Positions 1 to 64,000 of a stretch of 64,000 nucleotides of DNA are shown in pieces. This stretch comes from Austropuccinia psidii (lineage: Eukaryota > Basidiomycota > Pucciniomycetes > Pucciniales > Sphaerophragmiaceae): the NCBI GenBank assembly GCA_023105745.1, contig JALGQZ010000002.1, forward strand, positions 42,391,997-42,455,996. Direction: 5' to 3'. Made by a program: the position numbers and the translations under genes. Each line of letters opens with the position of its first letter. Positions within the stretch are counted from its first letter, which is position 1. The notes under the pieces were generated by a model. The model was not told the DNA's origin. It searched no databases and worked only from the letters and a program-made list of their open reading frames with translations.

Positions 1-1018
1 GATTCTTATTCAAGTGATTCACAGGAAACAAGGGATACCACCCTTTCTCTACCAGTGCAGGTGTTTTTCCTGTGGTAGAGTGCTGACTTGTATTATAAGC
101 CAGTTGGACAGCTGGTAGAAGGGTAACCCAGTCATGGGTATATCCGTCATGGCTCTGATATTCCATGCCATAGGCACAGAACCTCCTAAGGATGTCCTCC
201 ATTGTTTGGATCATCCTCTCTGCTAGGCCATCTGTTTGTGGATGGTAAGCTGTGGAAAAAGCAAGCTTGGTGCCAAGCATGTCATACAAGTTGGTCCAAA
301 ATTCAGATGTGAATTTTGGGTTCCTATCACTAATGATGATCTTAGGGACTCCACAGGTAGATATGATGTTGTTCCAAAATAACAGAGCAGGATCCATGGC
401 TGTGTCCTCCTTGTGGAATGGTAGACACCTCATGCTCTTGCTGAACCTATCAACTATGATTAAGCAGTCATTGTAGTTTTATTTGCCTCCTGGGACAAGT
501 ACTGTAACCCAGTCCATGTTGATGGTTTCCCATGGGTTTTTGGGTTCTTCTATATGTTGAAGTAACCCATACTTCTGCCCATGTTTCCTATTTGCCTTTT
601 GGCATCTATAACAAGTGTTGATGTATTCACTCAACTCTTGTTCCCACTTGGGCCACCAAGATGTGCTTGCTACCATCTCCTTGGTCCTGTCTTCACTCAT
701 GTGTCCCATATAGGGGTAGTCATGGCATTCCTGCAGGATCAGGGAGATGTGGTCTCTGTCTACCAGTGTGAGTGCATTTGTGTGTTTTTCTCTGTGGTAG
801 AGCAGGCCATCTATAAGGAAGAACTTGTTATCCTTATAGGCCCTCAACCAGGGTTCTTCCAGCTGGGATTCCAGTTCTGGACTCCTGTACTTTTGTTGAA
901 GGAGTTGTAGTAATATGCCACACTGTTTTCGTTTGGCATAAGACTTCAGTACTGCACTGAAGAATTCATTGTGTAGTTCTGAGGAACTGATTCCCAGTAT
1001 GGGAGTTTCTGTTTCTTC
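1..1018 (-). pseudogene. Integrase domain of element A-L (broken)
   Basis: The translation shows the HHCC zinc-binding N-terminal domain (the GHMSEDRT segment, then a CYRCQKAN pair) and the catalytic core. The first Asp is in NMDWVT, the second in IISDRNPK and the Glu in DGLAERMIQ, so the DDE triad is still legible. An in-frame TAA sits near 479-481, just after the VPGGK segment, and interrupts the core between the first and second Asp. The reading frame also shifts between about 850 and 1019, where the linker to RNase H should be. The family function is strand transfer of retroelement cDNA into the chromosome. The protein runs off the left end of the window. It could not work as it stands. 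Confidence 0.88.
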
Positions 1019-1825
1019 TCAATCAGTGTTCCCACTGTCAAGGGTACCACTTCTTGGTGCCCATTCAGAGAGTCTGAAGTTTCTCCTCCTATCTATTTCC
1101 ATTAAATGGATGGGGATCTTGGCTGAAACTTCAGGGTCATAAGCTGGATTGCTGTTGACATTAACCAGTGGCCAGCTGCTAAGGCCATGTGCATTGGTAT
1201 GACTTTTACCTTCCTTGTGTATCATGGTCATGTTCCCTCTATACTCCTGTATGGCTATTTGCCATCTCAGCATGTGTCTATTTGTAGTCTTCATGTTCAG
1301 TAGTGACTTCAAGGCTGTGCAGTCTGTGTAGACTTCAAACACTGCACCCTCCAAATAATAATGAAGTTTCTCCAGAGCCCAGACTACACATAGACATTCA
1401 GTCTGGGTGGCCCCATACCTGGCTTCTGAATCTTTCAGTTGCCTTGATATGTAGCAAATTACTCCTTCTCTTGGTTCACCATCCACAATTTGTATTTTGT
1501 GAAGGGCTGCTTCTAGGCCTTGAGTACATGCTGCATCTATGTATAACTTGAATGGTAGTTCAAAGTCAGGCAAGATGAGTACAGGTGCATTTGTGAGTTC
1601 ATATTTGATCCTCTCATATGCATCCCTCCTTTCCTTGGTGATTTCAAAAACTACATCTTTTGAACACAACTTGTATAAACTACTAGTTATGTGGGAAAAA
1701 TTCTTGTTGTGGTTTCTATAGTAGCTAGCAAATCCAAGGAAAGATTGCATCTCTTTGATGCTCTTTGGTACTGGCTTTTGCAGTACTGCTTCTACGTTAT
1801 TCTGGTCAATTTCCAGACTAAGACC
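1019..1825 (-). pseudogene. RNase H domain of element A-L (broken)
   Basis: The frame opens with the RT-thumb/connection text MQSFLGFASYYRNH and continues into a Ty3-type RNase H. Catalytic acidic residues are visible in YIDAA, in ECLC and in YTDC. The fourth acidic site, normally NADGLSRWP in this family, reads NAHGLSSWP here, so the last Asp has become His. RNase H normally degrades the RNA strand of the RNA:DNA hybrid during reverse transcription. The downstream linker frame is lost before the integrase. The change of a catalytic Asp, plus the loss of continuity with RT and IN, marks this as a decayed copy. Confidence 0.87.
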
Positions 1826-2899
1826 TCAGACTTTATGTCCTAGAGCCAGCAGCTCTTGTTGGCCAAAATTACACTTTTTCAGTGAAATTTTCAGATTAAT
1901 GGGTGTACATTTGCTTAGCACTCTGTCTATGTAATGTACATGGTCTTCCCATGTCTCTGAGTATATAATGATATCATAAATATATACCACCATCCAGCCT
2001 TCCAATATTTCTTCTTGAAATATTGTGTCCATCATCCTTTGAAAGTGGGCTGGTGCATTTTTGATGCCAAATGGCATCCTGGTATACTGATATATGCCCA
2101 TATGAGCATATTATTCTGAGTAATTTCATGGAGTTTGGTTTAACACCATTTTTGTGGAAGCCTTTCATACAATCCATTTTGGTTATGTATTTGGCTTTTG
2201 CCAGTTTATCCAAGGCATGAGGTATCCTGGGTATAGGGTACCTGTCTGCTTTTGTGTAGTTATTCAGAGCTCTGAAGTCTCCACACAGTCTAGACTTTCC
2301 ATCATGCCAGGTGAATAGGACAGGGGTGGTGATTTCCACTATTTCATTATGTCCAATCTTCCTGATGACATCCATGTCCAAGAGGTCATTGATATGTTTC
2401 TCAATTTCTTTCCTGGTTGCCAGGCTTTCTGGATAAGGAAGTCTCCTAAGCATGGGTGGATAAGGTCTTTCCACATCCAGATATAGTTCTATATCATGGC
2501 CTTTGATCTTGCCTAATGGTTCTTCACCAATGACAAATGCTGGTCCGTTATTTCTCAGCATCTTCAGTAAACTTAGTTTTTGTTTACTGGTGAGGGTAGT
2601 GCTAAACTGTCCCTCTCTGAATTCATTCAGAAGTTCTTCTAGTGGATCATGAGAAGATATATGGTATATATCAAGTGAAAATTTCTTTTCCTTGTTGGTA
2701 CCAATGGTAAGGTGCCTATTTTTACTGTTATAAATATCTATGCCATGCACCCTCTGGTAGTCTGTTCCCAGTAAGAACCCTTGGATGTGGGAATCATTAA
2801 GCACTACAAACTCTGGGTTGAGTCTGATATTACCCTTCCTGTGGGGTATAATTATCTCTTTGATAATTGTACCAATGGAAGTCATCTTCCCTGAGGCAC
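1826..2899 (-). pseudogene. Reverse transcriptase of element A-L, YIDD changed to YIYD
   Basis: RT fingers and palm are clear: the RPYPPMLRR start, VIRKIGHNEIVEITTP, LCGDFRALNNYT, DRYPIPRI and KYITKMDCMKGFH. A frameshift near 2100 moves the continuation (MGIYQYTRMPFGIKNAP) to another frame. In that frame the catalytic box at about 1973-1990 reads VVYIYDIII rather than VVYIDDIII, so one of the two metal-binding aspartates is a tyrosine. In this family RT copies the retroelement RNA into DNA. The same region in element B, at about 51115, keeps YIDD, which makes the lesion obvious by comparison. Identity is certain; function is lost. Confidence 0.92.
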
Positions 2900-3803
2900 T
2901 TATAAAGTTCTTTGCCTTGGGGGGCAAGAGCTGTTTTTCCAATGTGTGAAGTTGTTTTCCAGATATTCTCTGGCCACTATGGAGCAGTGTGCTCCACTGT
3001 CAATGATCAGTGGATTCTTAGAATTGTCAATACAGAAAGTCATCTTTGTGTCTGTTCCATGTATATATGCCATCCCTTTGGTCGGTGTAACCAGGAATGT
3101 TTGTGCATCTTGTGTGTGTTTGCACAAGTTCTTATTGGCAGTATCCTGTGGCATACCTGCTTCCAACTGTATGTCCTGAATTTCTAGTGGGGTTTCCTCT
3201 TGGTATTCTACTAGAAATTCCTCCTTTGGGCCTTGGTCATCATCAGATAGGTCTCTGATGGCATCACCCATAGAGTCTGATTCAGAATCCTCTGTTGTGG
3301 ATTCCTCCTCTGGGACTTTCTCAATGGCATAGCCTTTTTTCTTTTCCTTTGGATAGTTGTTGGCATAGTGGTCTGTTGAACCACAATTGTTACAAGAGTT
3401 TCTCTTCTTTTCCACTTCTGCCACTCTTTCTTTGGGTTTGTCTTTAAACTCTACCCTGAAAGGTTGTTTCTCTTTGAAGCCACTGCTCTTATTTGGGGTT
3501 AATTTCCCTATATTAATCCTTTTCCTTATGTCTTGTAAGGTATTAGCAATTTCATCTAGAGTGCAATTTTGGTTGCCTCTGCATTTTACTGCATGCTCTA
3601 GATCTCCTGGAAGTTGTGTAAGAAGCTTGTGATTCCTCATTTGGATTTTCATCTGAGGATCAATGGCTTTAAGTATTTTAGACTGTCTAAGACACCACTC
3701 ATATGGATCTTTGTCCACAGAGTATTTGTCATTGTGAAATGACATTGTCTTTTGCCATATCCAAGTTCCATTGCTGTACTTTTGGATGATTTGACTCTTC
3801 CAC
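2900..3803 (-). pseudogene. gag C-terminus (zinc knuckle) and protease start of element A-L
   Basis: Contiguous frame holding the end of the capsid (KSQIIQKYSNGTWIWQKT and onward), a CCHC zinc knuckle near 3350-3400, an acidic Glu/Ser/Asp-rich spacer and the aspartic protease active site LIIDSGAHCS at about 2985-3010. The knuckle reads CNNCGSTDHYANNY, so the final Cys is Tyr and zinc binding should fail. The frame is broken just after the protease start and the rest continues in another frame (MEKQLLPPKAKNF). The amino half of gag lies on the far side of the LTR-C insertion, from 5784. The W-W-K codons flanking the insertion can be joined exactly, which proves a single original gene. Confidence 0.88.
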
Positions 3804-5783
3804 TGTGGGAACTCCTCTTGTGTGGGATTAAAATGAGGCAGTACCTGGAGGGGGAGGTCACAGGTAACTAGTTTCGAATTGCTAATAACTCCTGGAACCA
3901 AGGGTGGCAAGGGTGCATTGCCTGCCCCTCCTAAAAAACTGAACAAAATCTTCCTTGGAGCTCACAAACCAAAATTAAATTAGTTAGTGGCTTTACAACT
4001 GCAGAAGACAAAATTCAGCAGTCTCAGATCAGACCTATTCAATAAATAATATGAAAAATAATGTCAGTAATTTTGGTAAGTTGAGATTTTAAGGAAATAC
4101 TTGTCTGTTTAATTTTAATATTTTCTTTTGGTTAAATTGAGGTGAGTGGTTTCTTCTTGGTGATAAATCCTTGGTAAGATGGGTTATTTAAGGTTTTCTG
4201 GAAAATTTGTTTGGTGTTGATAAAGGTAATTTTGTTAAGGTAAAGTTATAATATAGTAAAATAATTTTTAAAGGTTTGTTAGTTTTTTTTAAGAGTGGTT
4301 AATAATAAGATAAAATATCACTTGTTAAGCTTAAGAGGTAAGATTCTTTGATATTTGATTTTAAATGGGTAAGTTAGTTTTAAATCTTGTTAAACGAAGT
4401 TAATTTTACTAGTTAAAATATTTTAATAGAGTTGTAACCCTAATCTTGGGTACTGGGTAATTTTTATTTTTATTTTAATAATAATAAGATTCCACTGAGC
4501 TTAGCTACTGGGTAATCTTCAACACTATACTTCCACTGAGCTTAGCTACTGGGAAAGTAAATTTACTATAGTTTTCTGGACTACCTCCCAGGTGAGGGAT
4601 GAATTATTCCTATGCTTGCAATGTGCAGGGGATATAATGTGCATGGGGGGGGAATTTGAAATTTGGGGGGAGATATCCCCTCTATTTATACCTTTTGGGA
4701 GCCCAGGGGCCCTCCATGGGAGCTGTCTTTTTACACTTTAATTTCTCTTGATTTCATCATGTGACTCCATTTTTGACGAGGGCCTTTCTTGCATGGGTCA
4801 GGGATTTAAGGTTTGGTAATAATTTTCTCTCTGCACAGCCTCCATTTATCACATGATGGTCTTTTGGTGAACTAATTATGATGTGATATTCTTGAATTTT
4901 CCTTGCATACATGAGGTGATTCAATTTTGGCTGGGTATTTTTGTTGTGCACAGCCTCTTTCCTGTCACATGATATTCTGTTGGTGGATGCAGTATCACAT
5001 GATGACCTTGTAATTCCTTTGCATATGTCCTATTTTAGGTTTGGTAGAAGTGGCTGTGTAATTTATGCAGGTGTCATGGTTGTTTTTCTTCTTTTTGAAC
5101 TTCAAAATGAAGTCAGGTGATAATTTCTTGCACTGGTGAATTTACTGTTTTTATGAGATGATGTGATTTTTTATTTTGACACATCCTGTGCATAGTCATG
5201 TGGTTGAGATTTAATTGAAGATGTGTACTGCATGCAGCTTGTTGTAACTAGCTTTGGTTTGCATGAGGGGATGAGTGGTGTAAATAAATTTGATTCTGTT
5301 TGAAGGTTTCAAGTGGGGTTACCTTGGATATAAGATGAGGTACTCCTGTGGCTGTTTGTAAATGAATTTCAGGAATGCCACGGGGTTTAGCTTTGCATCA
5401 TGTGACGTTTCTATGTTGAGTGATAGGTTGCTGTGTAATTCATGCAGGTGTCCTTTTCTTGCTGCATGAGTCCTGTGGCTATAAGGGGGTGTAAAGCTGG
5501 GTGGGGTGTGTCATTTGAAGGGTGGTACCTTATTTGTTGTAACTAGTTTACTATATGTAACTTGATTTTTACATATGCATAATGAAATTCAATAATTTAT
5601 CTAAACACATACACTGCCATTTGGTGCCTGCGCCATGGTTTTATGAGTTAAATCTGGCTTCTTGCTGTACAATTGACCTTTTGGTGTAAAATTTGAGTGT
5701 AACTCTGCCTGCAGGCTGTATTTACTGCTGTTTTGGGGTACTATGAGCTTGAGCCTGGTGAAAAAATGGTATGGAATACCACA
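3804..5783 (-). mobile_element. Solo LTR-like insertion (LTR-C, copy 1) inside gag
   Basis: A 1980-bp block that interrupts the gag codons for W-W-K. It starts TGTGGGAACTCC and ends GGAATACCACA, so it has TG...CA ends with TGTGG/CCACA inverted tips. It is flanked by a 4-bp duplication CCAC (3800-3803 and 5784-5787). Removing the element and one CCAC restores the gag reading frame. A second copy of the same family, in the opposite orientation, lies at 14984-17353. No coding capacity is convincing. It contains a TATA box (4681-4690) and G-rich text typical of an LTR. Orientation is taken from the TATA box. It could also be a terminal-repeat retrotransposon in miniature, but no internal domain is visible. 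Confidence 0.8.
4681..4690 (-). promoter_or_regulatory. TATA box of LTR-C copy 1
   Basis: On the minus strand TATAAATAGA follows a G/C-rich stretch (GGGCCC-type, then CCCAAAAGG) that is conserved with LTR-C copy 2, where TATAAATAAA sits at 16411-16420. Conservation between two independent insertions supports a U3 promoter. Confidence 0.6.
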
Positions 5784-7254
5784 CCACCATGGCCAGTTCC
5801 TTCTGCCATGGATTTCTTTCATTTCTGTGTACTTTCATTTCTGTGTACCATATACTAGCATGACCTTTGAATGCAGTATTTAATCTAGCAGTAATCCAGT
5901 AGTCTGGTATGCTTGGTACATCAATGGAGAGTCCATCAATATAATCTACGAGTTCCATATTATCATATTCTCCTGTTCCAGAGAATTTGGGCCAGCTTGA
6001 GGCCTCAAGAAGCTGTTTCAAGGCTTCCTTCTCTGAATAGGACATGCCATCTCCATCTTGGTATTGTGATGGAGATCTTGCCTTATTCATCAACATGCCA
6101 TCTGGTTTGATGTCATCTGGTTGATATGGATTTTCCATAACTTGGCCTGGTGGTTGGGGCTTCAAGTTATGGTAGACATTAAACAATTTGTTTTTTTCTT
6201 GGTCCAGGCAATCCCTGTCCCTTTTGCTGTGGTGTTGTTCTTCAAAGACTAGATTCAGTCTTTTGTTAGTTTATTCAGAGGCTTTGCTCAATTGAGCATG
6301 TCCTTCTTGAAGATTTTTAACTATTTTTTCCATGGAGGCTTGTAATTTTTTCATCCTCTCATGGCTGGCTTCAAGTTCTGCAAACTGCTTTGCAGATTGC
6401 TCAGCATATTGGGACATTTGTAACAACAGTGTATCACTGTTGATGTTACTCTCAGATGTGACAATGTTATGTTCAGTCTGAGTGGGGGTAATGTTTCTAT
6501 TACTAGGACTACTGATTCTAGAGTGGTTTACAACTACTTCTGGTTCTTGTGCACTTCTTTGACCCAATCCTACAGCTTCTGAATCATATGGTCTGACTCT
6601 TTCCTCCTCTGGTTGAAGGAGGCTTTGTTCTTGCCCTTGTTCCCTTGTCTTCTCCTGGAAACCTCCTGGAATTGTGAAGAATGGTGACTTTTGGCCGCTG
6701 ATCTGCTGGTTTCTGAATGGTGTGAAGGCACTGGAGAGCTGATTTGGCCTACTCCTGGTGAGCCTGAAACAATCTGAGTAGGCCCTGTCTGGGTTAACTG
6801 TTCTTCTATAGCTTGGATAGTGGCTTTATTCTCCCTTATCCTCTGTGCCCTTGCCTCCAGGAGTCTGAACTGCCTGGTAGGATTCCAACCTTTGGTGATT
6901 ACCATAAGGTATTTGAAGTCTATCTCTTTTAGACAGATCTTCTGGCAACTTGCTCGAAGTTCTTCCCAGTGAGATTCCTGGTTGAACCTCTTGTTGTCCA
7001 TGTCCCATTGGAATAACTCCTTGAGGAGCTGGTGGATCTGAAGCACTTGATCCATGTCTTTCTGGTCCTCTGGTTTGAGGTCTCCATTGAATTGGAGTGT
7101 GAATGAAAGGGTTGATATTATCTCCCTCATTGTTTTGCCATCCACTACTGTGTCCAGGGTGTCCTCTTTCAGGTCTTCTGGTTCTGGACAAGTCTTCCCT
7201 GTCCTCTGGCTGGTTCCTTGGGAAGCCAAGATCTCTGAGGTGTACAGGTGACAT
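5784..7254 (-). pseudogene. gag N-terminal part of element A-L
   Basis: The start at 7254 (ATG, MSPVHLRDLGF) is preferred because the same start is preserved in the A-R copy at 12030. The first part is Pro/Arg/Gln-rich. A long helical, probably coiled-coil stretch follows (SQYAEQSAKQFAELEASHE), then the capsid-like text SSWPKFSGTGEYD, DYWITARLNTAFKGHAS and EIHGRRNWPWW, where the LTR-C insertion begins. Several in-frame stops and frame changes break it (near 6828, 6570 and 6271). A short tandem duplication of the ATTTCTGTGTAC segment lies near 5820-5850. Gag would package the retroelement RNA. Neighbouring pieces at 2900-3803 complete the protein. Confidence 0.85.
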
Positions 7255-7255
7255 G

Positions 7256-7603
7256 TTAGTGTTTGCAAGAAGTCAAAAACTTTATTTTCTTAGGGTATTT
7301 ACCTTTGACTGTGCCTTGTACAAATTTGTTGTCTGCTGATTTGGGCAATTTACCTTTAGAGGTTACAACTGGGTTAATCATGGTAATTCTCCCTGTACAA
7401 GTTATTAAGGTTGGTTTACCTTGTATTGATGCAGAGCTTTGTGGTTTTCTACTTCTCTGGGTTGCTATTGGTGTCCACTTCTTTGCTTTAATCAGGCCTT
7501 CACTGTGCCTCTTTCCTTTTCCCTTGCTGCCCTCTGGTTCTGAGGGTGTCACTGGTGTGTTGGCCTGTGACTGGGTCTCTAATGGGATGTAATTTTCTTC
7601 CAC
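7256..7603 (-). pseudogene. Short basic reading frame upstream of gag in element A-L
   Basis: About 115 codons immediately before gag and in a different frame. The text is Ser/Pro/Lys-rich with GSKGKGKRHSEGLIKAKKW. The A-R copy keeps the same text at 11681-12029, ending at the same TSCKH stop just before the gag ATG. Element B has a similar basic KGKGKAPAPKP stretch before its coiled coil. Both family-A copies begin this frame after a TTTCAG-type splice acceptor (A-R 11680), so it may be a second exon of a spliced leader transcript. Function unknown; possibly the amino end of a frameshifted gag. Confidence 0.5.
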
Positions 7604-8203
7604 TGAATCAAGGTAGGAAAAAGAGGGCTTGTGTCAGTTAAGACTTCTCAAAATGCTGGTTTTGCACATCTAAGAATGTCCTCTGGGCTTGAATGTTACT
7701 GCAATATGCCCTATATAATGACAGTGTAATTGAATCAACAATTCCACTTCAGAATTACAGCTTTTGGTACCCTGTCACACTGTTTGTGTGCCAGGATCCC
7801 ACAGATTCACTTGTGGGCTTCAAGTTTAATCTGTACAAGTGGCTCTATATAAGTGTAATTGAGCTAACAATACGCTTAACCACGCCTCAACTGTTGGTTT
7901 TACAGTCAGAGGTGTCCTTATTCAATCAAGAATACAGGACTTATTTATGGCCTATGTGTTTTTATATGTAAAACACGCCAAAAATAAAGGTTGCTGTGGG
8001 TATTGACCACATGGGAAGTACTCTTATGATATGAGTAAAAACGTGGTATATATACCAAAAAAGGGAAAAATATATATAATATATATTTTTGCAGAAAATT
8101 TATGCCTAAAAAGAATAAAGCAATTGTCATAAATTGAGAAATAAGAGAAAAAACTCACTTATAAAGGTCAAAAAAATCTTAAAACACGGCAAGGCCCCCA
8201 AAA
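7604..8203 (-). other. 5' leader and primer-binding-site region of element A-L
   Basis: No reading frame. Right next to the LTR, minus strand, the sequence reads TTTTGGGGGCC then TTGCCGTG, matching the block that follows the LTR in A-R (11061) and in element B (47181). This is the expected position of the tRNA primer-binding site. I cannot name the tRNA from sequence alone. Confidence 0.65.
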
Positions 8204-9640
8204 TGTCAGGTTGAGTCTATGTCAAAGCAGTAATTAGGCTATTTACAACTAGAATTATGACTGTGTCACGTAGAAAAATGATTTAAAATAAGATTTTTTA
8301 ATTTAAGATGATGGTTTATAATATAATAAAAGGGTTCTACTATTGAAGAATAGTGGTGGTGAGTGCTATTGAGAACCCAGGGTGTGGTCTTACCAGTTGG
8401 ATTAATATAATAAGAGCTACAGGAATTAAAGTTATAATTATACCTGATTATTACCCAGGAGTAAAACTGTTTTTGACAGTTTACTACATAGGGTATTCAA
8501 GAGCAGGATGAGGAAACAATTCTGGCTGTGAAAAGCCTCCTTTTAATCCTGAAATGGGGTGGAAAGGGTGCTAGACCTTTCCATGTAAAGGAAGTGAAGA
8601 TTTTTTCACTCTCTGAGACAGGGTTGTGGTTTGCAAAGACCTGTATTAACCTGTATTGGGCTCAGATGTGGTTTTGAAACCACATCTGGGCAGTTTTCAC
8701 CAATACAGGGTGAAACATTTCATCTGGGGACCTCACAGCTTGATTCTGACATGTATGATGCGTAGAATGCTGTACAGAAACTGTTAAGGACCCCAGTATT
8801 GACTGACATATGAGGTATTGAAGTAAAAACAAGCTTCTTTGTCTATTTGCACCTCATATTCATGATTATGGACATTATCCCATGGTAAAGCTGTATTGGT
8901 CAGAATGTGGGTTTTTGACCTTAAAACACCTGTAACTTTTTCAGTTCTTGAGATATCAACCTCAAAGCTGAATCGGTGTGTAGCCCTGTATGTGTTCTAC
9001 ACAATGGTACTTTATTTGATATGTTTATCATTAAATATGGCAAAGTTATGCCATGTACAAAATGTTTGTATATATGCATGGTTTAGGCAAAAAGCTGTAT
9101 TGGGCTTGTTTGCCCCATAACTTCTGCTATAGTTGAGATATGAGGAAATGAATGTCACCATCATATATCCCTGATTTTTCTCTTTCCAAAAAGACCCCGC
9201 TTAAGGTATCTCACACTAATACTGCAAAAGCTAGATGAGAGGTGAATGTTTTGTTCACCCTTATTTGGCCTGAATTTGGCCATAACTCAAGTAATACTGG
9301 TGATAGCTCTGTTTGGCCAGTATCATTCGATAGCCATGACTTAGAGCTTCATTTTGAGTACCCATTTGATGGGGTTAGGCCTCTCCTTCTGGATTTTAGA
9401 TGAGAGGTGAAAATTAAGGTTTATGCTCAGCAACAACTTTGAGCAGGAATAACTTTGTTATTTCTTGTCCTATGGTGATGCGACTTATATATTCAGAAAT
9501 TGGTGAGTTTCCTCTTTCTTTTGATACCTTTTGAGCTAATTTGTCTCAGCTCCATGTTTTGGTGGTATCTTTGCTATACCATTGGTTTATGGTATTTTGG
9601 CTGTCATGCTTGTGCTCTGGTTTGGAGTCACAGGCTGACA
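8204..9640 (-). repeat. 5' LTR of element A-L
   Basis: About 1437 bp. Minus-strand text starts TGTCAGCCTGTGACTCC at 9640 and ends CCTGACA at 8204, giving TGTCA/TGACA inverted tips. It is followed by the PBS block. The mate at 9641-11060 aligns throughout in the opposite orientation. Confidence 0.8.
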
Positions 9641-11060
9641 ACCAGAGCATAAGCATGACAGCCAAATACCATAAATCAATGGTATAGCCAAGATACCACC
9701 AAAACATGGAGCTGAGCCAAATCATCTCAAAAGGGTATCAAAATAAAGAGGAAACTCACCCCTTTCCAAATATACAAGTCCCATTATCATAGGGCAAAGA
9801 ATAACAAAGTTATTCCTGCTCAAAGTTGTTGCTCAGCATAAACCTTAATTTTCACCTCCCATCTGAAATTCAGAGGAAGAGGCTTAACCCCATAAAATGG
9901 GTATTCAAAATGAAGCTCTAAGTCAGGGTTATCCAATGGTACTAGCAAAACTGAGCTAGCACTATAATGGCAGAAGCTATGAACAAAATAAGGTCAAATA
10001 AGGGTGATTAAAATATTCACCTCACATCTGACTTCTACAGTTTTACTGTGAGATACCTAAAGTGGGGTCTTTTTGGAAGGGGCACAATCAGGGCTATCTG
10101 ATGGTGCCATCCATTTCCCCATATTGCATCTAGAACAAATGATCTGGAGCAAACAAGCTCCATACAGTTTTTGGACAAATCACAAATGTGTATAAGAAAA
10201 TGTGCACATGGCATAAATTTGCCATATTTCATGATATCCATACCAAATGAGGTACCATTGTGTAGAACACATACAGGGATACACACAGAACCAATTTTGA
10301 AGTTGATATCTCAAAGTCTGACAAAGGTATGTCTGTTTAAAGGTCAAAAGCCCACAGTTTGGTCAATACAGCCTTATAGTGGGATAATATCCCATAAACA
10401 TGATTATGAGGTGTCAAACAGACAAAGAAGCATGTTTATACTTCAATAACTCATATTTCATTCAATAATGGGGTCCCATACAGGTTCTGTACAGCATTCT
10501 ACATGTAATACACGTCAGAATCGGGTTATGTGGTCCCCAGATGAAACCGTTCACCCTGTATTGGTGAAAACTGCCCAGATGTGGTTTCAAAACCACATCT
10601 GAGCCCAATACAGGCTATACAGGCTTTTTAAAAACCACAAGCCAGTACTTGGGAGTGAAAAATATTCACTTCCTCTAAGTGGAAAGGTCTAGAAGCCTTT
10701 TCACCCAATTTTAGGATAAAAAGGGACCTTTTCACAGCCAGCAAAGGTTTCCTTATCCTTCTTTTCAATTCCTATGTAGCACAAATGTCAAAAACAGTTA
10801 TACTCTTAGAAAAGAACCAGTTTATACCTTAAACTTAATTATTGTAGCTCTTATTATAGTAACCCAACTGGTAAGACTGCACCCAGGGCTTTCAACAGGG
10901 CTCACGCCCACTATTATACAATAGTAAAGCCCTTTTTATCATCATTAGAACCTTTTATTATCATAAATGAAACCCTTTTTAACCTATTTCCACCGTGTCA
11001 CAGTCATATTTAAAGCTTGTAGATACTATTATACACCTTTATCATAGACTCAGCTTGACA
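9641..11060 (+). repeat. 5' LTR of element A-R, missing its first 19 bp
   Basis: About 1420 bp, aligned with the A-L LTR. It starts ACCAGAGCATAAGC, the point corresponding to base 20 of the full LTR, and ends GCTTGACA at 11060, directly before TTTTGGGGGCCTGGC. Confidence 0.8.
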
Positions 11061-11680
11061 TTTTGGGGGCCTGGCTGTGTTCTTTGACTTTTGTGGACCT
11101 TACAAGTGAGTCTTTCACTTATTTTCTTATATTATGACATATTGTTTTATCTTTTTAGGCATAATTTCTTAGAAAATATAAAGAACATATCTTATATATA
11201 TATTTTTTTCTGGTATATGTTATACACCACCATCTTTTATCTTTTTTTAATTATATTCTTGCATGGTTGGTTATAGTTTAATCACCACAATAACCCTCAT
11301 TTTTGGCATTTTTTACATGTAAAAACACTTTAAGCCACTAATAAATTCCTTTTTTTGATTTAATAAGGACACCTCTTACGGTGAAACCAACAGTTGATGC
11401 ATCGTTGGGTGTATTGTTAATTAAATTGCCCTCTTGCATATCACATTTTTTCAAATTATACTTGCTAATTACAAGTTTACCTGTGAGATATTGGCATACA
11501 AACATTCTATGAGATATCTATAAGCTGTACTTCTGACATGGAATTGTTAATTCAATTACATTTTCATTATACAAGGGCATAATATAGAAATATATAAGCC
11601 CAGAGGCCATTCTTAGACGTGTAAACAGCATATTAAGAGGTCTGAACTGACATTAAGCCCTCTTTTCCTGTTTTATTTCA
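11061..11680 (+). other. Leader of A-R with PBS-like block
   Basis: TTTTGGGGGCCTGGCTGTG follows the LTR at once (PBS position). The rest is AT-rich and without coding text. It ends in TTTTATTTCAG at 11680, a good splice acceptor before the basic reading frame. Confidence 0.55.
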
Positions 11681-13408
11681 GTGGAAGAAGACTACATCCC
11701 ACTAGAGACCAAGTTACAGGCCAACATACCAGTGACACACTCAGAACCAGAGGGCAGCAAGGGCAAAGGAAAGAGATACAGTGAAGGCCTCATAACAGAA
11801 AAAAATTGGACACCCATTCCCACTCAGAGGAATAGATAACCACAAAACTCTGCTTCAATACAAGGTAAACCAACCTTAACAACTTGTACAGGGAAAATTA
11901 CTATAATTAACCCAGTTGTAACCCCTAAAGGAAAATTGCCAAAAGAAGCAGACAACAAGTTTGTACAAGGCACAGTCAAAGGTAAATACCCTAAGAACAT
12001 AAATTTTTTGACATCTTGCAAACACTGATATGTCACCTGTACACCTCAAAGACCTTGGCTTTCAAAGGAACCAGCCAGAGGACAGAGAAGGCTTGTCCAG
12101 AACCAGAATACCTGGAAGAGGACACCTTGGACACAGTTATGGATGGCAAGACACTGAGGGAAATCATACCCACACTGACATTCACTTTCCAATTCAACAG
12201 GAACCTTAAACCAGAGGACTGAAAAGATATGGATCAAGTTCTTCAGCTCCACCAACTATTCAAAGATTTACTTAAATGGAGAATGGACAACAAGAGGTTA
12301 AACATGGAATCCCTCTGGGCAGAACTTGGAGCAAGTTGCCAGAAGATATGTCTCAAAGAGATAGACTTCAAAGACCTTATGGTAATCACCAAAGGTTTCA
12401 ATCCTACCAGGAAGTTCAGACTTCTGGAGGTGATGGCAAACAGGATAAGGGAGAATCAAGCCACTATCCAAGCTATAGAAGAACAGCTGACCCAGACAGG
12501 GAATACTCAGATTCCTTTGGGCTCACAAGGAGCAGGCCAAATCAGCTCTCCAGTGGCTTCATACCATTCAGAAACCAACAGATTGGCGGGCAAGAGTCAC
12601 CATTCTTAACAATCCCAGGAAGTTTCCAGGAGAAGACAAGGATACAAGGGCAAAAACAAGACCACCTTCAACCAAAGGAAAGGAGTGTCAGATCCAATGC
12701 TCCAGAAGCTGTTGGATTTGGTGAAAGAAGTGCACAAGAGCTAGAGGTAGCTGTACATAACTCTTGAATAAGTAGTCCCCTTAATAGAACTATTACCCCC
12801 ACTCAGATTGAACACAATGTTATCAAACCTGAGAGTAACCTAAACGGTGATGCACTGTGATTACAAATGTCCCAATTCAGAATGTGAAGCAAGCCTTGAG
12901 AGGATGAAAAAATTAACAGCCTCCATGGACAAAATTGTTAAAATCCTTCAAGAAGGACATGCTCAATTGAGAAAAGCCTCTGAAGAAACAAACAAAAGAC
13001 TTAATCTAGTCTTTGAGGAACAACACCACAGCAAAAGGGACAGGGATTGTCTGGATCAACACATAAAAAAACTGTTTAATGTCTACCATAACTTGAAGCC
13101 CCAACCACAAGGCCATGTTATGGATAATCCATATCACCAAGATGAAATCAAACCAGATGCAATGTTGATGAATAAGGAAAGATCTCCATCACAATACCAG
13201 GATGGAGATAATATTTTTTATTCAGAGAAGTAAGCCTTGAAACCACTTCCTGAGTCCTCAAGCCAGTCCAAATTCTCTGGAACAGGAGAATATGATCATA
13301 TGGAGCTCATAGATTATATTAATGGACTCTTCATTGATGTAGCAAGCATACCAGACTACTAGATCACTGCTAGACTTAATACAGCATTCAAAGGACATGC
13401 TAGTATAT
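11681..13408 (+). pseudogene. Leader frame and gag of element A-R (broken, truncated)
   Basis: The basic leader frame (EGSKGKGKRYSEGLI) ends near 12029. The gag ATG is at 12030 (MSPVHLKDLGFQRNQPEDRE). Coding text then changes frame several times: an early stop at about 12222, continuation with QVARRYVSKR-type and DPDREYSDSFGL segments, a coiled-coil piece with ERMKKLTASMDKIVK, and a capsid start ending LNTAFKGHAS. A stop replaces Trp at PDYWIT (13360-13365). Compared with A-L this copy has a different set of lesions, so the two decayed independently after splitting. Identity as gag rests on the A-L comparison and on the family's capsid-like text. Confidence 0.82.
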
Positions 13409-13454
13409 CACCAGGGCTAATCTTGTGTCAATTGTCCGCCATTGACTTCACGTC
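13409..13454 (+). repeat. Left TIR of copy 2
   Basis: Starts CACCAGGGCTAATCTTGT and continues to ATTGACTTCACGTC. It matches the start of copy 1 (14518) and the reverse complement of the copy 1 right end (37132). It lies exactly where the A-R gag sequence stops matching A-L. Confidence 0.8.
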
Positions 13455-14307
13455 AAGCAAACGTCAAGCAGGATAAAAGTTGAGCACACGTCACACTCTT
13501 GTCTTACACCAAATCCTGTGACATCCACCAATGTTGGTTCCCCTGTGCCTTCAACTCAGATTCCTCACCACCTGATCATCCCACAACCATCCGATGGTTG
13601 GTAAAATTACACAAGACCCTCCTGTTTGCACAAACACACACCAAAGAGGTCCTTCAGACAGTCTCGATGTAGGGGGGGGGTTGACTTCACCAGGTCATCC
13701 ATGAAAGGACTCCACCTGATTGGGATTTTTGTTTTGCAGATGACACTGGTAGAGCCTGCCGCACAATACCGTGGGTGCTGGTGTGTGTGTGATGGGCATA
13801 CCATGGCCAAATGATGTGTTGTCCTAAGTTTGTGTAGCCATGAATCAGCTAGCTCAGCAGGAGGGTGTGACATGGTTAGAGCCTGCTGCACAATGCGGTG
13901 GGTGCATGGGTGACACATGCACACAAAGGCAATACATGTGAGGGCCTAATGTCAGGTGGCATTGAGCATTTGTGGGTGATACATGAAACCACCCTTGGTG
14001 GGTGCGGGTGCGGGTGCGTTTGCGTGTGCATTGGTGTGTGCGGGTGTGCAAGGGCCGGTTCCCCTTCCAACATGATGATGGCGCAGTTAGAAATTTTGTA
14101 TTCTGTGAAAGGTGACTGTGTGGGTCATTTGATCATTGAAATTGGCTTATTCACACTTTACCCAATATAAAAATAGTAATTCCTTTGTGGCAATGTGAAA
14201 TAATGGCCTTTGCTTGTCACAATGGCATGTCTCTGTAACTAAATTTTGAGGCAGTTATTTCACTAGCAAAATTGCTAATGAATCTGAGAGATTTGCATTT
14301 TTGTAGA
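13455..14307. other. Left subterminal region of copy 2 with GTGCGG minisatellite
   Basis: Contains repeated CGTCAAGC words next to the TIR and a GTGCGGGTGCG-type minisatellite at about 13990-14050. The 3' flank of the transposase gene follows. Open frames here encode only His/Thr/Arg or Val/Cys/Gly repeats and are not credible genes. Copy 1 has the same arrangement. Confidence 0.65.
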
Positions 14308-14517
14308 CTAAATATCATGAAATAACAGCTTTATTGTTACAAGCAGTCCACATGACAGAGCTTTGTTATCATACAATCCACAGTTACCTTCTATTTCTTC
14401 TTCAGATATAATCAAGTGTCCATCATCAAAACCAACAGCTTTATAAATATTGAGATGCGGTCAATCTGGTAAGAAATTCACATCAATCTTCAAAGTTTCT
14501 AAGATCAGAAAGTTATT
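14308..14517 (-). pseudogene. C-terminal end of the copy 2 Tnp2 transposase gene
   Basis: On the minus strand this piece carries ILETLKIDVNFLPD, AVGFDDGHLIISEEE and GNCGLYDNKA and ends with TAG at 14308-14310. It joins 37133 across the nested 22.6-kb element: the boundary reads AAAGTTATT here and ATTGGTCAG there, while the unbroken site in copy 1 reads AAAGTTATTGTTCAG (17860-17874). One in-frame TGA replaces Trp after LPD. Copy 1 has a deletion of roughly 40 bp in the same tail. It is the last part of the transposase; which residues matter there is not known to me. Confidence 0.75.
14515..14517. other. Target-site duplication ATT, left side of copy 1
   Basis: ATT precedes the left TIR. The same ATT follows the right TIR at 37133-37135. 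The empty site is preserved in copy 1 itself (ATT at about 17867). Confidence 0.8.
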
Positions 14518-14562
14518 CACAAGGCGAATCTCGTGTCAATCGTCGGAGATTGACTTCATGTC
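14518..14562 (+). repeat. Left TIR of copy 1
   Basis: Starts CACAAGGCGAATCTCGTG and ends TTGACTTCATGTC. It pairs with the inverted right TIR at 37087-37132 over about 46 positions with several mismatches and one gap. Inside lies a small hairpin: TCAATCG, a short loop, then the near-complement AGATTGA. Confidence 0.82.
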
Positions 14563-14983
14563 AAGCAAACGTCAAGCAGGATAAAAGTCGAGCTCACGTC
14601 AAGCGAAAATCAAGCAAACGTCGAGCACACGTCCTACTCTTGTCTTACACCAAATCCTATGACATCCACCAATATTGGTTCCCCTGTGCCTTCAATGCAG
14701 ATTCCTCACCACCTGATCATCCCGCAACCGTCCAATGGTTGGTAAAAATTAAACAAGACCCGCCTGTTTGCACAAACACACATCAAAGAGGTCCTTCAGC
14801 CAGTCTTGATGTAGGCAGGGGGTTTGACTTCACCAGGTCATCCATAAAAGGACTCCGCCTGAGCGGGATTGTCGTTTTGCAGGTGAAACTGGTAGAGCCC
14901 GCCGCACAATACCGCGTGTGCGGGTGCATTGGCGTGTGCGGGTGCGGATGCGCTTGCGTGTGCGGGTGCGTGTGCATTGGCCG
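14563..14983. repeat. Left subterminal repeats of copy 1 (CGTCAAGC words and GTGCGG minisatellite)
   Basis: Immediately inside the TIR are several CGTCAAGC/CGTCGAGC words. From about 14918 a GTGCGGGTGC / GCGTGTGC minisatellite runs up to the LTR-C insertion. The minisatellite resumes at 17354-17440. CACTA-type elements usually carry subterminal repeats that bind their transposition proteins; that role here is inferred. Confidence 0.65.
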
Positions 14984-15545
14984 TGTGGTATTCCATACCA
15001 GTTCTTCCAAGGTTCAAATCCACAATTTCAAAGCTAAAAATTTTGATCAATAATAATAATATATATATATATATATATAAAGAAAATAAGGATAAAAAGT
15101 GAAAGATAAAATTGAAAAAAAATGCAAGAAAAAGCAAGAGAATTATATTAAAATAACAAAAACAAGTATTCCACTGGAATATACATCAAATTTTAGCTAT
15201 ATTCACATATTGCCTCAACCCCATAATGTCAATAATTCTCTAGATATCATGGATTAAAGAAGAGAAATGATACTATACACTCTATACTAGGTACAAGAAT
15301 ATGCTTAAAGATAATGCAGCTTGTCTAAATATTCAATATGAATGAACATGTGTAATATTACATAAGTGACACCATTACTCTTACAAGATCATGTGTTACA
15401 TGTCTTGACATAATAAAAAAACACTTACATATAAGCTAACATAGTGTTACATTACTCAATCCCCACTTAAACTCCCATAACCAAACACACAGGTATTATT
15501 TACAAATTAAATTTTACATAGAGAAATACTCAACTGAATACAGAT

Positions 15546-16380
15546 CAAGGCTGTGAAGAAGAAAAATAAAGTTAGTAGAGATAAGAATACAGTTTTAAAA
15601 AAATGGTGCAATCAACCAAACATATGGTGCAATATCTGTATCAAATGACACCATTCCAAATTCAACCACCAGCAAAAATGTCTCAAGGCTGTGAAGAAGA
15701 AAAATAAGGTTAGTAGAGATAAGAATACAGTTTTAAAAAAAATGGTGCAATCAACCAAACATATGGTGCAATATCTGTATCAAATTACACCATTCCAAAT
15801 TTAACCACCAGAAAAAATGTCTCAAGGCTGTGAAGAAGAAAAATAAGGTTAGTAGAGATAAGAATACAGTTTTAAAAAAATGGTGCAATCAACCAAAAAT
15901 ATGGTGCAATATCTGTATCAAATGACACCATTCCAAATTTAACCAACAGCAAAAATGTCTCAAGGCTGTGAAGAGGAAAAATAAGGTTAGTAGAGATAAG
16001 AATACAGTTTTTTAAAATCGTGCAATCAACCAAACATATGGTGCAGTATCTGTATCAAATGACACCATTCCAAATTTAACCACTAGCAAAAATTTCTCAA
16101 GGCTGTGCATAATAAGAATAAAGTTTAGTTAAAATATAAGTATAATTCAAAAAGTATGGTGCAATCAACCAAACATATGGTGCAATATCCTGAACGAATG
16201 AAACCATTCCAAATTTAACCACTAGCAAAAATGTCTCAAGGCTGTGCACTGACAATAATAAGGTTCAGAATGGTGCAATCAACCAAACATATGGTGCAAT
16301 ATCTTGATCAAATGACACCATTTTTAATTTACCCACCAGCAAAAATGTCTCAAGGTGGAATTTTTTCTAAGTCCCTTGTT
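15546..16380 (+). repeat. Tandem array of a ~138-bp unit in LTR-C copy 2
   Basis: The word CAAGGCTGTG (or CAAGGTGG in the last) recurs at about 15546, 15684, 15823, 15961, 16098, 16237 and 16350, spacings 138, 139, 138, 137, 139 and 113. Each unit has a GGTGCAATCAACCAAACATA segment and an ACACCATTCCAAATTTAACC segment. Later units lose the AGTAGAGATAAGAATACAG part. Confidence 0.9.
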
Positions 16381-16410
16381 TTTGGAAGGCTCTATGGAGG
16401 GCCCAAAAGG

Positions 16411-16420
16411 TATAAATAAA
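16411..16420 (+). promoter_or_regulatory. TATA box of LTR-C copy 2
   Basis: TATAAATAAA after GGGCCCAAAAGG, the counterpart of the box at 4681-4690 in the other LTR-C copy. Confidence 0.6.
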
Positions 16421-17353
16421 GGGCCTCTCTCCCTGTTTTTCCCCCCATGCTTCTGATTCAGACAATAATCTTGAGGATCAATCCATCCCTTCTCTAGTAG
16501 GATAATATAGTATTTATATTGAAAACGATCAGTAGCAAGGCTCAGTATCTTATAGTATTATTGATGATTAATTAATGAAAGATATTTATAATATTAATGA
16601 AAGAGTTTAATGTTATTTAAATAGTCTTACCATTATAGTAGTAGTGTTGAAGTAGGGTTGGAAGATATTATCAATAGTGATCTTATCTAATTTATCAATA
16701 ACCCTTATTTATAGAAGGGATATCATCTTACCCTTATACCTTATATCATAAGCCTTTTTAGGTATATTGGATTATATTTATATTGATCCTAATAGTATTA
16801 TATTACTATTATATCATTTATATCTTACCTTTATATTAAACAAAACCACCATTAAAGAATTATCTTACCCTTAAATTATTATAGCTATATTGATAGTATT
16901 ATTGAATCAACTTTAAAAGTATTAGCTAGCTATCAAGATTATTATTAATATTAATAGTGATCTTAAAAATATTCTTTAAATATCTCAGGTATTGAAAGAA
17001 GGAATACTAGAAGAATTAATTAAAAAGAATTATAATCAATAACAAGAAAGTTAAGCAACCCTAAATTATTAAAAAGAAATATTGACTATTACCATTATTA
17101 TCATAGTGATCTTTTATTGACAGACTGATAGAGACTGCTGAAGAAAATTCTCTAATTGAAAAGCCACACAACTAAATAATTGATTTGTGATCTCATCAAA
17201 AAGGGTATCTTTTTCAGTATATTTAGAGGGGCAGCTAATACACCTTAGCACCCATGGTTATTGGCTCATTCTGAAATTCAAAACAGACTCACCAATAATT
17301 TCCCCCTCAAGGTACTGCCTATTATTTATCCCACAACAAAAGGAGTTCCCACA

Positions 17354-17440
17354 GCGGGTGTGGGTGCGGGTGCATTGGCGTGTGTGGGTGCGGGTGCTCT
17401 TGCGTGTGCATTGGCGTGTGCGCATGCGGGTGCATAAGGG
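17354..17440 (+). repeat. GTGCGG minisatellite, right part
   Basis: Continuation of the array at 14918-14983 after the LTR-C insertion: GCGGGTGTGGGTGCGGGTGC, then GCGTGTGCATTGG words, followed by the conserved AAGGGCCGCTTCCCCTTCC that also follows the copy 2 array near 14050. Confidence 0.75.
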
Positions 17441-17693
17441 CCGCTTCCCCTTCCAACATGATGATGGCGCAGTTAGAAATTTTGGCTGCTGTGAAAGGTG
17501 AGTGTGTGGGTCATTTGATCATTGAACTTGGCTTATTCACACTGTACCCAATGTCAAAATAGTAAGTTCTTTGTGGCAATGTGAAATAATGGCCTTTGCT
17601 TGTCACAATGGCATGTCTCTGTCACTAAATTTTGAGGCAGTTATTTCACCAGCAAAATTTCTAATGAATCTGAGAGATTTGCATTTCTGTAGA

Positions 17694-20600
17694 CTAAATT
17701 TCATGAAATAACGGCTTTATCATTACAAGCAGTCCACATGACAGAACTTTGTCTCATACAATCCACAGTTACCTTCTATTTCTTCTTCAGATATAATCAA
17801 GATGCAGCCAATCTGGTAAGAAATTCACATCAATCTTCAAAGTTTTTAAGATCAGAAAGTTATTGTTCAGTATGCTAGATGGCTCAGAGACTTTAAAAAT
17901 GCTATTAATAATACCAAATCGGCGTGAGTTGCCCCTCAGAAAACATATCACACTGTTGCTGACATTTTTGGATTCAGTTGAAAATATATTGTTCCCAATA
18001 TTAATGTTTGAAACTGGAAAATACCAAGGTGAGACAATCCTTGAAGTGGGAGGACTTGTGGATTGCACGGTAGTGTCTAAGCTGATCCAATCAACTATTT
18101 CCATTGTTGCATGAAAATTCTGTAAGTACTCAACCAGGAAATCATAATTTTCTTGGTCATGGCAGGATGGTTTGTTATATTTATGGTCATTGAACAGGGC
18201 AGGTGACTGTGATTCGAAAAGCCATTTTATTTCACATGGCACGGATGGGGATTTCAGGAGAACGGAAAGGTTGGAACATCGACAGATATGTTGAAGTAAG
18301 GTTTTATCTATATCATCTATTCAGAGTTTCAAGAAGTTAATCTTATTCAGTTCAGGTGTTTAATCAATGTGAATATATTGATCTTATTAATTGATGTACA
18401 TATTTTGTTATTTTTTGGAATTTTTGCAAATACTCCAATCAAGTGCTCATAACCCCATGTGGCTGAGGCTTGTGCTGGGCCCCAACGTTGGAAGAGTTTG
18501 GGAATATGATCAGCAAAATGATCATTTGGTTTACTTTTCTGTTTTGGGAACAGGAGTTGATTGGAAAGGCGGAATTTTTCCAATGTTCAGCAAATGCAGT
18601 CGCATCATCTATTGAAACAGTCCAATGTGTGGCAATGTTGATAGCACTAATCAAATGGAATGTATTCTTGGTTAGTTCATTTGCAAGTTCTTCTGACTGA
18701 CCCATTTCTCTTTGAATGTTCGCGGATTGGTGTACATCTAATGACATCTGTTGACTGAGAATTAAAAATGGAATATAGACCTTATATAAGAGAGCCCATT
18801 CAGCGGCTTTTAAGCTACCATGAGAGGGGGAACCCATGCTGCGAGGTACTCTTGTCCATGATGAGGGAATTATCATCTCAGATATGATTTGTTGGAGATG
18901 CTCCAGAGCCTCACCCTTGATCTGGTGATCACTCAGTGCAGTGATATCCAATTCAGAGGGGATTTCAGAAGTGGGGATGTAATCGGCATCAAATGAAGGA
19001 ATCTCCGCAGAACCACTAGATGGATGTTCTGTGTGAGGGGTGGGCATTGGGAAGTAGTTTTTTTGGGTGGAAGTAGTGGGGAGTGGCTCATTTATTATTT
19101 TTGCTGCGTCTCTTCTCAGGGAGCGGGACTCTCTCAATGTGATTTTATCAAGAGAGCTGTTGAAGGTCATGGAATCTGAGTCTGAACTGTTGGTGTCATT
19201 GGATTTCCTGCGGGACCTGAGGTAAATTTTCGATTTGGACTCTGGAATGCACAATTTGAAAGCTGCATGATCCTTCAAAATTCCAAGTATTAAATTATGC
19301 ATTATGTCAAGATTAACCATTCTGGTTGCATCCCAATACCGAAGGTCTTCTAAAATTGAATATCACACTCCATACTGAGAGAAAATTGCTTGTCTTTGTT
19401 GTGGGGTTGCCCGAAGCCATTTGGCAATGGTTGATTTATGATTTTGATATGAGCGTGTGTAGTGAAATTGAGGACCAATTTCTTCAATTTGAGCTTTGTG
19501 AATGGTGCAAAAATTACAAAAGTGGTTGCCTCAATGGGAAATAAATCCAGTAAGCTTGTGCATGGCAGCCACATCCGCAATGGCTGTGAGAATGGCAACA
19601 CGGATAAAGGATCCTGAAGGACCTGTTGAGGTGGGTGAAAAATGGTAACCTTGCCATAGCTCTTTGAGCTCGTTGATGAGTGGAATTAATAAATAATTCA
19701 ATTGAAGGGAAGTTGGCTCCTTCGGACCAGGGATGATTCCTGCAACATAGACATTCTCTGGCTTCAATCTTTCACTTGGGGGGAGATTAAGACAAATAAG
19801 CAGGATAGGTCCAATGCTGGCCAACCGGGTGGACTTTCCATGTGCATTAAACCAATCCACATAAATGGAGAAGGCCAATGCACCAGGAATGGACATGAAT
19901 GGGGGGTCATGGATATTTCTAGTGCCAGTGAAGCGTCTCCAGACCAATTCATCCCAGACGTCACGTTTTGGGGAATCTTTGGGAGTTTGGGATTGTTGAT
20001 GTTGATGCAGAATGTCCATAATTCCAGCCCGCTGGAGAAATCTGGCAAGCCAATTTTTGAATGGTTGATAAATGAAATGTTTTGTTGGTATAAAGTTTTG
20101 CTTCATGTTGGTTGTGTTTTGGGTGTGGGCTTCAAATGAATAGATGAATTTGCCTAATGATTGTGTGCAAGGGGGATCATGATCATTTGGGTCATTATGG
20201 CTTTGACAGTGGGGTTGGTCAGTTGTGACTGATTCAATAAGGCCATTAAGAGAGAAACATTGAGGACAACATATATAGTTTTGAATCACTGGCTCCAATT
20301 GGAGATGTTCAAATATGGTACTCAGATCTTGAGGTATATGCAATGCAGGAATGGGGGGACCACCGGAGCTTGAGATGCTGGACTTGATCAGCAGGTTTAG
20401 GGCGGGGTTGAGAATGCATGAAGCCCTGCAGGGTATATTATACCTTAATGATAGAATGGCAGATATTATCATTCCAAGGTCTTGTGGAGGAAGGGTTTGA
20501 CTGCTGCTGTATGGTTTCTGTGCAATTGAATTGAGCCCCGGTGTTGTGGAGAAGGAGCTTTGGGTCAATGGTGAATAATCAGCTGGAAATATTTGATCCA

Positions 20601-20814
20601 ATAGAAGTTGTGGGCACTCAGATCCTGAGGCAGATGTAGGGATGTTTGGAAGAGATTTAGGTGCAATGGTTGATTTGAGCTTTTTAATGTGCTGTTTATA
20701 TTGGAAAGGTGTGAAGGCAACTCCAGGCCTATCACCCTCAGGGGAAGAGTGTGTTTGAGTTGAGCAGTGTTGACACATGCATATACGCATTGAGGAATAG
20801 CGGCGGGTTGTCAT
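17694..20814 (-). pseudogene. Tnp2/Plavaka-type transposase, copy 1 (frameshifted)
   Basis: The ATG at 20814 opens a long frame (MTTRRYSSMRI) with a Cys-rich CQHCSTQ segment. It then shows the Tnp2 hallmarks: YVDWFNAHGKSTRLASIGP, LICLNLPPSERLKPENV, IIPGPKEPTSLQLN, and after a TGA the NHFCNFCTIHK cysteines, then WDATRMVNLDIMHNLILG (the D-x-MHN box). The C-terminal half has HIPKLFQRWGP and GYEHLIGVF, matching the usual conserved block of Tnp2 proteins. Lesions: TGA after TGFISH (about 19530), a TGA replacing Arg near 19372, a 1-bp deletion near 18570 relative to copy 2, and a tail deletion near 17803. The family catalyses cut-and-paste transposition of CACTA-like elements. It is transcribed divergently from ORF2. 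Confidence 0.88.
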
Positions 20815-21775
20815 TGTTGCAGGAATTGGGAGTACGGTTGGTTTGTGTATAAATATCTATGGCTGATGTGAAAGTGTTTAGGAGTGTTATTAATTGGAAA
20901 AAAAATTGAGTGATTATTTATGAAGGGGGAGATGATTTGAGCCATCTGAGAATTTTATCCCATTTGTAATGGTGCGTGAGCTTCAGCTGATGGAGTGTAA
21001 CATGTCTCATCTGGATGGCGGAATTGGTTAGGAGTTTAATTGGGTAAAATGCCATGCTGCTCAATGCTCATACATATTCTATTTTATTTACACATGGCGA
21101 TACTGCGGTTTTGACCCTTGAGGGGTGTTCCAATAGGGATGTGTCAACATTGATTTGAGGGGATTGACATTCAAACCATGTACGCTGGCACACCATCGTA
21201 CATGGCTTAAACCTTATTACAGACATAACAATATAACTCTATTACATAAGGGGTTGGAGTGCAGCTAAAGTCTTGGTATTTGGTTTGAGTGCAGCAGGCT
21301 TTTAATCGGTTGGAATGTGATTTGGATTGTCTCTCCTTTCTTGAAAAGGTGATGTCTCTTTTGTGGGTAAATCCTTCATGAATATACCCCTTTACAGATG
21401 TACAATGCTGTGGAAGTTTAATGCATATATTGGCAGTTTGGATAATTCACAAAATGTGACAATGGGGAGGCAGAAATGTTACCAAATATGATTACCTATG
21501 GATGATGGGTCCCCTTTGAGATCAAGGAAATATTATATTATATGGTGGTAGGCCGTGCCGGGTGGTTTCCGATAAAAGCGGAGGAGCTCAAGAGGAGGCA
21601 GGGAGGATACTCCTAAAAAGAGGCTTATTGGACTTCCACGCAACACTTAGTTCCAACTATTCATAGAACTTCTCTATTCTAAATTTGAAAAGATTTCATC
21701 TCATATCACTCTATTTTATCATAATACTGAGTTGTTTTATCTAGTTAAAAATATTAGTGTACTTTTTTGGCCCTT
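20815..21775. other. Divergent intergenic region between Tnp2 and ORF2
   Basis: 961 bp without coding text, conserved in copy 2 (40045-41005). It contains palindrome P1 and AT-rich stretches. In copy 2 a CTTTTTCAG acceptor stands just before the ORF2 start; copy 1 has lost its AG (TTTTTTGG). It probably holds the promoters for both genes. Confidence 0.6.
21176..21205. promoter_or_regulatory. Palindrome P1 (repeated 26-bp motif, degenerate centre)
   Basis: CCATGTACG ... CGTACATGG, perfect 9-bp arms around a CTGGCA/CACCAT centre. It lies 362 bp upstream of the Tnp2 ATG and is conserved in copy 2 (P2, 40405-40436). Confidence 0.65.
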
Positions 21776-23831
21776 ATGTCATCTTCCAAGTCACATAAAT
21801 CCCGTTCAGGTTCTGTTCATGACTCAGATAGTGAATCTAGCATAGAATATGTTCAAACACAGTCACCATTGAGTCCCAACATTCCTCTCACAACCCCTAT
21901 CGCATCCTCAATGAATGTATCAGGTCTTAACAATGATGTGGGCAATCCAAAGGCTCCAACTTTAAGCACTTGGTCGATCCCAAATATTTCCGTCACTCCA
22001 ATTCCCCCAAATCCCACTAATACACAAATGCATGTGTCTCAGGGGCCAGAAGGCACACCTCAAATCTCATCACATGCTAATCCCCAATCAAAATTTCCAT
22101 GTGAGTTCCTCCTTAATCCCGGTCCGAATCCAGTCGCATCCCAGGATCCCTTTGGCCAAAGTAAACAGCCAACCCTCAATATTCCATCAGGATCTCAGGT
22201 TCATGTGGGGGATGAAAGGCGCGTGGATGGGGGGAAACAAAAAAGACCATTGGAGAATGTAACTTGGAGTGGTCTGTCGGAGGGAAATCCAGGATTGACG
22301 CTTCATCAAAGTAAGTCATTTTAATTTCGGAGTATAACATTTTTCACAATTTGATATTTTTGTTTCATGGGTTAGATATGGCACCTAAAGGCAAGTCAGT
22401 CCGATCTCAGGAGCCAATTGAAGATTGTGAGTATGACCAGTCTTCATTAATTTTTTGATGTGTTAACTGAGGATGTGCATGGCAGGTGATGAAATTTATG
22501 CATCTTCACCTCTGGTGCATAAAGAGAAAGTCACTGGATGTCATCATCCATATGCCTCCAAGCCAAGAACAGCTCATGCCAGTTCATCAAGAGAAAAATG
22601 GTGGATGATGAGGTTGAGAACATGTCTCCGACTCAAATGGAAACAAATGATGAATCAAGGAGGGACAATTTCACAGCGCATGAGCATGGCACTCAGTCAA
22701 ATAATGAGTTCACCCATCCTCAAATGGGCCTTGCCCAGAGTATGCTTGAACAATCCGAGGTCAGCAAAGGACCCAGGCTCGTAAAGCTCACAATGTGGCA
22801 AAACGTGCAAGCCAGAAGGAGCAACAAAAATGGCTGAAAGCAGAACTTCCAGAGAATTTCCATGGAATGAGATCAGCAGTACATGCCCATTGCCTGTTCC
22901 TACTCAAAGTTAGCGATAAGGATTTTTCCTCACTACCAGCACCACCCAACACAGAAGAGCATGAAATTGCAATTCAAGTGGCTGGTCATCTCGGATATGT
23001 CCCCAAGGATGTTTTCAATGAGCCATCAACACAGGTTCAGTCTCAGGGTTTCCAAAGGTACTGCGAAAATGAGCTCCACAAGCTAGGACTAAAGCGATTC
23101 ACTCGGGACTGGGAGAGCTCATGGCAACATCCGTTCAATGAGCTGATGTCTATGGTGTTTTACCGTACATTCCGTCTTGCACTGGTCAGCACCGAGTATC
23201 ATCATTACTGTTGGAACAAGGATCATAATAACTATGGGGTTGTGGCGGCTTTAATGGAGCGATATTTCACTTATTTGAAAAGAGAATGGAAGTCTATTCA
23301 AAAGAATGCCGAGTATTTGGTTAAAAAGAAGGAGAATCAAAAGCTCGCAAAGATTCGTCAAAGGGTTAGTTAATGTATCTCTTCTTCATTGTGAGCAAAG
23401 ACTGATGATGATCTACTTGATTATGTGCAGACCTGTAAGTGCTGTCGTGAATGGTGTGATACGGCTAATTTTCCCATTCTAGCATCACAATTCAATGACC
23501 CTTGAGTATGTTCAGATACTGGGAGGTACTGGAAAATGGCCGTCAAGTTTACCGCAAAGTGGAATTATGCTGGCGCTCCCAGTTATTTAATGAATTGGTA
23601 TTAAAAATGGATCGAGACATAGAGTTTTGTAATCGCATTAAAAAAAAGGGTAAAAAAACTATTGATAGATTGCCAGAATTATGATCAACAGATGATGGTG
23701 ATATTCCGGAAGGCTTATCATTTCAGGTATTTGATCAAGATTGGCTCAAAGGCTGTAGTAAGATGCAGACTAGCGCCCTCAAGATACTTGACATGCCAGT
23801 TATTAGGCCGAATGGTGATGCTCTGCAATAA
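21776..23831 (+). pseudogene. ORF2, spliced conserved element gene of unknown function, copy 1
   Basis: Start ATG at 21776 (MSSSKSHKSRSGS). Introns with good GT-AG borders at 22311-22375, 22427-22485 and 23365-23430. Joining exons 1 to 2 and 2 to 3 keeps frame (…MAPKGKSVRSQEPIEDC…). The amino part is Ser/Pro-rich and looks disordered. A basic KEQQKWLK stretch precedes a folded-looking region with GMRSAVHAHCLFLL, RFTRDWESSWQHPFNEL and EYHHYCWNKD. The last exon starts TCKCCREWCDTA and ends PVIRPNGDALQ. A 4-bp loss near 22765 and further frame changes make it a pseudogene. It is convergent with SNF2. I do not recognise the family. Copies 2 and 3 carry the same gene. Confidence 0.7.
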
Positions 23832-24049
23832 ATTAGTAAGATAAATGTATAGCACTGTTACAAATTAACATTTTGTGAATTATCTGTGCAGGTGTAATAC
23901 AATCTAATTATTATTTCTTAAAGATGCAACAACTTGCTAAATATGTCAGAATATAGACAATATGAATTGGAATGTATCACCGTCTCCCTTAGAAATAAGA
24001 CTCTATTGCTCATTTTCATTGAGGAAATATTGAAGGAGTTCGATCCAAC

Positions 24050-26569
24050 TCATGGTGTTCATAATTGTGGACCTATGCCAGGTTGAACAAGAGTTATCAA
24101 CTTGGTAAATCACAAATTATATAATATCAGTAAGGCTCACACAGTTAATGATTTTTTCTTTTCTTGGACCTATTGGTGTTTGGAAAATGGCATTTCCATA
24201 AGGAAGGATTTTAGAATAGCAATACAATTAGGGTCAAAGATGATCTTGAAAGGTACCTTCCGCATTTTGACCTCAACTGAATGAGGAATGATATAGTGGA
24301 TGACCTTTACAGGTTGTTGTTGGCCAATACGATGGAGTCGATCAACAGCCTGAGCCTCAATGGCTGGGTTCCAATTGGGCTCCTGGAAATGTGGATGTCA
24401 GGGGCCGCAAATCAGGGCAGAATTTTGGGGGTCCCCTCACCATTAAATAGACTGTATTAGCACAAGTTATATTGAGGCCAGTTCCAGCTGCGGCAATGGA
24501 TGCAATCAGTACTTCACATTCAGGATTATTGAAGAAATTCTCCAGTGCCTTCTCCTGTGCTCGTGCTGTAATTGTTCCATCAATTCGTGCTGAAAGGATA
24601 GAGTTATGGGCAAGTGCAATACCAATTCTACAATATGAAAAATTCAGATGGATTCAATTGGTAATGGATGCATATTAGAATTAACGCACAAATGTAGAAA
24701 TTGGGTCCATTGGGTATAAACCACCGATTTGGTTGGACCACACCTTGTTTGTTTGCTCTTCATTAAGCTTCGTAGGAGGTGTGCAATTTTACTACTCATC
24801 ATGCATGTTTCCACATCCACAATAGTTCGTGTGATTGTTGGCGAGTTATCCTGAGTGCTCCTGCCCTCGGGGTCTTCCAAATCCGCCTCGGCAATTGTGT
24901 TAAGCATGATGTGATGGTTAAAACATATTCGCAGCTTATTAATATTTCTGAAAAATTCTCCTGGTCCTTTGCTTTTGGATGATAGGAATTCTTCATATAA
25001 TATGGAATATTCTTGCTGCATGGTCGGGTTGAGTGGGAGCAGCTCATAATGATGGCTAATAGTGGGGAGGGATTCGAGATGTGTGGTTTTGGTGCGGCGC
25101 AAAGTTAAATGCCGCAATGCCAAATGCAAGATATCATTGCAACCTTTAGAAGGACTACTCAGGATGAATGGTGACCAGTTATCTTGATTGGCACTATGGG
25201 GTTGAGTGATGAATGATATTATGCCCAAAAGGTCATAAATGGTGTTGTGAACAGGTGTGCCCGTTAAACATATTCGACGGGATGAAAGGAGGCTATTAAT
25301 AGCACGGTGAGTGGCAGTGTATTGAGAGCGAATATAGCTATAAGATGGGGCAAGGGTTATTGGATATAAAAGGTAATTTGAATCATTTAAGATCAGACAC
25401 TCACTGTGCTTCATCCAAAATTATACGATGCCAATTGATTTGAAAAATGAATGATGTAGAGGTATTGGTTTGCTTAAATTCTTGGGTGATAGTATTGTAA
25501 GAAGTGATGATGATATCATATTTTAAGATGTCGTCTTTGGATAATGAGTGACGAGTGGGACCATGGTAGATTTTGGAATGCAGCGCTCCAGCCTGAGCAT
25601 GCTTGGATATTTCTGATTGCCAGTTGGTAATTAAGCGAGGGGGCAGATGATCATGGTGGGCGTGGAGCGATGGGGGTTTGCAATCATCCTCTCCTTGGAG
25701 GTACCAATTAGAGCATTGGCCTGAATGGTTTTACCTAATCCCATATCATCCGCGAGCAGTCCTCCAAGAGGGGTATTGGTTGAAAGGGATTGAAATGAGC
25801 TAACGACCTTGTTTGTAATGATGTGCCTGGCATTGAAAGTGGATCCTGGGGATGAGGTGGCCCAAAGGTTACGGGCTGATTGGCCATCGGGGATTTCTCA
25901 ATCCCAGAGAAAAGCTAGTCCGGTCTTTTGATGAGGGAGGAGGGGGGTTTGAATAATGGCATGGGGCGGGGTCATCATGGGGAGGTCTGATCCACTGGGT
26001 AATTGTATCAGTTTTTGCTTGGAAATCAATGATGAAACAGCAGGATATGAAACTGGTGTCGAGTTTGAAGCGGGAAATGTCAGAGTAAAAAGTTGACATT
26101 GACTATGAGTATTACAGTCATATTCTTTGGGAATTTTAAGCTTGAAATCTTGTGTTCAAAAGCTTTCCATTATGAATAAAATGTTTGGATACCATGTGAA
26201 GAACATCAATGCTAGATTGGTTTTCTGAGATGAGGAGGGATCATTTGCATCAGTCATAAATACTCCCTCAACAAATAATATTTGAGAAGGATTGGATTGG
26301 CAATTTTCAATCCATGCCCCACCAGGACCACAGTGCATGAAAACTTTTGGTGCCCCAAGGAATGGTATCAACGTTTTGGAAAGGGTTCCAGGTAGAGATC
26401 CAATAGCATGCTGGTGATTGGGGAGATAAACCAATATGTGGTGTGTATTGTGCCATATGATAAGCCAAGAAGCTAAGTGGGAATCCTCAGGATTTAAGGC
26501 TATATCACTATTTATTTGAATACAAATATTAATCATCCCAATGCAAAGTGGTTGTGAAGGGGTTGACAT
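24050..26569 (-). pseudogene. SNF2-family ATPase/helicase-like gene, copy 1 (stops and frameshift)
   Basis: The ATG at 26569 (MSTPSQPLCIGM) is conserved in copy 3. Motifs in order: PLLPHQKTGLAFLW, Walker A LLADDMGLGKTIQA, DEAH rebuilt across an intron (25338-25404: ILDEA plus HYIRS), ICLTGTPVHN, LRRTKT, then after introns at 24628-24689 and 24383-24440 the C-terminal lobe with AAGTGLNITCANTVYLM and QAVDRLHRIGQQQPVKV (motifs V and VI). This is the Snf2/Rad5-like class: ATP-driven DNA translocation, chromatin remodelling. No RING finger seen. Lesions: TGA near 26156, TGA (from CGA) near 25898, and a 1-bp loss in a C-run near 25640. The 3' end is approximate. Confidence 0.88.
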
Positions 26570-28698
26570 GATGGCTATTTTAAATTATTTGGGGCAGTTG
26601 GAAATTATATGATTGGGAGGGGTTAGCTAAACGGAATGAAGACAAATAGGCGCAGGTGGGGAACTTATATGAGAGGCAGCAATGGGGTCAAGGGGGGATG
26701 GCCTGTGGTTACGTGCATGGTCTTGATGGGGGTGGGCCTCTTGGGCTCATAATTTTCATATCCAATTTGGGGCATATATCAAGGAAAGGTGGCCAAAATG
26801 TGGGTGCACCGATATGACTTCTGGATCTGCAGCAAGGTACAAAACCTTTGGTGGAACAAGGTTGACATTAGCATATCCGAAATTGGGTGGGTTGTAGCAA
26901 CTTATTGTGGAGGGCATATTAGAGGCATGCAGTCATGTTCGCTGGTGTGACAACAAACAATGAGCGTATCCTCCCCAGGTTAATTGTTCACAGGGATCTA
27001 CTGGGCAATGTTCGCGGTTTAAAAGGGCAATCTCACTGTGGGGATGTTTGTGTGTGGGCGGGTGGGATATGTTTGGTGGCATGCCACCGAACATGACTTT
27101 GGTTTTGCGTGAGGTTTTTTTCTGACTGATGCCTACTGGGCTTCCAGGGGGGAATGTGTGGGATGATCAAAGGGGGCGCCAGCCGTGAGCCGTGATCCAC
27201 ATATACATTCACCCCTATTGCATTTGAGGCGATTACTAATCCACCGAGATTGGCATCCGGGTCTTTGCCTCACACGCGCACAAAACTCCGGCAAAAGAGG
27301 CCACCCACCCAAGGGAATTTTTGGCTGCAAGCCAGGTGCCACAACTTGCGCAGGGCGTGTGAGAACGTGAAGAAAATGACCTGCGGTGGGAGATACCCAT
27401 GCAAACATAGGCTGGGATTCTTCTAATGTGGATGAGGCTCAAGCAAATCCACACTGATTGGCCTCAGGTTTCCACGCGCAAGCAGGTGAGCGTCTGCAGT
27501 CAAGCTGACCACCCGACCAAGAAACTAGCCGGTCGGAACACTGGCAGTAAAATGTCTTCCAGGCGTGTGAAAGTTGCCTGTGTATGACCCGTTGGGGGGT
27601 GTGTATGAAAGCATGTGGCTTCCCGACAATGAGCACGCGCAATGGACAAGCAGGGCCAGTCATTGTTTTCCCCGACAATGGCACCAGATGGAAACCACTG
27701 TTTGTGTATGACCCAAATAAACAGTCATCCCACTATGACCCACTTACATTAACTTGGATTACATGCGCATCTGTGTCATAGTTAGGCAGAGCTGTCCAAC
27801 AAGGTGCATCAAAGGGATGCAGGTGAGAGATATGACTCGATGGCTTGACATGATTGCATGTTACATTGTTGAAAAGCTTTTGCTCTGCCCCGTAGAATAC
27901 ATTTACAAAGGTGTACTGTGTACTACAGTGTTGTCTGTACAGATTAGGAAGGTGTAATACTACTTGAGCCTGCATGCATATAGCAAATGTGCATGCACCT
28001 TCCGATCGTTTTCATATACGTAGCTCATGTGCCACATGCTCAGAATTGTGTTTCACCTGATTTGCACATGCAAGCTGAGCATGTCATGGTCAAATGCACC
28101 GTGTGGAAGTGCTCAGTAAAGCCATGGAATGAACTTTTTTTGCAATAGTTCATTGGAAGGCTCAGTTTGGAGCACTTCACCAAAGCATGTGAAATGCTGC
28201 ACCTGGCTGAAATGTCGTCCGATGCTGTGCCAAATGCTCAGATTGTGAGCATACAAAAACGACTGAGCAATGGCTCAGCACGGCGCATTTGATATTGTTA
28301 TATCAATTGTTCAATTAATGTGCAATTAAAATGTTCAACCACTGAGCATTTCAATTATGACCCGAAAGCAAACCTGAGCAATGGGTTGAGGCAAGCTCAC
28401 GCTGTATTCACTTGTCTTACAGCCCCCCCCTTTGTTCAAACAATATGACCAGGCCATACGGCCGGCAATCTCCCGGCGGTCACTTGTGACCAAATGCACC
28501 GGGTGGATTTCTGCATGGGTCACTTGTGCATTGCACCCACAATGCACATTCAACAAGGGCCTGACGACCACCCTCCTGGGTGATCGGGTGGCTATTAAAG
28601 GAAACAAAGGGGATTTGACTCAGCTTGACAATTCAATAAATTACAATACTCAGCCAGACCCCCATTGTTCTTCTGCCTCACACGAGCATTTTACTTCT
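26570..28698. other. Long intergenic region upstream of SNF2 and Zn2Cys6
   Basis: No credible gene. Short frames are not conserved in copy 3 (57821-60464), although the DNA itself is, in inverted orientation. It holds palindrome P3. The length and conservation suggest 5' flanks of two divergent genes. Confidence 0.6.
27069..27094. promoter_or_regulatory. Palindrome P3
   Basis: ATGTTTGGTGGCA / TGCCACCGAACAT: 26 bp, palindromic but for one central-flank pair (T versus G). It lies 500 bp upstream of the SNF2 ATG. The copy 3 counterpart is P8 (59961-59986). Confidence 0.75.
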
Positions 28699-28778
28699 CA
28701 GTTGCAGCATTCGCTGAGACTCAGCTTCAATTTTGCCCACACCCCTTGAAGCTGAGCCTTTTGCGAGTGCTGCAACTG
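28699..28778. promoter_or_regulatory. Promoter-proximal hairpin upstream of the Zn2Cys6 gene
   Basis: Arms of about 32 nt (CAGTTGCAGCATTCG ... CTCAGCTTCAA, and TTGAAGCTGAG ... TGCTGCAACTG) around a 15-nt loop, ending 27 bp before the TATA box. Copy 3 has a related inverted repeat in the same place (about 58250-58360). Confidence 0.65.
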
Positions 28779-28804
28779 CTGAGATCGTCTCAGCTTCACC
28801 ATGG

Positions 28805-28811
28805 TATAAAA
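28805..28811 (+). promoter_or_regulatory. TATA box of the Zn2Cys6 gene
   Basis: TATAAAA within CACCATGGTATAAAAGACC; copy 3 has CACCATTGTATAAAAGACA on its minus strand (58241-58247). It is about 430 bp before the ATG. The transcript probably contains a 5'UTR intron (29164-29234, TACTAAC branch site at 29206). Confidence 0.65.
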
Positions 28812-29234
28812 GACCATCTTCACACGACACGCCCTTCACTTTCTTTCTCACCCGCTCCACTTTGTTCAACCTCACCCGCGTTTGTCCTTCTTGTGCGTAT
28901 TCCCCTTGGTCTTCCTGCCTTTCTACTTTTGTCTTTTGCACTCCACTAAACCCACTCCCCTTCCTTTTGACTGTTTGTTTCTTCTGCTGATCCTTTCAGA
29001 ACCTCCCTTCTATCCACCTCATTTGTTACCTCTTTTTTTAACTTTTGTCAACATTATGTACCAATATTAATACTTATTTTTCTTCACAACTCTTTTCCAG
29101 ACTTTTAAAAACTTCGGACTAGAGCCTTCTTATTTTGTTTCCGTTTTAAATTTATAATTCATCGTACGTCTTCATTTTCTCTCTTGATTGTTTACTTTGT
29201 ATGCAGTTACTAACCTCAATTGTTTTGTTTTTAG

Positions 29235-30575
29235 ATGTCGTGCACTTTATGCACCAAGCGGGGTATCCCCTGCATTCATTCCTTGGCGACGAACGACGCT
29301 TGTGATGCTAGCCGACAAGCACACAAGAAATGTTTGTTTGTTGTCAGCCCCTTCCGACCACGAGGCCAGAGGAGTTCCCACCCAAGACGCCCTTGCGAGG
29401 ACTCCCTTGTGGTCAACGATGATGAAACCATTTCCAAGAGTGAATGGATTCCGGGCCCCCAAACAGGGAAATGGGAACGATTCCGGACGATTAGCCCTGT
29501 CCACTCCCCCTCCTAGGCCACCATCCGATGGTCACTTCACTCCTCGACCGGAGCAAAGTGATTATCCGGCCGATGAAGGATGGCGATGGCGAGAGGACAT
29601 TTGAGCTTGGGCTGATCATCACCATGTCTTGTTACCAATGGGATTCAAACGCCAAAGTAAGTTTTCTTTCTCCTCCTTATCTCATTTCTCTTCACACAAT
29701 AATACTGACTTTTTTCCATTACTCATAGAACAAAACCCCCCAAATCCCCCCCGACATGACTCTCCCGTTCCTAGTTTGCCTCGCAAGCAAACCCCCCGGC
29801 AACCCACTCCAGGCCCGAGTGGCACCCGATGGTCTGACGAATTATTCCGCGGTAAGCAGCCAAAGTTTCATTTCATTTTCACTTTCACTTTTGAGTTGAG
29901 TGAACTGACTCTTACTCCTTTTTTAGAACCCTCCCGAACCAAAGAGCCACCTATTCCTGGCCCAAGTCCATCGTCCCAACCACCTGAGGACGATACGACT
30001 CGTGAGCCAGAACCTGAGGTGGCTCCTACGCAATCCACTGAGGAACCTTTTGGTAAGTCACCCCTTCTTTCTCTTTGATCCATATCCACTTTTCCTCATT
30101 TTTTCTTCGACCGTCCCCAGATTGTCCCGCCACTCCTCGCTCAATAATCATCATCGACGATACGCCCGTCGGATCCCAACATCCCCCTCCCCCTCCCCCT
30201 TCTTCTTCACCGACTCCACCATCTTCCCCTCCTGTTCCCCCTCCCTCTACTCCTACCCCGGTTCCTTCCCAGGATCTCCCTCCCATTGCCCCCGAGAACC
30301 CAAGCTCCTCTCATTCCCACGAGGATGCTCGCAAGGAATTCACCGACCTGCGACCAACCCTAATGATTCCTCGAGCCATCGTCCACGAATCAATCAACCG
30401 AATCTTGTTGGAGCATTGCCGCTTGCTCCACATGATTCCTTTCATGGATGCAACTCATCGAAATGAGATGCACCAGGAATTCAGGGAGGAACTAAACTCC
30501 CTCCTTGCCCAGGCACTGGAGGCTTATCCAAAGGAGGACATCACTGGGACAGTCTCGAAATTCTTAGAAAAATAA
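29235..30575 (+). pseudogene. Gal4-type Zn2Cys6 protein gene, copy 1 (four exons, 20-bp frameshifting deletion)
   Basis: The ATG directly follows the acceptor TTTTTAG (5'UTR intron 29164-29234). Coding introns: 29657-29728, 29852-29926, 30053-30120, all GT-AG. Residues 3-33 follow C-x2-C-x6-C-x9-C-x2-C-x6-C, the binuclear zinc cluster spacing, but the fifth Cys is Ser in this copy; copy 3 keeps all six. Basic text (RPRGQRSSHPRRP) follows, then a long Pro/Ser-rich region and a C-terminal helical part ending ITGTVSKFLEK. Relative to copy 3, 20 bp between two GTCC repeats near 29500 are missing, which shifts the frame; adding 20 makes the summed exon length a multiple of three. Such proteins are fungal DNA-binding transcription regulators. 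AATAAA at 30632. Confidence 0.78.
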
Positions 30576-30984
30576 AAATTTAAAAAAATGTCATTATTTC
30601 CTCTTTTTATTATTTGTAATACTTTCTTTTGAATAAATTATTTGTCTTCAATTATTGTTATGTTCAATTTCTATTACATTCTTTGTTCACATAAAAATTA
30701 TTTATTTCCTCCTTAGAGAAAAACCCTGATTGCATGAGAATTATTTTTGTAAGTGCCCCACCAAGAGTTTGAGTGAGTATTTGTTTTTGTGAACCTCTTT
30801 TTCCCAAAATGCGCCAATAGTTGCCGTTACTGTCTCCTATATTTTCTTCTTCCATGGTTTAGAGCCATATCCATTCTTAACTGTAAAAAAGCAGGAGCTT
30901 CCCGCATGTGAGCAATCCACTCCAGATTTGTGAAACATGGCCTTTCCTATGGTCACACGCTATTAATCTTACTCATGTATTGAA
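30576..30984. other. 3' flank of the Zn2Cys6 gene
   Basis: AT-rich, with AATAAA at 30632-30637 as a polyadenylation signal. Conserved inverted in copy 3 (about 56260-56618). No gene seen. Confidence 0.5.
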
Positions 30985-31610
30985 TTGTTTAAATTGTCTG
31001 GAACCTTCACAAGCGTAAGGATTGGCGTGTGACTTGTCGGGAGGCTGCACAGGTGTAAGGATTGGCGTGTGAATTGTTGGGAGCCTGCACAGGCATAAGG
31101 ATTGGCGTGTGAATTGTCGGGAGCCTGCACAGGCGTAAGAATTTGTCAGCATTGTTGGCAACCTTCCCAAGCGTAAGGATTGGCGTGTGAATCGTCGGAA
31201 GCCTGTACAGGCATAAGGAATTTTTAGCATTTTTGGGACCCTTCACAAGCATAAGGATTGGCGTATGAATTGTTGGGAGCCTGCACAGGTGTAAGACCTG
31301 GCGTGTGAATTCTCGGGATCCTGCACAGGCCAAGAAATTTTCAGCATTGTGGGCAACCTTCACAATCGTAAGGATTGGCGTGTGAATCGTTGGAAGCCTG
31401 TACAGGCGTAAGGAATTTTTAGCATTTTTGGGAACCTTCACAAGCATCAGGATTAGTGTGTAAATTTTTGGGAGCCTGCAAAGGCGTAAGGATTGGCGTG
31501 TGTAGCGTCGGCACCCCGCATAGGCGCAAGGAACTCTTAGCATTGTCGGAACCTGCACAAGCATAAGGATTCGCGTGTGAAGCATTGGCATCCTGGACAA
31601 TAGCAACAAA
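30985..31610. repeat. 40-bp minisatellite next to palindrome P4
   Basis: About 15 units. The typical unit is GCGTAAGGATTGGCGTGTGA followed by ATTGTCGGGAGCCTGCACAG. Some units carry an AATTTTTAGCATTTTTGGGA variant in the middle. Copy 3 has the inverted array at 55766-56255. Frames across it translate to repetitive text and are not genes. Confidence 0.85.
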
Positions 31611-31619
31611 CCAGGACAG

Positions 31620-31645
31620 ATGTACGATGGCATGCCACCGTACAT
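31620..31645. promoter_or_regulatory. Palindrome P4
   Basis: ATGTACGATGGCA / TGCCACCGTACAT, perfect but for one pair (A opposite C). It lies between the minisatellite and the 3' end of the TET/JBP-like gene. The copy 3 counterpart is P7 (55740-55765). Confidence 0.8.
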
Positions 31646-31766
31646 AATCCACTTCACCCCTTTTTCATGTGAGACACCCCATCTCCCACACTCGACTCCA
31701 TCCAATCCTGGTGTATATTGTCCTCTGCCTTACCCAACACACATGCAAATCTCCTCATTCTTTGAA

Positions 31767-33496
31767 TCAGCATGAGATTGTATTACCATCCCTGATTTGA
31801 TAGCCCGCTCTCTCACCAATCTCATAATAGCCATGGCTTTTTTGCTGCATTGTTTTTGCTAACCTGCTTGAGCATTGTGCGGAAATACCCACTAGTGTCG
31901 TGCTTTCGTTGTCCTGTGCTGGATCAGTATAATGAACAAATGTACTACTGGCCCACACTACCTGAATGAGCTCATGACATGCGGATAGATCAATCCAAAA
32001 ATGCTCATTTGGGAAAATCAATTTTCCCCCTGTACACCGCTTTGAAGCATCTCTCTGAATTTGGCCGGTCCGCTTATCAGCTTGAAACCACCATCCCAAA
32101 GCATACAGCAATGCATCCTTATCAACATGAGGTGCGTTTTTGAATCCATTCATGGTGAAAGTGAGTGCGGAAGCGAACTCGAAGGCACCCTGATTTGCCG
32201 GAATATTGCCTTCATAGTTGACTTTATCAAAAGACGGAACCCCCTATGAATTGTAGAAATTTTGAATCTTCTCAAATAAATTATCCCCAACATATTGTAA
32301 GGATTGACCTAGAATGCAACCCACCAAGCTAAGATTGGCACCTTGGTTCTGCCATTCATCTTTTGCGTTTTCAATTTTCCCGACACTTCCATACAGACCA
32401 AATTGTTCATTCTTGGTGCTGCATTTGCGCAACCAAATCGCAAACATAAGTCCCTCCAGTAATGCTCCATTGGTTGCAATCGGGTCGGTGAATCTCTTTT
32501 CGCGAAATAAGAATTGTGATAATTCATCCCATTGATTGACCTTGACTTCCCTCATTGTTGTGAATGGTCGGAATTGGACAAGGGCAATGAGTAATCCGGT
32601 TGAAGAGAAAATTGCCACACGGCCAAAGTGAATGCGTTTGATCTGATTGACATCCACAACCCTCCAAATTTCACTTGGGGTGATATTTGCTGATACTGGC
32701 ATTGATATTTGTGCTGTTGGGCGAGAGGAGGAAAACAACCTATTCATTTGGGTTGTTTTGCGCTCATTTGTCTTTCGGGATCTGCTACTATTCCCGAGTG
32801 GTTGAGGGATCACTATGTGTTGAAGCACACAAGATATCAGATACTGCCAAGGAGCTTTCTTCGGCACACATCCTTTGACTTCCCTGTTGGAGCCCACATG
32901 ACATTGGCACAATCTGAACCGACTAAAGCCAATGTTCTTCTGTGGGGCCCAATGAGGGTGCCACATAAATGTGGAAGCATATATACACTGAGATTAAGCG
33001 AGCAACTCACAATTTCCTTCCTCAGCCCGACGCTTTCTCGCGAGTTCCCTTTTACGCTCTTTTCCTTTTTTTGTGAATTGTATGCTTTCAGCAGAAAATG
33101 AAATGAAACTGAATGATTACTGATTTATTAATATCACCTAAATTGAATTGCGGTTGATGAATCTTTTTTGATTGCGGCTAAAAAGAAAGATCACACCTGA
33201 CCTTGGCAAATTCGCAATCTCAAATACCTGAACCTGAAAATTGCAGTGGATAGTGCATTATTCAATTTTACACATTGATGTTCCCATGCAGTCACTTTCC
33301 AATCCAACCATTTGGAATATTGCAAGCACACGCAAATGCAATATGCATCCTGCTGCTGATCCCTAGCTATCCTAGTCCTCTTGAAAGACACAGGAACATT
33401 TGGCCTATTATGGGCTGGCGGGAAATGATAAACGCGACTTCCCGCAATGCCCCCGCGTGTGCTGCTCGCAGGCACAACACCTGACTCAGCTTGCAT
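31767..33496 (-). pseudogene. TET/JBP-like 2OG-Fe(II) dioxygenase gene (one in-frame stop)
   Basis: The best-supported part is 31767-32966. It includes TPSEIWRVVDVNQIKRIHFG, FREKRFTDPIATNGALLEG and, after an in-frame TAG at 32244, the catalytic core: FTMNGFKNAPHVDKDA (HxD iron ligands), YALGWWFQAD, GGKLIFPNEHFWIDL and STFVHYTDPAQ (distal His). I recognise this as the Tet-like 2OG-Fe(II) oxygenase family expanded in rusts and other basidiomycetes. TET/JBP enzymes oxidise methylated bases in DNA. A further exon probably lies at 33191-33496 (MQAESGVVPAS); a lysine/arginine-rich stretch near 33030-33070 would be between them, but I could not settle the splicing. A copy 3 fragment is at 55415-55599. 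Confidence 0.78.
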
Positions 33497-33517
33497 CTTG
33501 TCGGAGTCTCTGAAATG

Positions 33518-33543
33518 ATGTACGGAGGCATGCCGCCATACAA
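33518..33543. promoter_or_regulatory. Palindrome P5
   Basis: ATGTACGGAGGCA / TGCCGCCATACAA. The core GGCATGCC and most arm positions pair. It lies 22 bp upstream of the candidate first ATG of the TET/JBP-like gene and downstream of gene 6. Confidence 0.75.
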
Positions 33544-33660
33544 TTACTATTGGTACTCAGACTGTGGCATCCGGGCAGTAGTACGATAGGAAGTCATGAT
33601 TATTAAATTCATAAATCACTTTGCAAAATTAAATTACAATCTATCTAGTACAAAGCTAAT

Positions 33661-35891
33661 CTAAAACGGGTCAATCCTGGTTGTGAGTTTAGCTGACCTG
33701 GGTACCGTCAAGGTGACCTCATCACTTGAACCAAGACCGCGTTTCTCCACCCAGGCATCACCAAAGTCTAATACTAAGCATTGTGCAAATTCAAATCTAA
33801 GAGGTACAGTGGGGTTAAAAGACTCTGATAAGAAACTTTTATTCAGTAAATTACATATATACTTATTAGTACGTAGCCACACTGGCTCCACTAGATTTTT
33901 ACCCTCTGAAAGTTTTGCGGAAATGTCAATTAGTGATAAAGCCCCTTTAACTGAGCTTGTTCTCCAGTCATATGAGCATACCATCAAACCACGAACCCCC
34001 GCCGCAAAGACTGCCGCTAATATACCATAGCAAATTCGATTTATTCCAAGATTCTTGTGACACGCCAAAAGATCTTTGATGGCCTCATTTTTTTTTGAGT
34101 TCGTGAGTTTGCCTTTGATGCCATTAACTTTGACCTTTGTATGTGCATGTACCATGTTGTACGCAATCATCAAATGGATAACTGTATCAATTAGATCCTC
34201 CAGGTTCTTGTGCGGCTTTGTAGATATCTCATTGTCAGCCCCGCCACCTTCAATGCTGAGTTGGGTTTCACATTGCTTTGATTTACTCAAGCAGGAGGCA
34301 AGGTATTCAACTGCTCCCTGTTCGAGTCCAAGAGGATCGGTCGAATTTGATGTTGGTGCAACATATGGTTTGGGTGCAACCACATCGTATGAGACTAAAC
34401 TAATGGATTAAAACATAACATTTGCCCAAAAATGTTTAGCTGGATTGGCAGGGTAAAGAAGGCTCTGAACCATTTTGAAGAAGGAGTGTTCAGATTTTGG
34501 GAGATTCTCTGGAGGTTTAGCTGATTCCTTCATCAATTTGAGATTCCAAATGTTGTGATCAAAAAAGGCTTCTGTTTTGGTTGGCTTAAAACAATCTAAC
34601 CCTGTATATTGCAATTTATATCACCAGTCAAAAGCCAATAAACATGTATCATGCACAAAGATAAAACTCACCTGCCATCTCAAGGTCCTCCAGCCAGGCC
34701 AACATTTTAAGCTCTCGGTTACTGATCACCTTAATACCAACAGGCAGGAATGTATGAGCATCTTTTGTTGGTAAATTGTCCCATCGATTTTTGTAAATAC
34801 TATTGATATTATCAAGCCCCCTTTTCCATGATTGTTGAGTAATATTGGAATGATAATTCAAAATGCCTGCAAACTCTTCCATGCAGGATAAAAATATTCC
34901 TTGAAAAGTAGCAGACAATGACACTTCGGGCTCAGGGTCAGGAACTATATCAGTCATATCTCGTCCCATTGTATCATGTTTAATTGTTTCCCTTTCTTGA
35001 AAGGCTTGAATATTCCGAGAGGCGGGAGGGGTTGAATCATGCATTTTTTCATTCGGTATTGGGGGGCTTTCAGTATGTGGAGCTTCATCATGGATTGTTT
35101 CATTGAGTATTGGTGGGGGTTCAGTATGCGGAGGTTGATTATCAATATGGTCCCCTTCAACATTGATAATTTCATGACCTTGATCGCGAGAATCATTTGC
35201 GGCTTCAAAGGTACGGCGTTTTTTGTTTGTTTTTTTGGTCGCATGTATATTTGGTCTTTTTCCTAATCCTTTGCCTGGAAATCCAATGACGACTCGAGAT
35301 CCTTCAGGTAGAGATTCTTCCACCTCCACACCTGCCCATATATTGTAAGCAGCTATTTTTATCAACTTTGTTTTGAATTAGTAATGGACTTACGGTTCAA
35401 ATCCATTTTGAGCAGGCTCATGGCTTCAGCAATCTTTTGACGCACATAATCAGGAATTTTACTATCATTTTGGATTTTTTCGAGCCTTGGGATTGTTTGA
35501 GCAATGTTGGAGACAAATTGTTCCTTTCATATAATTTCCACCTCCCCACTGAAAATTACATCATCTTGCCCATCATCTTCTGTCGGTGCACAAGGTTCAA
35601 CAGTATTTTCCTTCTCATAAATTTTAAAATTCGGTTTCTGAGAGCTTGGAGGCTGACCTGAAATAAAGGCTATGACACAATATCAGGTTTTGGGAGATTA
35701 GAAATATTCAAGATGGATGCATACTCACATTCTGGAAGAACTGGTGGATCTTGATTATCTTCATGAGACTGGCTCTCTACTTCAATGCCTGATTCACGAC
35801 TACTGGCGATATCAGAGATTTCACTTCCACTCTCTGGGGCTGAAGTTGGTCGTTCATTGAATTCATGTGAATTTCCCAGGGTTTGGGCCAT
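33661..35891 (-). pseudogene. Gene 6: spliced gene of unknown function, right-most cargo of copy 1
   Basis: Start ATG at 35891 (MAQTLGNSHEFNER). Introns 35658-35728, 35332-35393 and 34602-34671 have GT-AG borders, and joins two and three keep coding text. The amino part is Ser/Glu-rich. Two copies of a 17-residue repeat follow (PHTEPPPILNETIHDE and PHTESPPIPNEKMHDS), after a basic KKTNKKRR that could be a nuclear signal. The carboxy part has HKNLEDLIDTVIHLMIAYNM, ICYGILAAVFAAGVRGLMVC and RFEFAQCLVLDFGDAW. An in-frame TGA near 35530 and a stop with a short gap near 34408 break it. Not recognised. Only one copy lies in this window. Confidence 0.6.
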
Positions 35892-36039
35892 AGTGGAGGT
35901 AGTTTATTAAGCAAATAGATTGTGACGAGTTGATTGATAACTTGTTTGAAGATTTTTGAATAAGAAGATCCAAATTGAAGGAAAAAGGTGCAAGTAAAAT
36001 AATTGCATTTGCAAAACGTGATTTGTCGGGAAATTGAAG

Positions 36040-36228
36040 GAGGAAATGTTTTGCAAATTATTTCATATCATGCAAATGAAATCACTTCCCTGTGAGACAT
36101 TGAATAAAGTTGACTAGTGAGAAACCTACTAAAGTCAACTTTTGAACTATTCAATGCTCATGAGGTAAGGACTAAGCAAAGTGTTCCATTTGAATGATAT
36201 GAAATAAAATGGTTTTGTTGGCGAAACA
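36040..36228. repeat. Long imperfect foldback upstream of gene 6
   Basis: Arms of roughly 85-95 bp around a 15-nt centre (36116-36130). Matching pieces: ATTTCATATCAT versus ATGATATGAAAT, ATTGAATA versus TATTCAAT, AGTTGACT versus AGTCAACT. It may be a promoter structure or a foldback MITE. Confidence 0.7.
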
Positions 36229-36390
36229 GGAGACACAATTCTTGTCTTAAATAGTCCACTTATTAGGTTTTAATTTGTGAGTCTCATGATTTAAACCCTA
36301 ACCACAACATTGTGAGTATACTGACCAATTTCCCCTTAGGTCCTGTTGGCAGAGAAGGCCACTCAGCATATTTTGGCGATTGCGTTCATC

Positions 36391-36416
36391 GTGTACACCA
36401 ACAAGCCACCGTACAC
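36391..36416. promoter_or_regulatory. Palindrome P6 (degenerate)
   Basis: GTGTACACCAACA / AGCCACCGTACAC. The outer six bases pair perfectly and GCCACCGTACA of the consensus is kept in the right half. It lies 500 bp upstream of the gene 6 ATG and directly before the 37-bp minisatellite. Confidence 0.6.
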
Positions 36417-36426
36417 TATGGCTGTA

Positions 36427-36765
36427 GGACGGAAGCGTAAGGATAAGTCGTGTCGGGAGCATGTTGAGAGGCACTCCGCGAGCGTAAGGATAAGTGGTGT
36501 CGGGAGCATGTCGGGAGGGCACCACACAAGTGTAAGGATAAGTGGTGTCGGGAGGGCACTACACAAGCGTAAGGATAAGTGGTGTCGGGAGGGCACTACA
36601 CAAGCGTAAGGATAAGTGGTGTCAGGAGCATGTCGGGAGTGCACTCCGCGAGCCTAATGATCGTAAGCAGTGTCAGGAGCATATTGGGAGGGCACTTGAG
36701 CGAGCGTAAGGATAAGTGATGCCGGGAGCATGTCGGGAGTGCACCATGTGAGCATAAAGATGGTA
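36427..36765. repeat. 37-bp minisatellite in the right subterminal region of copy 1
   Basis: Unit GCGTAAGGATAAGTGGTGTC followed by GGGAGGGCACTACACAA. Some units are longer by a GAGCATGTCGGGAG insert. The GCGTAAGGAT and GTCGGGAG words are shared with the 40-bp unit at 30985-31610, so the two arrays are related. Confidence 0.8.
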
Positions 36766-37086
36766 TGGGCGGGGGTGTGAAAGTGTAAGGAGTGGTGAGG
36801 ACGGAGATGGGGGGGCAGTGTCCGAGTCTCATCTGGAGGGCGGTACGGGCTCGTAAGCATGCAAAGCATCGGGGCGGATTAGGTGGGGATGCAGAAGCCA
36901 ATGAGGTGAAATTACCCAAACATTGTGAATAGTGTTGAAATGGGTTTGGGCTTTGAGTGACATTCTCATGTGACACATGTGACGATTGACGTTGTCTTGA
37001 CGCTGACGTGACGTGACCCACCAAATCCAGTGACTATAAAGTGACACTAACACGACTAGAGCAAGATTTTATACTGACAGCGGTGC
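36766..37086. other. Right subterminal region of copy 1
   Basis: No gene. Next to the TIR are GACGTGACGTGACCC-type words and, reading inward on the minus strand, AGTATAAAATC, resembling GGATAAAAGTC inside the left TIR. Confidence 0.5.
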
Positions 37087-37132
37087 GATGTGAAGTCAAT
37101 CGCCAACGATTGATGCGAGATTTGCCCTGGTG
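37087..37132 (-). repeat. Right TIR of copy 1
   Basis: Minus-strand text from 37132: CACCAGGGCAAATCTCGC, then ATCAATCGTTGGCGATTGAC, then TTCACATC. It pairs with 14518-14562 and 13409-13454. The internal TCAATCG/CGATTGA hairpin is perfect here. Confidence 0.85.
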
Positions 37133-40044
37133 ATTGGTCAGTATGCTAGATGGCTCAGAGACTTTAAAAATGCTATTAATAATACCAAATTGTCGTGAGT
37201 TTCCCCTCAGGAAACATATCACACTGTTGCTGACATTTTTGGATTCAGTTGAAAATATATTGCTCCCAATATTAATGTTTGAAACTGGAAAATAACAAGG
37301 TGAGGCAGTCCTTGAAGTGGGATGACTTGTGGATTGCACGGTAGTGTCTAAGCTGATCCAATCAACTATTTCCCTTGTTGCATGAAAATTCTGTAAGTAC
37401 TCAACCAGGCAATCATAATTTTCTTGGTCATGGCAGGATGGTTTGTTATATTTAGGGTGATTGAACAGGGAAGGTTGCTGTGATTCGAAAAGATGTTTTA
37501 TTTCACATGGCACGGATGGGGATTTCAGGAGAACGGAAAGGTTGGAACATCGACAGATATGTTGAAGTGAGTTTTTATCTATATCATCTATCCAGAGTTG
37601 CAAGAAGTTAGTCTTATTCAGTTCAGGTGTTTAATCAATGTCAATATATTGATCTTATTAATTGACGTACAGATTTTGTTATTTGTTAGCATCTTTGCAA
37701 ATAATTCAATCAAGCGCTCATAACCCTATGTGGCTGAGGCTTGTGCTGGGCCCCAATGTTGGAAGAGTTTGGGAATATGATAAGAAAAATGATGATTTGG
37801 TTTACTTTTCTGTTTTGGGAACAGGTGTTGATTGGAAAGGCAGAATGTTTTCCAATGTTCAGCAAATGCAGTTGCATCATCCTTTGAAACATTTCAACTT
37901 GTGGCAATGTCAATAGCACCAATCAAATGGAATGTATTCTTGGTTGGTTCATCTGAAAGTTATTCTGACTGACCCATTTTTCTTTGAGTGTTGGCGGATT
38001 GGTGTGCATCTAATGACATCTGTTGACTGAGCATTAAAAATGGAATATAGACCTTATATAAAAGAGCCCATTCAGTGGCTTTTAAGCTACCATGAGAGGG
38101 GGAACCCATGTTCCAAGGTACTCTTGTCCATGATGAGGGAATTATTGTCTCAGATATGATTTTTCGGAGATGCTCCAGAGCCTCACCCTTGATCTGGTGA
38201 TCACTCAGTGCAGTGATATCCAATTCAGAGGGGATTTCAGAAGTGTGGATGTAATCCGCATCAAATGAAGGAATCTCTACAGAACCACTAGATGGATGTT
38301 CTGTGTGAGGGGTGGGCATTGGGAAGTGGTTTTTTTCAGGTGGAAGTAGTGGGGACTGGCTCATTTATTATTTTTTCTGTGTCTCTTCTCAGGGAGCGGG
38401 CCTCTCTCAATGTGATTTTATCAAGAGAGCTGTTGCAGGTCATGGAATCTGAGTCTGAACTGTTGGTGTCATTGGATTTCCTGCGGGACCTGAGGTAAAT
38501 TTTTGATTTGGACTCTGCAATGCACAATTTGAAAGTTGCATGATCCTTCAAAATTCCAAGTATTAAATTATGCATTATGTCAAGATTAACCATTCTGGTT
38601 GCATCCCAATACGGAAGGTCTTCAAAAATTGAATATCACACTCCATACTCACAGAAAATTGCTTGTCTTTGTTGTGGGGTTGCCCTGTGTAGTGAAATTG
38701 AGGACCAATTTCTTCAATTTGAGCTTTGTGAATGGTTCAAAAATTACAAAAGTGGTTTTCTGAATGGGAAATAAATCCAGTAAGCTTGTGCATGGCAACC
38801 ACATCCACAATGGCTGTGAGGATGGCAAAACACATAAAGGATCCTGAAGGACCTGTTGAGGTGGGTGGAAAATGGTAACCTTGCCATAGCTCTTTGAGCT
38901 CGTTGATGAGTGGAATTAATAAATAATTCAATTGAAGGGAAGTTGGCTCCTTCGGACCAGGGATGATTCCTGCAACATAGACATTCTCTGGCTTCAATCT
39001 TTCACTTGGGGGGAGATTAAGACAAATAAGCAGGATAGGTCCAATGCTGGCCAACCGGGTTGACTTTCCATGTGCATTAAATGAATCCACATAAATGGAG
39101 AAGGCCAATGCACCAGGAATGGACATGAATGGGGGGTTGTTGATATTTCTAGTGCCAGTGAAGTGTCTCCAGACCAATCCATCCCAGACATCACATTTTG
39201 GGGAACCTACGGGAGTTTGGGATTGTAGATGTTGATGAAGAATTTCCATAATTCCAGCCTGCTGGAGAAATCTGGCAAGCCAATTTTTGAATGGTTGATA
39301 AATGAAATGTTTTGTTGGTATAAAGTTTTGCTTCATGTTGGTTGTGTTTTGGGTGTGGGCTTCAAATGAATAGATGAATTTGCCTAATGATTGTGTGCAA
39401 GGGGGATCATGATCATTTGGGTCATTATGGCATTGACAGTGGGGTTGGTCAGTTGAGACTGATTCAGTAAGGTCATTAAGAGAGAAACATTGAGGACAAC
39501 ATATATAGTTTTGAATCACTGGTTCCAATTGGAGATGTTCAAATATGGTACTCAGATCTTGAGGTATATGGAATTCAGGAGTGGGGGGACCACCGGAGCT
39601 TGAGATGCTGGACTTGATCAGCAGTTTTAGGGTGGGGTTGAGAATGCGTGAAGCCCTGCAGGGTATATTATACCTTAATGATAGAATGGCAGATATTATC
39701 ATTCCAAGGTCTTGTGGGGGAAGGGTTTGACTGCTGCTGTATGGTCTCTGTGCAGTTGAATTGAGACCTGGTGCTGTGGAGAAGGTGCCCTGGGTCAATT
39801 GTGAATAATCAGCTGGAAATATTTGATCCAATAGAAGTTGTGGGGACTCGGATCCTGATGCAGAAGTAGGTATGTTTGGAAGAGATTTGGGTGCAATGGT
39901 TGATTTGAGCTTTTTAATGTGCTGTTTATATTGGAAAGGTGTGAAGGCAACTCCCTGCCTATCACCCTCAGGGGAAGAGTGTGTTTGAGTTGAGCAGTGT
40001 TGAAACATGCATATATGCATTGAGGAATAGCGGCGGTTTGTCAT
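37133..40044 (-). pseudogene. Tnp2/Plavaka-type transposase, copy 2, main part (gene split by copy 1)
   Basis: The ATG at 40044 matches the copy 1 start. The same hallmarks are present: FSIYVDSFNAHGKSTRLA, ICLNLPPSERLKPENV, GIIPGPKEP, NHFCNF, then after a TGA and a deletion of about 50 bp near 38690 the block with LDIMHNLILG. The C-terminal part continues to 37133, where the 22.6-kb sibling interrupts it; the last residues are at 14308-14517. Near 37830 this copy keeps the base that is missing from copy 1, so the lesions of the two copies are partly different. The gene is doubly dead: point lesions plus insertion. Confidence 0.88.
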
Positions 40045-40404
40045 TGTTGCAGGAATTGGGAGTATGGTTGGTTTGTGTATAAATATCTATGGCTGATGTG
40101 AAAGTATTTAGGAGTGTTATTAATTGGAAAAAGAATTGAGTGATTATTTATGAAGGGGGAGATGATTTGAGCCATCTGATAATCTTATCCCATTTGTAAT
40201 GGTGCCTGAGCTGCAGCTGATAAGGTGGAACATGTCTCATCTGGATGGCAGAATTGGTTAGGAGTTTAATTGGGTAAAATGCCATGCTGCTCAATGCTCA
40301 TACATTTTGTCTTTTATTTACACATGGTGATACTGCGGTTTTGACCCTTGAGGGCCATTCCAATAGGGATGTGTCAACATTGAATTGAGGGTATTGACAT
40401 TCAA

Positions 40405-40436
40405 GCCATGTATGCTGGCACGCCATTGTACATGGC
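40405..40436. promoter_or_regulatory. Palindrome P2
   Basis: GCCATGTATGCTGGCA / CGCCATTGTACATGGC, the copy 2 counterpart of P1. Arms GCCATGTA/TACATGGC pair perfectly. Confidence 0.65.
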
Positions 40437-41005
40437 TTAAACCTTATCACAGACATAACAATATAACTCTATTACATAAGGGGTTGGAGTGCAGCTAAAG
40501 TCTTGGTATTTGATTTGAGTGCAGCAGGCTTTTAATTGGTTGGAATGTTATTTGGATTGTCTCTCCTTTCTTGAAAAGGTGATGTCTCTTTTATGGGTAA
40601 ATCCTCCATGAATATACCCCTTTACAGATGTACAATGCTGTGGAATGTCAATGCATATATTTGCAGTTTGCATAATTCACAAAATGTGACAATGGGGAGG
40701 CAGAAATGTTACCAAATATAATTACTTATGTATGATGGGTCCCCTTTGAGATCAAGGGAATATTAAATTATATGGTGGTAGGCTGTACAGGGTGGTTGCC
40801 AAAAAAAGCGGAGGAGCTCAAAAGGAGACAGGGAGGATTCTCCTAAAAAGAGGCTCATTGGACTTCCAATAAGACTGTTTTTAGAAATATTCATAGAATA
40901 TCTCTATTCTAAATTTGAAAATATTTCATCTCATATCACTCTATTTTATCATAATACTGAGGTGTTTTGTCTAGTTAAAAATATTACTTTACTTTTTCAG
41001 CCCTT

Positions 41006-42996
41006 ATGTCATCTTCCAAGTCACATAGATCCCGTTCAGGTTCTGTTAGTGACTCGGATAGTGAATATAGCATAGAATATGTTCAGACACAGTCACCATT
41101 GAGTCCCGAAATTCCTCCCACAACCCCTATTGCATCCTCAATGAATGTATCAGGTCTTAACATTGATTTGGGAAATCTGAAGGCTCCAACTTCAAGCACT
41201 TGGTTGATCCCAAATATTTGTGTCAGTCCAATTCTGCCAAATCCCACTAATACACAAATGCATGTGTCTCAGGGGCCACAAGGAACACCTCAAATCTCAT
41301 CAAAAGCTAATCCCCAATCAAAATTTCCATGTTAATTCCTCCTTAATCCTGGATGGAAGCCAGTCGCATCCCAGGATCCCTTTGGATGAAGTAAAAAGCC
41401 AACCCTCAATATTCCATCATGATCTCAGGTTCATGTGGGCAATGAAATGCACATGGATGGGGGGTGACGAAAAAGACCATTGGAAAATGTACCTTGGAGT
41501 GGTCTGTCAGAGGGAAATCCAGGATTTACGCTTCATCATAGTGAGTCATTTTAATTTCAGAGTATAACCTTTTTCACAATTTGATATTTTTGTTTCATGG
41601 GTTAGATATGGCACCTAAAGGCAAGTCAGTCCGATCTCAGGAGCCAATTAAAGATTGTGAGTATGACCAGTCTTTATTAATTTTTTGATGTATTAACGGA
41701 TGATGTGCATGGCAGGTGATGAACTTTATGCATCTTCACCTCTGGTCCATAAATAGAAAATCACTGGACGTCATCATCCATATGCCTCCAAACCAAGAAC
41801 AGCTCATGCCAGTTCATCAAGAGAAAAAATGGTGGATGATGAGGATGAGAACATGTCTCCAACTCAAATGGAAACAAATGTCAAACCACGGAGGGACAAT
41901 TTCACGGCGCATGAGCATGGCACTCAGTCAAATAGTGAGTTCACCCATCCTCAAATGCCCCTTGCCCAGAGTATGCTTGAACAATCCGAGGTCAGACAGC
42001 AAAGGAACCAGGCTCGTAAAGCTCACAATGTGGAGAAACATGCAATTCAGAAGGAGTAAAAAAATGGCTGAAAGCAGAACTTCCAGAGAATTTCCATGGA
42101 ATGAGATCAGCAGTACACGCCCATTGCCTGTTCCTACTCAAAGTTAGCGATAAGGATTTTTCCTCACTACCAGCACCACCCAACACAGAAGAGCATGAAA
42201 TTGCAATTCAAGTGGCTGGTCATCTCGGATATGTCCCTGATGATGTTTTCAATGAGCCATCAACACAGGTTCAGTCTCAGGGTTTCCAAAGCTACTGCAA
42301 AAATGAGCTCCACAAGCTAGGACTAAAGCGATTCACTCGGGACTGGGAGAGCTCATGGCAACATCCGTTCAAAGAGTTGATGTCTATGGTGTTTTACTGT
42401 ACATTCCGTCTTGCACTTGTCAGAACCGAGTATCATCATTACTGTTGGAACAAGGATAATAATAACTATGGGGTTGTGGCGGCTTTAATGGAGCAATATT
42501 TCACTTATCACAAAGATTTGTCAAAGGGTTAGTTACTGTATCTCTTCTTCATTGTGAGCAAAGACTTATGATGATCTACTTGATTATGTGCAGACCTAGG
42601 AGTGCTGTCGTGAATGGTGTGATATGGCTAAATTTCCCATTCTAGAATCACAATTCAATGACCCTTGAGTATGCTCAGATACTGAGGAGGTACTGGAAAA
42701 TGGCCGTCAAGTTTACCACAAAGTGGGATTATGTTGGTGCTCCCAGCTATTTAATGAATTGGTATTAAAAATGGATTGGGACATAAAGTTTCGTAATTGC
42801 ATTGAAAAAAAGGGTAAAAAAAATTATTGATAGATTGCAAGAATTACAATTGACAGATGATGGTGATATTCCAGAAGGCCTATCATTTCAGTTATTTGAT
42901 CAAGATTGGCTCAAGAGCTGTAGTATGTTGCAGACTAGCACCCTCAAAATACTTGACATGCCAGTTATTAGGCCGAATGGTGATGCTCTGCAATAA
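41006..42996 (+). pseudogene. ORF2, unknown element gene, copy 2
   Basis: Start ATG at 41006 (MSSSKSHRSRSGS), 6 bp after a TTTTTCAG acceptor, so a 5'UTR intron is likely. Same exon order as copy 1; the intron after MAPKGKSVRSQEPI is kept. A TAA truncates exon 1 near 41333. The frame from MVDDEDENM to RKAHNVEKHAIQKE is continuous here, where copy 1 is shifted, but this copy has its own stop after QKE. The GMRSAVHAHCLFLL to NYGVVAALM block is intact. The REWKSIQKNAEYL part is deleted. It ends PVIRPNGDALQ then TAA at 42996. Function unknown. Confidence 0.68.
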
Positions 42997-43259
42997 CTTA
43001 GTAAGATAAATGTATAGCACTGTTACAAATGAACATTTTGTGAATTATCTGTGCAGGTGTAATACAATCTAATTATTATTTCTTAAAGATGCAACAACTT
43101 GCTAAATATGTCAGAATATAGACAATATGAATTGGAATGTACCAACGTCTCCCTTGAAGATAATACTCTATTGCTCATTTTCATTGAGGAAATATTGAAG
43201 GAGTTCAATCCAGCTCATGGTGTTCATAATTGCGGACCTGTGCCAGGGTGAGCAGATTT

Positions 43260-45361
43260 TATCAACTTGGTCAAACACAAATTATATAATATCAGTAAGG
43301 CTCACGCAGTTAATGATTTTTTCTTTTCTTGGACCTATTGGTGATTGGAATATGGCATTCCCATAAGGAAGGATTTTAGAATAGCCATACAATCAGGGTC
43401 AAAGATGAGCTTGAAAGCTAGCTTCCACATGTTGACCTCAACTGAATGAGGAGTGATATAGTGGATGACCTTTACAGGTTGCTGTTGGCCAATACGATGG
43501 AGTTGATCAACAGCCTGAGCCTCAATGGCTGGGTTCCAATTTGGCTCCTGGAAATGTGGATGTCAGGGGCCGAAAATCAGGGTATAATTTTGGGGTTCCC
43601 CTCACCATTCCATAGACAATATTAGCACAATTTATATTGAGGCCAGTTCCAGCTGCGGCAATGGATGCAATCAGTAGTTCAAATTCATGATTATTGAAGA
43701 AATTCTCCAGTGCCTTCTCCTGCACTCGTGCTGTAATTGTTCCATCAATTCGTGCTGAAAGGATAGAGTGATGGGCAAGTTCAATACCAATTTTACAATA
43801 AAAAACAGTCATATGGATTCAATTGGTAATGGATGCATATCAGAATTAACTCACAAATCAAGAAATTGGGTCCATTGGGTATAAACCACCGATTTGGTTG
43901 GACCACACCTTGTTTGTTTGTTCTTCATTAAGCTTTGTAGGAGGTGTGCAATTTTACTACTCATCATGCATGTTTCCACATCCACAATAGTTTGTTTGAT
44001 TGTTGGGGAGTTATCCTGAGTGCTCCTGCCCTCGTGGTCTTCCAAATCGGCCTCCACAATTGTGTTAAGCATGATGTGATGGTTACAACATATTTGCAGC
44101 TTATGAATATTTCCGAAAAATTCTCCTGGTCCTTTGCTTTTGGATGATAGGAATTCTTTGTATAATGTGGAATATTCTTGCTGCATGGTTGGGTTGAGTG
44201 GGAGCAGCTCATAATGATGGCTAATAGTGGGGGGGATTCGAGATGTGTGGTTTTGGTGCGGCGCAAACTTAAATGCCTCTATGCCAAATGCAAAATATCA
44301 TTTCTACCCTTGGCAACACTACTCAGGATGAATGGTGACCAGTTATCTTGATCTGAGCTCTGGGGTTGGGTGATGAATGATATTATGCCCAAAAGGTCAT
44401 AAATGGTGTTGTGAATAGGTGTGCCCATTAAACATATTCAACGGGATGAAAGGAGACTATTAATGGCATGGTGAGTGGCAGTGTATTGAAAGCAAATGTA
44501 TCTATAAGATGGGGGAAGGGTTATTGGATATAAAAGGTAATTTGAATCATTTAAGCTCAGAAACTCACTGTACTTCATCCAAAATTATACAATGCCAATT
44601 GATGTTAAAAATCAATGATGTAGAGGTATTGGTTTGCTTAAATTCTTGGGTGATAGTATTGTAAGAAGTGATAATGATATCATATTTTAAGATTTTGGCC
44701 TTGGATAATGAGTGACAAGTGGGACCATGGTAGATTTTGGCATGCTGCGCTCCAGCCTAAGCATGCTTGGATATTTCTGATTGCCAGTTGGTAATCAAGC
44801 GAGGGGGGCAGACGATCATGGTGGGCATGGAGCAATGGGGGTTTGCAATCATCTGCTCCTTGGAGGTACCAGTTGGAGCAATGGCCTGAATGGTTTTACC
44901 TAATCCCATATCATCCGCAAGCAGTCCTCCAAGAGGGTTATTTGTCGAAAGGGATTCAAATGAGCTAACAACCTTGTTTGTAATGATGTGGCTGACATTA
45001 AAAGTGGATCCTGGGGGTGAGGTGCCTCAAAGGTTACGGGCTGATTGGCCATTGGGGATTTCTCGATCCCCGAGAAAAGCTAGTCCAGTCTTTTGATGAG
45101 GGAGGAGGGGGGTTTGAATAATGGAATGGGGCGTGGCCATCATGGGGAGGTCTGATCCACTTGGTAATTGTATCAGTTTTTGCTTGGAAATCAATGATGA
45201 AACAGCAGGATATGAAGCTGCTGTTGAGTTTGAAGCGGTAAATGTCGGAGTAAAGGGTTGACATTGACTATGGGTATTACAGTCATATTCTTTGAGCATT
45301 TTAAGCTTGAAATCTTGTGGTCAAAAGCTTTCAATTATGAATAGAATGTTTGGATACCATG
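43260..45361 (-). pseudogene. SNF2-family ATPase, copy 2, 5' end cut off by element B
   Basis: The first ~130 codons are missing: the gene stops matching copy 1 at 45361, where LTR B starts. Present: HQKTGLAFLGDREIP, LLADDMGLGKTIQA, DEA(H) at the intron border, LRRTKTTHLES, and the C-terminal lobe with ARVQEKALENFFNN, AAAGTGLNINCANIVY and the Q-AVDQL-RIGQ block. The same TGA after the ESF text (about 45320) occurs in copy 1, so it predates their split. Other stops: TGA in place of Trp near 45028 and TAG in place of Gln near 44758. Identity is secure; 3' limit approximate. Confidence 0.85.
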
Positions 45362-47180
45362 TGTGAGCCTTAGAGGTAATTTCATATACCCAAAAGACCA
45401 CAAATACACAATTAACATATAAATATAAATAAAATAAATTTATTTATATTATTAAAATAAAAATATAAATATAAAATTATATTCAAAATAAAAAATTCAA
45501 TTACAATTTAAAAATAAAATTAAATTACATTTTGGAATTATAAAAGTACATTTATATTTGAAAAAATTAAGTAAAAATGAAATTTTAACAAAATTGAAAA
45601 AAAAAAAATAAATTTGGCAAAAAGCTAAATAAAAATTATTATAACTTTTTATCCAATAAATAAACATATGAAAATTGTTTCACCATTGGATTCCTCATAA
45701 AAAGTCAGGTGGGGTCACCTCTGAGTGAAATTCTTGTAACTCAACTCTAAATAAGCTTAAATTAAGTTTTTAGTATTTTCAATACAAAAGTTGAAAATCC
45801 TCAAAACTTTAATTTAATTCACACCACATGTGGTGTGAACCATCAATTTTTGTGTTAAAATTGAGGTGTTGTGTTTAGTTTAGAAGTTATGAGGAATTGA
45901 AGTATTTTCAATTGAATTCAATTGAAATGTCAAAATGTGCGCGTGTATTACATAAGTGAACTTTGATTTACATATGAGGTATCAATCATTACTGTATTGT
46001 ACTGTACAATTCAATTGAATTACATATGTAAATTATAAGTATAATACATGATGAGGAATTAAAGGAAAAATAAATTGGAAAGATTAAATTTGGCGGGGAA
46101 AAGGAACTCTAGCTCTAAGAGGGAGCTAGACCCCCAAACTCCTTGCTGACAGGGGTGAGATGTCAAAATACATGCAAAGGTTCATCACTTTTGGCCTGGA
46201 ATTGAGTTACAGGGTCTGTGGACTCAATTGATGATGAGGTTTTGATACCAACTGTGGTAGTTTTAGCTGTTGCCAAGAGGGTAAAACTACCCTTAAGATA
46301 AAACAATCATAGTAAAAACAGTTTTAACTGCTTTCTACGCGTCTTACACACATTCTGACGTGTTTTGAAGGCTCTAGGCCAGGTATTGCTATAGTAATGG
46401 CTGATTTAAGGGCCTAAAATGGCTAAAAATGGCTTAAACCAGCCCTTTTTGGTCTAAACCAGGGTTGAATGATGTCATAATTGGCTTTTCTGTTGTCAGA
46501 CTGTTTTTCACGACTGACACGAGTAAAATTTACTTTTGGAGTAAGAGAATTGATGGCTATAAAAGAATGTCTTCTTTGCCCCACTTTTCTCTTCATGTTA
46601 GAATCTTTTCCTTTTATTAATTAGTTTAAACACTGCTAAACCAATCAATAAAGGATTCCAAAAATCTTTTTTAAATAATTTTGAGCCTTTTAACCACTTG
46701 AAAATTCATTATTAATCATTGTTCGTAACTTTTATAATCATTTTTACCCCTGAACCACCCAAAAGTGAATTAAAGCATCTTTCATCACTGTAAACTTTGT
46801 CACTTTGTTTCCAAATTCACTCTGGTGACTTTTGGGCATTTTTTCCCTTTAATATTCTTTTTAAAGACTTTGTTCTTTAATTAATTTCTTGCAGTTCTTT
46901 GCTCAATTAATTCCAATTGAAATTGCTCTTGAAGAAATTTCCTTTGTAGCCTTAAATATCTCTTGTATAGTATTTTTGGATAACTTTTTATTGTTGGTAA
47001 AACAATAAATCTTTATAATATTATTGTTTTATACTAATAAAGTTATAAACAATGAAATTGGCGTGTTTTCTCTTAAAAATAATATTTCTTACTATTTTTA
47101 ATTGATTTTTACCTTATACAAATTTTGAGGACAGGAAAAGTACTTGATTTTTAATCAAAGTTTCATATCCACACCTTACA
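45362..47180 (+). repeat. 5' LTR of element B
   Basis: AT-rich first third, then the promoter part with TATAAAA at 46558-46564 and AATAAA near 46648. Ends CCTTACA before the PBS. Confidence 0.93.
46558..46564 (+). promoter_or_regulatory. TATA box of LTR B (5' copy)
   Basis: TATAAAA in GATGGCTATAAAAGAATG; the 3' LTR has the same at 54791-54797. Confidence 0.6.
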
Positions 47181-47200
47181 TTTGGGGGCCCAGCCGTGAT
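47181..47200 (+). other. Primer-binding site of element B
   Basis: TTTGGGGGCCCAGCCGTGAT directly after the LTR; the TGG that pairs with a tRNA 3' CCA is visible. The same block follows the family A LTRs. Confidence 0.7.
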
Positions 47201-47402
47201 ATTTTACCTTTGAAATATTTTTCACCCTTTTTAAATCCTTTTTCTTATATTGAAAAATTTAAAAAACATATAAAAAATACCTATAGTTCAAAAAATCCAT
47301 AAAAAATAATTTTTTTAATATTATAAGTGAGGCTTATATTATAATTTCTTTTTTTGAAATATCCTTTTTTTACTTAATTAATTTGTTTTTTCATTGATTT
47401 TA

Positions 47403-49660
47403 GTGTCTGACAACGTGTTAAGACAAGAAAACATTGAAACAGCCTCAACAGTAACCAGCATTATTCCTGCCAGTACTGTTAATTCTGATCATAATAGTAC
47501 TATTATTGTGACTCAGAATATTCAACCAGAGCCATTTTCTTCCGAATTAGTCAACTTGGAAATAAGTAATACTATTCAGAAAGCTAAAGATTTGGCAATA
47601 GTAAGTTTTTTGACGTGAAATTACTATTTTAAGCCTTTTTAACCATAATTATTCCTTCAACCAGCTCAGGAGTCAGCTATAGCCCCTCAAGCAGCTCCCA
47701 GAAAGATAATAGACATGATTATGGAAGAGGCCAATCATGTACAGAAGGAAAAGAGTCAGTTGATGACTTCCAAACAACTAAAATGGGGCATTCTGAAGCT
47801 GATAATACCATTTTACCTTCAAAAAGAGCTGACACCGCCACAACAACCCTCTGTAGACATATACAAAGCCAGCCACAGTGCATACAACAATGCACTCCAG
47901 TTCAAGGAGTACCAGATCCTTGCAGACCTGTGGAAGAATTGCATGAATTCTTACCTGACAGTGAAAAAATTCCTGGGCCATCCCAATACTTGCAAATTGC
48001 CCAATGGATGGAATCTATTGATGGAGAAGAAAAACATGATGCTTTTGACACTAGAATGGAGGCAAAACAACTCTCCACCACCCAAACCAGTGCCAAAAAC
48101 AGCCCCAGTGGCCAGCAGCAGAAATTCCAACGTGAAAAAGCAGCCACAAGCTCCAAACAAGGGCAAAGGGAAGGCACCAGCCCCAAAACCTTACAGCCAG
48201 GGCTACAGAATCCCAAATATTCAACAGGATGCCATGGAAAATGTATTTCATATGGCCAGAACCATGATGGAATTACAAAAGAAGGAGGACGCAAAATTAA
48301 AATATCAAAAATGATTTCTGCTACTTTTGATTGTATTCCAGAGTTGTATAAAGCCATTTCTGACGTAAAAAGTCATCTTTCTGATAAAAATACATCAATT
48401 TGTGACAATCTTAAAACAAATAACTTGAGTCTGAGTCAAATAAATGATACACTTAAATGCTTTGAAACAGTTTTAAGAACAATGAAAACTTCCAATAATG
48501 ATAATTCTTTTAGTATTAAGATAAATGAACAATCTGCCATTATTAAAGAATTAACAGACAAATATTCTAAATTCAATATTGATGACATAATTGAAACAAG
48601 AATAAAACAAGCCATCAACACTATCAAAGAAGATAATAAAAAAGCCCTTGATGATATTTCAAAATCATTTGCAGAAGTAAAGACAAATACGATTGCCTTG
48701 AAAAAGCATTTTGATACCTCAAGAGAGGAATTATCAAAAATAACAATAAAGTTAAATGAAGTTATATCTGATGATACTAAACAAACAGAATTATGGAATG
48801 AGCTTACATATAAAGAGGATGATCCTATAAAGAATGTCATAGACTCTAAACAAAGCTTACAACATGAATTAAGAAATTCACAAAGGTGCAACAACAGTAA
48901 AATGAATGATATTGAACAACTGCTAAACACCTTTCCAAGAATGTCTACACCTCTGAACCAAAATGAGGGAGCAAGAATTCCTAATCCACAAGTATTATAT
49001 TGAAATTTCACAGTTAAAAGATGAATTTTCTACTTCTTTTCATAACTTGGAACCATCAATGGGCCAAGCACTCTTGAAAGAAGTTCCAAAACTAGAAGAA
49101 TGGCCTCACTTCAGTGGTGAAGGAGAATATTATCATATGGAATTCATTAGAGGTATTGACATGATCAAAGAGGATTTTGAATTACCAGACAGATTGGTAA
49201 CAGCCAGATTTAACACCTTGTTTACCAGATCAGCTCACAGATGGTACATAAAAATAAGACAAGCACATGGACACCAGAGTTGGACTTGGTGGAAAACCCA
49301 AATCATTAACAAATGGGCAAATGATGCTTGGAGGTTTAAAGTTGAAACAGCCTTTGAATCTGCCAAATTTAATGCTGATAAAGACAAAGCTTTACCATGG
49401 TTTTGCCAACAAAAAGACAGATTAACAGCATTATATCCTGATATGTCAGAATTTATGATCCATAGAAAATTCTGAGACAATGTGGAGGTAACTTAAAGCA
49501 TGTGATCAAAAGCAGGACTACTGAACAATCTTCACCAGAGGATATTATCAATATATTGGAAGAAGTAACCACCAGAACCAAAATTGACTCTAGTAGGGTG
49601 AATCTCAAAACAAGGTTTAATACACCTTGGAAAGATTCTGTGGACAAAAACCCCAAATAA
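47403..49660 (+). pseudogene. gag region of element B (broken)
   Basis: Coding text starts after a TTTTAG acceptor at about 47402 (SDNVLRQENIETAS). A Gln/Pro/Lys-rich part follows, then a long coiled-coil stretch (48315-48950, e.g. IIKELTDKYSKFN, FAEVKTNTIALKKHF) and the capsid: WPHFSGEGEYYHMEFIRG, DRLVTARFNTLFTRSAHRWY, HQSWTWWKTQIINKWAND. The frame shifts near 48980 and near 49470, and a TAA at 49658-49660 interrupts the join to the zinc knuckle. The capsid text parallels family A gag (WPKFSGTGEYD, ARLNTAFKGHA). Gag would form the intracellular particle that carries the RNA. Confidence 0.85.
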
Positions 49661-49672
49661 AATTCTAATAAT

Positions 49673-52600
49673 ATGAAGTATAAATCTGCTGATACAGTCA
49701 GAAAATGCCATATTTGTCGAAGCACCACCCATTTAGCCAATGAATGTCAAAAGAAGGGAAAAATCAATGAAATTGATATTGAAAAGGAACCTGATGTTGA
49801 AAAGGATGACATAGTTGAAGACAATTCAGATGATAAGTCATCAATATTTTCTGAATCTTCAAAAGATATAGAAAATATCAATGCAACTTTTGACATCATG
49901 GAATCTTATTCCCACTTGCCACAATTGAGCAATGGTCAACTTGATTTATCAAAAGTTCAAGATGCACAACTTATGAAAACAAAACCAAACAGGGGAAAAG
50001 GTTATACAGCTGGTAACTCCTGTATAACAGAAGTGGTGATTTACAACAAATGCACCAAACTTTTTCTTGACCCAGGAGCCTTCTGCTCTTGTGTTGGAAA
50101 ATCTTTTCTTAAGACTTGTGTACCAAATTTTGAAGACCAATTGTTACCAATTGATGGTATAAAATTCAACAGTGCAAGAAATACAATGAAAGCATTAGGA
50201 ATCTTTGAGAACAATGTCATATTCCCACACATAAATGGGAATTTGAGAATCACAGTTGAATTTGTTGTTATGGAAAATTGCTCTAGTACCCATTTTATAT
50301 TGGTAAATGACTATTTAATCATGTATGGGATAGATTTGCATAATAAAAAAGACAGATACTTTACTATTGGAGACAATAAGCGCCAAAAATTTGCCTTTTT
50401 ACCACTTAAAAGACAAATTGCAGTAAATAAAGTATCACCAGTCAACTTACAGTTGGAGAAATTCAAGTCTGAGAAGTTAAATGAAGATGAAATAAGCCTT
50501 CATCTGACTGATAAACAGGAAAATGAACGTTCTTCCCTTTTGTATGACCACAGAGGAGCATTTGCTTCAGACAAAGAACCTCTAGGAGCAATTATTGGTC
50601 ATGAAGTTGACATAATTCTTAATATTGAGAGACCTTATCCACCACTCTTAAGAAGACCTGCATATCCAGCAAGTCCAAACTCAAGAGAAGCTCTAGAAAT
50701 TCATATCAAAGAACTTCTGGACCTTGGTGTAATAAGAAAACTAGGCCACAATGAAGAAGTAGAAATAACTACACCAATCATAGTGGCATGGAATAATGCA
50801 AAATCCAGAATGGTTGGGGACTTTAGAGCTCTGAACACTTACACTGTTCCAGACAGATACCCAATACCAAAAATCCAAATTGCCCTTACTCAAACATCTC
50901 AAGCAGTGTATATAACCACTATGGATGCCCTTAAAGGATTGCATCAAAATGTGGTGACACCAAGAGCAAGAAAATACTTGAGAATTATTGTTCATTGTGG
51001 AGTGTATGAATAATTGAGGATGCCCTTTGGTATAAAAAATGCACCTTCACACTTCCAAAGAATGATGAATGAAATCTTCCCTGAAGAACTCTCAGAGGGA
51101 TGGTTAATCATTTACATTGATGACATTATTGTCTGTTCCAAGACTTGGGAGGAGCACATGCACAGATTGTCCAGAGTTTTGACAAAAATTCAATAAGTCA
51201 ACATGAAAATCTCCTTGAAGAAATGCCATTTTGGATTTAAAGAACTTAAGGCACTAGGACATGTTGTATCTGCTTTATCCCTTGGAATTGACAAAAACAA
51301 AGTTGCAGCAGTATTGCTAAAAGCCATGCCTCAGAACAAGAAAGAAATTCAGTCATTCTTAGGTTTTGCAGGATATTACAGGCAACACATTAAAGATTTT
51401 TCATCCATAGCAAGACCACATTATAAATTGTGTGACAAAGACACAGTATTTGAAATGACTGTTGACAGAGTCAAAGCTTTTAAGTCTCTAAGAGAAGCAT
51501 TGACCACTGCTCCACTCTTACTGATGCCAGACTTTAAATTGACTTTCAAGCTGTATATTGATGCCTCAGGGGATGGGCTAGGTGCTGCACTTCACCAAGT
51601 TCAGATCATAAATGATAAGCCTGTAGAAGGACCAATATGTTTCATATCCAGGCAAATCAAACCAACTGAAGCCAGATATGGAGCAAGTCAGATGGAATGT
51701 CTATGCCTTTTCTGGGCCTTGGAAAATTAAACTACTTCTTAGAGGGATGTGTTTTTGAGGTGATAACAGATTGTATAGCTGTCAAATCACTTTTAAACAT
51801 GAAAACACCCAACAGACATATGCTCAGATGGCAAATAGCCATACAAGAATACAGAGGCAATATGACTATTGTTCATAAGGATGGGAATATTCATAAGAAT
51901 TCAGATGGACTAAGCAGATGGCCATTACCAAATAATATTGATAATCCTGCTTATGTGCCAGAAGAAGCTTCACCACAAGTTCCAATAGAAGGAATAAGTG
52001 TTACAGACTTGAACACCACCTTCTTTGAAGAAGTCAGAAGTAGTTATACTTCAGACAAGAATTGTAGCATCTTATGCCAATTACTTAACAAAGACTGTAA
52101 AGAAACCTCTCTAATACATGCATTGGATGAAGTATGGGGAAGATCTTATGATGAAGGAAGATTTCACCTACTGGATGGTATAATTTACCACAGAACCAAG
52201 CACACATGTGTCATGACAGTTGTAGACAGGTCATTAATCAATCTTGTACTGAAAGAATGCCATGATAGTCCCTTTTCAGGACATCAGTCTGAAGACAGAA
52301 CAAGAGAGAAAGTAAAGACCTGCATATGGTGGCCAATGTGGCAGAAAGATGTTGCAGAGTATTGCAAAACTTGTGACATATGCCAAAAGGCAAATAAATC
52401 CACTGGCAAGAGACTTGGAAATATGATAAAAATCCAAGAACCAAGCAGACCTTGGGAAATTGGCCATATGGATTGGGTAACTGGCCCACCACCAGGAGGT
52501 GACAAAAGCTATAATGCTTGCCTGGTAATTGTGGACAGATTCAGTAAAACTCCAATCTTTTTACCATGCCATAAAGATGATACAGAAATGGATACAGCTC

Positions 52601-53571
52601 TTCTGATATGGAATAGAGTAGTGTCATGGACTGGGATATTTACAAATATCATTAGTGATAGGGATCCCAAATTCACTTCAGCACTATGGACAAATCTTCA
52701 CCAATTATTTGGCACTAAACTGTCTTTCTCTACAGCCTACCACCCACAACCTGATGGCCTGGCTGAAAGGATGATCCAAACCTTAGAGGACAGGGTGAGA
52801 AGACTTTGTGCATATGGCCTTGAATTCAAAGATTGTGATGGATTTACCCATGACTGATTTACTCTGTTGCCAGCACTGGAATTAGCATACAAAACATCAA
52901 TCCATGCCAGTACCAATCAGACTCCTGCTATTGTAGAAAAAGGATGGAACCCCAATTGACCCCAAGATTCCTTGAGGAAAGACTTAATTGAAATACATCC
53001 CACAGCTACTAGCTTCAAAGGAATGCTATACAAAGCAAGAAAGAATGCAGTAAGGTGCATGGAGGACTCTTTTGCATATTCTAAAGACAAATGGGATAAA
53101 TCACATGCAACTCCAGATTTCAAAGTGGGGGACCTAGTTCTTGTATCCACCACTAACTTCAATAACATCAAAGGATGTAGAACGTTGAAAAACTACTTTG
53201 CAGGACCCTTTGTGATTATAACCCTCCATGGAGAAAATGCTGTTGAAGTAGAGTTATCTGAAGAACTTAGCAATAAGCATCGTACATTTCCAGTGAGCTT
53301 GATAAAGCCATATAAGTCTAGTGATGCTGAGAAATTTCCCTTGAGGAATAAGATTACCCAAGTTATACCTACTATTGAGACATCTGGTACTAAGAAAATT
53401 ACCAAAGTTCTTAAGGAAAGGAAATTAAGAACCAAGAAAGTAAGGGAATACCTTGTTAGGTACAGTGACCCAACTTGTGAAGATGAATGGTTAGAAGAAA
53501 AAGATATACCAGAAGCTACCAAACTCCTCAGGAGATTTAGAAACACTAGAAACACCAATATTACAAAGTAA
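49673..53571 (+). pseudogene. pol of element B with C-terminal chromodomain (multiple stops)
   Basis: Order: CCHC knuckle CHICRSTTHLANEC (about 49706); protease LFLDPGAFCSC, where the usual D-S/T-G is D-P-G; RT with RPYPPLLRRPAYP, MVGDFRALNTYT and intact YIDDIIV (about 51114); RNase H with YIDAS, ECLC, ITDC and NSDGLSRWP; integrase with the HHCC finger (CHDSPFSGH … CDICQKAN) and D-D-E ([23 protein letters not shown]); then GPFVIITLHGENAVEVEL and a chromodomain (YLVRYSDPTCEDEWLEEKDI, about 53440-53550). Lesions: TAA at 51011 and 51194, a frameshift near 51720, TGA at 52855 and near 52959. Chromodomains can steer integration to histone-marked chromatin. Confidence 0.95.
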
Positions 53572-53581
53572 TATTCTTTTT

Positions 53582-53594
53582 TAGGGGGAGGAAA
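53582..53594 (+). other. Polypurine tract of element B
   Basis: TAGGGGGAGGAAA immediately before the 3' LTR, the expected site for plus-strand priming. Confidence 0.8.
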
Positions 53595-55414
53595 TGTGAG
53601 CCTTAGAGGTAATTTCATATACCCAAAAGACCACAAATACAAAAATAACATATTAATATAAATAAAATAAATTTATTTATATTATTAAAATAAAAATCAA
53701 AATATAAATATAAAATTATATTAAAAATAAAAAATTTAATTAAAATTTAAAAACAAAAATACATTAAATTTTGGAATTATAAAATTACATTTATACTTGA
53801 AAAAATTAAGTAAAAATGAAATTTTAACAAAATTGTGAAAAAATAAATAAATTTGGAAAAAAGTCAAATAAAAATAATTATAACTTTTGATTCAATAAAT
53901 AAACACATAAAAATTATTTCACCATTGGATTCCTCATAAAAAATCAGGTGGGGTCACCTCTGAGTGAAATTCTTGTAACTCAACTCTAAATAAGCTTAAA
54001 TTAAGTTTTTAGTATTTTCAATACAAAAGTTGAAAATCCTCAAAACTTTAATTTAATTCACACCCCATGTGGTGTTAACCATCAATTTTTGTGTAAAAAT
54101 TGAGGTGTTGTGTTTAGTTTAGAAGTTATGAGGAATTGAAGTATTTTCAATTGAATTCAATTGAAATGTCAAAATGTGCGCGTGTATTACATAAGTGAAC
54201 TTTGATTTACATATGAGATATCAATTATTACTGTATTTTACTGTTCAATTCAATTGAATTACATGTGTAAATTATAAGTATAATACATGATGAGGAATTA
54301 AAGGAAAAATAAATTTGGGGGGAAAAGGAACTCTAGCTCTAAGAGGGAGCTAGACCCCCAAACTCCTTGCTGACCGGGGTGAGATGTCAAAATAAATGCA
54401 AAGGTTCATCACTTTTGGCCTGGAATTGAGTTACAGGGTCTGTGGACTCAATTGATGATGAGGTTTTGATACCAACTGGGGTAGTTTTAGCTGTTTCCAA
54501 GAGGGTAAAACTACCCTCAAGTTAAACCATCATAGTAAAAAAAGTTTTAACTGGTTTCTACGTCTCTGACACAAATTATGACGTGTTTTGAAGGCTCAAG
54601 GCCTGGTATTGCTATAGTAATGGCTGATTTAAGGGTCTAAAATGGCTAAAAATGGCTAAAAATGGCTTAAACCAGCCCTTTTTGGTCTAAACCAGGGTTC
54701 AATGATGCCATAATTGGCTTTTCTGTTGTCAGACTGTTTTTCACGACTGACAAGAGTAAATTTTACTTTTGGAGTAAGAAAATTGATGGCTATAAAAGAA
54801 TGTCTACTTTGCCCCACTTTTCTCTTCATGTTAGAATATTTTCCTTTTATAATTAGTTTAAACATTGTTAAACCAATTAATAAAAGATTCCCACCACCTT
54901 CATCAAATCATTTTAATCCTTTTAACCACGTGAAAAAATAATTATAATGATTGTTTGTAACTCTTATAATCATTTTTACCCCTGAAATACCCCAAAAGTG
55001 AATTAAAGCATCTTTCATCATGGTACACTTTGTCACTTTGTTTCCAAATTCACTCTGGTCCCTTTTGGGCATGTTTTCTCTTTAATATTCCTTTTAAAGA
55101 CTTTGTTCTTTAATTAATTGCTTGCAGTTCTTTGCTCAATTAATTTCAATTGAAATTGCTCTTGAAGAAATTTCTTTTGTAGCCTTAAAATATCTCTTGT
55201 AGAATATTTTTTGGATAAATGTTTATTGTTGGTAAAACAATAAATCTTTATAATATTATTGCTTTATACTCATAAAGCTATAAACAATAAAATTGGCGTG
55301 TTTTCTCTTAAAAATAATATTTCTTACTATTTTTAATGGATTTTTACCTTATACAAATTTTGAGGACAGGAAAATACTTGATTTTTAATCAAAGTTTCAT
55401 ATCCACACCTTACA
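53595..55414 (+). repeat. 3' LTR of element B
   Basis: 1820 bp, aligned with the 5' LTR along its whole length with scattered substitutions and small gaps, so the insertion is not recent. It ends TTACA against TET-gene sequence of copy 3. Confidence 0.93.
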
Positions 55415-55599
55415 TTATTTCACTATACTGATCCAGCACAGGAAAATGAAAGCACAACACTGGTGGGCATGTCTGCACAATGCTCAAGGAGGTTAGCAAA
55501 AAAATGTGGCAGAAAAGCCACAGCTATTATGAGATTGGTGAGGGGGCAGGCTATCACATCAGGGATGGTAATACAATCTCACCCCATTTAGAAAAATGA
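55415..55599 (+). pseudogene. TET/JBP-like gene, 3' fragment of copy 3
   Basis: Starts at the LTR B border with FHYTDPAQENESTTLVGMSAQ-type text, covering the distal-His region, and ends GNTISPHLEK with TGA at 55597-55599. One base is off within a run of seven A near 55505, shifting the frame before the MWQKSHSYYEIG segment. The catalytic HxD part lies on the missing side of the element B junction. The fragment shows that the dioxygenase gene was part of at least two copies of the transposon, next to P7 and the minisatellite as in copy 1. Confidence 0.75.
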
Positions 55600-55739
55600 G
55601 GGAGTGTGGATGCATCTGGGAGCTAGAGGGTCATTGGAGAATAGGGGTGTGGTAATGCGCAGTAGAGCATACACCTGGTTTTGATGGGTTGGAATTGGGG
55701 TTATATGGTGGATCACATGAAAAAGAGGTGAAATGGCTC

Positions 55740-55765
55740 ATGTCCGGTGGCATGCCACCATACAC
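55740..55765. promoter_or_regulatory. Palindrome P7
   Basis: ATGTCCGGTGGCA / TGCCACCATACAC. The core GGTGGCATGCCACC is perfect. Same position relative to the TET 3' end and the minisatellite as P4. Confidence 0.8.
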
Positions 55766-56255
55766 CTTTCCAGGATCCCAATGCATCCCAGGCAATTTCT
55801 TATGCCTGTCCAGGATCCCAAAGTGTTACACACCAAACCTTGCGCTATAAATCCTTACACCGGGGAAGCCTTCCAACAATGCCAACAATTCCTTACGCCT
55901 GTCCAGGCTCCTGACGCTTCACACGCAAAATCCTTATGCCTTTACAGGCTCCCAAAAATTCAAATAATTGCCTACTCCAGGGCAGCCTTGCGACAGCTCC
56001 AACACTTTCTTATGCAGGTGCAGGCACCCGACAATTCACACTCAAATCCTTACACTTGTGCAGGTTTCCAACAATTCAAAAAATTTCTTACACCAGGGCA
56101 GGCTTCCAACAATTCAAGCGCAAATCTTTATGCCTGTACAGGTTCCTGACGCTTCCCACACGCATCCTTACCCTTGTACAGGTTACCAACATTTCATACC
56201 ATTCCTTACGCCTGGGCAGTCTCCTGACAATTATAAAAATTCCTTGCACGACTAA
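55766..56255. repeat. 40-bp minisatellite of copy 3
   Basis: Inverted form of the array at 30985-31610: units with TCCTTACGCCTGTCCAGGCT and CCGACAATTCACAC words. More degenerate than in copy 1. Confidence 0.75.
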
Positions 56256-56618
56256 GATTAATAGCGTGTGACCATAGGGAAAGCCATGACTCATCAAACT
56301 CCTGTGGATTGCTCAAATGTGGGGAACCCACACATCTTTACAGTTTAGAACCATGGAAGTAGAAAATATAGGAGGCAGTAATAGTGACTATTTGCGCATT
56401 TTCTGTGAACGAGGTTCACACAAAGAAATACTAACTCAAAGATTTGGTGGGGCACTTGCAAAAATTATTCTCACACAATAGGATATTTAAACCATTGAGG
56501 TGAATATGATTTCACCTCAACAAAGAATGTAATATAAATAGAACATAACAATCATTAAATACAAATAATTTATTTAAAAGAAAGTATTACAAAAGATAAA
56601 AAGAGGAAAGAATGCAAT

Positions 56619-57820
56619 TTTTTTTCTAAGTACTTGGAGACTATCCTGGTGATGTCCTCCTTTGGATAAGCCTCCAGTGCCTGGGCAAGGAGGGAGTTTA
56701 TTTCCTCCTGGAATTCCTGGTGCATCCAAAAAGGGAATCATGTGGAGCAATTGGCAATGCTCCAAAAAGATTTACTTGATGGATTTGTGAACAATGGCTT
56801 GAGGAATCATCAAGGTCAGTCGTAAGCCAGCGAATTCCTGGCAAGCGTCATCGTGGGGATGAGGGGAGGAGGAGGTGGGGTTTTCAGGGGCACTGGGAGG
56901 GAGGGGGATCCGACGGGTGTATTGTTAATGGTGATGACGGAGGGGGGTGGAGTGGGATGAGCTGGAGATGGTTGAAGGAAAGGTGAGGAAAAGTTGGCAA
57001 GAGTAAAAAAAGTGAAGTTGGGACTTACCAAAAGGTTTCTCCATTGATTGTGTCAGAGCCACCTCAGGTTCAGGCTCACAAGTCGGAATGTCCTCATGTG
57101 GTTTGGAGGATGGACTCAGGCCAGGAATAGGTGGCTCATCCGTTTGGGAGGGTTCTACAAAAGGAGGAACAGGAAGTTCACTTGAGTCAAAAGTGGAAAT
57201 TAAATGAAACTTTGGCTGCTTACTGCGGAATAAGTCCTCCAACCATTGGGTGCCACTCGGGCCTGGGGTTGGTTGCCACAGAGTTTGCCTGTGAGGCAAA
57301 CTAGGAATGGGAGAGTCTTGTTGTGGGGGATTTGGTTGGTTTTGTTCCATGCATGATGGAAAAAGGTCAGTATGATTGCGTGAAGAGAAATGAGTTAAGG
57401 AGGAGAGATAAAACTTACTTTGGCATTTGAATCCCATGGGTGAAAAGACATGGTGATGATTGGCCCAAGCTCAAATGTCCTCTCTGGTTGAGGAGTGATG
57501 TGACCATTGGATGGTGGCCTAAGAGGGGGGGTGGACAAATCAATACTTGAGGGGACTGGGATAATCATCCAGAATCATTCCTGTCTGCCTGTTTGGGGTC
57601 CTGGTGCCCATTCCCGCTCATAAATGCTTTCATCATTGCCAACCACAAAGGAGTCCTTGCAAGTGCGTCTTGGTAGGGCACTCCTCTGGCTGCGTGGTTG
57701 GAAGGGTTGGACAACAAACAAGCATTTCTTGTGTGCTTGTCGGCAAGCATCACAAGTGTTGGTTGTTGTCAAGGAGCGGATGCAGGGGATAGCCTTCTTA
57801 GTGCATAAGCTGCATGACAT
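56619..57820 (-). pseudogene. Zn2Cys6 protein gene, copy 3 (all six cysteines kept, other lesions)
   Basis: The ATG at 57820 directly follows a TTTTAG acceptor. The six cysteines are spaced C-x2-C-x6-C-x9-C-x2-C-x6-C with CDACRQAHKKC intact, followed by basic RSQRSALPRRTCK. This copy keeps the 20 bp that copy 1 lost near the end of exon 1. It has in turn lost about 45-50 bp of the DYPADEGWRW segment, large parts of the Pro-rich exon and some of the C-terminal exon, and its stop codon. Introns at equivalent positions remain (GTAAGTTTTATC after the FKCQ text). The pattern is that of a binuclear-cluster regulator; target unknown. The TATA box and a hairpin are conserved upstream. Confidence 0.75.
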
Positions 57821-58240
57821 CTAAAACCAAAACAATTTAGGTTATTACTTAATAGAAAGGATTAGTTCCAGAAAAGAGGAAGACATACAATGAATTATAA
57901 ATTTAAAATGTAATTAAAACAGAGATGCTCTATATGGAAGTTTTTAAAAGTCTGAAAGAAAGTCAATAATAAGATTTAGGATTAATATTGGAACATAATG
58001 TTGATGAGAGTTTTAAATTGAGGAGACTCACAAGGTGGATAGAAGGGGGGTTCTGGATGTATAAGGGGGAAAAACAGACAGAAAAAAGGAAGGGGAGTGA
58101 GGTTAGTGGAGTGCAATAGAAAGCAGTGGAAAGGCAGGAAGACAAAGCTGAAGACGCAAAGGAATGAGAAGAGTAGGTGAACTGGGAAAAAGTAAAGGAG
58201 GTGAGAAAAAAAGTGGAGGGTGTTTCAGGAGAAGATTGTC

Positions 58241-58247
58241 TTTTATA
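58241..58247 (-). promoter_or_regulatory. TATA box of the copy 3 Zn2Cys6 gene
   Basis: Minus-strand TATAAAA in CACCATTGTATAAAAGAC, conserved with 28805-28811. Confidence 0.6.
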
Positions 58248-59960
58248 CAATGGTGAAGCTGAGACAATTGCGGCAGTCACAGCACCCACCAAAGTCTCAG
58301 CTTCAAGGCATGTCGGGAAAATTGAAGCTTAGTCACAGCATTGGCTGCGACTGAGAAGGGAAATTCCCGTGTGAGGCAGAGGAACAAAGGGGTTCTGGCT
58401 AAGTATTGCAGTTGATTGAATTGTCAGATTCTGTCAAATCCCCTTTGTTGCATTAATTAGCCACCCAATTGCCCGGGAGGGCTTTTGTGAGGGCATTGTT
58501 GAATGTGCATGGTGGGTGCAATCCACAAATGCCCCATGCAGAAAAGAAAGTGGCGCGCTTGGTCACAGGCAACCACAGCAAGAATACCAGCCTTATGGCC
58601 GGGTGATAGTGTTTGAACAAAGGGTTGGGTTGCTGTATGACAAGTGAATACAGCATGAGCTTGGGTTGACACATTGCTCAGGTCTGCTTTGGGGTCATAA
58701 TTGCAATGCTCAGTGGCTGAACATTTGAGTTGCACATTTATTGAGCTATTAATATAACAATATCAAGTGCACCATGCTGAGCAATTGCTAGGTCATTTTT
58801 GTAAGCACACAATCTGAGCATTTGGCACAGCATCGGATGACATTTCAGCCAGGCGCAGCATATCACAGGCTTTGGTGAAGTGCTCCGAACTCAGTGTTCT
58901 AATGATCTATTGCAAAAACTATTCCAACCCTGGCTCTACCAAAAACTTTTACATGGAGCCTTTGACCATGATATGCGCAGATTTTGTGTGCAAATTGGGT
59001 GAATCACAATTCTGAGCATGTGGCACATGAGCTATATGTATGCCAACATAAGGAAGGTGGATCCCAATTGGTAATATGCATGGAAGTGGAAGTAGTATTA
59101 CACCATCCTAATTTGTACTGTACAGCCAGCATTGTAGTACATACACCTTTGTACATGTATGCTGGGGGGAAGAGGAAAATCTGTACAAGAATGTAACATG
59201 CAATCACGCCAAGCCATTGAGTCAAATTTCTCAAATGCATCCCTTTGATACACCTTTTTGGAGAGCTCCGGCTAACTACCACACAAATGCTAGTGTAATC
59301 CAAGTTAATGTAAGGGGTACATAATTGGATTACTAATGATTTGGGCCATACGCAAACAGTGGATTCACTCCGGTGCCAAGGTCGGGGAAAAAAATGACTG
59401 GCCCCACTTGTTTTTCGCACCCACACATTTTCAGGCCACCCCATGGGTCATACGCAGGGAAACTTTCACATGCCTGGTGGACCTTTTACGTGCCTGTCTT
59501 ACAACCAGCTATTTGCTTGTGTGGGTGTCCCGCTTAACTGCAGACGCTCACCCGCTTGCACATGGAAACCTGAGGCCAATCAGCATGGATTTGCTTAAGC
59601 CTCATACACATTAGCATAACCCCCGCCTATGATCACTGAGGCTGGTTATTTATGTGTGGGGATCCGCCACCACAGGTCATATGCCGCACAATCTCACACA
59701 CCTGTGGAAATTTTGGCACCTGGCTTGCAGCAAAAAAATACCTTGGGTGGGTGGCCTATTCCTCTGAAGTTTCTCACACGTGTGAGGGAAATATGCTGAT
59801 GCCAATCTGAGTGGATTAGTAACAGCCTCAAATGCGAGAGGGTTGAATGTGTAAGTGGATCATGGTTCATGGCCAGTGCCCCCTTTGATCAAGCAACACA
59901 TTCACCGCTGGAATTCCAGTAGGCATCAGTCCACAAGAATTTTTGGGCAAAAGCAAACTC

Positions 59961-59986
59961 ATTTTTGGTGCCACGCCACCAAACAT
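59961..59986. promoter_or_regulatory. Palindrome P8 (degenerate)
   Basis: ATTTTTGGTGCCA / CGCCACCAAACAT, counterpart of P3, 479 bp upstream of the copy 3 SNF2 ATG. Confidence 0.65.
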
Positions 59987-60464
59987 ACCTGACCTGCCCA
60001 CACCAAAAGATCCCCACAGTGAGGTTTTCCTATCCACTGCCATCATTGCCCAGTATGTCACTGTATGACAATGAACATGCTGTCACACCAGAAAACATGG
60101 CTGCATGCCTCTGATATGCCACTGAACAATACATTTCTACCACACACCCAATTTTTGATATGCTAATGTCAACCTTGGTCCACCCTCCTTGCGTAATATG
60201 CTGCAGATCCAGCAGTCATATTGGTGCACCCACATTCTTGCCACCTTGCCTTGATATATGCCCTAAATCAGATATGAATATTATGAGGCCAAGAGGCCCA
60301 TCTTCCTAACAGCCATGCATGTAACCACAGGCCATCCCCCTTTGAGCCCACTGCTGCCTCTCATATATGTTCCCCACCTGTGCTTATGGGTCTTCATTCC
60401 CTTTAGCTACCCCTTCCTGATCATATAATTTCCAACTGTCCCCAAATAATTAATAATAGCCATC

Positions 60465-62890
60465 ATGTCAACCCCTTCACAACCACTTTGCATTTGAATG
60501 ATTAATATTTGCATTCAAATAAATGGTGATATAACCTTAAATCCTGATAATTCCGACTTGGTTTCTTGGATTATCCTATGGCAAAATCAACACAACATAT
60601 TTGTATAGCTCCCCAATCACCAGAACACTATTGGCTCTCTGGCTGGCACCCTTTCCAAGACGTTGATACCATTCCTTGGGGCACCACAAACTTTCATGCA
60701 CTGTGGTCTTGGTGGGGCATGGATTGAAAATTGCCAATCCAATCCTACTTGAACATCATTTGTTGAGGGAGTATCTATGACTGATCCAAATGGACCTTCC
60801 TAATTTCAGAAACCCAATCTAGTATTGATTTTCTTCACATGGTATCTGAACATTCTATTCATAATTGAAAGTTTTAGAAAATAAGACTTAAAGCTTCAAA
60901 TGCCTAAAGAATATGACTTTCATTCTCATACTTGATGTCCACTCTTTACTCCCACATTTCCCGCTTCAAACTCCATTCCACCCTCATATCCTGCTCTCTT
61001 TTCATTGACTTCCCAGAAACAACTGATACACATACCCAGTGGATCAGACCTCCCCATGATGACCCCGGCCCAATCCATTATTCAAACTGCCCTCCTCCCT
61101 CATCAAAAGACCAGACTAGCTTTTATTTGGGATCAAGAAATCCTCAATGGACAATCAGCCTGTAACCTATGGGCCACCTCACCCCCTGGATCCACTTTTA
61201 ATTCCAGGCACATAATTACAGACAAGGTTGTCAGCTCATCCAAATCCCTTTTGACCAATACCCCTCTGGGAGGACTGCTTGCAGTTCATATGGGATTAGG
61301 TAAGACCATTCAGGCCATTGCTCTAACTGGTACCTGCAAGGAGTGGCTAATTACAAACCCCCAATGCTCCACGCCCACCTCGCTTAATTACCAACTGGCA
61401 ATCTGAAATATCCAAGCATGCTCAGGCTGGAGCGCTGAAAGCAGAAATCTACCATGGTCCTACTCGTCACTCATTATCTGAGGCCAAAATCTCAAAATGT
61501 GATATCATCATCACTTCTTACAATACTATCACCCAAGAATTTAAACAAACCAATAGCTCTACATCATTCATTTTAAAATCAATTGGCATTGTATAAATTT
61601 GGATGAAGCACAGTGAGTGTCTGATCTTTAAATGATTCAAATTACCTGTTATATCCAATAACCCTTCCCCCATGTTTTAGCTACATTTGCTCTCAATACA
61701 CTGCCACTCACCGAGCCATTAATAGCCTCCTATCATCCCATTGAATATGTTTAATGGGCACGCCTATTCACAACACCATTTGTGAGCTTTTGGGCATAAT
61801 ATCATTCATCACCCAACCCCAGAGCTCAGATCAAGATAACTGGTCACCTTTCATCCTGATTAGTCTTCCCAAAGGTAGCAATGATATTTTGAATTTGAAA
61901 TTGCGGCATTTAAGTTTGCGCCGCACCAAAATGACACAACTCAGATACCTCCCCACTATTAGCCATCATTATGAACTGCTCCCACTTAACCCAGCAATGC
62001 AGCAAGAATATTCCACATTATAAAAAGAATTACTATCATCCAAAAGCAGAGGACCAGGAGCATTTTTCAGAAATATTAATAAGCTGAAAATATGTTGTAA
62101 CAATCACATCATGCTTAACACAATTAGAGATGCGGATTTGGAAGACCACGAGGGCAAGAGCACTCAGAATAACTCCTCAACAATCACATGAGCTATTGTG
62201 GATGTGGAAACGTGCATGATGAGTAGTAAGATTTCCCACCTTCTAAACAGCTTACTGAAGAACAAACAATCAAAGTGTGGTCCAAGCAAATCTGTGGTTT
62301 ATACCCAATGGACCCAATTTCTCGATTTATCAGCTAATTCTAATATGCATCAATTACCAATTGAATACATCTGACCTTTTTTTACGGTAGAATTGGTATT
62401 TCACTTTCCCATCACTCTATCCTTTCAGCACAAATTGATGGAACAATTACAGCATGAGCGCAGGAGAAGGCCCTGGAGGATTTTTTCAATAATCCTGAAT
62501 GTGAAGTACTCATTGCATCCATTGCCGGAGCTGGAGCTGGCCTCAATATAACTTGCTCTAATATGGTCTATTTAATGGTGAGGGGACCGCCAAAATTCTA
62601 CTGTGATTTTTGGACACTGGCATCCACACTTCCAGGAGCCCAATTGGAACCCAGCCATTGAAGCTCAGGCTGTTGATCGACTCCATTGTATTGGCCAACA
62701 ATGAACTGTGAAGGTCATTCACTATATCACTCCTCATTCAGTTGAGGTCAACATGTGGAAGGGACTTTTCAAGCTCATCTTTTTCCCTGTTTGTATTACT
62801 ATTCTGAAATCTTTCTTTATGGGAATGCCATATTCAAATCACCAATAGGTCCAAGAGAAGAAAAACTCATTAAATGCGTGAGCCTTCCTG
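60465..62890 (+). pseudogene. SNF2-family ATPase, copy 3 (heavily decayed)
   Basis: ATG at 60465 (MSTPSQPLCI) followed by TGA; the same start as copy 1. Recognisable: FLGAPQTFMHCGLGGAWIENC, LPHQKTRLAFIWD, Walker A as LLAVHMGLGKTIQA (two residues before M changed from D-D), the DEA(H) exon border near 61610, GTPIHNTICELLG, LRRTKMTQL, and the C-terminal lobe with AGAGAGLNITCSNMVYLM and AVDRLHCIGQQ. Stops are frequent, and about 15 bp are missing around the segment after Walker A. It is the third independent copy that shows the same intron inside the DEAH codons. Confidence 0.83.
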
Positions 62891-63186
62891 ATATTATCTG
62901 ATTTGTGTTTGACAAATTTGATAATTCCTTTTCACCCTGTAACAGGTCCACAATAATGAACACCATGAGCTGGATAGAGCTTCTTCAATATTTCCTCAAT
63001 GAAAATGAGCAATAGAGTATTATTTCTAAGGGAGACAGTGATACATTCCAATTCATATTGTTTATATTCTAACATATTTAGCAAGTTGTTGCATCTTTAA
63101 GAAATAATAATCAGATTGTATTACACCTGCAAAAGTAATTCACAAAATGTTAATCTGTAATTGTGCTATACATTTATTTTCCTAAC

Positions 63187-64000
63187 TTATTGCAGAGCAT
63201 CGCCATTTGTGCTAAGAACTGGCATTTCAAGTATTTTGAGGGCAATAGTCTGAATCTTACTACAACTTTTGAGCTAATCTTGATCAAATACCTGAAAAGA
63301 TAGCCCTTCAGAAATATCACCATCATCTGTCAATAGTATTTCTGGCAGTCTATTAATAGTTTTTTTACTCTCTTTCTAATCCAATTGCAAAACTCTATGT
63401 CTCAATCAGTTTTTAATACCAGCTCATTAAATAGGCCTGAGCGCCCGCATAAGCCCACTTTGCGGTAAACTTGATGGCCATTTTCCACTACCTCCTCAGT
63501 ATCTGAGAATACTCAAGGGTCATTTAATTGTGATGCTAGCATTGAGAATTTAGCTGTATCACACCATTCACGATGGCACTCACAGGTCTGCACATCATCA
63601 GATTTATGTCACAATGAAGAAGAGATACAGTAACTAACCCTTTGACAAATCTTTGCAAGCTTTTTATTCTCCTTCTTTTTTACCGCATATTCCACATACT
63701 TTTGAATAGACTTCCATTCTCTTTTCAAATAAGTGAAATATCACTCCATTAAAGCTGCCACAACCCTGTAGTTATTATGATCCTTGTTCCAACAGTATTG
63801 ATGATACTTGGTTCTGACAAGTGCAAGACGGAATGTGCAGTAAAACACCATAGACATCAACTCGTTGATGTTGCTCCTTCTGGCTTGCACATTTTGCAAC
63901 ATTGTGAGCTTTGCGAGCCTTGTTCCTTCACTGTCTCATCTTGGATTGATCAAGAATACTCTGGGAAAGGGGCATTTGAGGATGGGTGAACTCACTATTT
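63187..64000 (-). pseudogene. ORF2, unknown element gene, copy 3 (internal deletion)
   Basis: Minus-strand text matches ORF2: NKARKAHNVAKCASQKEQH, then a jump straight to NELMSMVFYCTFRLALVRT, so the block with GMRSAVHAHCLFLL and HLGYVP is deleted. The last exon follows (CHREWCDTAKFSMLASQLND, ending near the TAA at 63187). The gene continues beyond the right edge. Convergent with the SNF2 copy, as in copies 1 and 2. Function unknown. Confidence 0.65.

What the first reader, a model, noticed from the sequence alone, without database searches (positions are those of the whole stretch)
17694..35891. Cargo set: transposase, SNF2 ATPase, Zn2Cys6 regulator, TET/JBP dioxygenase and two unknown genes on one transposon
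TET/JBP enzymes act on methylated DNA and SNF2 proteins remodel chromatin. TET/JBP genes in basidiomycetes have been linked to KDZ-type transposons, but here the dioxygenase sits within TIRs of a Tnp2/Plavaka element beside an SNF2 ATPase. In trypanosomes JBP2 fuses the same two activities in one protein. The combination suggests an element that counters silencing of its own DNA. Modules from SNF2 to TET recur in copy 3, so the association is not a one-off.
Basis: partly seen in the sequence, partly recalled or inferred. Interest (0 to 1): 0.92.

Follow-up and report, generated by a model that had tools for sequence, protein, structure and literature searches.

The report
Jumping gene armed against DNA silencing
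In what is most likely the myrtle rust fungus, a 20-23 kb DNA transposon found in many near-identical copies carries, beside its own transposase, a gene of the TET-like (DNA-methyl-oxidising) enzyme family and a SNF2-type chromatin-motor gene, a pair that would likely help the element escape silencing by DNA methylation.

Summary
The gene content is real, but the boundaries are wrong. The element is 14518-37132 (22.6 kb), not 17694-35891. It ends 5'-CAC...GTG-3', has inverted repeats of about 40 bp and a 3-bp target duplication (ATT), and sits inside another copy of its family. Six full-length copies (window + 5 in the same 1.015-Gb genome, most likely Austropuccinia psidii) all have matching 3-bp duplications. 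By its ends it is EnSpm/CACTA, not Plavaka. The genes travel together: TET-seeded loci had SNF2 at the predicted place in 12 of 12, transposase-seeded loci in 8 of 9 (TET in 5 of 9), and overlapping hit lists gave only same-strand pairs. The frames are under constraint (pn/ps 0.45-0.66 against 0.74-1.38 off-frame), weakest for the transposase N half and the upstream gene. Copy 1 itself is decayed: a stop in TET, SNF2 broken, one zinc cysteine lost. Two 'unknown genes' share an intron and are one gene. C-to-T decay at CpG, above all TCG, marks the family, as expected of methylated DNA. TET+ EnSpm elements of rusts are published (Kojima 2025); SNF2 is not in that paper's main text. An anti-silencing role is likely but untested.

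The parts
14518..37132 (.). Copy 1: whole element, 22,615 bp, CAC...GTG
14515..14517 (.). target-site duplication ATT, left
37133..37135 (.). target-site duplication ATT, right
14518..14560 (+). left terminal inverted repeat (about 40 bp)
   Evidence: alignment
37090..37132 (-). right terminal inverted repeat (about 40 bp)
   Evidence: alignment
17790..20856 (-). Tnp2 transposase gene; intact domain frame 19534-20856, further pieces downstream (open frame of 830 aa or more in over 20 of 95 scored places elsewhere)
21758..23373 (+). conserved gene of unknown function, several exons, under constraint; a further exon piece follows in other copies
24330..26584 (-). SNF2 ATPase gene, broken in this copy by stops and frame changes; motif patterns I to VI present
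29235..29513 (+). Zn2Cys6-like ORF, one Cys replaced by Ser in this copy
31770..32993 (-). Tet-like 2OG-Fe(II) dioxygenase, one in-frame stop near 32244 in this copy
33664..35377 (-). upstream gene with at least two exons (34652-35377, 33664-34407), same strand as TET; possibly its 5' exons
13409..14517 (+). left part of copy 2, into which copy 1 inserted
37133..45361 (+). rest of copy 2 (transposase, plus gene, part of SNF2), cut by the LTR element
45362..55416 (+). LTR (Gypsy-type by its integrase and RNase H matches) retrotransposon without matching target duplication, joins copies 2 and 3
55417..64000 (-). copy 3, runs off the window; SNF2 to the last part of TET

Best explanation
This is an EnSpm/CACTA-type DNA transposon of 20-23 kb that carries, between CAC...GTG ends, a Tnp2 transposase together with a TET-like dioxygenase gene and a SNF2 ATPase gene, and these two are predicted to act together to keep the element's DNA unmethylated and accessible. 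Shown: ends, 3-bp duplications, recurrence of the gene set with fixed order and strand, constraint on the reading frames, helicase motif patterns, the HxD...H iron-site motif, and CpG-type decay of the family. Inferred: the dioxygenase oxidises 5-methylcytosine on the element, the SNF2 motor opens or slides nucleosomes so that the dioxygenase or transposase can reach it, and the Zn2Cys6-like protein may aim the complex. Proteins made from copies with open frames would act in trans on decayed copies such as copy 1.
For: Six full-length copies, 6 of 6 with matching 3-bp duplications. SNF2-seeded: 7 loci fetched of 147 scored; 5 of 7 have both ends inside the fetched stretch, TET in 6 of 7. TET-seeded: SNF2 in 12 of 12. 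Transposase-seeded: SNF2 at the predicted 150 bp in 8 of 9, TET at the predicted 200 bp in 5 of 9. List overlap: 25 same-strand TET-SNF2 pairs within 30 kb, 0 opposite, 20 at 7.6-9.4 kb (window included) against 0.03 expected. Codon constraint: SNF2 0.51 (0.40-0.68), TET 0.52 (0.38-0.74). 123 of 150 scored TET rows have no stop in the 249 residues compared (the window's own row counts among the 123 although its frame stops right after). C-to-T at 4.2-11.8% of CpG sites against 0.2-1.3% at other C; TCG 8.7-21.4%. A. psidii methylates young TEs at CpG (PMC12774611, passages).
Against: No enzyme activity, expression or methylation was measured. The family still decays at CpG, so any protection is incomplete. 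In the copies aligned, TET is free of stops in only 4 of 7 and SNF2 is broken or has a stop in several; no copy was shown to have every gene open. TET and off-frame pn/ps are not far apart (0.52 against 0.77 and 0.85, with an upper bound of 0.74). The three genes may be separately selected. Structure models were too poor to test the fold (pLDDT 34 and 39), and the TET profile matched no solved structure. Pfam PF12851 (Tet_JBP) was not among the matches. Copies lacking cargo were not looked for by their ends, as that search did not complete.
Confidence: 0.6

Rival explanations
1. TET and SNF2 are passengers: ancestral captures copied along because the element tolerates large size, with no role in the element's spread.
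For: Copy 1 and some other copies have broken TET or SNF2 yet persist; rust TET genes move between transposon types (PMC12730594).
Against: Reading frames are conserved against off-frame controls, 123 of 150 scored TET rows show no stop in the compared stretch, and order and strand are fixed.
Confidence: 0.15
2. The SNF2 motor serves transposition itself (clearing nucleosomes or transposase-DNA complexes, gap repair), while TET alone counters methylation; the two are neighbours without a joint task.
For: Among solved structures the SNF2 exon-2 piece is nearest to yeast Rad5, a repair protein (8.4e-10).
Against: The N-terminal piece is no nearer to Rad5 (1.8e-10) than to other SNF2 proteins (a 'helicase-like protein' 5.8e-12, a snf2/rad54-family helicase 8.9e-12), so the subfamily is open.
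Confidence: 0.2
3. The dioxygenase acts genome-wide in trans, changing the host's methylome, and the benefit to its own element is incidental.
For: PMC12730594 discusses non-targeted oxidation in mushrooms (discussion, part read); this genome has other TET families too.
Against: The linked Zn2Cys6-like and SNF2 genes would be natural targeting partners, though this is inference.
Confidence: 0.15
4. Plavaka element rather than EnSpm.
For: PF18759 Plavaka at 26.1 bits against a cut-off of 26.3.
Against: Ends CAC...GTG with 3-bp duplications in 6 of 6; PlavakaB ends CATCA...TGATG and PlavakaA TGT...ACA per PMC12730594; PF02992 well above its cut-off.
Confidence: 0.08

Closest known systems
TET+ EnSpm transposons of rust fungi (Kojima 2025, PMC12730594)
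   Same: CAC...GTG ends, 3-bp duplications, Tnp2/Plavaka-like transposase, TET gene, rust host; A. psidii is named among species with related EnSpm families (section read)
   Different: SNF2, Zn2Cys6-like and plus-strand genes are not mentioned in what I read; 'SNF2' has 0 occurrences in the main text; the supplement could not be opened
KDZ (Kyakuja-Dileera-Zisupton) TET transposons
   Same: TET gene as cargo in basidiomycetes
   Different: different transposase and 7-8 bp duplications (PMC12730594); here PF02992 and 3 bp
DNMT5 of basidiomycetes (PMC13297926, passages)
   Same: a SNF2 motor, there related to Rad8 proteins, teamed with an enzyme acting on DNA methylation
   Different: a host protein fusing SNF2 to the methylating enzyme; here the motor gene stands beside the predicted eraser, on a transposon
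Trypanosome JBP2 (recalled)
   Same: pairs a TET/JBP dioxygenase with a SNF2 ATPase
   Different: one fused host protein; here two separate genes of a transposon
Arabidopsis VANDAL VANC anti-silencing proteins (PMC10398659, abstract in search listing)
   Same: transposon-encoded countering of epigenetic silencing
   Different: sequence-specific binding protein; here predicted dioxygenase plus ATPase
Maize Spm TnpA (recalled)
   Same: CACTA element with an activity that reverses its own methylation
   Different: DNA-binding protein, no dioxygenase or SNF2

Membership tests
EnSpm/CACTA | termini 5'-CAC...GTG-3' | tested here: met
   6 of 6 full-length copies
EnSpm/CACTA | 3-bp target-site duplication | tested here: met
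   ATT, AAA, ATT, AAT, ATA, TCT in 6 of 6
EnSpm/CACTA | Tnp2-type transposase (PF02992) | tested here: met
   2.8e-13 copy 1, 3.5e-15 C8 copy
EnSpm/CACTA | DDE with C(2)C and H(3-4)H motifs, tree position | not tested
   no reference alignment at hand
Plavaka | PF18759 above cut-off | tested here: inconclusive
   26.1 bits against 26.3
Plavaka | termini CATCA...TGATG (B) or TGT...ACA (A) | tested here: not met
   CACCAGGGC-type ends; definition from PMC12730594
Tet-like 2OG-Fe(II) oxygenase (PF20515) | PF20515 above cut-off | tested here: met
   1.7e-44 C13 copy; 9.4e-11 and 6.3e-23 on copy 1 pieces
Tet-like 2OG-Fe(II) oxygenase (PF20515) | HxD...H iron-binding motif | tested here: met
   HVD in 6 of 7 copies with the region, HVN in C3; later H in 7 of 7 (motif assigned by eye)
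Tet_JBP (PF12851) | match to PF12851 | tested here: not met
   not listed at E up to 0.1
TET/JBP dioxygenase | oxidation of 5-methylcytosine | not testable with these tools
   needs an enzyme assay
SNF2 ATPase | SNF2-rel domain plus Helicase_C | tested here: met
   PF00176 2.8e-31 (C8), PF00271 4.9e-7 (copy 1)
SNF2 ATPase | motifs I to VI | tested here: met
   all six patterns in 4 of 8 copies (1, C8, C13, C10); one pattern missing in C7 (II) and in C14, C3, C4 (VI) (patterns and motif names recalled)
Rad5/16 subfamily | best similarity to Rad5 over both halves | tested here: inconclusive
   exon-2 piece Rad5 first, N piece not
Zn2Cys6 cluster | C-x2-C-x6-C-x9-C-x2-C-x6-C | tested here: met
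   7 of 8 copies; copy 1 lacks one Cys
Zn2Cys6 cluster | PF00172 above cut-off | tested here: not met
   13.9 bits against 21 on C8, nothing on copy 1; so only called Zn2Cys6-like
KDZ | 7-8 bp duplications, KDZ transposase | tested here: not met
   3 bp, PF02992

The most novel reading that the evidence does not exclude
A selfish anti-silencing kit, the mirror image of the host's SNF2-methylase DNMT5: a CACTA transposon that encodes its own DNA-demethylating dioxygenase, its own chromatin motor and a DNA-binding partner, and thereby outran host methylation to reach thousands of copies, perhaps a tenth of a gigabase genome.
Probability: 0.35. Interest if true: 0.86.

Novelty: new variant of a known kind. 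Interest (0 to 1): 0.63.

Why it matters
Hosts silence transposons by methylating and packing their DNA. An element that carries both a predicted eraser of the mark and a motor for the packing would be a natural test of whether both layers must be defeated together, and might help explain how one rust fungus reached a gigabase genome. The family offers many young copies with open and with broken frames in one assembly, so existing long-read methylation data could test it directly.

Tried and rejected
Boundaries 17694-35891: no convincing inverted repeat. Plavaka filing: termini do not fit. Zn2Cys6 by Pfam: below cut-off. AlphaFold models of TET (A1) and of the upstream gene (A2): pLDDT 34 and 39, so no fold search was made. 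TET profile against PDB: no match up to E 10. CDC24-calponin match of the upstream gene: 21.1 bits against a cut-off of 21.3, and 18.1 in another copy, not used. Melibiase, Malic_M and MIC19 matches: below cut-off, not used. One 17.8-kb DNA query of the genome scored only 3 places. End-repeat-seeded genome search: not completed, so cargo-less elements were not counted. Iyer 2014 is not held; its content is recalled only. No other rust genome could be searched, and the protein searches listed only A. psidii names (plus a few unnamed entries) among their best 120. A review of fungal methylation holding both words, SNF2 and TET, was checked by passages: its SNF2 passages shown concern DNMT5, and it calls transposon TETs functionally uncharacterised (PMC13297926).
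Full report
WHERE IT IS. The window lies in a 1.015-Gb assembly of 84 contigs. The best 120 listed relatives (of 354) of its TET piece all bear the name Austropuccinia psidii MF-1, the first 88% identical over 96%; with the genome size this makes the myrtle rust, or a very close kin, the likely host.

THE ELEMENT. Comparing copies inside the window shows two junctions: 14518, where CAC... starts after ATT, and 37132, where ...GTG ends before ATT. Their inverted repeats agree over about 40 bp apart from scattered changes. Left and right of this insertion lie two parts of a second copy of the same family (13409-14517 and 37133 onward), so copy 1 jumped into copy 2. An LTR element (45362-55416, LTRs 92.6% identical; integrase and RNase H domains) then joins copy 2 to an inverted copy 3. 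Its two flanks show no matching duplication, so a rearrangement between two such insertions is likely.

OTHER COPIES. The SNF2 exon gave 5008 first-look candidates in the genome, of which 147 were scored, all at least 93% identical. Seven loci, picked by eye down the list, were fetched. Five have both ends within the fetched stretch (C8, C13, C7, C14, C10; 20.3-21.1 kb) and two (C3, C4) only the left end. With copy 1 that makes six full-length copies, and 6 of 6 have matching 3-bp duplications: ATT, AAA, ATT, AAT, ATA, TCT. Copies are 93-98% identical to each other. TET sequence is present in 6 of 7 fetched loci; C4 leaves the family before reaching it.

TESTS FROM OTHER SEEDS. (a) From the 150 PF20515 rows, 12 TET places whose profile match starts at 3 were picked by eye, leaving out three already seen next to SNF2; the stretch 6.9-8.4 kb downstream held SNF2 on the same strand at 93-97% identity in 12 of 12. 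The 30 best rows (L001-L030) are other TET groups and were not examined for SNF2. (c) Overlap of the scored lists: TET to SNF2, 25 same-strand pairs within 30 kb and 0 opposite, 20 of them at 7.6-9.4 kb (window included) against 0.03 expected by chance. SNF2 to transposase 11 and 0; TET to transposase 19 and 0. These lists are top slices of thousands of candidates, so they are lower bounds, and 'thousands of copies' is not shown. No search started from the end repeats was answered, so the share of cargo-less copies is unknown.

GENES. Transposase: PF02992; open frames of 830 aa or more in over 20 of 95 scored places (my count); PF18759 Plavaka just misses its cut-off, as Kojima describes similarity to Plavaka for rust EnSpm. 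SNF2: PF00176 2.8e-31 in the C8 copy, Helicase_C on copy 1, and motif patterns I to VI (DDMGLGKT, DEAQ, TGTP, VVYxQW, GTGLN, HRIGQ): all six in 4 of 8 copies, one missing in each of the other four (motif names recalled). Nearest solved structure of the exon-2 piece is Rad5; of the N piece, a helicase-like protein and a snf2/rad54-family helicase. So the subfamily is open. TET-like: PF20515 1.7e-44 in the C13 copy; HVD...H in 6 of 7 copies, HVN in C3. Frame free of stops in 4 of 7 aligned copies (C13, C7, C14, C3), with stops in copy 1, C8 and C10. A plus-strand gene of unknown function is well conserved. The Zn2Cys6-like ORF has the full spacing in 7 of 8 copies but not in copy 1. The two unknown ORFs at 33664-35377 are joined by a ~70-bp GTGAGT...ACAG intron seen whole in C13, C7, C8 and C10, with one side found in copy 1 and C14. 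Five database gene models (P0027, P0318, P0265, P0267, P0269) run from this gene toward or into the TET frame, so it may be the 5' part of the TET gene. That is a prediction of gene finders, not shown.

CONSTRAINT AND DECAY. Over eight copies pn/ps in frame was 0.45 (transposase C part), 0.66 (N part, interval 0.45-0.99), 0.45 (plus gene), 0.51 (SNF2), 0.53 (zinc ORFs), 0.52 (TET) and 0.57 (upstream gene, interval 0.41-0.94), against 0.74-1.38 in shifted frames. The N part of the transposase and the upstream gene are therefore weak cases. SNF2 exon 2 alone is 0.31 against 1.13 and 1.63. The intervals are codon bootstraps over all pairs of copies, which are not independent. Singletons over six full-length copies: C-to-T at 4.2-11.8% of CpG sites against 0.2-1.3% of other C, and 8.7-21.4% at TCG. 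TCG is the site that PMC12730594 names for hypermutation in repeats of Pucciniomycotina (discussion, part read), and A. psidii is reported to methylate young TEs at CpG (PMC12774611 and PMC8063080; passages read). Copy 1 is the most decayed at CpG of the six.

MECHANISM. Most likely the element makes its own eraser and its own chromatin motor: the dioxygenase oxidises 5mC on element DNA, SNF2 clears nucleosomes, transposase then acts. Only anatomy, linkage, constraint and decay are shown; activity, targeting and joint action are inferred. The host side offers a mirror: basidiomycete DNMT5 fuses a Rad8-related SNF2 motor to a methylase (PMC13297926, passages). The persistence of CpG decay shows that protection, if any, is partial.

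NOVELTY. TET+ EnSpm elements in rusts and the escape idea are published (Kojima 2025; abstract, text parts 2 and 3 of 7, first part of the discussion, legends and passages read). 'SNF2' does not occur in that main text. The literature searches made showed, by titles and the starts of abstracts, no paper on a transposon pairing SNF2 with TET; the one review holding both words was checked by passages. The supplement and Repbase could not be checked. Hence: new variant of a known kind.

Noticed in passing
window 5850-13408: large imperfect palindrome (arms up to 89% alike, centre near 9630) whose right arm ends where copy 2 begins (13409)
   Followed up: partly
window 15545-16355: tandem array of ~138-bp units in the left part of copy 1; the region between about 14.97 and 17.36 kb has no match in the C8, C13 and C4 copies compared with copy 1
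   Followed up: partly
window 30992-31590 and 36423-36761: minisatellites inside the element, also matched in other copies in several registers
   Followed up: no
L001-L030: the 30 best PF20515 places of the genome form other TET groups (clusters of 17, 12 and 1 loci), only 24-28% identical to this family's TET; whether they too sit beside SNF2 was not looked at
   Followed up: partly
window 482-1825 and 45362-55416: retroelement domains (integrase, RNase H); the second element has no matching target duplication and links an element copy to an inverted one
   Followed up: partly
several TET-SNF2 and TET-transposase pairs lie about 10 kb farther apart than usual, as if a ~10-kb insertion sat between them
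   Followed up: no
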